A DNA stretch of 64,000 nt from Mya arenaria (lineage: Eukaryota; Mollusca; Bivalvia; Myida; Myidae). The translations under genes were made by a program, and so were the position numbers. Every line of letters begins with the position of its first letter. The stretch's first letter is position 1. The stretch is from positions 17,009,088-17,073,087 of the forward strand of contig NC_069124.1 in assembly GCF_026914265.1 (NCBI RefSeq). The letters run 5' to 3'. Of this stretch, positions 1 to 64,000 are shown piece after piece. The notes under the pieces are model-generated. The model had not been told where the DNA came from. It did no database searches and saw only the letters and a list, made by a program, of their open reading frames with translations.

Positions 1-300
1 TAAAATAACTTTAACATACGGAACTAAGGTTGACTTCACTTATGAATGGGTATGTCCTTAAATAACCAAAACACACACTTGTGCTTTCAATTTTATTTTC
101 AGTGCATTGCATACTTCGACAATTGAATTTCAATGGCATTATGAAAATATTTGCATGGCATTGTATCAAGACAATTCAACTTCCCTGAGGTTGGACTTTC
201 AATGATTATTTCAATTTTCAAACTTATACAAGTCTTTAAATACTATTTGAAGTTAATGAATTCACCGGTATTTAAAATGTTACGTAAGCAGAATGGGGAA
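1..300. other. 3' flank of the collagen gene
   Basis: AT-rich sequence downstream of the collagen stop codon on the minus strand. On that strand it probably holds the 3' untranslated end; a second AATAAA on the minus strand lies at 97-92. No other feature is seen. Confidence 0.4.
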
Positions 301-304
301 AGTA

Positions 305-310
305 TTTATT
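305..310 (-). promoter_or_regulatory. Candidate polyadenylation signal AATAAA for the collagen
   Basis: AATAAA on the minus strand begins 8 nt after the collagen stop codon. A second copy at 97-92 is the alternative. Which is used cannot be told from sequence. Confidence 0.4.
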
Positions 311-317
311 TCAAAAA

Positions 318-745
318 TTAACCTTTGTTTGCATAGGCATATTTAGAAGGGGCAGCCATGTAATATTTCGGTGCTGCCGCTACATAACGGACAGGGTAAT
401 ATGTGACGCGTCCAGGGGCGCCTTGGGGACCCGAAGGGCCAGGGGCGCCTTGTCCACCACGTGGGCCTCTGGCACCGGGAACGCCTTCAGGTCCCGGTGG
501 CCCTTCCGGTCCGTCTTCTCCTTTAAGCCCTCGCCTCCCAGGGAACCCGCGAAATCCTTGTATTCCGGCTTCCCCAGCGTCTCCAGTTAATCCTGGAGGA
601 CCGGTTATGCCCTTGTCACCCTTCTCTCCCGGATATCCGGGGAATCCCTGTGGCCCTTGGTAGCCGACCGGCCCTTGGGGTCCCTCCTGTCCATCTGTGC
701 CGTTAACGCCATCCTCTCCCTCATCTCCCAGCTCGCCGGGAACAC
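318..745 (-). CDS. Collagen exon 5: rest of Gly-X-Y domain and C-terminal tail
   Basis: Starts after acceptor GTGCAG, completes the split Gly, and encodes triplets GVP GEL through GAP GRV. It then encodes the non-collagenous tail [19 protein letters not shown] and onward, to a TAA stop at 320-318. The tail repeats an A-P-x-K-Y theme. Confidence 0.92.
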
Positions 746-3006
746 CTGCACGTGAGTAAGATAAATAAGAATACATAGAGCACAGATATGTACTATAAAT
801 ACATTAAAAATTCTTGAGAATTAAGGGTAACAGTCTCAGCATTAGAGATGAGAAGAATGTCGATACTGTATAGACCGTCGCCCATAGATGCACAAACCCG
901 CCGTATCGCGATACGGGTCGATTGAACTTCTTAACGAAATATGTGGTTCTGTTCTTCGGTACAAACTTAAAACATATCTATTTTATTCGCTGATTGTTCA
1001 GTTTGTATTGTATGAGTCACAAGGTCCGAGTTTCTCGACAATACTTAAGTATTAACTAAATAACTTGCTCAAACAATTTTACCACTTTACACCGAGCATG
1101 GTTAAAAATGTTAAATATTTAAACTCCATTAGACTTATACTCCCTCATAGATTTTATTGATACATTTTTTAGAAAACAAAATTGTTTAAAAGCAAGAAAT
1201 ATACTTGATTAATTACTCATGATACTTTTATGGGGAACTCAGCTAAAAAAAATGCATATCATTTAGTAAACGACCAATCGGAAATCCACGGCCATTTCCC
1301 TTCGAAAACAACCTCGGATGTATGCCGGTACATCAGTAAAAGTAGTTCGTACATTTTTTAAATAATAGTTTTAATTAATGATGGTGTTTGAACGTGTATT
1401 TTGTATTACTAAGTTAGAATTGATTCTTTGGTTTTACTGTTATTTTAAAACCACTACGCGAATTGCAGCGTAGTTAAATGGGAAGAATTCTGACATTGTA
1501 AACCGTCCATATACATCCAAGGTTGTTTTCGATGGAAAATGACCGAGATGCTCAGAATAATTTAACGACCATACAAAGAAAATGACCGCACACAGTTAAG
1601 ATATTTTTTATCAAAATATGATATAACCAGAATTGTTTTTTCTTTCCATTATCAATTTTACACAGGATTAAAATAGTGTTCTCAAATGAGTAAGAATTTG
1701 AGAATTTTGGAGACACTGGGGCCAGAAGTCAAGTTTATATCATTCCGTGACATTGCATTAGTCACATGGACGACAAAAACACTTATAGATTTGCCGAAAT
1801 AGATCACAGAAATGCCGAATTAGATCACAGAAATGCCGAAATAGATCACAGAAAAAGTTGTGATGGTCGGTGTCAGATATCAATGAGAAATGTTTTATTA
1901 AAACATCGTATGGTTTTAAGAGCGTCTTGAAATTCGCATAAAGAGCGCTTTTTATTTATCTTCAACGTTTAATGATCGTTTATGTCTGTTTCATAGAAGA
2001 AGATTTATGTTTTAGTTTACAAACACATTTGCTTTATGCGCGCTCATTCTCAACATTATTTTACCATGCACACGTTTATGTAAGTCACGGACATGAACAA
2101 AAATGTATGGATTGATTTTTATGCGGGCCTTCTTTGATGTATAGCATACACCATCTCATATTGCACTTAACTAATATTTACAATCAATCAAACCAGAATA
2201 CCAAAACAAAAATCTTAAAAGAAGCAGTGGCAACGTTGAAAATTGTAACAACGACGACGGGAGCGCCACTAACGGAAACGTACCGTGCCGCGTGATGACA
2301 GTTTCGTCTCATCCCAATTTTGAACACTCCGATAACTTTCGAGATCGGTTGAGTTTAGTTTAGTTTATTAAATAAGATTAGTTTTGCACAAAGAGCACAT
2401 TGGTCGCCTTTTAAAGTTTTTTTTTTGTGTGGATACGTATACTATCATACAACAAGCACTATTCAACGGCATGATGTCTGATTCATTTTTGCCAACCATT
2501 AAATTTATCGTGAACATCTTTACATTAGTTCATAGACCGAATGGCTTATACGGTATGTGAATACTGGATAACACAATATCATAAGGCATATCCATAAGGC
2601 AATATGCATATACGTGAACAGACAATGGTATATCAAATGATCATATGTAAGGGTCTGCAGCCAGTTAATTATTTTGTTTGGTCAAAGATAGCCAAACTGT
2701 TTATTGATAAGTGAAAAGTTATCCAAACGTTACTACTGACAAGTCCAATCACCAAAATGTGCAAACGAACCAAACGATAACCTGAGGACAAGTTATCGAA
2801 GTTATATGGATTTTTACGACAACAGTCCCAGCAGAGCTTTTGAAAAGTGTCTTCTTACGGTTGTAAGCGGACCGTGCACGATACTTTCGAGTCCCATTAG
2901 CCGATACATTGTATTTAGGAAGGCCATGATAATCATCTTTTATTTTATTTTTATTTATTCGTGCATTTATTTGCTCACGAATATATGCAATGTACTTATA
3001 AGTCAG

Positions 3007-3086
<80 letters not shown>

Positions 3087-5962
3087 CACGTCGATAAGTT
3101 GCTGCTGATTTACTCCTGGTATATGGATGTAAATAAATTACGAAATTATGGCAATTTCCGGTCCTACCTGGGTATCCTGTGGGTCCCTCCTCGCCTGGTG
3201 GTCCGGGTGGCCCCGCCTCTCCTTCAGGTCCCTCTTCGCCCCAGGGTCCGTACGGACCTGGCGCTCCAGGAGCCCCGGCGTGGCCCTTTTCTCCCTGTTC
3301 TCCCGGCACCCCGGGTGCACCAGCCTCGCCATCCCTTCCTGGGAGTCCTGGAGGACCTACAGGAAACAGAGGAGAGTCTTAAGGATTTTTTTTAGAAATG
3401 TTTTAACTCTAGACTCTCTGTATACCCGATGAAATCGTTTTAATTATGCACCTCTTATACCAAATTATTGCCAACACGAGTGTTTATAAGACAGCCAAAA
3501 TAACGGAATGTGTTGATATGTTTTATTAATTTACTGTCATATTCTTTGCTTTAGATAAGTATCCGATACTAGTAACGTATTTTCAACAAAAAATAAGTGC
3601 ATAACACAGTATTAATTAAAATATAATTTAAAAATGATTAGGGATAGTATATTCAACAAAACATAAGTGCATAACACAGTATTAATTAAAGTACATGAAC
3701 ATGTATAAATTAAAAAATGATTAAGAAAATACATGTAACTGCAATAAAGAAAAATTTCGTAAATCAAACACAATTTACCCGATTCACCCCTTGCGCCCAT
3801 GACCATGGGGATGCCATACATAACACCGTGGCGTTTCTGGCGGGAAACTGAAAATGGAAAAAAAAAATGTTTGACTTAATAATGGTAATAACGAGGATAC
3901 AAGAGTGTTTTATTTTCATAATGCAATTGTATAATATGTTGCATATTGCTAACATTGAGCACACAGATATGCTCGGTGCTCGCTCTCGCATCATCGTCGG
4001 ATACACCGATGCTCTCGCGTAAGCCTTGGGATCGATTCCTGGCATGAGATAGACTGGCGGAACCAAGAGTGGAAGAGGAACTATCCATCAGGATAAGATA
4101 AGATAAAATTGTAAGCGAGAAAATCAGGAAAAAACTCATGTGTAATAAAAAGGAAATGGCAGGAAATTACCAAAAGCGGAACCAGGCAAGGCAAGCCCCA
4201 TTTGCTAACGGGACTAGCGGTGCCAACAAAGCGGACTCAAGTGGGACAAGACCCACTAGCGGTACCAACAAAGCAGACTCAAACGCAACAAACTCCACTA
4301 GTGGGACAAGCGCTACCAACAAAGCGGACTCAAGCGCAACAAACCCTACTAGCGGGACTAGCGCTACCAACAAAGCGGACTCGAGCGCAACAAACCCCAC
4401 TAGCAGGACTAGCGCTACCAGCACTGCGGACCCAAGTGGAACAGGTCCAACTAGCGGGACTAGCGCTACCAACAAAGCGGACTCAAGTTGGACAAGCCCT
4501 ACTTGCGAGACTAGCGGACCCAAGAGGGACAAGACCCACTAGCGGGACAAAGCGGACTCAAGCGGGACGGGCTGAGGGAAAGGCCGATTGTTTTTAAAAG
4601 CGGGACTGGCAAGATAAGCATCTAAGATGGTCTAGCAGGACCAGCTATGACGCTGGAATGGGGCATAACGTCCTAAGCGGGACCAGACCTAGCGAGAAAA
4701 AATAACCCTATGGGAAAGGGAAACAAAGCAGAACATGCATCAGAACGGGAGAAGCGGAACAAAGCCCCAAGGCTTGACTATCTCGTCGGGACCAAGAGAA
4801 CTAGCGAGTCTTAGCGGAACAAGCACTTCACATAAGCAGGACTAGCCATTAAGCAGTACTAAGTGATACAAAAGCCCCTAAGCCCCTAAGCCAAGTCTAT
4901 AAACAGGTGGTATTTAACCTAATGCAAACATTTATAGTCGCCAAGGCCCCACATGACCTTCAACTGCCATCCCCTGGTCAGCCCAACCCCATCGGCCCCT
5001 ACTCACTAATCTCCTTCTCTTCGGCGATGGTTCGCTTGATCTCCTCTATCCGACTGATCCATTCCTGGAGCTCCAAGCGCTCACTGCAAATGGAAAGAGG
5101 CACGGTTTAGTTTGCAATACTTAGATACCAGAATATTGGACGTATAAAATACGCACTCGTTTAAACAACGCACAAAACGTCTTGAATACATTCAATTTGT
5201 ACCGCCTCGATAGCGGCTTAAAACAGTCAGTTTCAACCTATCAGCTAGTTATGTTTTACGAGCATTACTTAACGCTACGCTTAAATTCGTCGACGTGAGT
5301 GAAACACAAATAAACGGTATGTTTAAGGATGCTTTGTGGGTTATTAGGTTGCCCTCTCGTTAGTTTCTTTTAAGAAATACGTCGAAGTATACGCTCGATT
5401 CGCTGACACTGTCATTCGATCTCTCTGAATTAAGTCTGTTGAAATTCACTAAGAAGATAGAGGCGGAACTAAAGCCACGAACAGTCGTTGCTTCACACCA
5501 TCTAAATGCTCTTGTTATACCTAAAGCTTCACTGGTCCTTACATTTGTGAGGCATCGGTATAGTTTTGTACAAACTTTGATCAAAACTTCAACAAATGGG
5601 TTAGGTGGTATTGGATTTTGGAACGTTTTTAATCAATATGAGATATTGTGAAATCGACAGTATTTAAGTACAGTTTAAGAAGTGTTTTGTGATCTGTATA
5701 GTGTTATGAGTTATGACCTTCGTCATTAACCTACCGGTTTAACTGCATATAGAAATCGTTATAATACTTTAGAGATATGATCATGTCGTTTAAAAAGCTC
5801 GCTCCATCAATTCATATTTTACAAATTCATCTGGAACTAATAGCAATACACGACTCACTGAACTCCATATGTCATATCGGCTAAGGAGGATATTTTTCAC
5901 CTTAACAGTAAACAAACAAGTTCATAAAAAATACTAAAACTAAAGAATGAATAATAATAATC

Positions 5963-6041
<79 letters not shown>

Positions 6042-6071
6042 CAAAAATAAATAAATAAATAAATAAAAAAA

Positions 6072-6163
<92 letters not shown>

Positions 6164-7151
6164 TATTGATAATAAATGAGTGGAGTTACAATATTACGCA
6201 AACTTATTAGCTTAGTGTTTACGCTCATGCCTCTACCAATTGGATCCACGAATGAATTTTGAGTTTATCATTAGAAAGCTGCCAGTAATTGCGTTTAACG
6301 CGTTGGCTATTCAGCGGCTCGCACATGAACGCTGGTTAGATGGAGGCATTCGCGCTAACACTGTGGAAGTAAATCGGCAGCCCGGCTGATGCCGATTTAA
6401 TGATTTAGTTAGAATTAAGTATAAAACAAAAATAGTACTCAACAGCCCTATGTATTTGTTTTTGTCAATCGTGTCTCCTTTATGTTTGTATTTCCATTGA
6501 ACGATGATCGTTTATTTTGCGATCAAAGTCCAGAAAAGATTTATTATTTTCTCAAAAACACACATGACCTACAATTGCAGACCAAATTTACAGTACAGGC
6601 GGTTTGACGTATGTGGTCTAGCGGCGTGAAGTTTGTGGCATTGCGGTATTCCGGCCTTTTTGCGTGGTTTTTATCTTCTGTTGCAATAATATCAACGTCT
6701 TCATTGAATACAGTGCAACATATGTTATTTTCCGTCGAAATAACGAACATGCCATGAACCAACCTTTTTTGCAAGCTTGAACTTTCATAATGCAGAAAAT
6801 GCATAAACCTTTCATTGAAAACAGTACTAACAACTTTGGTTTATCCCGTTATCAAGGTACTTTCCATGTTATTTTACCTATATTTCGCGTTTTGAATTTT
6901 TGATATCATGGTCAGTTAGTGTAAGATGCGAATGATGTTATATTTGCTTAAACAAACGAAAATAAAACAGTGCATAATCCACCTAGAACCACACACAAAC
7001 TTTTTATGCACATGATACAAATTTCGAAAGTGTCACGCTACATTTTCTGCACTTACCTCTCGACCTGCTCCTCCAGTTTTGTAATCTCTGACCGGATGTC
7101 GGCAGCCACGACGGCAATGCCGACGGCTAACAATAAAATCCGAGCCAGCAT
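318..7151 (-). CDS. Short-chain, cysteine-free collagen (five coding exons, complete)
   Basis: Exons in transcription order are 7151-7057, 5083-5007, 3847-3779, 3356-3168 and 745-318; all introns are GT-AG and phases match at every junction. The predicted protein has 285 residues: signal peptide about 1-17 ([17 protein letters not shown]), coiled coil about 19-58 with spaced Ile/Leu/Val, furin-type site RQKR at 60-63, a short Met-rich linker, 61 uninterrupted Gly-X-Y triplets at 75-257, and a 28-residue tail with seven Tyr and many Ala. There is no cysteine and no fibrillar C-propeptide. Known for collagens: trimers can be nucleated by coiled coils, and RXXR sites are cut by proprotein convertases. 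Inferred: a secreted extracellular-matrix protein whose N-terminal coil starts trimerisation and is then removed, with a tail suited to Tyr-based cross-linking. The plan recalls nematode cuticle collagens, but those carry cysteines. The exact role (byssus, ligament, periostracum or other matrix) is unknown. Confidence 0.9.
1290..1544. repeat. Foldback repeat in collagen intron 4
   Basis: Arms of about 40 bp at 1290-1331 and 1505-1544 are inverted copies of each other; both contain the core TTCGAAAACAACC / GGTTGTTTTCGA. A related single arm occurs at 29770-29820, and a diverged one near 860-900. No coding capacity. Confidence 0.55.
1795..1856. repeat. Short 21-bp tandem repeat, three copies
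   Basis: Three near-identical copies of a 21-bp unit containing GCCGAAATAGATCACAGAA, in intron 4 of the collagen gene. Confidence 0.7.
3011..3085. repeat. (AT)n microsatellite
   Basis: About 37 AT dinucleotides, roughly 80 bp past the donor of collagen exon 4, inside intron 4. Confidence 0.95.
3168..3356 (-). CDS. Collagen exon 4: Gly-X-Y domain
   Basis: A 189-bp exon (7 x 27 bp) encoding 21 perfect Gly-X-Y triplets from GPP GLP GRD to GPT GYP. Both ends split a Gly codon after its first base (phase 1), so the triplet register is kept across both introns. Confidence 0.92.
3580..3695. repeat. 70-bp direct duplication in collagen intron 3
   Basis: The motif ATAAGTGCATAACACAGTAT occurs at 3593 and again at 3663 in similar surroundings, giving a 70-bp tandem duplication. 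Confidence 0.7.
3779..3847 (-). CDS. Collagen exon 3: furin site and start of triple helix
   Basis: A 69-bp exon after TTTTCAG, encoding [17 protein letters not shown] and the first triplets GAR GES. RQKR fits the R-X-K/R-R convertase consensus. It ends with one base of a split Gly codon at donor GTAAAT. Confidence 0.85.
4195..4880. repeat. 51-bp minisatellite in collagen intron 2, decaying to the right
   Basis: A GC-richer array with a 51-bp unit (core ACTAGCGCTACCAACAAAGC), clear from 4195 to about 4560. Shorter degenerate pieces (AGCGGGAC...) continue to about 4880. Because 51 is a multiple of three, frames stay open on both strands; there is no sign this is coding. Confidence 0.8.
5007..5083 (-). 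CDS. Collagen exon 2: coiled coil
   Basis: A 77-bp exon between TTTGCAG and GTGAGT. It encodes residues 33-57 ([20 protein letters not shown] and onward), an amphipathic helix with hydrophobic residues every three or four positions. The final A joins TT of exon 3 to give Ile58. Confidence 0.85.
5950..6162. repeat. Compound (AAT)n/(AAAT)n microsatellite
   Basis: Long ATA/TAA tracts flank a central AAAT block at about 6047-6117, in collagen intron 1. Confidence 0.95.
7057..7151 (-). CDS. Collagen exon 1: signal peptide and start of coiled coil
   Basis: ATG at 7151-7149, then a hydrophobic leader and an acidic/Ile-Leu segment (ITKLEEQVE). It ends at donor AG|GTAAGT (7056-7055), leaving two bases that join exon 2 to make Ser32. 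This ATG is chosen because the leader follows it directly. Confidence 0.88.
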
Positions 7152-7966
7152 TCCGATGTTTGTGTGCGCGCGTACGTGTTAATGTTGCTGTTTCGACGGA
7201 ACAACTGCGCGTGAGAGACAGACCCGATGTAATAGGGTGGCCGGTTGGCAGGTCTGGTTTTGTCTGCCGGCAGGGGCGCCTCAGAGAACCACGTGTCAGG
7301 CATGACCGTAGCATGATTTAATTGCTCGAGGTTTGTCCAGGATTATGTTTATTTAAAAACGTTCGATTTTGTTTCTCGATTCTGCTTAAATTTTACATTT
7401 TTCATAACGCTGCTGTAGAACTATGTTAAAAAAATAAACGTTTCCACGTTTACTATGATTAAGTTTGTACGTACGTTTACGTAAGAAATCATCTGTTACC
7501 AATGATACAGATGTATTGTAACTCGCCCCGGCAGGGTTTATTTACCTAATTTCAAGCACATACATGTATATAAAGGCTGTCAAAACACTTATTTACATAT
7601 GGAATATATTCATTGGATTCAAATTTCAATACGAACTTTATCCTACTGTCATTACACTTTTGTTACATTTTGTTTTTGTTTATTTAATGAATATCTCCAG
7701 ACAATGGGGAAAATGTTGAGTTCAGTAAAGAATTAATAAAATGATAAAAATATATATGTTTGAGGATTTAAAGTCAAAGTTTCTAAAAATGCAAGCTACG
7801 CACCTGTACAGAACTTCTAGGACACGGAATATACCAAGAAATTAGTGCCGCTTTTGAGGCCATGGAAGACCCTCTGTCTAAAACTAAAATAGAAATAACA
7901 CAGCATTAATATCTTGTGATGAATGAAATAAACAACAACATAAACAAGAAAATAACCAGAACGACA
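7152..7966. other. Upstream region of the collagen gene
   Basis: 5' flank and probable promoter of the minus-strand collagen gene. The first 150 bp are GC-richer than the rest. No clear TATA box could be fixed. Nothing else is seen apart from AT-rich sequence. Confidence 0.4.
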
Positions 7967-7976
7967 ACAACATCAA

Positions 7977-8048
<72 letters not shown>
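7977..8048. repeat. (ATC)n microsatellite
   Basis: About 24 perfect ATC units. Confidence 0.95.
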
Positions 8049-8870
8049 TGTAAAATAAATGAAGTAACAGTTTTCATTTCTTTTTCAACCATATAACGAT
8101 AGATCTGAAATAATTTGAATGTGTTTCCGAAAAAAAAATACACCGAAATTTTAAGCGACGGTCGATGACGAGGTCCCGCAAAATCCACCTTATTCACGGA
8201 TGAAATTAAATTTACGTAAGTCAGCAACACGAAACTCAATTATTCATGTAGTTTTCAATAAGACTTGCCTGCTGCTGGAATTTCAAGACAGTTCACTTGA
8301 AATTGGCAATACAAAACTACTGTTTTGATAGAACGCGATGATTTTGACAAACGTTTTCATATTGACGTCAGTGGTGTTTTTAACTAAACATATAACACAT
8401 GTCCGAAATAGGCAAATACTGCATTAGGTATATCAGTTGCCGGATTCATAAATCAGCTTAAGGTTGCGTTCTACTTTGAGGACTCTTTTACTTATTTTAT
8501 TAGTTTAACATGTTGAAGAAGCTGCATTAAGGCCTTGACGGGCCTCATTTCATTGCTAAAACTGCTATCGACCTTTAGATAAACGTTTAGATATATTTTG
8601 AAACAGAACTCGACATCCATCCAAAAATGTTACGCCTGGTTTGACTTGGGTAAGAAATCAGTACGTTTTAATTCGACCATGTAACAGGATATCTCCGTGT
8701 ATAAAACGCACGAAACCTTTATCGAATTACAGATACAACACACGCTCAATTTCATCCCATTTTCTTAATTTTCTTTTTTGAAATAAATATACATGTGATC
8801 TCATTATTCATAAAGCAGTAGAAGTAGCAGCCGCGCCTATCGGTAGCAGTAGAAGAAGCAGCAACGTCTA

Positions 8871-8878
8871 GCAGTAGC

Positions 8879-8945
<67 letters not shown>

Positions 8946-8951
8946 CTAGTG

Positions 8952-9005
<54 letters not shown>

Positions 9006-9008
9006 ATT

Positions 9009-9105
<97 letters not shown>

Positions 9106-9135
9106 CAGTAGCAGTAGCAGTAGCAGTAGAAGTAA
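8871..9135. repeat. (AGT)n/(AGC)n microsatellite
   Basis: About 265 bp, mainly AGT with two short interruptions (near 8945 and 9005), passing into AGC and mixed AGT/AGC at the right. It yields poly-Leu and poly-Val open frames that are not genes. Confidence 0.95.
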
Positions 9136-9325
9136 AAGTTGTTGTTGTAGTAGTATTAGAATATATACGGAACTAATGGTTAAGTAATAAAAGCAAAAAT
9201 ATACAATAATAATTTCTACAAAGCCTTGAGTCAAAGAGTAGAAAGTCCAAAGAAAATTTACGTTAAATACATGTAATTCCTGGGAAACATTAAGACTGAC
9301 AATTCCAGGGTAGTCTTAAGAGTAG

Positions 9326-10360
9326 CTTTTATTTTTGTCTTAGAAAGAATGTACGTGAAGTTAGCGTCCTAGCGGCCTCGCGGCGTGAAGTTAGCGGCCT
9401 AGCGGCCTAGCGGCGTGAAGTTAGCGGCCTAGCGGCGTGAAGTTAGCGGCCTAGCGGCGTGAAGTTAGCGGCCTAGCGGCCTAGCGGCCTAGCGGCGTGA
9501 AGTTAGCGGCCTAGCGGCCTAATACGGTATCTTATTTCAAAGTATGAATATATGCTTTTTCTTCTTAAACATTGATAAATTAACTGTTTTTGTGCACGAA
9601 ATATCAATTTCAAGCGATTTTCAACAAACTTTTTTATCAAACATTTTTCTATTTTATAGCATGCAAACATGACTGCTCTGCTAACAAAATGATATATTTG
9701 CTGTATATGTGCACCAATCATCACTCTGAAGCGATTTTTAACAATAAGATACCATATTAGGCCGCTAGGCCGCTAACTTCACGCCGCTAAGACACCAGGC
9801 CGCTAGATCGCTTGATCGACTTCTTTGAAAAAATGTTGAAAATCGCTTCAGACTGATGATTGGTGCATATAAATAGCAAATGTCTCATTGTTTAAGAAGA
9901 AAAGGCATGTGTTCGTACTTTGAAATAAGATAGCATATTAGGCCGCCAGTCCGCTAGGCCGCTAACTTGACGCCGCTAGTCCGCTAGGCCGCTAACTTCA
10001 CGCCGCTAGGCCGCTAACTTTACGCCGCTAGGCCGCCAGGCCGCTAGGCCGCTAACTTCACGTACATTCAAAAACCATTTTTATGCGTGAATATCTGCAA
10101 ACCAATGATATAAGATTGCTGACAAAGGACAGATTGTAAATTTTCAGTTTTCTGTTTTATGGCTTAAACCGATACTAACGGTTTAAGAAAATGCATAAAA
10201 CATGAGTTTTTTGAACTCAAATATAAATATTGCGATCTGCCTTTTTGTCAGCAGTCTTATATAACTGGTTTCCATGGATTTTCGCCAAAAAAATGCTCTT
10301 TCCAAGACAAAAAATAAAAAAAAATGTCAAAGCGTTTAATCTGTGAGAGTGCAGCTTTAG
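9326..10360. mobile_element. MITE copy (end-truncated), interrupted by a foldback element
   Basis: The segments 9326-9346 and 10070-10360 match successive parts of the intact MITE at 25732-26093, including the 3' terminus ATCTGTGAGAGTGCAGCTTTA. The outermost 5' inverted repeat is missing. The foldback element at 9347-10069 sits between the two parts. Confidence 0.7.
9347..10069. mobile_element. Foldback element with arms built of 22-bp subrepeats
   Basis: The outermost 20 bp, GAATGTACGTGAAGTTAGCG, recur exactly inverted at 10050-10069. The arms are arrays of a 22-bp unit (GGCCTAGCGGCGTGAAGTTA with GC), direct at 9351-9521 and inverted at 9760-10060 with unequal copy number. The centre itself holds further inverted copies (9522-9575 against 9885-9945; 9713-9743 against 9836-9866). 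No open frame for a transposase. Confidence 0.75.
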
Positions 10361-12396
10361 GTCAAAGAGGGGAAGTCTAAAGCAGCCTTAACACAAATAC
10401 TGAAATGTCCGGAGTAGCCTCAAAGTCAAAAGTAGCATTGAGTCAAAGAATGACAATTCTTAATGAAAAGTATATCAACGACTGACATTTCAAAGAATTC
10501 CAAGTTCATAGTAACTTCATGTTAACTTCAAACTAGTACAAAGTAGCATTAAGTCAAATACTGACGAGGCCTGAGAAACAGTAAAATGTTCATGCATGAT
10601 TAAAGACTGGCACGTCCAGGGTAGCATTAAGGTAAAGACTGGCACGTCCAGAGTAGCATTAAGGTAAACACTGGCACGTCCAGAGTAGCATTAATGTAAA
10701 GACTGGCACGTCCAGAGTAGCATTAAGGTAAAGACTGGCACGTCCAGAGTAGCATTAAGGTAAAGACTGGCACGTCGAGGGTAGCATTAAGGTAAAGACT
10801 GGCACGTCCAGAGTAGCATTAAGGTAAAGACTGGCACGTCCAGGGTAACATTCAGTTAAATACTGACACGTCCAGGGTAGCATTCAGTTAAAGACTGGCA
10901 CGTCCAGAGTAGCATTAAGTTATATACTGACACGTCCAGGGTAGCATTAAGTTAAAGACTGGCACGTCCAGAGTAGCATTAAGTTTAAGACTGACACGTC
11001 CAGGGTAGCCTTGACTTAAAGCCTGATACATCCAGGGTAGCATTAAGTGTAAAGACTGGTGCATCAAGGGTAGCATTAAGACAAGTTAAAGACTTGCAGA
11101 TATAATATGATCACTTTGTTTTACTAAGTACATTATATATAGTTTAAATTTACATAGAGGATGTACAAGCAAGCGTTAAGCAAAATATGTATGTATGTAT
11201 GTATGTTTGTTCAATTTGTCAAAAAAAAGAGACATATCATATGACAAACATGTACTTTGTAAACAATAATAATGTATACAAAAAGATATATATATATATA
11301 TACACAAATGTATATGTTTGACCTTGTGTTCTACTTGCAATAGGGTGTGTGCGTTGGACCGTCTTACTACTGTTTGCAAACATTCTCTTCAACACGTTAA
11401 ACAAAGCATGATCGCAATGTCATTTTGCACCGAAGAGACGCCCGCCCCCCAAAAGGCCTCGAAAAGTCAGTGAAGTAGAGTGTTCTGGTTTAAATCATCT
11501 AGGTAATAGTTTGTTATTGAGCAAATAGAAATCAATGTTCGAAAATTGGGGAAATAAATTCAGTTTAGGGTACAAATAATCTTTCAACTTTCTTAACAAA
11601 AGATATTTGCAAATATTTAAAGAATCTTACAATGACCCAACTTTGAACTAAATTCGAATAAAAGTCTTAAGTAACGATCTTGTAATATTGAACATTAACC
11701 ACGATTTCTATGACCAATGTCTATTGAATCGTAACCACTTTTAATTCATTACCCATGCTTATACACTAAAGTATCGTAAAACCTGTTTTGGGAAATCACA
11801 AAGCTTCGTAAATGGTTCGGTGATTTTGAATTCGTACTAGCCGAAATTTGTCGACAGTGGTAAAGATTAGCGAGTCATTCAAAGCACGGAACTAGGCTTT
11901 TGGGGTAAGTGTATGTATTTCTTTTATTATCATTATTATTTAATGGCCTTCTTCTTCAACTGAACAATTTTAGCAAAGTAACATATATTAAACCACTGAA
12001 ATAATTACCATTCTTTGTTGCAGTTTGTGTAAATTAAACGGTGTATGTATAGCAAAACTTCCTTATGTCCTTTATAAACGATTAGATGAAGTTTTGTGTC
12101 TTTGAATACCTTGTTCGGATTGATATAGGGCGCGGTTTCAAGTATTTACGTATGTTTTGTTTTTAATATTTCGTTGTTTTGCACTTCGTTGATTTGTTAA
12201 GACTTGTTTCAAATATCTGAATAATAATTGATATACTTTTCCCACGTATATACATATATCAGTATTTCATTTATGCATTTATATGCTAACTCATGTTCAT
12301 TGGCCGTGAAGTGCTTATAAGTGGTTTAAATGCATGCGTTCTCATTGATGAATAATGCATTTGAAATAAAATGGATTGTAAATCATCATCTTGTTT

Positions 12397-12555
12397 TTAA
12401 ACTGTCAGACGTTTTGAGGGTGGTTTTGCATACGTAGTTTTTCTAGTCGGATAGTCCTTGAACCTTTGTTCTTTGACAACACGAATCGAGTCTTCTCTTC
12501 TGCGGGCATTTCCCCTATAATCTGACCCAAATACTAAATAAAAGGGGAAAATGTT
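12397..12555 (-). other. Weak candidate terminal exon, minus strand
   Basis: On the minus strand a good polypyrimidine tract and acceptor (CCCCTTTTATTTAG) is followed by 159 bp that stay open in two frames, ending in TAA or TGA, and are GC-richer than the surroundings. The peptides are basic and match no family I recognise. No upstream exon was found, so this may be chance. Confidence 0.2.
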
Positions 12556-14336
12556 ATCCCCGGACCTTCTTAAATACATTTTGAGTTATTAAACATATTG
12601 TTTACATACATGTATCTCTAATGTAAGTTTTGGTCCAGGATTGAATTTCATTTCCTTCATGTATACGGCTCGTTTTGGCTTGTTTTGCTTCACACTATAA
12701 AGAAGCATATTTTCTTGCCAAGTACAAAAAGTTCGACTGGTCGGTTTGCCAAGCACATTTATGATTTTAGATTAGAACTGAATGCAGCTCAACATATATA
12801 ATACAAGCTCTGAAAGGCTTTTAAAGCCGACATGTAGTTATATTACACGATAACAGACATAGGACATATTTGAAGTATATATATATTTATAACATTATGT
12901 AACTCAGAATCGAATAAAATTTAAAAACATATTTACCTTATACAAAGCATCACCTGAGCAAACGAGGGACTGAAGATTACAATAATATATATTATCAAAA
13001 ACAAAGTTGGTACATATATATCACAGAATTATTTAGAAAGAACTCAGGCAATAAGTATTATATGCTAAGATGAATACAATACAGGCATACAAGCTTATAA
13101 GTACAAACATTAAAACGTGTGTAGCAGCTGCTGATCTTGGCATTGGCCTAAAACCTGCTCTTAAAGAAAAGAAAAACTAAAACGTAGCTACATGTATTAA
13201 GAATTGTGACCACTCGGAGAACAATGTAAAAGTCGTTATTTAGGTGATGCCGAAGCACCTTTGTCCTTTTTTGTTTATAATTTCTTTGAAAAGACGCGAG
13301 ACATTTACACAGCTAAATACCTGTACGTCACTTGACCTATTACAAACTTCACACCGCGGCTACTTCCTCTTGACGTCCAGTAATTACCACCATCGTCAAA
13401 TCACGTTATAATGATCGAAATCACGTGACGTTATTCCAACAGTTAAAATTGTCGTTCTTTTTGAAACAAAAAACAAAACGAACAAAAACTTAAAAAAAAA
13501 CAGTATAAAATTGAACTTTTAACACATATTGCATAAATACGTGTAAAAATCAATGTTTGAACTAAAACATCGCTTAGCAGAGATCTTCTCTGCTGGTCAG
13601 GGGAAATCACTGCGTATGAGTTTGGCATATTGACATACATCCTTGCACCCAACGTCTGCCTTGTCATGTATTGACATACTCTCCATAATACAAATTTTGA
13701 AATTTGAGAAGCTACATTGTCAGTTACGTTACACTTTATAAGTCTTCATATTTGAAATAATAGCTTGACTTGTCACGCGTCGGCACGTCTTCTCCATACA
13801 TGGGCTATACGACACGAGATATGCTATAAATGAGAGCAGAGAAAAAAATGTGTTTAAACAAGATTCAGTTTTTAATGGTGATAATAAAGCTAAATGTATG
13901 TTGTCCTACAATTCTTTGGGTGGGTTAATGCTGGGGGACATGATATAATGTAGTTTGCAAATGATCTCACTCAACAGGTGAGTTATATTCCTTGACTGAG
14001 TGAATCATGAGCATGGATCGCCGACATACTAGTTTTTGGTTCCTATTCCTACCAAAAACAGTTGACCTAGATTCCTGAAACTTTGAAGGTACGTTTAGCA
14101 TCGACAGTGGTACGCATTGGCTTTTGCCATGTTTTTCTTAGAACTTAAATGCAAACAGTCGTGTTTTGAACGTAGCTCCGTACAAATTTGGCATTTTCAG
14201 TCGAAAGAAACTGCAGCTTTGGTGGTGTACGAATTTGTGCGCAAAAAATGTACGAGGTAGACAAGAGTTATGCCTCTTACCTTGGTAAAATGTTATGACT
14301 CATTGCTGGATGTTTATCTTATTCAAAACTCTTCCG

Positions 14337-14452
14337 GTGGGGGCACCTCATCGTCGGATACCCCCGTTACATACTACACTATGCTTCGTTGTGCATGTAT
14401 GAAGTGTAACAGAAGAAAGTACCGTGGTTGCCGACGATGGGGCACCCCTTGT
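14337..14452. repeat. Imperfect palindrome
   Basis: GGGGGCACCTCATCGTCGG at the left is an inverted match of CCGACGATGGGGCACCCC at the right, with about 80 bp between. It may be a small foldback element. Confidence 0.5.
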
Positions 14453-14544
14453 TGAACCGACAAATGTCTATTAGCTATTGACATATTAACCGCTTTATAA
14501 CGTTTGGTTCAACCCGCCGTGTTTTTTTTTTACTTTACCACCGA

Positions 14545-14580
<36 letters not shown>

Positions 14581-14606
14581 TACTATTATTATTATTATTA
14601 TTAATA
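14545..14606. repeat. (ATT)n microsatellite
   Basis: About 20 units of ATT with one interruption near 14580. Confidence 0.95.
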
Positions 14607-15017
14607 TTAGAAATACATGTGTAATACTTTAAAAAATATTAAAATAGTATATGAATGCAAATCGGCCCTCAAATGAGAAGTTTAAATGTAACAGACGAAA
14701 CATTTCTTCAAGTGTATACGTGTATTTTCTTAACTTCCGTAACGACGTAAATATTTGTTTACAGCTTTTATCTTGAAATCTCAACGGTTTTGTTATGTAA
14801 AAAGGCAAGTCTTTATACACGTATTTAAGAAAGAATGTTATAAACAAGATAATGGTTTTAATACCTCGCCAGAGAAATATCAAATTACATGTAATAAAGC
14901 GGTGGAATAAAATATTCTATTCAACTAGCTTTTTAGATCAATGGGTACGAAACTTCTCATCATGCTTTTACTGTGTCATAACTTTTATGTACGTAGAAGT
15001 AGTATATAAAATTCTAC

Positions 15018-15472
15018 GGAATGCCGTTAGGGCCATCGCTTGTGAATGTCTTAATTTGAAACGCGATACTCGATAGTACGATGATTAAAACGCGAACGAC
15101 ACTACCGTAACGAAAACGCAACATTACGATGATAATAACGCGACAGTACGATAACGAAAACGCGACAATACGATGATGATAATGCGATGAACTATCGTGT
15201 GTTCACCATCGTACTGTTGCGTTTTCACCATCGTAATATCGTTATATCACGTTTTCGTCATCGTAGTATCGTATTGTCGCGTTATTATCACCGTACGGTC
15301 GCGTTTTTATCATCGTAGTGTCGCGTTATCATTATCGTACTATCGCGATTTCACCATCGTTCTATCGCGTTTACGTTGTCATATTTTTGTGATTTCGACT
15401 TTTCATCATCGTACTATCGAGTATCGCGCTTCAGATCAACACATTCACAGGCGATGGCCCTTACAGAAATCC
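15018..15472. mobile_element. Foldback element with CGAT/GCG-type internal repeats
   Basis: The outer arms at 15018-15080 and 15408-15472 are inverted copies (shared GGGCCATCGC, then GCGATACTCGATAGTACGATG). The interior is made of short related units (TACGATGAT, AACGCGACA) that run direct on the left and inverted on the right, so the whole 455 bp could fold into one hairpin. Confidence 0.75.
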
Positions 15473-16349
15473 ATATTAATGATCAAACTGCCGTAAAAAG
15501 TAAATTGTACCCGGTTCTCATTCGTAAACTTCTAACGTCGGCGGTATGTTGAAAGTAAATATGTAAGGATCACAGGTACTCTACGCGTGGTAATGCCACA
15601 GCCATATGATTAATTGACATACCATGTTTTGGCAATATGTGCAAAACACGATTACTATTTGTGTACTCAATGTATTGAAGGGGCTGGGTTAGGGTTTATG
15701 TAGGGTCTTAGACATTCGTCGTTTCAAATATACTTTCTGATTTTCACTTGAACTGTCACCCCTACCCTCACCCCCGCCAGCTAACCCTGGGTATCTATAT
15801 ATCCCACGTGTTAATTAGTTTGCAATTAAACTAGGATACTTCCCGCAAAGTAACTGCGAGCGATAACTAGATTAGAAGACCGATTTGACTGACTATGCAG
15901 ATGGTTGAAGGTGGTTTACCCCCCCCCCCCCCCACACACACACCCAATGTGGAGAGCCCCATTTACTGCAAATAACAATTGGACATCTTTGAGTATAAGA
16001 TGAATTTTTTCATTCGCTGACTTTCACGTTTGGGGCACTTTGAGTTGTTTCTTTCCAATGTGTTTTATTAGTCAATGGTAAAATCTTAACAATAGTCTAA
16101 GTCAATAGCAGTAAATCAATAAAGGGCTTTCATTGGGATCCGACGGAGTGTACCACAAGTCCGAATATTGACCTTCTGCGAGTATGTCGAGAAACGCATC
16201 AGAAACCTTTGTATTTAAATTGCTCATCTCTTTTTTTCTATTCAGATTTTGGCGTTCTGTAGAGCGTACATAGACAAACCCTTTCTATCCCCTGACCTGG
16301 ACCTGTTTATCACAAGAGGAGCGGGAGAGCGGAACCGGAAGTATTCACG
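15473..16349. other. 5' flank of the transporter gene
   Basis: Contains a poly-C/(CA) tract at about 15919-15945 and a possible 5'-UTR splice acceptor (CTATTCAG at 16240-16247) ahead of the start codon. No TATA box was fixed. Confidence 0.4.
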
Positions 16350-16352
16350 ATG
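16334..16352 (+). promoter_or_regulatory. ETS-type motif beside the start codon
   Basis: ACCGGAAGT at 16334-16342 is a consensus ETS site. The start codon lies in CACGATGGCGG, similar to the YY1/TISU element that governs short-leader genes. Functional use in molluscs is inferred, not shown. Confidence 0.35.
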
Positions 16353-16448
16353 GCGGATGCAAATATCCAGGAGGACCTGAAGATAATCAGGGCACAGAAC
16401 GATGCCATTATTAAAGCTTTACAGAAAAAGAAGAAAAACATAATCATG
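16350..16448 (+). CDS. Transporter exon 1: cytosolic N-terminus
   Basis: 33 codons from ATG to an ATG codon just before donor GTTAGT, phase 0. It encodes a charged helix-prone segment ending in KKKKNIIM. It has no conserved domain, so it is supported by its start codon, donor and phase only. Confidence 0.7.
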
Positions 16449-17766
16449 GTTAGTTTATACGCTCTTGTTAAGCTTAAGTGTGGTAGTATCCAAAACGTGC
16501 CACCTGAAATACAGATATTATTATTATTATTATTTTTATTTTTTTATTTATTTATTATTATTTTTTATTTTATTTTATTTATTTATTTATTATTATTTTT
16601 TTATTTTTTTTATTATTTTTTTTGGGGGGGGGGGGGGGGAGGGCAGTTTTAGTATTTAAGTTATGGTTAATTCTTCTAAGTAAAGAAATGGTTTGATGCG
16701 ATTCAGTCGCATTACCATTTATTTTATGAAGTCACAGATTGCCAATATTTCGGGTGTTTTAGTGGTCTGCATAATCTTCTTTAAACTATGAAAAAACTGG
16801 GCCAGCCACTGTTTTTATCTACCGCTTCACCTGATTGGAATTAATAACGACTGACTGCTGGTTTACTGAGATAATACACGTGAGAAATTCTGCCTTCTCA
16901 TTAGACAAAATTAAATATTGACCACTAAGCACATTTTAAAATCTCTTTTTTTTCTCCGATTAAGACAAGAAATCATTGCCATAAACTGCTGTTTAAGGAG
17001 CTGGAGAACAAATGAATAAGAATTGGTGCAGAACCCGGCAAAAAATATAAGGATAAATGCAAACTGTAATGATTTATATTCATGTATGTTTACTTTTTAA
17101 CTTAAACATATTCCAGTCATCTGTGAGCCCATGGATACTGATAAGAAACTCCTCCTTAAAGCTTTAATGGCGCCCATAATCATAAGAATATGCAAATACA
17201 CATGTGCTTTTATCATAAATGATATTAAACATTAATCTAAATTTCACATGATGGAGAATATCAGGCCTATTTAGTAATTATTCGTGCATGAACTCGGATT
17301 ATAAAATAGTTGAAGTGTACACGGTTTATCCATACTTTGTAAAGAAATATATTTAATAGAGAATCTGGGCTGTGTTTGGGGTGAATTCGTTTGAATTAAA
17401 TTGGGCTTGATCGTTATGATATGTTAGACATTTGGCGAGCTTTTAACCAAAAGTAAATCACGTGAAATCTCATGTGAATCCAGCATGATACAATGTACGA
17501 AGTGAATATCGTCTGCTTTTTCTTTATCCGTTCATTTTTTTAATGTATGCATGATATCCTTTTTTTAAAGATCTAAACATTTTCTGACTACTTGGCCAGT
17601 TTTCAGATCGTCATCAGAATTAATATGTTTAATTCAGAATAATCTTTCTTTAAAAGCAATGAATGTATTGCATGTGTTTTGTCTCAAACAAAAAAATGAT
17701 TTAAGTTTTTAGCTCCACTGGCCGAAGGCCATGGAGCTTATGTCGTCACAGATTGTCCGTCGTGAG

Positions 17767-17798
<32 letters not shown>

Positions 17799-20700
17799 TA
17801 AACTTTTACTTTAAACGACATCTCCTCTGAAACTGATAAGCGGATTTTGACAAAACTTCACAGGAATGTTCCTTTGGTGGTCCTTTACCAAAATTGCTCA
17901 AATGGTTCCGGTCGATTGCACAATATGGCCGCCAGAGCTAAAAATAGCAAAATCTTTAAACGACATCTCCTCTGAAACGGTTCGGCAGATTTTGATGAAA
18001 CTTGACAGTAATGTTCCTTGGGTGGTCCTTTATTAAAATTGCTCAAATGGTTTTGGTCCATTGCACGATATGGCCGCCACAGCTAAAAATAGCAAAATCT
18101 TTAAACGACATCTCCTCTGAAACGGATAGGCAGATTTTGATGAAACTTGACAGAATTGTTCCTTGGGTGGTCCTTAACCAAAATTGCTCAAATGGTTCCG
18201 GTCCGCTGCACAACATGGCTGCCAGGGCAAAAAAATAGAAAAACTTTTAAAGAACATCTTCTCAGAAACCGATGATCAGATTTTGATGAAACTTAACAGA
18301 AATGTTCCTTGGATGGTCCTTTATCAAATTTGCTTCAATGGTTTCGGTCCACTGCACAAGATGGCCCCCAGAGGTAAAAATAGAAAAACCTTTAAACGAC
18401 TTCTCCTCAGAAACCGATGATCAGATTTTGATGGAACTTGACAGAAATGTTCCTTGGGTGGTCATTAACCAAAATTTGTTAAATGGTTCCAGTCCACTGC
18501 ACACCATGGCTGCCAGAGCTAAAAAATAAAAAACTTTATACGACTTGTCGTCGAAACCGATGACCTTTTTTCGATAAAACTTGACAGAAATGTTTGTTTG
18601 GTGCTCCTTTACTCAAATTGCCCAAATCATTTCGGTCCACTGCACAACATGGCAGCCAGAGCTATTAAAGTAAAAAATTTTTTTAAATAACTTCTCATCA
18701 AAAATTGATGATTGTATTTCTATGAAACTTGACGAAAATGTTCGTTAGGTGGTCTTTGCTTGAACCTTTTGGCCAGTGGAGCACAGGCACTGATGTGCCT
18801 CTTGTTAAACGATATATTAATGTCGGTATTTATTTTTATAGATTATGTATAGTTAATGTGTATATTTAAAGTATATAAGACGCATTTATAATGGGATTAA
18901 ATCTAATGGCATTTTGCCACAATGGTATTAATCAGGTCATAATACAATTTGTCATGAAAAACGGTACTGTTTATATTCTGCTTATTTGTTATACTTTTAA
19001 AAAGAAGTTATGCCGTTCAAAGTAATTATGTGCAAAGGAGGTTATGCCGGTCATAGTAATTTTGTGCAACACTACAGAACGCACCGATACTTTGGGTTTT
19101 AAGATTTAAAATATTCTGTTATGTCGTTAAATATTACTGTCATAATATTTTTCTTCTGTATGTTGAATGCGTAACCTAATCGCGGGCCTGGCTTATGATT
19201 GCATAAGAATAATTTGAATAATCATCTGAATCATAATGTCAAATATTAAGTGGAACTTATTGTATGTTTTGAATATGAGTCATTGAAAATCAATATAATG
19301 TACCCCACTTGAAAATTGTACGCGGCTTGAAAATATCCACCCTTTTTAGCTCGACTAATCAAAAAATAAGGAGGGCTATACTACTCGCCTTTGCGTCGGC
19401 GTCCGCGTCTGCGGCAGCGCCGGTTCCAAGTTTTAGGGCAAGTTGGCATTTTCACTTATAACTTTAGTACTGTTCATTCAATTTTCATTATACTTCACAC
19501 AGTTGTACAGTACCGTCACACAATAAAGTTCCATAACTCCATAACATCCGTAATATAAATTATAGCCCCTGATTGGCTTGAGAACTTAAGTTTTAAGGCA
19601 CATTGTGTCAGGTTAACAATGACTCCTTTTATCAAATTCACTTCCTACTGCACAGAATTGTTGACGACGTGCATACAATAAATGGGTATCAACTCAGATC
19701 CCAAATACTGTTCATTCAATAGACTTCATACTTCACACAGAAACTGTTGTTCATGACCATCAAATAATTAGGTTATGCAACTCAATATTAACCTAAATAC
19801 AAACTATGCCCCTTGATTGACTTTTTTTTTTTAATTTTCGTTCTTGGTTGTTTTTGATTGACAGACACATATAGCATAATTATTGCATTTATATCTACGA
19901 CGAACCGGCGTATAGTCGAGTGCCCTGTCCTACGACAGCTTTTGTTTTTCTTGGAATTTTAAGTGAAAATCGGGTTTCCGACTATTTCTAATGAAAACGG
20001 TGTATACAATGTAAGATGCACGTCGAGATTCATGATCATAATTGCACAGTATTCGTGAGGCCTTGATAAACTCTGCTTATAAAGGTAATTTGGAATAAGC
20101 TCTGACCATTGATAAATACAAATATAAGTATATAAATCAACAATTAAAGCCTCAAATATTTGAATCAATCAAGGCTGAAATGTATGTAGCTAACACATGT
20201 TACTGGCCTCATGTCTTCAAAAACATTAGGGTTTCCCTATATTAACACGATTCGGGTCAGACTAAAATTCCGACGAGCATTTCGCGAACCCAACACTGGC
20301 TCTCTTTCTCTAGTATTTAAAATATTTGACTTTTGGAGGCTTAAAAATATGTTCATTAGCCTTGAACGGCTTATATATCAACCCATTGCTTTCCATTGAA
20401 GTTTTGTGTTCAGCTACCCTGAATAAATACAGGTTAGATTGAAATCTTAGGACCTTGTTTTATGGAGAAAGACCAGCAGTTGATATATAATTTGTATTTT
20501 TTATATATCGTTTTGCATATTGTATGTAGATGAATTTAAAACTTGGCTTGTTTATAAGCTGAAAATGTTAAGATATACTAGTAGACGAAGTATTGACTTA
20601 CGAAAAATGACCCACTGAAAATAAAATAGTTTGGAATATAGACATGTTTTGTTTTGTTTTGGTTTGAAGAAAATGATGAGAAATTGAGTTACTGTTTTCT

Positions 20701-22060
20701 TAAAGAAACAAACCTTTACACCTGTTTGTATTGTTTATGTCTTTTTTCTAAAGCACGCATGTTCATTAAATTTGGTAGGAGAAAATGGAATAATAATTTA
20801 GTCAAAATGACGCGTGTTCTCCCAATCAGAAAGGCCCAAGCCACATTTTGTAAATGACACATTAGTTTGATTTTGGAAGAATGGTGCCGATTGATGTCGC
20901 CATCGGCGGTATCTTTTCGTGCATTAATGTTGGTCATATCTTGAAAACTTGACTCGTAACTTGGTACATATGCTCCCTATGACAATACACACCGGTAAAT
21001 TCGCCCCATAACTTCTGCTAAAATATTTGTCAAGTTTCGAAGAGCATAAGGCCAGCTTTGGTTATTATTGTTTCTATACGTGTTATCGAAAACTTTATTT
21101 TTAAAAACACCAAGCATTGTTCCGCGACCGGTTAAATATCGCGTCCATTCGCAATTGATCGCCAGAAGAATACGCTCAATACATGTAATTATATAAATGG
21201 TATTTTAGTCAAACATGAAGTAGAGATCAAATTTCAACATAGGTTTTTGAGGGATAATTTAGCCATAAATTGCTCTACTTATCATTTATGTAAACTAAAA
21301 TTCTTTTGAGCAGTCAAACGTGGCAATATAAAGTATAACACATTAAGATTGTATCAGGGGCCAAACTAGTTGTAATTTGTGTTGCAATTGACTTAACATG
21401 TAAGTGGGCGTCTTCAAGGGTATGGTATATTAGGTGTTTATATAACACTCGAAGTTAAAAAATAATTGTGTAAGCATGTAAATTCATCTTAAGGGCTCAT
21501 AAGCGAGTTCCTATACAAGCAATATTATATGTTAATGCATTGTTATCCCGTAAAATTTTAATAGCTATCATTTGAAAGTGTAATGCTTGCTGATTTATGA
21601 CCGAAAACACATTAGAAGTGAAATTATTGCAGTTTTTATTTTGTTTTGTTTACTTAAACGTAAATCGAACGAGAAATGACATATATTTCATTTTCAAAGG
21701 CCAAGCAAGCTCAGTTTTAAAATATTTTTCGGTGAAGTTTTTACCTATTCATTCTCTGCTCGCCACACATTTACACCAAAATTATATGCATCTCCACTTA
21801 CAATACAATGCAAATACAATTAAGGAAACGTGGGCGAGCAATAATAATAAAATCAATATAATATGCATGAATACATGGAAAAGCTGCATAATTCAAAGAA
21901 TCGTTTCTTATACAAATATGAGTACTGCACCTATGTATTCATGGTCGCTTTACTTTTTTGCAGTATATCTTATTTATAAGCGATTAAGGACATATAAGAT
22001 TTAAGGATTTTCTTTTTGTTTAGAAATTTCATCAAATTTCATTTTTTCTCAAATAATTAC

Positions 22061-22100
<40 letters not shown>

Positions 22101-22120
22101 TTAATTATAATAATGATAAC

Positions 22121-22157
<37 letters not shown>

Positions 22158-24458
22158 CAACACATCATGATGTGTATATAGGTGTTTCTGCGTAGTATAA
22201 AGTTTATACTACATCTTACATTTGCGAATTCGTTTGTATAACTAGATCTCCTGCTTGACAACATATATGGTGTAAACTCACTTTGTGTATTAAAGATACT
22301 TGTTATTCGGCCAAGTGTGCATCGTACCTGCACTGCAGAAGCCGTTGAACATTTATAAACAACATTGAATTATAAACCATTTGTCCATGAAATGTTAGGT
22401 TGTGCAAATCAAGTGCGCATTAGATGGTAGACTTTCATATTCAAGTATACTAGACAACAGATTCGTTGAAATTGCTGTGTTTAAGATACAAATCTTTGTA
22501 TATATAGGTGGCCTTGTATCTATTTAAATCGGTATTAAAATGCCAGTGGCCATTTCACTGTCCAGCAGTTTATGGACCAATAACGGCTCGGTCAAGTTCA
22601 CGGTAGCCGTATAAACAGCTTAAAATATCTAACAATTGTGAATTCAATCCTAACCACAAACATGAAACAGTAGGAACTGTTTACACAGTGTTAGACTTCC
22701 AACATAAATAGTGTAAATATTGGTGTAGTCTTTGTTCGCCTACCTGATACATGTACTTAAATAAAAAAAAACGTTCTGTCTGTAAAGGGACAAAATATAG
22801 ATTAATGTTTTTTTATTCTAATGCATTATTTTTACTATAATAAATGAACCAACATGATTTGTGTAAAGATAGAAAAATATAAGCGTTATTTTGACGTTTT
22901 TTTATGCCCCCGAAGGTGGGCATATTAAAATCGCACCGTCCGTCCGTCCGTCCGTCCGTCCGGCTCTGTAACTTTCCCTTGTATGGACAGATTTTAAAAT
23001 AACTTGCCAAATGTGTTCCACATACCAAGACGACGTGTGGCATGCAAGACCCGTGTCCCTACCTCAAAGGTCAAGGTCACACTTAGTGTTTATTCACAAT
23101 GGAGTGCTGTATACAAGGACATAGGGTATAGGTTGTCGTGTCCGGGCTGTAACTTTCCCTTGTATGGCCAGATTTTAAAATAACTTGCTACATGTGTTCC
23201 ACATACGAAGACGACGTGTCCTGTGCAAGACCCATGTCCCTACCTCTAAGGTGAAAGATACACTAAGTGTTTATTCACAAGGGAATTCTGAATATAAGGA
23301 CATAACAGTGTAGGTTGTCAAGTATGGGTGGTATTTTTTATGCTCAGAGGAAATTTAAAATAACTTGCCATATGTATTTGACACATAAAGGCAAGATCAA
23401 TTTTTCATGTACTGACCTTGTTCGTAGGTCAATGTCACATTCGGGGGCATTCGTCACATACTGTGACAGCTCTTGTTTACTGGGGAATTTGTGGCCACGT
23501 ATATATTAATGACCCCCCCCCCCCCCGATTATACAAACAATTTTTTTCTCAGTACACAAATCAAATGTTTTTGTTTTGTTTGAATCATTAAAGCCAATTG
23601 AATAAAACATTATAATATATTAACCCATGGCATCAACCTATTGTGTGCCCCTTTAGAGGGATATATCATATCAACCCATCTTGTTTGTTGTTGTTTTTTT
23701 GGGGGGTGGGGGTCCTTTAAGGTACGTTTACTCCCATGTCGGAACAGTAACAAGACGGCGGAGCATAACCGTGCTATAACTTATGTGCGGATAAAGTAAA
23801 ACGCTCTCTATCTTGACATACGCTAGTTATTGTACGTTGTCCTTGACACCATGGTACAGCACAGCTTCTTCATGTACTACCCCCGTGATTGTAGTGATAC
23901 GCACTGAAACCGTCGTGTATAATTTCAAAAACTTGGGTTGAGAAAGCAGTTACTATAACTAAAACAGGGGATTGAATAGCAAATATAATATTTAGTACTT
24001 AGTCTTGTCACGACATTTGTTCATGCATGTTTTGGTTCTCTCAGAAAAGCCTTTAACCTCATGTATTCATAACTAGGTAGGCAAGAAACGTTGTCTTCCT
24101 GTAGACCAGCGTTGACTAGGTGTAAACTTCGACATGGTTGTTTATGTAAGAACACCGAGCCGTTTGAATGAACGGAATTTAGTTGTGTTTGGTACGCATG
24201 GACACAACATATTGACAGTCGTTTCATCTCACTTCATGTAGCTATTATAGCTGACCAACTAATGGTCGTTACATTTTCTGGTTGTATGTACTACAACATT
24301 ATTAAGTTCTGACTTATTTACAGGGTTTGGAAGATGAGAACGAGGAGCGAGGAAACTGGTCGGGGCGCTTCGACTTCTTCCTCAGTTGCCTTGGTTACGC
24401 CGTGGGGCTTGGCAACGTGTGGAGGTTCCCCTACCTCTGCTATAAGAACGGAGGCGGT

Positions 24459-24490
<32 letters not shown>

Positions 24491-25534
24491 TAGTTTGCCT
24501 GATATAAGCTTATCTGGTTTATGAAGAAAACGTCGATATATTGTTACAGCCTGGCGTCATCGTCGGCGCTGTGCAAACTATTTAAGTTTGGCCATTACTA
24601 AAAAAACATTTATTATTCTAACATGAAACTTGTTAGATATGTTGCAGGATTCGATGGTCACATTTGTAATCAGGTCCATAACTTATTGTCGATTAATCCC
24701 TCTTTCGACCGAAAACAACAACATAAAGCGTTGGTGTGTATGCATTCGTAAACTTTTAATGTTACAGATAAAAATATGTATGGAAGGGCAATCGTAACAA
24801 CTCGGCCATCTCTGGCAAGCTTCGAGATATCCTGATGGATACTGGCCGAGCTGTTCCGATTGTTCGAAGGACTGGTAACACTTGATTAACAACATCTTTA
24901 TTAAATATTGGTTAGTAGTTGGTAATAATTCGTTCGAAGGATTTACACGTTTTTAAGGAAAAATGATTTCATTCATTTCGCCGCCCTTTTGTATTTTCGG
25001 TCAAAATCGAATTAAATAAATTACATTGGTGTGGACCAAGAGATACTTTACGTTCTCGCCTTTCCCTGAATGTACTAAGATAAAGAGTGAAATTTAGCGC
25101 CATTAACTATTTAGACATTAGATCATATTCCATAACCTTACGGAGATCGACAATTTGATGGGGTCACAATCATTATAATTATAGTTATCTATCATACCAA
25201 TTCTCACTATATCAATTTTCACAGACAAACATAAACTATTTAAATGCTTATGCAACCGAATGGATATTCAAACTGTTCTATACCAGTATTTAACTGTTCT
25301 ACATATCGCTTTGCGCATGAAACTTTATATTTGACTGCATTCCGCAACCAAATATTGGATTGCTGTTTCGTAACCAACCGTTTTTGTAACCAAAGTGTTT
25401 CGTAACAAAATGTGTCAACAAGTATTTCGACTATTTTTGTAAATGTTTTAGCATACAGCCTTAGTGTCTAAATTTTATATTCGTTGCACAAGCGCTCGTT
25501 TGTTGTTTGCACCCCACCCCCACCCCGACCTAAG

Positions 25535-25593
<59 letters not shown>

Positions 25594-28500
25594 AAACATC
25601 AAAAGCAAATAATTGTTATTGAACGCCTAAGAAAAATTGTTAAGAACAGTTTGAATTGTTTCATTTTGTTATTGATTAAAGCTTTTTATTTAATCGACAT
25701 ATCAACATAATACCTAAATGTAACAAGTTATTAAAGCTGCACTCTCACAGATATACTATTTTTACAACTTCTTTTATTTATTTTTTTGTCTTGGAAAGAA
25801 CAACTTTTTGCGTAAAGATCTGCAAACCAATAATATAAGATTGCTGACAAAAAATCAGACCGTAGATTTTCATATTTCCGTTCGAAATTAAATGTCTTAT
25901 GGCTTAAACCGTCACTAACAGTTTAAGAAAAATGCATTAAACATCAATTAATGACCTTAAATATTAAAAAATGCGATTTTGTCAGCAGTCTTTTATAACT
26001 GGTTTCCATGGATTTTCGGAAAGATTAGCTCGTTCTAAGACAAAAATTAAAAAAAAGTTTTCAAAACGTTCAATCTGTGAGAGTGCAGCTTTAAAGAGCT
26101 GCCTTAAACAATGAACATGTGTATGACTATGTGTGACGTCCACGAGCGTAGAAAATGGCACGTCATGCTATCCTTCCTGACTGTGGATCCTCTGTAATAT
26201 AAGTTCATCCATCCAGTAGCACAACTCTTTGCTCTGTGGTATGCCTTAGTTGAATAGGGCGAGCAGAAATAGCAATATGTACCATATCCCACACATGTTC
26301 TATCGAATTTAGGTCCGGGGATCATGCTGGCAAGTAGTATTTACAAATAACACTACTCTGTCATGTGTAACTGATATTGATCTGTGTCCCGTTTCAGGCG
26401 CGTTCTTCATCCCGTACGCGATTATGTTGTTTTTTGTGGGTCTACCCATCTTCTTCATGGAGTTGTCCCTTGGCCAGTTCACGAGCTCCGGCCCCCTCAC
26501 TTGCTGGAAGTACGCCCCGCTCTTTCAGGGTAAGACATCGTATAACGGTTAGGCACCACGGACTATATACATACTACATATGCCATGTCACTTTGTCAGT
26601 TCACCAGCTCCGGATTGCTCACTTGCAGCTAGTACCGCACGTCTCACTTTTCCAGAGTAAGATTAAGGGTTTTAATTAAAAAGTAACCACTTTTCTAACT
26701 CAGCCATATTTGAAATTTAAGCATATGTTTTTAAACACGACCCAATCTTCTTGCAGGTGTCGGCTTGGGTATGGTGGCCGTGTCGGCCATGGTGGCCATC
26801 TACTACAACATGATTATCGGCTGGTCCCTCTACTACCTGTTCGCCTCCTTCACGAGCGAGCTCCCGTGGGATAAGTGTAACCCGGAGTGGGCCACAAAAA
26901 GTACGTTCACCGCGATAGATTAGATTAAATGTACACTTCGATAGATTATAATAAATGTACACTTCGATAGATTATAATAAATGTACACTGCGAGTCATTA
27001 TAGTCTCCGATATATTATAATAAAACATATCTTAAATAAAAAATACGCTGCTAAAAACAGTCGTAAAATGTCCGGAACCACTGCAAAACCTGCTCTCAGA
27101 CTCAACATCACTTGCACTGCCATGGTTATAAGAATACTAAACTGAAAATATAAATATGCATGAGACAGGGATACAACAGAAAATCCCTGTATAGACATTC
27201 TGAGCCAAAGACTATTTTGAAATAGATGTTTTGTTTATCCAGTATCAGCGTCAAACGACCAGCTCAATACAAATGATAGACGAGGAAACCTCCTTATTTC
27301 CACTAATAACCAAGCCTATGCCTCATATTATCCTTATAATCATATACCGCATATATACATGCAATTCATACATGCAACACTTGCATTATCAACAAATGTA
27401 TCAGACTATTGACTAAGGTGTAAACATTAACTTCCAAGAGTTCAAATGGTAAAACACTTGACTATCAGCCCGGGGGACACAAGTTCTATCCCCGACTCAG
27501 TACTTAAAAATACTATTTTCTGGTGGGGTTGGTTGCGTAGGCGCGTCAATAGGAGTCCAGTGTGTCAGTGCTGAAGGTCACCAGGGCATATCGTAGCTCT
27601 AACAAAGGTCACAACCTGTCCATTTACTATGCCCCACAATCTTAAACGAACCAGAGATACCCTAGTTATTGACGTGCACCAGTGTATAGCACAGTCACAC
27701 GGGACCCCCGTTTAATGTCTCCCTCCTTTACTAGCGACCACTTGATAGACAGTCAAGTGTGTTACCATTAGACCATAGATCCACCCATGGTATTTTATTT
27801 CAGTGTGTATCGACTTCATCAAGAAGGCTGAGGACAAGATTGAATGCTACGCCAACGGCCTCGATCCACGTGACGACGGCGCCTGCTACGACCTGGGTGG
27901 GAACGTGACTATGATCTACGACCTCAAAATCGCCAAGGACCATGGAATTGAAAGGACGCTCCCATCTGAGGAATATCTCGAGTATGTGTTTTTGCCTTTG
28001 AGTCCGGCCTTTGATTAATATACAACAAAACCCCGTTGGCTCGAACTCGCCTGACTCGAACTCGATTGACTCGATCTCCTCGTTGGCTCAAACTTAATGC
28101 AAAGGACCAATTTCTAAAAAAAATTACTGAATATGAGAATTCCGGCTTGGCTCGAATTTCCCGCTTGGCTCGAATTTCCCGATGCTCGATGTTTTTTCGT
28201 CGATCCCTTTGGAGTTCGAGCCAAACGGGGTTCGACTATATTCGTTTGTATAAATAAAATATGCATGCGTTATGTTTTATCCTTTGGTGACATTAAATAT
28301 TTGTAGTACTTGGTCGTTGAATTGGGAGGTCCAACATTGTAATACAAAACAATATGAGGTTCACGTAACAGTGGATTCGGCATTATTGTAAATAAGAAAA
28401 AGTAAGTGGTTTTAAAATAAAATCCAAAGACTTTTTATGGGCAAAGGTACTGTCAATAAGTTAGATAAATTTGGAGACAAAAGGGAGGTTATGGTGTTTC

Positions 28501-31500
28501 TGGCATATAGACCTTTCCAGTCATAACAACGTTTTACATAATTTGAAATCGCCCTTTAGGTACAAAAATGTCGGTTTAAAGTATATGCTGAGCGTATTGA
28601 ATATTTGGTACGATGTTATAGTGTTAAACATTGCCAATAAAAGATGAACATACATTTTATTATTATTTTAGGTACAAAGCCCTCGGGAGCGGTCTCTCAA
28701 CCGGACTTGGTGACCTGGGTCCTATCCGCTGGCAGATGGTTCTTTGCTACCTACTCGCCTTCATCTTCGTCGTCCTCGCCCTCTCCAAGTCCATCAAGTC
28801 TTCCGGAAAGGTCAGGCTGGTTTTATTTTGCTTTAAAAAACAACACCTAGGTATTTAAAAAATGACAATTTTGTCTGCTTTCCCAAAATACCTGACATAT
28901 AACCGGAAGATCACGAGTATAGAGCGCAATGCATTGTGGGAAAGTCGATCACGTGATACGTACAGCACGGTTAAATTCCACTATGTTTCTAGGTTGTGTA
29001 CTTTACGGCCACGTTCCCGTACGTCGTGTTGATCATCCTGTTTGTAAGAGGTCTTCTGTTGGACGGATACAAAGAGGGTATCGAATTCTACATTACCCCC
29101 GACCTCTCCAGACTCAGCGAATCAGTTGTAAGTAAAGTATCTTTATTTATGCCGTGATAGCCAGAAATTCGAATCATAATATTCTTACACGTTCAAAAAT
29201 GAGTTCTCATGAAACTTTTTTGCACAAGTTCTTCCTGTTGATCGACTGATAAAAATGGCCTAGAGCTGGTGTTTTTTTGCTCTTAATTCATAAAGCAGAA
29301 GTTATTTTCAAAAGCTTTATAAAAATCTAACACCACACAAAGGGTATTAAAATGCTGTGGACCCCGCAAGCTTTTCTCACCATGTATTCCCGGTCTTACA
29401 GATCTGGAAAGATGCCGCTGTGCAGATTTTCTTCTCTCTGTCTGCCTCATGGGGAGGTCTGATCGCCCTTGCCTCCTACAACAGGTTCCACAACGATGCC
29501 CTCAGGTACGCATAAATCTATGCATCCTCGGCACCCCAGCGTATCATAACCTATATGATACCCTGGGCAAATCAGCCGTAAAAATCTCGTACTCATGAAT
29601 AATTAATAAGGTGAAATCCAGCCGTTTGATTGGTCGCATGAGACACATCTCATGCGGTGCGGAAATGGCCGAGAAGTAAAAGGATGTAATCTCGGTTCGA
29701 AATAATCTAATGCTAAAGTGAAATAACTATGCGATCTACTTAAAGCGTAGTTAAATGTTCATATTTAAATATTGTAAACTGTCCATATACATCCGAGATT
29801 GTTTTCGATGGAAATTTCATGCATCGTGTGCCAACATGAGTGACTTTGCATGAGTAAATATGCCCCCCTTCGAAGAAGAGGGGTATATTGCTTTACACAT
29901 GTCGGTCGGTCGGTCGGTTGGTCCGTCGGTAGACCAAAGCTTGTCCGAGTGATAACTCAACAATTTCTGGACGTATGGTCATCAAACTTGAAGGTTGGGC
30001 CTGACCAGCAGATGACCTCTATTGATTTTAGGGCTCATCGGGTCAAAGGTCAAGGTCACAGTGACCTTTAATCGTAAATATTTTTAAAGCTTGTCCGAGT
30101 GATAACTCATCAATGCCTAGATCTATGGTAATCAAACTTGATAAGGAAGTTGGGCCTGACCAGTAGATGACCCCTATTGTTTTTGGGGATCAGCGGGCCA
30201 AAGGTCAAGGTCACAGTGACCTTGAATGATAAAAGGTTGTCAGAATGATAACTCAACAATGCCTGCATACATGGCCCTCATACTTGACTTGGAGGTTGGG
30301 TCTGACCAGTAGATGACCCCTATTGTTTTGGGGGGTCATCGAACCAAAGGTCAAGGTCACAGTGACCTTGAATGGTCAAAGGTTGTCCGTGTGATAACTC
30401 AACAATGCCTAGACCTATGATCATCAAACTTGACTTGGAGGTTGGGTCTGACCAGTAGATGACCCCTATTGTTTTGGGAGTCATCTGGCCAAAGGTCAAG
30501 GTCACAGTGACCTTGAATGGTAAAAGGTTGTCCATGTGATAACTCGTTAATGCCTGCACCCATGGCCCTCAAACTTGGCTTGGAGGTTGGGCCTAACCAG
30601 AAGATGACCCCTATTGTTCTTGGGGGTCATCGGGCCAAAGGTCAAGGTCATAGTGACCTTGAATGGTAAAAGGTTGTCCGAGTGATAACTGGACAATGCC
30701 TGCACCCATGGCCCTCAAACTTGACTTGGAGGTTGGGCCTGACCAGTAGATGACTTCTATTGTTTTGGGGGGTCATTGGGCCAAAGGTCAAGGTCACAGT
30801 GACCTTGAATGGTAAAAGGTTGTCTGAGTGATAACTCCACAATGCCTGCACCCATGGCCCTCAAACTTGACTTGGAGGTTGGACATGACCAGTAAATGAC
30901 CCCTATTGTTTGGGGGGGGGGGGTCATTGGGCCAAAGGTCAAGTCACAGTGACCTTGAATGGTAAAAGGTTATCCGAGTGATAACTCGACAATGCCTGCA
31001 CCCATGGCCCTCAAACTTGACTTGTAGGTTGGGTCTGACCAGTAAATGACCCCTATTGATATTAGGGATCAAAGGTCAAGGTCACAGTGATCTTGATAGT
31101 ACACTCGACAATTCCTGGACCTATGGCCCTCAAACTTGACATGAAGGTTGGGCCTGACCAATAGATGACCCCTCTTGACTTTTGGGGTCATCGGGCCAAG
31201 GTCAAGGTCACAGTAACCTTAGACGCAAAAAATTAACAAATCTTCTACCAGTGATATCTCAACAATGCCTGAATCTATGTTCATCAAACTTGACATGGAA
31301 GTTGGGCCTAAACAGGAGATGACCCTTATTGATTTTATGAGTCCTTGGGTCAAAGGTCAAGTTCACAGTGACCTTGAATGCGAAAATGTTTCTAGTGATA
31401 ACTCGACAATGCCTGCACCCATGGCCCTTAAACCTGACTTGGAGTTATGTCTGACCTGTAAATGACCCCTTATGGTTTTAGGGGTCATCGGGTCAAAGGT

Positions 31501-34500
31501 CAAGGTCACAGTCTGTGTGATAACTTGTCAATGCTTGCACCCATGGCCCTCAAACTTGACATTTAGAATTTTAGTGACCAGCTGATGGATTTTGAGGTCA
31601 TAGAGTCAAAGGTGTCATTTCGGTCCATGCATATTTCATTCAATTGTACATATAATCCGGACAACATGGCGCTCAGGGGGGGGGGGGGGCATAATGTTTG
31701 ACAAACATCTCTTGTTTTTATTATTTTCACAATCGTTGTCAAATAAAAAACAAGCATTTTAAACTAAACATACTATATTGTACTTGCAGGGACTCCATCG
31801 TCGTGGCCATCGGAAACTGCCTTACCAGTGTGTTTGCCGGTTTCGTCATCTTTTCCTACATCGGCTCGCTCTCGAAAGTGCTTGGCGTGCCAATTGAGGA
31901 TGTCGCCAAATCTGGACCATCCCTTGCGTTTGTTGTGTACCCTTACGCCGTAACGCAGCTGCCCGGGGCCCCCTTCTGGGCGATTCTGTTCTTCATGATG
32001 TTGCTCACTCTGGGTGTGGACTCACAGTTTGTGCTGGTGGAGACGGTCACAACGGCGCTCATGGACCGCTTCCCGAAGCTGCGCGCCTACAAGCTGCTCA
32101 CCGTCATGATTCTATGCGTTATATTTTTCCTGCTTGGCCTTACTCTCACCACAAATGTAAGTTCTGAAAGTGTTTTGATTTGTAAAAATGTGTCGTTTTT
32201 TAAAGTATTCAAATAGTTTCAGAAAATAATATTGATGCATATAAAAGGGTTCTTTAATGTGTTGTGTCCGTATGTTTTTTTATAATCCGCATAGATGTAA
32301 TCTATCTACAGACCTTTGCTATATTCGCTCTTGTCAATAGCATCATCGACCCTTTTCATATATTAAGGTGACTTCTAGTTTTCTACATCTGACTATTAAA
32401 GTTATTCCACTTGCGTTAAGTCGCATACAACATTGCAAAACTATGACATCATACAAACAAACCCTCGTCCCTATATTTCAGGGCGGTATATACATGTTAG
32501 AAGTGATGGACACATACGCGGGTGGCTGGAACATCATGTTTATCGCCATCTGCGAATGTATCTCCCTCTGCTACGTTTACGGTGAGTTAAATACCATGTG
32601 GATATGTTAAGTGTAACCATTGTCACTAGCAGCTGTGATAATCCTGACTGTCAGTTAGTGTATACCACGTAATAAATTACGTCATAAATGCTACGTCGGA
32701 AGGCAACATTTTGCTTCGAATGAAGAATGCCCTTTGTTTGTTTTTAAAATGTCGTAGTAAAAGAAAAGTTATCTTTAATTTAAATCTTCATTTTAAGCAA
32801 AATTGCCTTATGACGTAGCATATATGACATAATTTATCACGTGGTATACACACTGACTATACGAACGTTTCATATGCTGCCTGTTCGCCATTTACAGTCA
32901 TGACTAAATATGTCATAAAACCTAAACACTAGGCATTTAAACAGGCTGCCAAGGACTATTTGATACAAACGTGTGTTTAATTTGCATGAAACCTTGTTTT
33001 ACTACATGCCTAATACAGATTTATCTTTTCGTAAACATTTGTTTGATGAAAAATTATACTGAATGGTAAAGATTGTATGAAATTTTAAAATAGTTTATAT
33101 GTAAAATAAGACGACTAAAAGTGGATTATTTGTTAATTATGTGTATCATAGAGTACGTAAACACAATTTGTATGATTCTCAGTCCAAGAGGTCACCCTTG
33201 GTGCCAATCGCTCGAATCAGGTTACTTGTAGCTCGATTGGCCAAAAATGCAATCCAAATACCAAGTAACTGTGATTGGGACAAGAATGTATTTAGTTTCA
33301 AAGAGCATCAGTATTGAGCCTATAATATAAGCGATTAGGTGTAGAAGGAAGATTGGACTATGTCACAAATTGGTTACTTATGGCATTTTAACTTTCTTTA
33401 TAATTTAATCTTATTTTGTATGTAACCTTAAACAAAGTAGTTCTTTGGCAATTGAAGAGCTAAGCGGCCCTTTGGGTAGACATTGCCAGTGTGTGTATAC
33501 CACGTGATAAATTGCGCCATATGTGCTACGTCGGAAGGCACAGGTGCTCGTCACAATGCTTGGATACAGTAATACATTTTTTTTATATTTTTAATATTTT
33601 TTTATTTTTAATATTTATTGTTTTTATTATTTATTTATTTAGGTCAAGATAGTGAATACATGTCATTCAAAAAAATATTCCACAATTTTTCATGAAAGAA
33701 AATTAGTTTAATATATAAATAATTATAAGGTGAACATGTGCAAAAAATGCATCAATTCCAAACGGACCTAATCAATAGAGCAAAGTTCCTAAAATAAATG
33801 AGATAATCTAATAGTTATTACTGTTCTGATAAGGTAAGGTTCCCATCTACAAGAAAAATATAACTCTTATGCTAGTAAGATTGACCTTTACGGCATATTT
33901 AAACAAAATGCACCGACCAGAAACTGAAATTCGCCATTTGAATTGAAACATAGGGCAGTCTACGCCGTTTACGGAGCCCCGCCTGAGGTCTTTTACCCGA
34001 GTTTGATTTAGGGTTAAGTTTCTTTAAACACTTCGACAAACCTTTTCACAATACGGCCGTCTGACGGACCATTGTCAAAACATTATTTTGGAAATGGGTT
34101 TGTCGAAGTGTTTGATGAAACTCATCACCTTATCAAACTTCGGTAATAAATCGGTCTTTAAGCGCCTTCCGACGTAGCATATACGACGAAATTTACCACG
34201 AGAGTAATACATATCGCTAAATATGTCACCGAAGCAAAGATAGTGCTCCCTGCTGAACATACCGCTGCATAGAATAATAAGTAAAACCATGAAAACGCTC
34301 AATAGCAAAGATCTCTGATGAACCTCAACTTAAGGTAGTGTAAACGTGTATAATGTTCGTCTCACACCTTTGAAGCTAGAGGTCTAAGCTCCGAGAGCCT
34401 TTTCATGACCCCTTAATAAGAAAACCTGGCCCCAGTTTCTCGAAACTTCTGAAGTCCCTTATATCAGGATTAAGCTTATCTCAATATTTTTTCTTTGTTT

Positions 34501-37500
34501 TAATTCGCGTAATATTAACTTCATTAATAGTAATAATACTTTAAATAGGAATTACTATTATGATTATCATAAAAAACATATTTTATTTACGAAAATCACA
34601 TTTAAGTAACTATGTGTTTTGTATTATTGAAATAAGCTACTTAATCTTAAGCTTATTTATAAGTAGTTTTAAGACATTTGGGCCAGTACTGTTTTTTACC
34701 CAAACACATATCTTGTAATCTTTTTTAATGGAAAACTACGAAAAAGCTGCGAAAAGTAAATTAATTGTTAACTATGTGGTACAAAGGTTAGTTATATTCA
34801 ATGGATTGTACACATCGACACCAAGTTTATGTCAGTTTTCGACAATTTTCTTTTCTTTTTTTCGCTATTTCATCATACGTAGTATAGCCCTTTTAAAGCT
34901 GTCTATATTATGTGGCTCAGTTGAATACAATAAACTACGGAGCATACCAAGGAACTTAACTTGAGAGGGGTGTCATTATTCCTACAGGTATCCGCCGATT
35001 CCTGGTTGACATCGAGACGATGATTGGCGCGCAGGTGTGCGGCTTCTGTCCCTTCTTCGTGTGCAAATACTGGTGGGCCCTCAACTGGTGCGTTCTAACA
35101 CCAGCCGGCGTTCTTGTAAGTAAAGGAGAGGTGGTTGTGGTGGTTGAGGGGGTGAGGGGGTAGGTCATTTTGACTCCCTATTCCTTGTGGTTAGCTGGTC
35201 TATTTTTCGAAGTAAAGGGTCTAGTTATTGCTATAGTCCGTTGTGGAAATACTTTAAACTAAGTATTCAAATTAAACTTGGTACATAGTCATTACCAGTG
35301 ATAATACGTGGATCTGCAACAAGTCTCATAAATCTATCTAAAAACTGTTTTGGAGTTGAACCCATTGAACGACTTGTTGGGGATAACAAAAGCCTTTGAA
35401 ATTGTAAAATACATGTGATATACAGGTCGCACAACACATATTTGTATTTCTAGTGTTTCTTACTTTGTAGAAATAAAACAAATAACTGTTTGCGCTTAGG
35501 CGATCTCCCCTATCTCTTAGATATTTGAAATAATTCTAAACAAATGTTTTTTAGTTTTCTCCAAAGTTTCGGAGCCACTTGTAATCATGATTTATTAGAC
35601 AACAACACACGGTAACACAATCATTTTTCCCCATTCTAACTTGAATAAATGAAAAAAAAATCGGCATTTTATTTTGTTTTCGTCAAGTTGCAACATAACG
35701 GAGAAACACTATGTGACGTCCTAGTGTGCTTTCTATCCAGTCCGCTCGTTGTTTTCATATCTGATTGCGTAAATAACAAGGATAGTTGTTTCTTTCGTGT
35801 TGCAAAAAAACAACAAACCGTTATAGTGTTGGTATGTAACACAGAGTTGTACTACTCTGGTGATACGTGTGCGTTGCATACCTCACTGGCAATATGTTAA
35901 ACCGTAACATGTATATGTTTTACAGTTCATCATGATCTTCTCGTGGGTGAAGTACACAGACATGGAGGGTGACGAGTACCCCGAGTGGGCGGACGCCATT
36001 GGCTGGCTCATGACCATGACCGTTATCGTGTGTATCATAGGCGGCGCCCTCTACGCCATTTGCTCAGCACCAGGATCCATTGGGGAGGTCAGTATTTCGC
36101 GTGTGTGTGGGGGGGGGGGGGATGCATTGGCAGTGTAATCTGGAATAGAAGAAATTTGGCGGATGGGGTAATCGGGGGCGACAGGTTAGGGTGCAAAGCA
36201 GTGCTCACTGCCAACGCTTTATATGAACACGGTTTGTCTGATAATGATATTTGTACCATGACCACTTTTAAACATAACACTATAACCTATATTTACAGCC
36301 AATGAAATCGCCTATCGACCTTCGAATAAGTCCCACGTTTAAACATCTAACGCCTTAACATAGATGACGCGATAAATTGGTTCCCCGCCAGATGAAGATA
36401 TGTCATAACCTCAGTCAGTGACTACGTAAGAAGGGATCCGCTCGCTCTGCCTTCTCACCTTTTAAGACTTTGTTCTAAAATATGTTCTAAATTTCACATA
36501 CTGAACGAATGTATGTAGTTCAAATATATACATGTATTGTCATCAAGTTACAAGACCTTTAAGTTATGTTCTCCTTACCTGATCACATTTCTATGACCCG
36601 TGTACTGAATGGTACAATGGACATGACATTCAACGTATAAACTTGAAGTGCTCATCCAAGGCTGGTACGGGCACCGCACGGTTTTTTTACCCAATTCGTT
36701 CGACCTTAATATACCCTATTTGTGGGTATTATTTCGCTTTGTCACCATTTGCCTGTTGATATGGATCGTATGTCTTATTTTATGGTTTTAGTTGTCTGCT
36801 TCAACTCGTCTCACTCTTTTCCTACATGTATTTTAACTAGTATACTATGTCTTTTGAAATAAATTTAATACTTAATAGGCAATTGTAAGGTTAAAGAAGA
36901 CACCGAGGGGTTAAGTGTGATGATATTGTTTACCTTATAGAATGCATATTTTCTCTCTTTTTTGCCTTTTTGACCCCCCCCCCCCACCAAAACCGACAAA
37001 AACAAACAGTGGCCATAAATATTGTACAAGTTAACTTTGACCGGTTGAGGGGTAAAATGTCAACATTAAATGCATACCGGCAATCCATGAATGAATTTTA
37101 TTTTCAAGAGAATGCTTTATTGCATGCAATGGTTGCTACCTTTTCAGAAACTTCGTCATGCTACCAGTCCTACAGTTGAGTGGGGTCCCGCCCTTGTCAA
37201 GCACCGCAAACTGGTCGCCAAGTATGTTCCTGGCTTCGTCGTGGACCCATGGGGCAAGGGGGATGAAGAAGCAGCTGTCAACCCGAACGATATTGGGCTC
37301 CAGGTGAGTCGCCATTTTGTGTGACGTCACTAAATATATGACGTCATATAATTTCTACATCTGATTGCTTTCTATTCGTTTTAAGAACGACAATCTCGAA
37401 TACTTTTATGGTTATTTAAATTACAACTAGGTTAACTGTGAGCTTAAAGGGGTTGAATATTTTGTTCAATTATTTTTCCTGAATTCGGTCGTTCTTTAAA

Positions 37501-40334
37501 CGGATGAATAGTAGTGCGTGAACAACGCTTTAACATGTACTATTAACACTTTGTGATTTCAAAAAGATATGCAAACTAAGGTCATTGATGAAGTCGAAAT
37601 TCTATGATTGACGAATTAGATAAATTATCATTACAGTTGAAACCCGTTGGCTCGATATCGCTTGACTCGATTTCCTCGTTTGCTCGAACTTAATGTATTA
37701 TTACTATAGGAGCGATTATTTTTACTCAGTTTAGGCATTGCCGCTTGGCTCGATATTCGCGAGGCTCGAAGTATTTTGGCCGGTCCCTGGGATAGCGAGC
37801 CAACGGGTTTCGACTGTACATTCAATAACCTGTTATGAACTTTTGGATTGGATTGCATACAATGAATGTAACTTTTGAATTAAAATAGGACTTATACAAA
37901 GTCTTACAAACACATATTCCCTTTGATGTGCCGTTTGATATGTATAGTGGCTGTGTGTATCTTGCACTTAGGTGTATTTCTAATAGACGTACAGGTTCTT
38001 TTGTTTCACTGTCTTTTTAACATGCATAGTATTAGCTCAAGTCCTTTTAGCTCATTAACAGACGAGAATACGCCTATTTGATTAATAACAGACGAGTAAA
38101 CAGTAACTGTCATAGCTTGTACGCACCTTTGTTAATTGTAATGCACCAGTCAATTGTAACCACGCCTCAGGTCCGGGGGTTTACCGGGGATAGCGGGGAA
38201 AATGGGCCGTGTTTTACTCTCCATGTAAATCCGCATTGCCGAGTGAATGCGGTGGTTGTGTTTTCGCGCCGAAAATAGCGGGGAATATGCGTTACGGATG
38301 TCACCGGATTGCGGGGGCATTTAGCGGGGTTTTACCAGGAGTTTGTTTCCGCAGGGCGGGGATTTTACCTGGGATTGGCTGAACCGAAAGTCAAAGTCCT
38401 CGCTAATCCCCGGACATGGGGCGGGGGGGGGGGGGGTCCTTGTTACAATTCACTGGTGCATAAGCATCTTATTTATTAAGACATTTGTATAAATTATCTA
38501 TCTCATAATTACTTACATTGCTTCATTTTCAGTTATCATTTAATGAGAAATACCACAGTCCGATAAAGGCAGTTTACGTGGAAGACATTGCTATAAGAAA
38601 GAAAAGTGAATAGTCAATATCGAAAGCCATCAGTTCCATGTGTCAAATACACACATTGTTATTTAAGTGCTATAAACTATCATTTATGATCGCGAATGTA
38701 GGGTGGCAGAACTGACTGCATAGTCATTTATATTTGACGAGATTGTGTTTAAAGTCGTACTTCTGTAATTTGAATTCAATCGCCGTAAGATGTGTTGTTT
38801 AATAATAGAAGCTTCTTACACCAATCTGAACACCTCGGTATCTTCGCCATACGACAAGAACACAGTGGTTACGCTCAAGCATTTTTATTTTTCTTATTCG
38901 AAACGGGAACTTTTTTCGAATATTTTTAAATGTTTAATACACGAGAGAAACTTTTTCCCTATCTGGTGTTGGGGGTTGTGAAGCACTAAAAAGCAGTTGT
39001 TTCGCGTGCAAATTGGTCAACTGACTAATACATATATAGAATTTTTATTTAGTTGTCCCTGACCTTAATTCGGGGTTGTTTCGAAGGTAATGGCCGAGGT
39101 GCTCCGATTGACCAAACACGAAACGAAGGAGCGCGATATAATACATAAGTGACATTGGAAAAGCCAGCTCTAATTGGTTGCTTAGCAACTACAAGGACTG
39201 GTCAGAACTTTCGTGTAGCGCTTAAACTGTAATTTATGGCTATCCATACTTTAAAACTTTGATAAGAAAAATCTATTATAAGATAGATTTACAGAGCGGA
39301 TAGTGAATAAATTTACATAAACGATTAATATGAAAATAAATTTTGCAATATACCCGAATTCAATTTTAGTACGAGAATGGTAAAAATTTCTACGCCGTCA
39401 GTAAGTGACAATACTAAATATTGAGTTATGTAGAGACTGCAAACATAATGGAATGCTTCTGTAGACGAACTTCGTTGGCTCGAACTAACTGGGATCGATA
39501 TTTTTCATTTTCTCAAATTTTGTACAAATAAGCGAGTTTTGCCTGGATCGAATTATCATTCGCTCGAAGTTTTGTCGACCGACCCGGCGATTTCGAGCCA
39601 TCGAGTTTCGACTGTTTGTGATTTGCAGGCGTCCTAAACAAAGCTCAGTTCTGCTTTTGGTACTATCACAGTAAACGGTGTTTCTTTTCTTCGCTCTTTT
39701 TGGGCCTGTGTGAACACGATTAGCAAAAGCTGATGCTGCGCTTTAATAGCATGACTCCCGAAGAGTGCCGAAGATACAATAACACGTTTAACTTTCATCT
39801 TAACTCTTTTCTTTGAATAACTGTTTTGAACCGGTATAGACAGGCAAATACTTCAGTCTCTACATACGACACATACGTAACTTCTTATATGCATGCGAAT
39901 CTTCTTGCTTCTAGATATTATTGGAAATCTGATATACTCAATGAATGTGCATTGTACTTGATGCAACTTGCAATGCCGTACATTCCAAACCACAGCTGTA
40001 TTAAGAATACCATCGTTTCAAGCCCCTGCACGCATCGTGATATTCACTCATATTCCAAAACCGAGTGTAATAATCAAAGCAACTATAGAGACCTCACATG
40101 CACTGCTCGCATTTCTTCTGAGTTCCTTGCATGCACCTTGTTTACACAGTATCGATATTCCAGGAGAAAAAGGCGCCCCTAGCGGCTCCAATGGCCGCCC
40201 CGATGGGCGCGGAGCCGCACCTGCCCACCTCGTACCCTAGCTCCTATGCATCTCAACCAGCTACCTATCCTTCCAATAATGATCGACCCGCGGAATCGAA
40301 TCAGACTGTCTACGTGCAGTACGTGCCCGAGTAG
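16350..40334 (+). CDS. SLC6 sodium- and chloride-dependent neurotransmitter/amino-acid transporter, glycine-transporter-like (14 exons)
   Basis: Fourteen GT-AG exons join in frame to a 715-residue protein (659-residue core plus a 56-residue tail from the exon at 40164-40334). It has the 12-helix layout of the neurotransmitter:sodium symporter family. Visible hallmarks: TM1 [15 protein letters not shown] (57-71), with Gly61 where monoamine carriers have Asp; NGGGAFFIPY; an EL2 Cys pair (C162, C171) and glycosylation site N203-V-T; TM6 [14 protein letters not shown]7 [12 protein letters not shown]8 LGVDSQF. Chloride ligands known from SERT have counterparts in Y84, Q328, S332 and S368; Na2 ligands in D432 and S433. 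The SLSAxWGG motif and the FHND and WGPALVKHR regions resemble glycine transporters (GlyT2 type), so glycine or a small neutral amino acid is the best guess for substrate. It acts in the plasma membrane, driven by the Na+ gradient. Alternative last exons are listed separately. Confidence 0.93.
16515..16640. repeat. (ATT)/(ATTT) tract ending in poly-G
   Basis: T-rich low-complexity sequence followed by about 15 G at 16624-16639, in transporter intron 1. Confidence 0.9.
17711..18806 (+). mobile_element. Pearl/HINE-like element, family 1 (about 146-bp core repeats)
   Basis: Begins AGCTCCACTGGCC; the inverted match GGCCAGTGGAGC is at 18771-18782. It is followed by a hairpin (GGCAC TGAT GTGCC, 18786-18799) and the end CTCTTGTT. 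A (TGCG)n microsatellite at 17766-17798 precedes six core repeats of about 146 bp. No coding capacity. This plan is that of non-autonomous Helentron-type elements and of bivalve 'pearl' elements. Confidence 0.75.
19347..19946 (+). mobile_element. Pearl/HINE-like element, family 4
   Basis: Begins TAGCTCGACT; the inverted match AGTCGAGT is at 19914-19921. Then come a small hairpin (GTC CTAC GAC, 19927-19936) and AGCTTTTGTT. A GCGTCGGCGTCCGCG block takes the microsatellite position, and two diverged core units (marked by CTGTTCATTCAAT) follow. Confidence 0.6.
22063..22157. repeat. (AAT)n and (ATG)n microsatellites
   Basis: AAT units at about 22063-22100 and GAT/ATG units at 22121-22157, in transporter intron 1. 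Confidence 0.95.
22904..23477 (+). mobile_element. Pearl/HINE-like element, family 2, copy a (short)
   Basis: Begins ATGCCCCCGAAGGTGGGCAT, then (CCGT)n, then two core repeats with GTCAAGGTCACACTTAGTG. The inverted match CGGGGGCAT is at 23442-23450, a hairpin GTCACA TAC TGTGAC at 23453-23467, and the end is GCTCTTGTT. Confidence 0.75.
24324..24456 (+). CDS. Transporter exon 2: TM1
   Basis: Residues 34-77. Starts [20 protein letters not shown] and runs through the TM1 signature [17 protein letters not shown]. Donor G|GTGAGT is followed at once by (GT)n and a run of G. Confidence 0.97.
25536..25590. repeat. (CAA)n microsatellite
   Basis: About 18 perfect CAA/ACA units in transporter intron 2. 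Confidence 0.95.
25732..26093. mobile_element. Intact foldback-type MITE
   Basis: Terminal inverted repeats TAAAGCTGCACTCTCACAGA and its inverse. The match continues inward with mismatches (AATATAAGATTGCTGACA against TGTCAGCAGTCTTTTAT), so most of the 362 bp could form one hairpin. No open frame. A second copy lies at 9326-10360. Confidence 0.8.
26398..26529 (+). CDS. Transporter exon 3: TM2
   Basis: Residues 79-121, [20 protein letters not shown] then ELSLGQF, the conserved TM2 and loop. Phases 1 and 1. Confidence 0.97.
26757..26900 (+). CDS. Transporter exon 4: TM3 and start of EL2
   Basis: Residues 123-169. Contains [19 protein letters not shown] (with the substrate-site Tyr138) and Cys162 of the EL2 disulfide. 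Confidence 0.96.
27440..27785. mobile_element. Possible tRNA-derived SINE remains, two inverted heads
   Basis: AATGGTAAAACACTTGACT (27445-27463) and the inverted AGTCAAGTGTGTTACCATT (27751-27769) both resemble a tRNA A-box region. The left one is followed by AAGTTCTATCCCC, a weak B box. Flanks and target duplications were not resolved. Confidence 0.35.
27804..27981 (+). CDS. Transporter exon 5: extracellular loop 2
   Basis: Residues 171-228, hydrophilic, with Cys171, three further Cys-containing spots and the glycosylation site N203-V-T. Sequence here is lineage-specific, as is usual for EL2. Confidence 0.93.
28023..28237. mobile_element. Tc1/pogo-like MITE, copy 1
   Basis: Ends CCCCGTTGGCTCGAACTC and GTTCGAGCCAAACGGGGTTCG are inverted matches. 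The interior repeats GGCTCGAA motifs. Same family as 37634-37816 and 39462-39614. Located in transporter intron 5. Confidence 0.65.
28672..28810 (+). CDS. Transporter exon 6: TM4
   Basis: Residues 230-275, with [20 protein letters not shown]. Ends in phase 0 at SSGK. Confidence 0.95.
28993..29127 (+). CDS. Transporter exon 7: TM5
   Basis: Residues 276-320: [20 protein letters not shown] and the following loop that ends SRLSESV. 45 codons, phase 0 at both ends. Confidence 0.96.
29402..29505 (+). CDS. Transporter exon 8: TM6 with chloride and substrate ligands
   Basis: Residues 321-354. [19 protein letters not shown] holds Q328 and S332 (chloride ligands by homology) and the unwound substrate-binding segment. 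Confidence 0.97.
29860..31716 (+). mobile_element. Pearl/HINE-like element, family 3 (about 146-bp core repeats)
   Basis: Begins ATGCCCCCCTTCGAAG, then (GGTC)n, then about eleven core repeats of 145-150 bp, most with the palindromic AAGGTCACAGTGACCTT. The inverted match GGGGGGCAT is near 31684-31692, a hairpin ATGTTT GAC AAACAT at 31694-31708, and the end is CTCTTGTT. In transporter intron 8. Confidence 0.75.
31790..32156 (+). CDS. Transporter exon 9: TM7, EL4 and TM8
   Basis: Residues 356-477, the longest exon. [17 protein letters not shown] (TM7, N364 and S368), [18 protein letters not shown] (EL4), and [16 protein letters not shown] (TM8, D432 and S433). Confidence 0.97.
32482..32581 (+). 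CDS. Transporter exon 10: end of TM9 to TM10
   Basis: Residues 478-510, [20 protein letters not shown], with the conserved GG-x-Y motif of the family. Confidence 0.96.
32652..32878. mobile_element. MITE with GTATACCACGT termini, short copy
   Basis: The outer sequence GTGTATACCACGTAATAAAT is inverted at the right as AATTTATCACGTGGTATACA. The match continues inward (TGCTACGTCGGAAGGCA against GCCTTATGACGTAGCA). In transporter intron 10. Confidence 0.7.
33487..34215. mobile_element. Longer element with the same GTATACCACGT termini
   Basis: The left end GTGTATACCACGTGATAAAT and TGCTACGTCGGAAGGCA match the short MITE; the right end CGCCTTCCGACGTAGCATAT is inverted. Inside, 34022-34121 holds a separate hairpin (AAACACTTCGACAAACC against GGTTTGTCGAAGTGTTT). 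Confidence 0.6.
34988..35115 (+). CDS. Transporter exon 11: TM10-TM11
   Basis: Residues 512-553. [12 protein letters not shown] followed by the Trp-rich [17 protein letters not shown] segment. Confidence 0.95.
35926..36087 (+). CDS. Transporter exon 12: TM11-TM12
   Basis: Residues 554-607. [19 protein letters not shown] is the conserved start of TM12. Phase 0 at both ends; a poly-G run lies about 25 bp past the donor. Confidence 0.95.
37148..37303 (+). CDS. Transporter exon 13: cytosolic C-terminal region, end of core
   Basis: Residues 608-659. [11 protein letters not shown] resembles the post-TM12 segment of glycine transporters. Ends in phase 0 at NPNDIGLQ; any phase-0 acceptor downstream can follow. 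Confidence 0.93.
37634..37816. mobile_element. Tc1/pogo-like MITE, copy 2 (intact, TA flanks)
   Basis: CAGTTGAAACCCGTTGGCTC at the left and GAGCCAACGGGTTTCGACTG at the right are inverted repeats, flanked on both sides by TA, the target duplication expected of Tc1/mariner/pogo-type elements. 183 bp, no open frame. Confidence 0.8.
38142..38460. mobile_element. GC-rich MITE with TGCACCAGT termini
   Basis: TGCACCAGTCAATTGTAAC at the left is inverted at the right as GTTACAATTCACTGGTGCA. TAA follows the right end and precedes the left end, a possible target duplication. The interior is unusually GC-rich (many GCGGGG and a poly-G run) against an AT-rich intron. Confidence 0.7.
38533..38613 (+). CDS. 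Alternative last exon A of the transporter
   Basis: After acceptor CATTTTCAG, 26 codons in phase 0 with a TAG stop: [20 protein letters not shown] and a short basic tail RKKSE. The VYV motif matches the other candidate tails. No AATAAA is close; the first seen is at 39306. Confidence 0.6.
   Translation, partial: LSFNEKYHSPIKAVYVEDIAIRKKSE
39462..39614. mobile_element. Tc1/pogo-like MITE, copy 3 (diverged)
   Basis: CTTCGTTGGCTCGAACTAAC at the left; TTTCGAGCCATCGAGTTTCG then ACTG at the right. Clearly of the same family as 37634-37816 but with more substitutions. Confidence 0.65.
40164..40334 (+). CDS. Last exon B of the transporter (used in the 715-residue model)
   Basis: After ATATTCCAG, 56 codons and TAG. 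The peptide is rich in Ala, Pro, Ser and Tyr and ends [10 protein letters not shown]. It is GC-rich against an AT-rich background and is followed by AATAAA at 40662-40667, which favours it as a real terminal exon. Confidence 0.75.
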   Translation, partial: EKKAPLAAPMAAPMGAEPHLPTSYPSSYASQPATYPSNNDRPAESNQTVYVQYVPE

Positions 40335-40661
40335 ACCGGGGCTACACAGACACACGGACAATGGTCTATATCAGTTCGGTGACCCCAATTGGCTTTCGTA
40401 CCCCACCCGCTTGTACCCTGTAGCACCACATGTAGCCGTAGAAAAGACAAACAATCTTTTTCTCACTTGCCTGCCACATTATCCGAAACCAAGCTTGAGT
40501 CCCGCTCTCTTTGACCATTATGTGCTTCCTGCAAATATATGAAATTACGACCTCGCAGGGTGTTTACTAGGTCCGCGGCCGGCCTTACTTCTTAACTGCA
40601 AGTTTCTACTTTTCTTGTAACCAAGACAACCATTAAACGTGAACAAATACGATGGGCATTA

Positions 40662-40667
40662 AATAAA
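40662..40667 (+). promoter_or_regulatory. Polyadenylation signal for last exon B
   Basis: AATAAA, 328 nt after the stop codon of exon B. Confidence 0.55.
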
Positions 40668-41365
40668 AACATGAATTTTGTGCATTTATAAAACAATCCG
40701 GAAGATAAAAATTGACTATTGACAATTAATTTCGTTCGACAAGGTAACATTCAGTTTACTGTTTCAAGTTATGGCATTGTTATTTATTTCACAATTAACT
40801 CATTTTTATCGATCTTACATCTTGCACCACGAAACTAAACGATTTTTCTTTAAACCATGATCTTTGTTTTCACATGAATGTCTGTTTTGAATTTAATGCA
40901 ATGAATCAAATGTTCATTCTTTGTCACAGGCAAATGTTTGAACCTCTGTAGAGTGAAAGTTTTAATACAGTCATCTTCAATAAAAAAAAATTCAAATGAT
41001 TACGCTCATCTTCAATACTGTTAGTGGACATTATTAGAAGTTATGTAATCAAAACTATACAAAACTTGATCTGTGTGAACATTCTGTTATAACAAATTAA
41101 TTATCTACTGTTGTTCAAAATCCATGTTTACATTTTCTTCAAAGTTTTTCTTCTAACCCTTGTTTCTAATTTAATCTTAGAAAATAACATTTGGCATGCT
41201 GGGGCGGAGTTCAGTTGACTTGCATGTATTTGTTCAGATTAACCATAACTGAAAAAATTATTCAACATGTCTGTTTACCAGATTTTCCATTGCTTCGAGT
41301 GTAAGTTAGCAGGACCCGGTCGCATTGTCGCATCGTACTAACCTAGTTTAATTTCTTGTTTTTAG

Positions 41366-41419
41366 AGCTATAGCCCCGCCCAGGCCGACTACCCTGTAAA
41401 ACAGGTCTATGTAGCGTGA
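41366..41419 (+). CDS. Alternative last exon C of the transporter
   Basis: After TTGTTTTTAG, 17 codons in phase 0 and a TGA stop: SYSPAQADYPVKQVYVA. It shares VYV and the YPxxQ-type composition of exon B. No canonical AATAAA was seen before the mobile element at 41641. Confidence 0.6.
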   Translation, partial: SYSPAQADYPVKQVYVA

Positions 41420-41640
41420 GGTATTTATACATACCAGCGTTTCTGCGGAATGGCTATTGTGTTTCTCATTTGTTTTTACCTAAACGTCCACGATCCTGGA
41501 CCATTCCTTAGGGTATGATCTTTTTTGTGGACCAATAAGAATTGAGAATTATCCCAAACTTTATATTCCAAAGAACGCTTGGTTGCTGACTATATTTTTT
41601 AGAACGAATTGACAAAGTTCACGTTTGTTAAAGTCTTTTT

Positions 41641-42910
41641 ATGCCCCCGAAGGTGGGCATATTAAAATCGCACCGTCCGTCCGTCCGTCCGTCCGTCCGG
41701 CTCTGTAACTTTCCCTTGTATGGACAGATTTTAAAATAACTTGCCACATGTGTTCCACATACCAAGACGACGTGTGGCGTGCAAGACTCGTGTCCCTACC
41801 TCAAAGGTCAAGGTCACACTTAGTGTTTATTCACAATGGAGTGCTGCATATAAGGACATAGAGTATAGGTTGTCGTGTCCGGGCTGTAACTTTCTCTTTT
41901 ATGGACAGATTTTAAAATAACTTGCCACATGTGTACCACATACCAAGACGACGTGTCGCGTGCAAGACTCGTGTCCCTGCCTCAAAGGTCAAGGTCACAC
42001 ATAGTGTTTATTCACAATGGAGTGCTGCATATAAGGACATAGAGTACAGGTTGTCGTGTCCGGGCTGTAACTTTCCCTTGTATGGACAGATTTTAAAATA
42101 ACTTGCCACATGTGTTCCACATACCAAGACGAAGTGTCGCGTGCAAGACCCGTGTCCCTACCTCAAAGGTCAAGGTCACACTTAGTGTTTATTCACAATG
42201 GAGTGCTGCATATAAGGACATAGAGTATAGGTTGTCGTGTCCGGGCTGTAACTTTCTCTTGTATGGACAGATTTTAAAATAACTTGCCACATGTGTTCCA
42301 CATACCAAGACGACGTGTCGCGTGCAAGACCCGTGTCCCTACCTCAAAGGTCAAGGTCACACTTAGTGTTTATTTACAATGGAGTGCTGCATATAAGGAC
42401 ATAGAGTATAGGTTGTCGTGTCCGGGCTGTAACTTTCCCTTGTATGGACAGATTTAAAAAAAAAACTTGACACATGTGTTCCACATACCAAGACGACGTG
42501 TTGCGTGCAAGACTCGTGTCCCTACCTCAAAGGTCAAGGTCACACTTAGTGTTTATTCACAATGGAGTGCTGCATATAAGGACATAGAGTATAGGTTGTC
42601 GTGTCAGGGCTGTTACTTTCCCTTGTATGGACAGATTTTAAAATCACTTGCTACATGTGTTCCACATACGAAGACAACGTGTCGTGTGCAAGACCCATGT
42701 CCCTACCTCTAAGGTGAAAGATACACTAAGTGTTTATTCACAAGGGAATTCTGAATATAAGGACATAACAGTGTAGGTTGTCAAGTATGGGTGGTATTTT
42801 TTTTATGTTCAGAGGCAATTTAAAATAACTTGCCATATGTATTTGACTCCTTGTTCGTAGGTCAATGTCACATTCGGGGGCATTCGTCACATACTGTAAC
42901 AGCTCTTGTT
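41641..42910 (+). mobile_element. Pearl/HINE-like element, family 2, copy b (long)
   Basis: Same ends and (CCGT)n as the copy at 22904-23477, but with six core repeats of 181-183 bp (unit starts at 41704, 41885, 42066, 42247, 42428, 42611). The 3' hairpin has one changed base (GTCACA TAC TGTAAC). Ends GCTCTTGTT. Confidence 0.8.
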
Positions 42911-43759
42911 TTTTAAGTTATTGTACAATAAGAGTAAGAATATTAGATCATGGTTGGAATGTTTGAGTCATCTATGACGAAATGTCTCGGGGGATTTAAA
43001 AGTAATTGCATTTACAACTTTGCTGTCGAGGATAATATAAACCGCTTTTAAAAATGAGTTTCTAATTTCAATATCCCAGAAGCAAACAATGGCATATATT
43101 AAACTTGTTTCTCATTGGTCCATAAATGACTGCATACACTAAAGATTGGGCTACGCCCTCACTTACGCTGCCCGCACTTCGGGCCCTATTTTCTGTAGAA
43201 CATGTAAGATATACACTCATTTATACCTAAGGTTTATAGATTGTATATAAAGCTAATCCTGATTATAGTTGCCATTTTGTTATACGTGTATGGTAATGTC
43301 ACCCTCAATATATATTTGTCATATTTAATTGTAAATGACAATCATTCTTCCTATTATTATCCGAGGATCGTGGACACAGCCTTTAACAAAACTGATGTGG
43401 ATAAATTATTATACGTATTCCCTTACAAAAATGTATATAAATGTACCGGTTAACTTCCTTCAATGTTTGTTTACGATTGAATGTTAGGTGGTCTGTTTGT
43501 ACGTACTCAAATAACGCCCGATATTTGTTATGTCATGGTGCATATTACTTCAGAAACTATTTTTGTGTTCAATGTGGAATGGGGAACGTTTGTTGATGAT
43601 TTGCGTGCTTTATTCTAATGACTTAAGGATTTGGTTAAAAAACAAACATTTCAATCGACAATTTGAATGAATAGTTATAGGGAATTTTTCAGTTATTTTG
43701 GGCGAAATAGCAAACCCTTGAAACTGGGAATTTTCGCGTAAATATCAGAAAATGTTTGA

Positions 43760-43885
43760 TAAATATTTTTTGTATGTAATTAGTTGCATATACTCCCAAT
43801 GATTTTTGGTGCAATTTATTGCCTTCTAAAGGCTGTTTCCCCTTGTGAAAAAATGTCCATTTTCCCCCAAGAATATTTCCCAATT
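43760..43885 (-). repeat. Dispersed repeat, copy 1 (inverted relative to 63318-63435)
   Basis: Shares the exact 19-mer GGGGAAACAGCCTTTAGAA (minus strand 43842-43824) and diverged flanks with the region at 63318-63435. Nature unknown. Confidence 0.5.
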
Positions 43886-44838
43886 TGATTTATGTAGATT
43901 ACGTTAATGAATGAAAAAAGCAATGAATTTCTTTAAATATAAACAAAATCTTGACAAAACTTACTCTTTCACAGCATAATGTATGCATAAAAAAGTTAGA
44001 ACATCTATATTTACCATTATATTAGCTATTTTGGCCTGATTTTGTACTTTTCCCAAAGTCATTTTGTTCCAAAAACTAATTCCAAAACAATCACTGACTC
44101 CAATTATACTATTTTTGTTGTCGGCTTGTATTATTTCAACAATGAGATAACTAGATTTTCAAACAAAACTTATTGTATAAGGAGTGGCTAAAAAAGCGCA
44201 CTGGGTTACTGAAATGCAGCCAGGCAACCAGGACAGAGGGTTAATGTTTATAAAAGGATTGGTCAATTTGAAAACACCAATCTTGTGAACGGCTTGAAAT
44301 CAATTCTACTTCAGTTTTGTCCAAAAGTGTGTGCATTCCCCTTTGATTGCTTAACCAGTACATTCCACGTAGAAAGCTTGCATCATAGTTACAACTTTGT
44401 TCTCCTTTTACACCACCCTCTAGATTGAGATTGTATAAAATAGTAATCATTATTATAAAATAGTTATATAGCCCATACTGGTCATTATATTTTATTATTA
44501 TCTGGTCATTATATTACATTTTGATCTAGAATAGTCTATGGTGCATGTGCTTGTATTGGATGAGTAAAGAAACTTTTAAGAGGGTGTTGGGCTATTAAAA
44601 AAGTGTCCATTGTGCTTTTTTGAACATAAAATGTATTTGCCAATACACTATGCTCTCTTTTTTCTAGCTTGCCATTTCTTTTCTTACATAAACTTAAGAC
44701 TTTCATAAAGCATGGTGTGATATTTAATCAGATTACACGTAAGACATTTTGCAAAAGTAGTCAGATTGTTGCTTTCTTTTAATTTCAGATATAAATGCCA
44801 CTTTTTTTAAAAGCATTTTCTGTTTTTTATCATTTCAG

Positions 44839-44904
44839 ATGTCGCCTGATGGACAGCATTTTGCACAATCGCAGAAATATCTCGAGGCGGACATTAAAAT
44901 GTGA
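44839..44904 (+). CDS. Possible alternative last exon D of the transporter
   Basis: After TATCATTTCAG, 21 codons in phase 0 and TGA: MSPDGQHFAQSQKYLEADIK and Met. Locally GC-richer and followed by AATAAA at 45007 and 45938. It lacks VYV, so its link to the transporter is weaker; it could belong to another transcript. Confidence 0.35.
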   Translation: MSPDGQHFAQSQKYLEADIKM

Positions 44905-47253
44905 ACAAACAGTGAATGTAGTTTCCGTGACTGTAATATTTGTGACTGTAATATTCGTGACTGTCAATAACGTGACCAATACATTGCTCCAGATAATCGC
45001 TATACAAATAAAATTGTTTGTGAAAAGACAAGTTAATACAATAGTTTTCATCAAAATTGTGATTTATTATTGGTTAATTAAGTTTGTGAGTTCGTATTAA
45101 ATTTAATTAAGGTTGTGTTAGAATTACATATCAATGTTTACACAAATAGTTTTGTTTACATTGGAGTATATACATATACATTGTGTACTTTTAATGTTTT
45201 CTTTTTGTAATGTCTATTGTAAAGATTTTAACTTTCGTTGTCTATCGTGTTCACATTGAAGTTAATACTATAACAATCCATTACATGTGTAACTTGTATT
45301 CTACGTTTTCTACAAATTAACAATTCGAAACGAACTTTTTTGGAACTAACAAACTCTTAAGATATCCCTTGTTCTAAACAAGTGTTTAATCAGATTTTTT
45401 TATAATCGAATGTATTTTGTTCATCTATACAATTAAGAAGTAAATATCGTATTTCTTTATACATGTATTTTGTCATTTTTATGAAGTCCATATGAAGTCC
45501 GTTAAATCTTTACATCCTTTGTATTGGGGAATCATGGATTTTTCGTGATTTAAATATCATAGTTTAACTTTTATCTGATGGGAAGTATTCGTTGAAAATT
45601 TCATATATATTGATCCATTTTTAGTGATATTTTATGTTTTACATATATATAACATTTTATATATTTTAAATACAATGAAGTTAATATTTTTAACAGAAAT
45701 TCTATCTCTATATATATCTTTGTCAAGGTAAGCTGTATGCATGAGTTGCTTCTTGACCCTTTAATTGGTCCGATTGCTCAGAAGATTAGAAACATTGTAG
45801 TACAAGCATGCTGTCACAATACACATCAGACAGTATAAACTTGAATAGAACAGAGCTATATAAATACATTTTTCTTTTTTCTTCTAACAATCCGTTTATT
45901 TGTAGAAATTGTTGTTTTTTTTCAACTATCTTACCCTAATAAAGTATACGCATATGTTTTGTTGCATTTTGTTATATGTTTGACACGACCAAAGATGTAT
46001 TTGCAATTGCAGACAATTCAAGTGAGCCTGGGGTTCAAATCCTGTCACAATCACAGAGCTACATATATATATATTTTTTATATATTATCAATCATGTTTC
46101 ATGACGATTATACTAGAACATTTTTAGTTATGCATCGACTGCTCCTACTACCTCTCATGCAATTCCCTCAACGTAAGCTACATATACATATGCCTACCCC
46201 ACAAGTTGAATCAAATGTGGATGGGAACTGCTGTAGGCATTATACGTGCAGTAATAGTGTCGTTGACTCATGAAATCACAACCTATTTTAGGCAGTCTCA
46301 ACATAAGCTATCTACTCGCCAAGTGTCTTGAGAATTGATTGACAACAATGAGATTTTCAAGTTACCGTTACCTTGGCCTTGACTTGAGAGTTTCGAAATT
46401 CAGAACTAGAGCCTCTACTAGAGGGAAGATTACGTGAACACATTTGAGTAAACAAGTATAAGCTCGTCTGTGTTTTAGAAGAAAAAAAATGCCGAGGAAT
46501 TGTCGTACAATCGGCTTTGCAAAAGCTTGAGCCTTGGCCACAATTCAAAACCGTTCAAGATTAATAATATCTGTCATGTGTTCCCGTTCCGGATAGAAAA
46601 ATCAGACCCGAGGGCACCTGCGTTGCCTGGTAACGGATACACGATAGATATTTTTTCTAGCATACCTTAATTATTGTTTTAGGCGAAGAAACTGCATAAA
46701 AAAAGCTCATTTTTGTACATTTCACCAAAAAGCGCGTGCGATAATGTTTACTGACGTCATGACGCGCAGTAATTTTTATTCACTGTCAACGTCAATAAGT
46801 TCCTTCGATATCAAGTCTTTGAAGGGTTATTTCGTTTTGTTGTGAAGATATATTTTTGCAAAGTTAATGTTTATGAAACTCATCTATTGAAATCTCATAA
46901 TTATGGTTACTTAAAGTATATAATAAAAGAAATGAAAAGTATAACGTCACAGCGCGTGACTCATCTGGCATGGCGGGATGCCAGATGGGATTTTCCAGCA
47001 CGGCTGACGTCACCGGAATGCCTATCCGGTGTGCTAGAAATTCAAATAAATCTTGGTACACACGTTGCAAAAGAATACTCATGTGCAAGATGTCCTTCAC
47101 TCTGGCTTTATTACTATCCAGTTGTGCCTAGTGTTTGTCTGAACAAATTCTGGGTTCTTCGGCGCTCTTTTCTTCAAAGCACAGCGAACAACCGAAAATC
47201 AAACCAAACTTATAGATCTCCACATTTATACTTTGTAAGGACTCGGGGTCTAT

Positions 47254-47400
47254 TAGCGTGATTACTGCCATGACGACGCAGTCCTGGAAGAATCTGCTGT
47301 TTCCGATGAAACGCGCAATGGAGCCCTCGCCGGAAGTCACTATGACCAGAACGGCCGCCTGGAATGTTCCCCAGATCCCGCCCCTATGCGCGGATTGTCA
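47254..47400 (-). pseudogene. Coding-like GC-rich patch, possibly an orphan exon or pseudogene
   Basis: On the minus strand a frame reads GGIWGTFQAAVLVIVTSGEG, then SIARFIGNSRFF, and a hydrophobic VVMAVITLIDPE, ending at a possible donor (CAAA|GTATAA). The pattern of two membrane segments with G-x-W recalls four-span membrane proteins of MARVEL/MS4A type, but I cannot assign it. No partner exon was found. GC content is clearly above the neighbourhood. Confidence 0.25.
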
Positions 47401-48903
47401 CGACCCTAAATGGATTAGTTTGGGTTGTTGAACGGACTAGGTTTGTTCTGTGCTACCGAATACATTTCCGCACTCCCCAGCACCAATGTCTGTCAGTCCC
47501 TGTGGACATCCTTTGCAATTGTCGGTAGGGCTCGGGAGAAACGAGATTCTCGAAGCGAGTGCAATTCATAGCGCCGTTATCCACGTCCCTTTGCTGTCCC
47601 AGCACTTCCGATATACTGCATGGGTTGCCGGATTTGGAGCTTCCCTAAGGTGGAAGTCGGCAGACTAATGGGGCTGCAACAACTGCCCATGCGCACCCTA
47701 CATCCTACAGACGATGCACACGATGTAGTGAAAGTGGTTGTTCGGAGGTTCACCGGAAATCGGAAAATCTGGCCACTAAGCTGTGCATGTAGTCGTATAG
47801 GGTGTGGTACCGTTTGCGATTAATGGACCAGACGGCTGCTTGGCTTGCTCCTTTACCACAGCTCTTCCGAACTTAAGAACAAAATAGATAATTCGTTTTA
47901 ATGTTTATATGAAATATTTGCTAAGTAACCTTAACGCTGTGCTGTGTATATGAAATAAAAACATACACTTATAGAACCACCAGTCTAAACTCGTGGCTTA
48001 AGTATACAAGGACGACGCCTAAACCAGAAGAGCGCGGTCGCATGGATGCTAAAGTTTACGCGCGGGAACGTGATTTGGGAGAGGCGTATGCACGGCTTAG
48101 GTTCACACGTAATGGTTTATTGCCTTAATTAAAGCCATTTATGTATTGGATAACATTCTTGACATTGATGTTTCATAAAATAAATACATAAGATAACGAT
48201 TTTTTTTTATTTAAAAAATACGAAAAATTATATAAAATTACTGAGTCAGTATTGTTCGTATAATTCAATCGTTTCGCCAATTATTTTTTTTGCTTTCTAG
48301 AAATCGCGCTCATACCAGTAACAAGGACAACAACAACCACGGAAGCAACAACTGTCAAAAATAAGAGCAACACCAAGTTCACCAACCACAGTATTGTTAC
48401 TTTAATTTAAAACACTGACTATGCATTGTTGTTCGCAACATTGTTGACCTATTTTCGTTTACGCTTTAACTACATTAGTATTAAAACAATGTATTATATA
48501 AAAGAATAAGTGCATTTGCCAATTTTTACGAAAAATCCGCTTTTTCTTACTCTAAACGAAAAAAGCAAGTGATATTACCGACCGCTCCTGTATTGCAAAA
48601 AGGTTAAAATATCTTTGACACTAGTAATTCTGGACTAGGGCAAGCCCGAGGGGTTGGAAATGTTACGTGGAGACGGGTCCAATACCGGCGGTTTAGGGCT
48701 TGAGGGATAAGGCTGTGTTATGTTGTTGTGTTCAATGGTTATATAGTTACATGCACTCAAAAATGAAACTACTTCATACAATTTTGTTTGTTTTAATTCT
48801 TAGCTGAGTTATTTTTGGCAAATCATGTAAGTGATCAGTTTGAAATCTTTATATAAATATAAAAAATTGAAGAGGTATTCTTTATAGCAATGTTTATAAA
48901 TGG

Positions 48904-50625
48904 CGGCCGAAGCGTGGCGACATAAGCAACCGCATGGGTATGATTAGCGGCCGGAATGGGGGGCGGCGGCATGAGTTGCCATATGAGTTAAGATGGTTGC
49001 CGGAGCAGGTCGCTATGAGTAACCGCATGGGTATTAGTGGCGGCCGGAATGGGGAGCGTCATGAGTTGCCGCAAGGGTATAGGTGGCTGCAGGAGCGGGG
49101 CGGCATGAGTAACCGCATGGGTATGAGTGGTGGCTGGAATGGGGCACCCTGAGTAGCCGCATGGGTATGAGTGGTGGCCGGGATTGGGGCGCCATGAGTA
49201 ACCGCATGCGTATGAGTGGTGGCCAGGATGGGAGAGGCATGAGTTGCTGCATGGGTAAATGTGGCTGCCGGAGCGGATCGCAATAAGAAACCGCATGGCT
49301 ATGTGTAGCGACCGGAATGGGGGCATGGCGTTGCCGCAAGGGTATGCATAATGGCCGGGATGGGCGCGGCATGAGTGGCCGCATGTGTATTGGTTTTGCT
49401 GGAGTGGGGGGGGGGGGGGGCGGCATGTGTTGCCGCATGGGTATGAGTGGTGGCTAAATGGGGTCGGCATGAGTTACCGTATCGGAATGAGTAATGGCCG
49501 GGCTGGGGTGGCATGAGTTGCCGTATAGGAATGAGTAATAGTTGGGATGGGGTCGGCATGAGATACCGTATGGGAATGAGTAATGGCCGGGATGGGGGCG
49601 GCATGAGTTACCGTATGGGAATGAGTAATGGCCGGGATGGGGGCGGCATGAGTTACCGTATAGGAAAGAGTAATGGTCGGGATGGGGTCTTCATGAGATA
49701 CCGTATGGGAATGAGTAATGGCCGGGATGGGGTCGGCATGAGTTACCGTATGGGAATGAGTAATGGCCGGGATGGGGGCGGCATGAGTTACCGTATAGGA
49801 AAGAGTAATGGTCGGGATGGGGTCTTCATGAGATACCGTATGGGAATGAGTAATGGCCGGGATGGGGTCGGCATGAGTTACTGTATGGGAATGAGTAATG
49901 GCCGGGATTGGGCGGCATGAGTTGCCGCATTGGTATTGGTTGTGACCAGGATGGGGGTCATAAGTTGCTGCATGGGTATGAGTGACGGCCGGGATGGGGC
50001 GGTATGAGTTGCCGCATGGGTATGATTGGTGACCGAATGGGTGGGAGCGGCATGAGTTGCCTTGTTGGTATGAGTGGTGGCCGAAGGGGGCGGCATAAGA
50101 TGCCGCATGAGTATGAGTGGTTGCCGAATGGGGGGCATGAGTTGCCGCATGGGTATGAGTGGTGCACGAATGAGGGGGGGGGGGGGGGCGGCATGGGTTG
50201 CCGCATTGGTATGAGTGGTGGCCGAATGGGGGGCGGCATGAGTTTTCCGCATGAGTATGAGTGGTGGCCGAATGGGGGGCGGCATGAGTTACCGCATGGG
50301 TATTAGTGGTGGCCGAATGGGAGGGGCGGCATAAGTTGCCGCATGGGTATGAGTGGTGGCCGAATGGGGGGGGGGCATAAGTTGCCGCATGGGTATGAGT
50401 GGCGGCCGAATGGGTGTGGGGTGGGAGCGGCATGAGTTACCGCATGGGTATGAGTGGCGGCCGAATGGGGGGTGGGGGCGGCATAAGTTGCCGCATGGGT
50501 ATGAGTGGAGGCCGAATGGGGGGCGGCATGAGTTGCAGCATGGGTATGAGTGAAGCCGAATGGGGGGGTGGAGCGGCATGAGTTACCGCATGGGTATGAG
50601 TAATGCCCGGGACGGGTGAGATGTG
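48904..50625. repeat. G-rich 45-bp minisatellite
   Basis: About 37 imperfect units of about 45 bp (GCCGCATGGGTATGAGTGGT then GGCCGAATGGGGGGCGGCATGAGTT). Runs of 4-14 G occur on the plus strand. The unit is 15 codons long, so both strands carry open frames of up to 319 codons; these are low-complexity by-products. Confidence 0.9.
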
Positions 50626-50912
50626 GTGGTAGAGGCGGGGGTGCATATATGCGTTTTTTTCACTTAAATACTTAGTCACCAAATATTCCAGTTTTGTTTT
50701 TTGGTATGAGAACAACTGATCAGTCGTTTTACAGTTTTATCACCCCTTTGACAAATATTTACAGTAACTTTATGCCTTGAACGCATACAAGTGTATTAAC
50801 ATTGTACCATATAAACTATTTGTGAAATCAGTATGTCTGTTTTTAAAAATTAACATGCAATTAAATGTTAGAACCTTTTCATGGTTTTTAGGGCCTCGTT
50901 GTCGTGGGTATC

Positions 50913-51163
50913 AGTTTAAACATATTTATTTTACAACGATTGTGAAACAAGTTATTACAACATTATATTAATCACTCTCGTTGGCACGATTTTACGCGAG
51001 AGTGTGGTCTTGTGTTGTGGGGGAAACCGGAGAACCCGGAGAAAACCCACTTGTCCGGCTTGGTGACCACTAACCAAACTCACATGCGCCCAAGCCGGGA
51101 ATCGAACCCGGGTCGCCTAGGTGAGAAGCGAGTGCGCTAACCACTGCGCTAACCGGACAACCT
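50913..51163 (-). mobile_element. Complete tRNA-derived SINE
   Basis: Read on the minus strand from 51163. The tRNA-like head has GGTTAGCGCAGTGGTTAGCG (A box) and GGTTCGATTCCC (B box). A body with TTCTCCGGGTTCTCCGGTTT follows, a conserved SINE core seen widely in invertebrates (MetaSINE-like). The element is flanked by the direct repeat TCGTGGGTATC at 50902-50912 and 51163-51173. Confidence 0.85.
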
Positions 51164-51538
51164 CGTGGGTATCGGGTCTCATGTAGTGGAGTAAAATTTA
51201 ATGTGGAAAACTTAAACAAAATGACAAAACCACGTAATATAATATTTGTGAATACATGTTGATGTGTCATTTGAAATAAAACCATGTATAAAGATATGTT
51301 GTGAGTACAGGAAATGCTTCAAATACATATTCTTCCAGTCCTTATATTGACATTTGACCGTGAACCGAAAAAACACACCATATCTTATTTACTAGTGAAG
51401 TGATCCTCGTTCAATGATGTTTAAAGATTTTTCAAAAAGAAATCGCATGCATTACAAAAACGTATTTGCGAAGCTCCCGTTGGCTATTAAAGTGCCGGTA
51501 ATAGCCTACAGCAAGGATGGTAAAGGATTTCAGCAAGA

Positions 51539-54500
51539 ATGCTAGGAGCGGTTCGTAGCAGTAGTACAGGGAGCTGTTTTATCAGGTATCCTAGGAGCGG
51601 TTCGTACCAAGTAGAGATGTCCAGCAGTAGTACAGGGAACTGTTTTATCAGGTATCCTAGGAGCGGTCCGTACCAAGTAGAGATGTCCAGCAGTAGAACA
51701 GGGAGCTGTTTTATCAGGTATCCTAGGAGCGGTCCGTACCAAGTAGAGACGTCCAGCAGTAGAACAGGAAGCTGTTTTATCAGGTATCCTAGGAGCGGTT
51801 CGTACCAAGTAGAGATGTCCAGCAGTAGAACAGGGAGCTGTTTTATCAGGTATCCTAGGAGCGGTCCGTACCAAGTAGAGATGTCCAGCAGTAGAACAGG
51901 GAGCTGTTTTATCAGGTATCCTAGGAGCGGTTCGTACCAAGTAGAGATGTCCAGCAGTAGAACAGGGAGCTGTTTTATCAGGTATCCTAGGAGCGGTTCG
52001 TACCAAGTAGAGATGTCCAGCAGTAGAACAGGGAGGTGTTTTATCAGGTATCCTAGGAGCGGTTCGTACCAAGTAGAGATGTCCAGCAGTAGTACAGGGA
52101 GGTGTTTTATCAGGTATCCTAGGAGCGGTTCGTACCAAGTAGAGATGTCCAGCAGTAGAACAGGGAGCTGTTTTATCAGGTATCCTAGGAGCGGTCCGTA
52201 CCAAGTAGAGATGTCCAGCAGTAGAACAGGGAGGTGTTTTATCAGGTATCCTAGGAGCGGTTCGTACCAAGTAGAGATGTCCAGCAGTAGTACAGGGAGC
52301 TGTTTTATCAGGTATCCTAGGAGCGGTCCGTACCAAGTAGAGATGTCCAGCAGTAGAACAGGGAGCTGTTTTATCAGGTATCCTAGGAGCGGTCCGTACC
52401 AAGTAGAGATGTCCAGCAGTAGAACAGGGAGCTGTTTTATCAGGTATCCTAGGAGCGGTTCGTACCAAGTAGAGATGTCCAGCAGTAGAACAGGGAGCTG
52501 TTTTATCAGGTATCCTAGGAGCGGTTCGTACCAAGTAGAGATGTCCAGCAGTAGAACAAGGAGGTGTTTTATCAGGTATCCTAGGAGCGGTTCGTACCAA
52601 GTAGAGATGTCCAGCAGTAGTACAGGGAACTGTTTTATCAGGTATCCTAGGAGCGGTTCGTACCAAGTAGAGATGTCCAGCAGTAGTACAGGAAGCTGTT
52701 TTATCAGGTATCCTAGGAGCGGTTCGTACCAAGTAGAGATGTCCAGCAGTAGAACAGGGAGCTGTTTTATCAGGTATCCTAGGAGCGGTTCGTACCAAGT
52801 AGAGATGTCCAGCAGTAGTACAGGGAGTTGTTTTATCAGGTATCCTAGGAGCGGTCCGTACCAAGTAGAGATGTCCAGCAGTAGAACAGGGAGCTGTTTT
52901 ATCAGGTATCCTAGGAGCGGTCCGTACCAAGTAGAGATGTCCAGCAGTAGTACAGGGAGCTGTTTTATCAGGTATCCTAGGAGCGGTTCGTACCAAGTAG
53001 AGATGTCCAGCAGTAGAACATGGAGCTGTTTTATCAGGTATCCTAGGAGCGGTTCGTACCAAGTAGAGATGTCCAGCAGTAGAACAGGAAGCTGTTTTAT
53101 CAGGAATCCTAGGAGCGGTTCGTACCAAGTAGAGATGTCCAGCAGTAGAACAGGGAGCTGTTTTATCAGGTATCCTAGGAGCGGTTCGTACCAAGTAGAG
53201 ATGTCCAGCAGTAGTACAGGAAGCTGTTTTATCAGGTATCCTAGGAGCGGTTCGTACCAAGTAGAGATGTCCAGCAGTAGAACAGGGAGCTGTTTTATCA
53301 GGTATCCTAGAAGCGGTTCGTACCAAGTAGAGATGTCCAGCAGTAGAACAGGGAGCTGTTTTATCAGGTATCCTAGGAGCGGTTCGTACCAAGTAGAGAT
53401 GTCCAGCAGTTGAACAGGGAGCTGTTTTATCAGGTATCCTAGGAGCGGTTCGTACCAAGTAGAGATGTCCAGCAGTAGAACAGGGAGGTGTTTTATCAGG
53501 TATCCTAGGAGCGGTTCGTACCAAGTAGAGATGTCCAGCAGTAGAACAGGGAACTGTTTTATCAGGTATCCTAGGAGCGGTTCGTACCAAGTAGAGATGT
53601 CCAGCAGTAGAACAGGGAGGTGTTTTATCAGGTATCCTAGGAGCGGTTCGTACCAAGTAGAGATGTCCAGCAGTAGAACAAGGAGGTGTTTTATCAGGTA
53701 TCCTAGGAGCGGTTCGTACCAAGTAGAGATGTCCAGCAGTAGAACAGGGAACTGTTTTATCAGGTATCCTAGGAGCGGTCCGTACCAAGTAGAGATGTCC
53801 AGCAGTAGAACAGGGCGCTGTTTTATCAGGTATCCTAGGAGCGGTTCGTACCAAGTAGAGATGTCCAGCAGTAGTACAGGGAACTGTTTTATCAGGTATC
53901 CTAGGAGCGGTCCGTACCAAGTAGAGATGTCCAGCAGTAGAACAGGGAGCTGTTTTATCAGGTATCCTAGGAGCGGTTCGTACCAAGTAGAGATGTCCAG
54001 CAGTTGAACAGGGAGCTGTTTTATCAGGTATCCTAGGAGCGGTTCGTACCAAGTAGAGATGTCCAGCAGTAGAACAGGGAGCTGTTTTATCAGGTATCCT
54101 AGGAGCGGTCCGTACCAAGTAGAGATGTCCAGCAGTAGAACAGGGAGGTGTTTTATCAGGTATCCTAGGAGCGGTTCGTACCAAGTAGAGATGTCCAGCA
54201 GTAGTACAGGGAACTGTTTTATCAGGTATCCTAGGAGCGGTCCGTACCAAGTAGAGATGTCCAGCAGTAGAACAGGGAGCTGTTTTATCAGGTATCCTAG
54301 GAGCGGTCCGTACCAAGTAGAGATGTCCAGCAGTAGAACAGGGAGCTGTTTTATCAGGTATCCTAGGAGCGGTTCGTACCAAGTAGAGATGTCCAGCAGT
54401 AGAACAGGGAGGTGTTTTATCAGGTATCCTAGGAGCGGTTCGTACCAAGTAGAGATGTCCAGCAGTAGAACAGGGAACTGTTTTATCAGGTATCCTAGGA

Positions 54501-57500
54501 GCGGTTCGTACCAAGTAGAGATGTCCAGCAGTAGTACAGGGAACTGTTTTATCAGGTATCCTAGGAGCGGTTCGTACCAAGTAGAGATGTCCAGCGGTAG
54601 TGCAAGGAGCTGTTTTATCAGGCATCCTAGGAGCGGTTCGTACCAAGTAGAGATGTACAGCAGTAGAACAGGGAGGTGTTTCATCGGGAATCCTAGGAGA
54701 GGTTCGTATCTAGGAGAAATGTCCAGCAGTAGTATAGAGAGCCGTTTTATAAGAAACCTTAAGAGCTGTTCGTTCTTATGAGAGATATCCAGCAGTAGTT
54801 CAGGGGAGCTGTTTTATCAGGAATCCTAGGAGCGGTTCGTACCTAGGAGAGATATCCAGCAGTAGTTCAGGGGAGCTGTTTTATCAGGAATCCTAGGAGC
54901 GGTTCGTACCTAGGAGAGATGCCCAGCTGTAGTTCAGGGAGGTGTTTCATCAGGAATCCTAGGAGCGGTTCGTACTTAGCAGATATATTCAGCTGTATTT
55001 CAGGGAGCTGTTACATCAGGAATCCTAGGAGCGGTTCGTACTTAGCAGATATATTCAGCTGTATTTCAGGGAGCTGTTTCATCAGGAATCCTAGGAGCGG
55101 TTCGTACTTAGCAGATATATTTCGCTGTAGTTCAGGGAGCTGTTTTATCAGGAATCGTAGCGGTTCGTACTTACGAGAGATGACCAGCAGTAGTACAGGC
55201 TTCGTTTCATCAAGATTCCTAGGAGCGGTTCGTACCTACGAGAGATGTCCAGCAGTAGTACAGGCTTCGTTTCATCAAGATTCCTAGGAGCGGTTCGTAC
55301 CTACGAGAGATGTCCAGCAGTAGTACAGGGAACTGTTTTATCAGGTATCCTAGGAGCGGTTCGTACCAAGTAGAGATGTCCAGCAGTAGTACAGGAAGCT
55401 GTTTTATCAGGTATCCTAGGAGCGGTTCGTACCAAGTAGAGATGTCCAGCAGTAGAACAGGGAGCTGTTTTATCAGGTATCCTAGGAGCGGTTCGTACCA
55501 AGTAGAGATGTCCAGCAGTAGTACAGGGAGTTGTTTTATCAGGTATCCTAGGAGCGGTCCGTACCAAGTAGAGATGTCCAGCAGTAGAACAGGGAGCTGT
55601 TTTATCAGGTATCCTAGGAGCGGTCCGTACCAAGTAGAGATGTCCAGCAGTAGTACAGGGAGCTGTTTTATCAGGTATCCTAGGAGCGGTTCGTACCAAG
55701 TAGAGATGTCCAGCAGTAGAACATGGAGCTGTTTTATCAGGTATCCTAGGAGCGGTTCGTACCAAGTAGAGATGTCCAGCAGTAGAACAGGAAGCTGTTT
55801 TATCAGGAATCCTAGGAGCGGTTCGTACCAAGTAGAGATGTCCAGCAGTAGAACAGGGAGCTGTTTTATCAGGTATCCTAGGAGCGGTTCGTACCAAGTA
55901 GAGATGTCCAGCAGTAGTACAGGAAGCTGTTTTATCAGGTATCCTAGGAGCGGTTCGTACCAAGTAGAGATGTCCAGCAGTAGAACAGGGAGCTGTTTTA
56001 TCAGGTATCCTAGAAGCGGTTCGTACCAAGTAGAGATGTCCAGCAGTAGAACAGGGAGCTGTTTTATCAGGTATCCTAGGAGCGGTTCGTACCAAGTAGA
56101 GATGTCCAGCAGTTGAACAGGGAGCTGTTTTATCAGGTATCCTAGGAGCGGTTCGTACCAAGTAGAGATGTCCAGCAGTAGAACAGGGAGGTGTTTTATC
56201 AGGTATCCTAGGAGCGGTTCGTACCAAGTAGAGATGTCCAGCAGTAGAACAGGGAACTGTTTTATCAGGTATCCTAGGAGCGGTTCGTACCAAGTAGAGA
56301 TGTCCAGCAGTAGAACAGGGAGGTGTTTTATCAGGTATCCTAGGAGCGGTTCGTACCAAGTAGAGATGTCCAGCAGTAGAACAAGGAGGTGTTTTATCAG
56401 GTATCCTAGGAGCGGTTCGTACCAAGTAGAGATGTCCAGCAGTAGAACAGGGAACTGTTTTATCAGGTATCCTAGGAGCGGTCCGTACCAAGTAGAGATG
56501 TCCAGCAGTAGAACAGGGAGCTGTTTTATCAGGTATCCTAGGAGCGGTTCGTACCAAGTAGAGATGTCCAGCAGTAGAACAGGGAACTGTTTTATCAGGT
56601 ATCCTAGGAGCGGTCCGTACCAAGTAGAGATGTCCAGCAGTAGAACAGGGAGCTGTTTTATCAGGTATCCTAGGAGCGGTTCGTACCAAGTAGAGATGTC
56701 CAGCAGTTGAACAGGGAGCTGTTTTATCAGGTATCCTAGGAGCGGTTCGTACCAAGTAGAGATGTCCAGCAGTAGAACAGGGAGCTGTTTTATCAGGTAT
56801 CCTAGGAGCGGTCCGTACCAAGTAGAGATGTCCAGCAGTAGAACAGGGAGGTGTTTTATCAGGTATCCTAGGAGCGGTTCGTACCAAGTAGAGATGTCCA
56901 GCAGTAGTACAGGGAACTGTTTTATCAGGTATCCTAGGAGCGGTCCGTACCAAGTAGAGATGTCCAGCAGTAGAACAGGGAGCTGTTTTATCAGGTATCC
57001 TAGGAGCGGTCCGTACCAAGTAGAGATGTCCAGCAGTAGAACAGGGAGCTGTTTTATCAGGTATCCTAGGAGCGGTTCGTACCAAGTAGAGATGTCCAGC
57101 AGTAGAACAGGGAGGTGTTTTATCAGGTATCCTAGGAGCGGTTCGTACCAAGTAGAGATGTCCAGCAGTAGAACAGGGAGCTGTTTTATCAGGTATCCTA
57201 GGAGCGGTTCGTACCAAGTAGAGATGTCCAGCAGTAGTACAGGGAACTGTTTTATCAGGTATCCTAGGAGCGGTTCGTACCAAGTAGAGATGTCCAGCGG
57301 TAGTGCAAGGAGCTGTTTTATCAGGCATCCTAGGAGCGGTTCGTACCAAGTAGAGATGTACAGCAGTAGAACAGGGAGGTGTTTCATCGGGAATCCTAGG
57401 AGAGGTTCGTATCTAGGAGAAATGTCCAGCAGTAGTATAGAGAGCCGTTTTATAAGAAACCTTAAGAGCTGTTCGTTCTTATGAGAGATATCCAGCAGTA

Positions 57501-58360
57501 GTTCAGGGGAGCTGTTTTATCAGGAATCCTAGGAGCGGTTCGTACCTAGGAGAGATGCCCAGCTGTAGTTCAGGGAGGTGTTTCATCAGGAATCCTAGGA
57601 GCGGTTCGTACTTAGCAGATATATTCAGCTGTATTTCAGGGAGCTGTTTCATCAGGAATCCTAGGAGCGGTTCGTACTTAGCAGATATATTCAGCTGTAT
57701 TTCAGGGAGCTGTTTCATCAGGAATCCTAGGAGCGGTTCGTACTTAGCAGATATATTTCGCTGTAGTTCAGGGAGCTGTTTTATCAGGAATCGTAGCGGT
57801 TCGTACTTACGAGAGATGACCAGCAGTAGTACAGGCTTCGTTTCATCAAGATTCCTAGGAGCGGTTCGTACCTACGAGAGATGTCCAGCAGTAGTACAGG
57901 CTTCGTTTCATCAAGATTCCTAGGAGCGGTTCGTACCTACGAGAGATGTCCAGCAGTAGTACAGGCTTCGTTTCATCAAGATTCCTAGGAGCGGTTCGTA
58001 CCTACGAGAGATGTCCAGCAGTAGTACAGGCTTCGTTTCATCAAGATTCCTAGGAGCGGTTCGTACCTACGAGAGATGTCCAGCAGTAGTACAGGCTTCG
58101 TTTCATCAAGATTCCTAGGAGCGGTTCGTACCTACGAGAGATGTCCAGCAGTAGTACAGGCTTCGTTTCATCAAGATTCCTAGGAGCGGTTCGTATCTAG
58201 AAGAGATGTCCAGCAGTAGAACAGGGAGCCGTTTAATTAAGATTCCTAAGAGCGGTTCACACCTAGGAGATATATCCAGCATTAGTACAGAGAGCCGTTT
58301 TATCAAGAATCCTAAGAGCGATTCGTACCTAGAAGAGATGTCCCGCAGTAGTATGATTCT
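51539..58360. repeat. 66-bp minisatellite of about 100 units
   Basis: The main unit is 66 bp (core TATCCTAGGAGCGGTTCGTA then CCAAGTAGAGATGTCCAGCAG). A 65-bp variant (GATTCCTAGGAGCGG, CCTACGAGAG) dominates at 55201-55310 and 57836-58190, and a few 67-bp units occur. Units differ at a few recurrent positions (AGC/AAC/AGG, TTCG/TCCG, GAACAG/GTACAG). Three of six frames stay open for up to 1065 codons because 66 is a multiple of three and the unit lacks stops in those frames. The variable positions are not mainly synonymous in any one frame, so I see no sign of protein selection. Confidence 0.95.
52615..58020. repeat. 2703-bp tandem duplication inside the 66-bp array
   Basis: The order of variant units from about 52615 to 55317 recurs from about 55318 onward with a fixed offset of 2703 bp. 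Examples are the rare ACATGGAGC (53019 and 55722), the TTGAACAGG unit (53410 and 56113) and the TATAGAGAGCCG unit (54733 and 57436). The copies differ by a few substitutions and by one 67-bp unit present only in the first copy (about 54840-54906). Confidence 0.85.
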
Positions 58361-60600
58361 ACTCCTCGGACGTTTGATGGTTTAATGTGTATTGTCTGAC
58401 TAAACATGCAATATCACAGCCTACTCCTCGTCATATAAATGTATATTTATCCGTGAACTTTTACCCTTTGTATATTGAAGTGGTGTCTTCACAATCGGTC
58501 AAACTTTTGTTTGCAGAAATTGAACAATTGATGGATAGGCATACAAATGTTGCACATTTTGCCATGCTATCTGAATATCCCCCAACGTATAGCTATGTAA
58601 GAACTGTACAAGTAAATCTTACAGCATTTTGATAAATTACCCTTAAGTGTGACCTTAAACTTAAACCATCTGATATAGATCTTGTAACGGACATGCCGGA
58701 TTCTTATGGTGAACACTATGAAACAAGTTATCTACAAATTCACAAACGCATGAAAACAAACTGAACAAGACAAATTCAAAGCAGTTTTGACCAATGATCT
58801 ATAAGTGTGGCCTTTACCTTTGACATACAGAGCACCTTCTTGCACGCGACACACCTTCTTGTCATGGTGAACATTTATTCCAAGTTGTTTTAAAATCACC
58901 CTATGCATGGCCAGGTTACTACCAGGACAAGCCAAACAACAAGGAACAATGACCTTAGGTTTTACCTCGACTTTTGACCTACAGACATGGGTCTTTTCAG
59001 TTTTGGACGTGACCAGGTGGAGCAAAGACTCCTATTCGCATCATTTTAATTACGTTGGAGGTCACTTCTAATTATATGATACTCCGGTGAGCGATTTAGT
59101 GCCTTGTATGACACTTTAGTTGTATCCATTCCTAATTAATGTTCAGGATAACATAAAGTCGTGGGCTTCTCCTTCCAACTCTTTTGTCAATCAGACTTCT
59201 CAGAAGTCACTGCTTCATAAGTGCACTAGAACTATGGGTAGTGGACATCATATGTTATGAAACCATTTATCTTTAGAATAAATTCACAGAAACACGTGGC
59301 TTAAGTTTTAAACTACCAAGTTGGTAGAAATATCAAGATATAAGATAAGGTTGTTTGTCCTCTACACAAAATGTAGTGGGCCTTAAACGATATAAGAGTA
59401 CACAAAGACATTTAAACTTTATTTCACCATTCTGAAAGCCAAAAAATTGTCGCTTAGTAACATATATTAACTGCTTTACATAATAACAGAAAGTACAGTA
59501 CCATTACATATTGAATACATTGCAAGAAGACACAGGCCCTGATTTCTCAAAACTTCTTAAGTTTCACAGGCTTAAGTAGCTTATTTGGTTTACTTAATAT
59601 TCTTACTTAAACCAGATTTTGATGAATAAAACTTAGTTGTTTATAATTATCAGACAGCTTCTTTCAATATACAGTCATATCAGTTAAAAAAGCAGCAAAC
59701 ATTTTACAAATTATAGAAGAAAAAAATAGTGAGCTAGTTTAACTGTGTTATACCAGACTTAAGTAGATTCAAGAAATCAGCCCCTGGGCTCCATTTTCCT
59801 TAGCTGATTATAAAGACTTTCTTTTGTGTTCTCTGGAGCAAACTTTCTATTCACCTCAATGCTTACACAATAAAAACCTGTCCTAGAGAATTTGTAAAGC
59901 TTCTTATTGAGTATATAACGTTATGAGATTTTACCACATTCAGTTCTTATTTCATAATTGCACTGATATTGCAGTATTCATGATAGAGTGTGAAGTTATT
60001 TCATATCAGAAAGCTATGTTTCATTAAAAGACCAACAAACACTTTATAACAAAATTTACAACAGTTGGAACAATTTATACAGAACAGAAAAAAAACAAAA
60101 CATGAATTACCTAATTTATATACTAATTGCAACAAAATAGATTTAAAATAGAACTAGTATGGAGCCATACCAATTTGATTCAATGTCTATCATCGGGTCC
60201 CAACTCCCAACCAGCTCAGGGATGAAGGAAAATATTTTCCTAATTTCAACCAGTATAACTTATGACAATAGTTCATAAGCAATAGTTTCCGAAGAGCGGA
60301 GAAGAAAATAACCCCTCACAACCCCCCCCCCCCCCAACATTTGTTTTGCAAAGACAGACAATATCCACCAATAATTTTAAACGATCTTTTAATTTGTGTC
60401 TCAGTTTAATAAATTGCAATAAAATACACTTTCAACAAAATAAATTATGTGGTAAGTAATCTTCGAAATTAGAAAGAATAAGTGAATATCTTATCATTAG
60501 ATATAAGGGATTTTTCCCCACCTGTGCAAAAATTGGTAGAGGGGATGGGGAGAATTTTTGTATGTATCCTGATTAAAATTATCTGCTGGATTATGCTCAA
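58361..60600. other. AT-rich stretch, no recognised gene
   Basis: Part of 58680-59040 looks like decayed interspersed repeat (ACCTTAGGTTTTACCTCGAC, TTTTGACCTACAGA). A poly-C run lies at about 60321-60335. Nothing else is supported. Confidence 0.45.
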
Positions 60601-60607
60601 CATTAAA

Positions 60608-61600
60608 TCAGCTTAGTATGGCTATATATTAATCATTAATCTCATATATATAAACATATACAGGGTTAGTAGGAGACCCGATACATACCAAGCAAAGGAA
60701 ACCATATTTGGGTTCAAGCCCTGTATATCCCATATCAGTTCACCTACTAACCCATTAACATTGCGATATTAATCATTAATCTCAATATGATATTCCTATG
60801 GCTTTATATTAATCATTAATCAGAACACAGTATTTCCTTTAGCTTAATATCAATCATTAATCTGAACATGATATTTCCTATGGCTTTATATCAATAATTA
60901 ATCAAAACAAAGTATTTCCTATGGCTTTATATCCATCATTAATCAGAACACAGTATTTCCTATGACTTTACATTAATCAGAACACAGTATTTCCTATGGC
61001 TGTATATCAATCATTAATCAGAACACAGTATTTCCTATGGCTGTATATCAATCATTAATCAGAACACAGTTTTTCCTATGGCTCTATATCAATCATAAAT
61101 CAGGACACAGTATTTCCTATGTCTCTATATCAATCATTAATCAGGACACAGTATTTCCTATGGCTTTACATTAATCATTAATCAGGACACAGTTTTTCTA
61201 ATGGCTTTATATAATTCATTAATCAGAACATAGTATTTCCTATGGCTGTATATCAATCATTAATCAGGACACAGTTTTTCTAATGGCTTTATATTAATCA
61301 TTTATCAGAACACAGTATTTCCCATGGCAATATATTAATCATTAATCAGAACACAGTATTTCCTATGGCTTTATATTAATCATTAATCAGAACACAGTAT
61401 TTCCTATGGCTCTATATCAATGAATAATCAGAACACAGTATTTTCTATGGCTCTATATCAATCATTAATCAGAACACAGTATTTCCTATGGCTCTATATC
61501 AATCATTAATCAGAACACAGTATTTCCTATGGCTCTATATTAATCATTAATCAGAACACAGTATTTCCTATGGCTCTATATCAATCATTTGTTGCAACAT
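60608..61600. repeat. 41-bp minisatellite
   Basis: About 20 units of 41 bp (CAGAACACAGTATTTCCTAT then GGCTCTATATCAATCATTAAT), regular from about 60770. An unrelated segment at about 60660-60765, bounded by inverted GGGTTAGTAGG and CCTACTAACCC, interrupts the first units. Confidence 0.85.
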
Positions 61601-64000
61601 GATATTTCAATCTGGCATTTAAAAACTAGTAAGAAATTATACAATAATAAAGCTCCTACAAATCTCAGCATTACTAATATGAGTATATTGATTCTAACAA
61701 ACAGATTAAAAAAATGTAATAAAGCATTTGTTTTTTTGTATCGCAAATGAGGTCAGCTTAAGCCACAAAAAATATGACAATAATTGATATGATGATCATA
61801 CCAACACAAGTTTGGAATAATACAAAAACAACACAAAATAGACATAAATAAACAGATCAAAATGTTCAGTAAAAACAGAGGATTTCTTATAATAAAAAAG
61901 GGATATAAAACAAGTATATACATACACAGACAGGGACATAGTTTGACATAGAAAATACTGAGATGTATAAGACAGCACTGGCCCATCTCAGTTTGTGTCC
62001 ATTCTTTCACCAAGTAGTTTTTATTTTTATTTTGATAGCTTTAAAGCGGTGTGTATAATATTACCTTAACATTAAGTCAGTCAAGCAGTGAATATCATTA
62101 TAAGATAAGCAAATAAATTGGAATGAAAATTAAAATAAATTTTCAATATAAGAGCATTACTGCATTCGTGGTTTAAAAAAACAACATGGGACAAAAACTT
62201 TTTTTCTTCGACCAACAGATGAGCTAATAAACACACAAGAGACAAAAAAAGTGAATCTGAATTACAATAAAATTAATCACAGCATTTATAATAAAAATTA
62301 AGGTATAGGAACAGGTCAGGAAGAATTCTTATGAACATTTCTGATGTATAAATATGCTAGAGCATTAATATGGAATGATATTAAATTCCTAACAGCTTCA
62401 CAACCAATAGCTAAAATCGCTATAGTCTGCCAAACAATATGCCCCCTATGACCACTTTGTTAGAAACATGTGGAGAATTGAATTAATGTGATTTTTAAGA
62501 TTTTAATTCCATTAATTATGAATGGTTGCACAAGGCTTTTGTGAATGTTAAGCCAACATTTCAAACAAACTTTTATTAAGCTGTTGACCAAGTTGTTAAC
62601 GTTGACTTTTAACATCAAAAGGAATAGGAGCAATCTTATAGTTAATGGCAACATACCAGAGAAGTTCCATGGTTCTAGGTAAAACTGTTGTGGAATTATA
62701 GTGCAGGCAAGTTTTTACAAGACTTTTGGCAGTTACTTTTGACTTCCTGACATCAACAAAGAATAGGGGTCATCTACTGGCCAAGGGCAACCTCTGTAGT
62801 CTGAATTTTCACAGTCCTCTAATGGTCAAGGGCACCTGCTTTCAAGTTATTGTGCACACCAAGTTTCATAAGACTTTTGACGGTGACCTTTAACCTACTG
62901 ACCTAAAAAAAACCAAAAGGGGTCATCTATGGGTTAAGGGCAACCTAGAAATGAAGATCCATTGTCCTACATTTGTAGGTCAAACCAATCTTGATTTTAC
63001 TGTGCAGAGGAAACTTGGTCCATCTGCTGACAGAACTACTGAGGAATTATCAGACAATCTGACCATCACCAACCTTTTAAAAGAGGGCATTAAAAGGAAT
63101 ATACTTCAAAAGCACACATATCAGTGAATTATTTTCATCCTTCCAAATTGAGAATTTGGAAAAATGCAAAAATCATGCTAAAAACGAAAATATAATAGCA
63201 AATATACTTGTTTTTACTTTTTTATGCATACATTATGTAAAAGAGCTAGTCTTATCAAGAATTTGTTTATTAAAAAAAAAATTGCTTTTTAATTCGTTCA
63301 AAGGATCTGTATTCAATCAATTGTGAAAATATCATCAATTTTTGGGGAAAATTATCAGTTCTTTAGGGGAAACAGCCTTTAGAAAGCTGCACATTGCACT
63401 GAAAAAAATCACTGCATATATATGAGCTTAAATTTGAAACTTCAGCCACTGCATTTAGCATTTAATAAGGCATGCATATAACAGAAGACCAGATATGGTC
63501 TCACAATATATAATGTGTATGAGGTGATCGAGTATTTTTTACATTCGTTTGGGTTAGTTTAAGCGAACAAATGTGCTTAGATTTAAGCTGGAATGGAATT
63601 TAAGTTTAAAGAAATAAAAAAAAGCCTCAAATATTTATATCTCAGTATGAAATAAACTTTCATCAATTAAAATAATCTAAGATAAAAATGAGATTCTACT
63701 ATAACTTAATGAAAATGAGGAAAAAGTGAAATATGAAATAAAAACAAAAAATACATGTTGTATAAACCATAACATGCACTTACTAAGATCACAGTTCATT
63801 TAAAAGGAACTTTCAAATTGTATACAGTGTAGACATTGACAAATGCATTATATAGCATAAAATTGGACAAAAATATTATTAAAGCCACGAAAAAAAAAAC
63901 TGAAAATTCACGAAAATGTGACAGTAAATGCTTCCACTTGTTCAAAAGCATTATCAATGCTATTTGAAATTGCCTGGTGTAGTAAATGCTTCCACTTGTT
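61601..64000. other. AT-rich stretch, no recognised gene
   Basis: 62640-63020 contains decayed repeat sequence (GACTTTTGACGGTGACCTTT, GGGGTCATCTA) with the flavour of pearl core units. The last 80 bp hold a 20-bp exact direct repeat, AGTAAATGCTTCCACTTGTT, at 63923 and 63981. No exon could be supported. Confidence 0.4.
63318..63435 (+). repeat. Dispersed repeat, copy 2
   Basis: Contains GGGGAAACAGCCTTTAGAA at 63366-63384, shared in inverted orientation with 43760-43885. The alignment continues on both sides with gaps. Confidence 0.5.

Follow-up and report, generated by a model that had tools for sequence, protein, structure and literature searches.

Does the transporter gene in this part of the Mya arenaria genome end in a single last exon, or could it give one carrier several different C-terminal tails? 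The window, by which we mean the whole stretch of 64,000 nucleotides that was analysed, carries on its + strand an SLC6 transporter core at positions 24324..37303. The core is modelled with 12 exons on the basis of a Pfam SNF domain and a continuous frame, with the N-terminal exon or exons lying outside the model. Exons 1 to 6 are located at 24324-24456, 26398-26529, 26757-26900, 27804-27981, 28672-28810 and 28993-29127, and exons 7 to 12 at 29402-29505, 31790-32156, 32482-32581, 34988-35115, 35926-36087 and 37148-37303. Together they form a single frame of 1878 bases, or 626 codons, and their junctions carry GT..AG. The protein encoded by the core plus T2, one of the tail exons described below, has a full-length SNF domain (PF00209, E 3e-188, profile positions 1-523 of 524), which places it in the SLC6 family. 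In a comparison with solved structures, its best relative is GlyT2 (E 1e-176, residues 4-596, 592.6 bits), followed by the proline transporter (566.1 bits) and GlyT1 (541.8 bits), an order that is a similarity ranking and not a tree. Judged by these sequence matches, the carrier is an SLC6 protein that is glycine-transporter-like.

A search of the literature on C-terminal isoforms of SLC6 and glycine transporters in bivalves, including Mya arenaria, found no paper on this gene. Clam RNA-seq reads from six tissues, which served for annotation, are described in PMC10663159. Genome searches covered an assembly of 1,216,080,610 bases in 18 contigs, in which the window lies at C3:17009088-17073087. 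Among viral and prokaryote contigs, no relatives of the last shared exon plus T2 were confirmed, as expected for an animal gene. The intron that precedes the transporter exon at 31790 contains an array with a 146-base unit (window 29936-31512), of which 7.6 copies lie at 29936-31058 and related longer periods extend up to 31512.

The last shared exon, called exon L (37148..37303, + strand), ends in phase 0 at 37303, as the first-pass annotation had described, and has the consensus donor CAG|gtgagt. If the intron were retained past this donor, the frame would continue for six residues (VSRHFV) and then meet a stop. The same annotation proposed that exon L is followed by up to four alternative last exons, and the positions and lengths that it gave (26, 56, 17 and 21 amino acids) proved accurate, with each exon lying behind an AG acceptor, open in phase 0 and ending in its own stop. 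The T1 exon (38533..38613, + strand, 26 amino acids) is a possible alternative last exon, listed for its acceptor and its similarity to T3. It is preceded by a branch-site-like TACTTAC (38510..38516, + strand) and followed by AATAAA at 39306 and 39335. The T2 exon (40164..40334, + strand) encodes a 56-residue tail and is the best supported last exon by its acceptor and coding score, with AATAAA at 40662 and further listed downstream positions at 40632 and 40658 (+ strand). The T3 exon (41366..41419, + strand, 17 amino acids, SYSPAQADYPVKQVYVA) is a probable alternative last exon by its coding score and its similarity to T1, and it is flanked by the branch-site consensus TACTAAC (41336..41342, + strand) and by ATTAAA at 41661. 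Both branch sites were scored with approximate weights. The T4 exon (44839..44904, + strand, 21 amino acids, MSPDGQHFAQSQKYLEADIKM) is a weak candidate with a strong acceptor, and its AATAAA at 45007, 102 bases downstream, is the nearest among the four tails. Each of the four is therefore followed by an AATAAA or ATTAAA hexamer. The tripeptide VYV is present in T1, T2 and T3, whereas T4 fits in phase but lacks it, again in agreement with the earlier description.

Just downstream of T3, six copies of a 181-base unit occupy window positions 41695-42782. A two-copy array with the same 181-base period and a similar unit is found at 22958-23319.

That each tail follows a good acceptor, is open and has its own stop is true of all four exons, but this combination does not stand above chance. 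Acceptors were scored with a model trained on 17 sites of this genome (12 from this gene and 5 from paralogs) and with generic weights, which, like those for branch sites, are approximations. The two models were applied separately in the candidate-tail counts, the shuffle tests and the T2-anchored triplet test; for the coding, DNA-similarity, branch-site, window-wide and paralog tail analyses, a site was accepted if either model passed it. Trained scores range from -1.05 to 11.77 for constitutive exons (left-one-out) and from 5.16 to 10.83 for T1-T4, and the corresponding generic ranges are 3.2 to 11.1 and 5.6 to 9.2. The strongest acceptor of the four is that of T4 (10.83 trained, 9.2 generic). 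With thresholds placed just under the weakest of the four tails, 15 (trained) or 22 (generic) stretches of 15-80 amino acids qualify in 37304-46000, T1-T4 included, leaving 11 or 18 others in the same 8.7 kb. Because any AG has some phase-0 frame and a stop after it, and so many tails qualify, these features do not discriminate. Likewise, a single donor in this gene is in phase with at least two terminal exons, as in tandem alternative last exons, and decoys pass this test too. Such abundance favours an explanation in which T2 is the sole last exon, while T1, T3 and T4 are chance acceptors followed by short frames and their VYV is a coincidence. We regard this simpler explanation as a serious contender, at somewhat less than even likelihood.

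A codon model that sets exons A-L against the introns of the transporter gene was applied to the tails and to 125 pseudo-exons. None of the pseudo-exons reaches the summed coding score of T2, whereas 4 reach that of T3, 23 that of T4 and 64 that of T1; for the mean score, the numbers are 2 (T2), 4 (T3), 25 (T4) and 58 (T1). A score restricted to synonymous codon choice is reached by 21/168 for T2, which is unremarkable by this measure, and by 13/168 for T3, 44/168 for T4 and 104/168 for T1, whose codon use is intron-like. The summed signal owes part of its strength to composition, with a GC content of 0.60 in T2 and 0.33 in T1. The lack of a coding signal in T1 and T4 is what would be expected if T2 were the only last exon, whereas the coding score of T3 argues against this, as does its branch site.

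The branch score of T3 is equalled by only 1 of 63 decoy acceptors, and the A of its consensus TACTAAC lies 25 bases upstream of the exon. The scores of T1, T2 and T4 are equalled by 4, 12 and 59 of the 63, respectively. The best branch score for T4 is 1.4; the constitutive exons of the transporter gene range from 1.2 to 6.3, so a low branch score does not exclude an exon. These results also bear on the possibility that all four exons, including T4, are used as a tail cassette. Although T4 has the strongest acceptor and the nearest AATAAA, it carries no VYV, its coding score is within easy reach of pseudo-exons, and nearly every decoy matches its branch score, even allowing for the constitutive exons that score as low. 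We therefore consider use of the full set of four to be very unlikely.

On the + strand of 37304-46000 the tripeptide VYV occurs three times, all within T1, T2 and T3. Another three lie on the - strand there, which is in keeping with coincidence, whereas VYV occurs in just 2 of 258 other AG-led tails from both strands of the whole window, which is not. Among 1000 dinucleotide shuffles of the region, made with the tandem array removed, none has three VYV tails under either acceptor model, and two VYV tails are seen in 1 (trained) or 0 (generic). When any triplet of equal rarity and equally wide sharing is counted, 78 (trained) or 91 (generic) of the 1000 shuffles provide one, which favours the T2-only explanation; with rarity ignored, some triplet is present in at least three tails in 124 (trained) or 220 (generic). 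If T2 is taken as given, any of its triplets is found in at least two other tails in 31 (trained) or 55 (generic) of 2000, a result that disfavours T2 as the sole last exon.

A longer likeness joins T1 (PIKAVYV) and T3 (PVKQVYV), which are in register, both from residue 10 after the acceptor, and share the pattern P-[IV]-K-x-V-Y-V. An in-register match of this quality is equalled in just 10 (trained) or 9 (generic) of 1000 shuffles, which again speaks against coincidence, with the register test having been picked after the match had been seen. Candidate tails are scarcer in the shuffles than in the real sequence (means of 8.3 versus 14 trained and 10.0 versus 13 generic), and among those with at least the real number, the match is equalled in 2/23 (trained) and 3/206 (generic). 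Without the demand for register, the T1-T3 score is equalled by the best pair in 208/1000 shuffles with the trained model. In the generic run without register, the best real pair is another, glycine-rich and higher-scoring one, and so its count of 18 does not apply to T1-T3. Overall, the sharing of VYV is less striking than first claimed, and the motif appears to offer moderate evidence for T1 and T3 and none for T4.

The common VYV had also been read as a sign of exon duplication. No such event is visible in the DNA, and it could be entertained only as an old one. The P, K, V, Y and V shared by T1 and T3 are encoded by different codons at all five places. When T1-T4 were compared with 100 bases on either side, the best local DNA score of T1 and T3 was equalled by 19 of 200 shuffles, the lowest count of all pairs, and the scores of the nine remaining pairs, among them those with exon L, by 33 to 186 of 200. 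Given the five differing codons and no DNA similarity clearly above chance, a recent duplication is unlikely, and the likeness might possibly reflect an old duplication, convergence or chance. A search of the 1.2-Gb genome that skips very common words gave no indication that T1, T3 or T4 derives from a dispersed repeat, as the one match of each is itself.

SLC6 exon matches in the genome number at least 97, this gene included. A search for paralogs with exon L plus T2 as the query gave 10 matches, of which two are this gene and the other 8 are located on contig C14. These 8 closest paralogs were read together with 7.7 to 8.0 kb of downstream sequence. Their version of the shared exon diverges past F-[VI]-V-D-P. 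VYV is present in 4 of their 310 AG-led tails in any phase, which is about the background rate of 2/258, so these paralogs are uninformative and give no support for tail conservation, in line with T2 alone being genuine. Three of the four are copies of one tail (in L019, L021 and L022) that requires a donor in phase 2; L019 showed a single donor-like site, which is in phase 0, and L021 and L022 showed none. The fourth, in L025, has a phase that fits its donor-like sites, but its acceptor is a good one under the generic model alone (7.0, against 0.0 trained), and no VYV tail is present in the related copies L023, L024 and L026. As candidates for conserved tails, we read all four as chance, being out of phase or missing from sister copies. 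The best local matches between T1-T4 and paralog tails reach scores of up to 33, a figure that carries no shuffle control.

The AG-led stretch in L019, L021 and L022 reads ...CCDTVYV[SG]I and resembles the TVYV of T2, but its phase does not match the single donor-like site observed. It lies 4461, 4270 and 4352 bases, respectively, past the start of the exon match. Two of these copies, L021 (C14:1217000-1226900) and L022 (C14:1191000-1200900), are interrupted by stop codons in the C-terminal exon, which is open in the similar copy L019. The SLC6 paralogs on C14 apparently form a cluster with decaying copies.

The tails end in KKSE (T1), YVPE (T2), VYVA (T3) and DIKM (T4). A class I PDZ ligand has the C-terminal form S/T-x-hydrophobic, and no end of this class is present among T1-T4 (KSE, VPE, YVA and IKM). 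A hydrophobic-x-hydrophobic end is found in T3 (-YVA) and T4 (-IKM), and also in 35 of 258 further AG-led tails from the window. Thus, the suggestion in the first-pass annotation that the tails control PDZ binding fits poorly.

The end of T1 has the form of a KKXX signal for retrieval to the ER, in which lysines occupy the third and fourth positions from a cytoplasmic C-terminus. We take the tails to be on the cytoplasmic side from SLC6 topology. KKSE matches this form in sequence only, and 1 of the 258 other AG-led tails also ends in KKXX. T3 has the VYV core without the KKXX signal. In one speculative and quite improbable scenario, the choice of tail would act as an export switch, wherein the T1 isoform stays in the ER, serving as an intracellular pool or acting through oligomers as a brake on surface isoforms carrying T2 or T3. 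This dilysine reading depends on four terminal residues of T1, whose coding signal is the weakest among the tails. A splice variant of the UDP-galactose transporter has been described as carrying a dilysine motif for ER retention (Kabuss et al. 2005, as cited in a passage of PMC6245738). That splice-selected signal belongs to another carrier family, whereas the KKSE of T1 is a sequence match.

From the splice sites, scores and motif counts, we infer that T2 is almost certainly used as a last exon. Use of T3 is somewhat favoured, that of T1 could fall either way, and that of T4 is doubtful. Our proposed explanation, to which we give about an even chance, is that the gene ends mainly in T2, whereas T3, and with less certainty T1, serve as minor alternative last exons that give different tails. 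T4 probably does not encode a tail and might instead be a decoy or an exon of the 3' UTR. Of the four-tail cassette originally envisaged, T2 is thus well supported and T3 and then T1 are plausible, but T4 has an acceptor and a poly(A) signal only. Alternative tails are favoured because of the phases and splice sites, the coding scores of T2 and T3, the branch scores of T1 and T3, the restriction of + strand VYVs to T1-T3, the in-register and anchored tests, the precedents from other carriers, and the absence of any sign, in the genome search, that T1, T3 and T4 are dispersed repeats. The case is weakened because T1 has low GC and intron-like codons, the synonymous score of T2 is ordinary, the motif-agnostic triplet tests are not significant, the shuffles are poorer in tails, DNA duplication is not clear, and the T1-T3 similarity is commonly equalled when ungated by register and recurs in tail-rich shuffles.

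If the proposed explanation is correct, splicing from the single 37303 donor would be in competition with cleavage and polyadenylation downstream of each tail exon, and as a result one transport core would carry a cytoplasmic tail of 56, 17 or 26 residues. The motif around VYV, common to the tails, may bind one partner. Because the tails differ around VYV, the choice among them would be predicted to affect not transport itself but trafficking or stability.

Alternative C-termini are already known from SLC6 and other carriers, including those of GlyT1, NET and EAAT2, the last of which belongs to another carrier family, SLC1. A close parallel is GlyT1 (SLC6A9), likewise an SLC6 glycine transporter, whose GlyT1d and GlyT1e isoforms are described in a section of PMC8699752 as differing at the C-terminal end. 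The GlyT1 isoforms are known in rodents, whereas the clam gene might have up to three or four tails, three with VYV. For NET (SLC6A2), C-terminal splice variants that differ in expression and function, and a role for the C-terminus in trafficking, are summarized in part of PMC2916826. Those variants are known from transcripts and assays, whereas the clam tails come from genome sequence alone. EAAT2a, b and c (GLT-1) differ only in the C-terminal domain, and EAAT2b has PDZ binding that may confine its diffusion, according to an excerpt of PMC8076567; by contrast, class I PDZ ends are absent from all four clam tails. Should T1 and T3 be in use, this would be a molluscan glycine-like transporter that regulates its C-terminus through alternative last exons, like vertebrate GlyT1, NET and EAAT2. 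In that case, control of carrier tails by splicing would seem to predate vertebrates or to have evolved repeatedly.

Elsewhere in the window, about 103 copies of a 66-base unit with 94% matches occupy positions 51557-58351. The unit length is a multiple of 3, and the array contains long open frames on both strands, of up to 1108 codons on the - strand. This array is probably a satellite rather than a gene.
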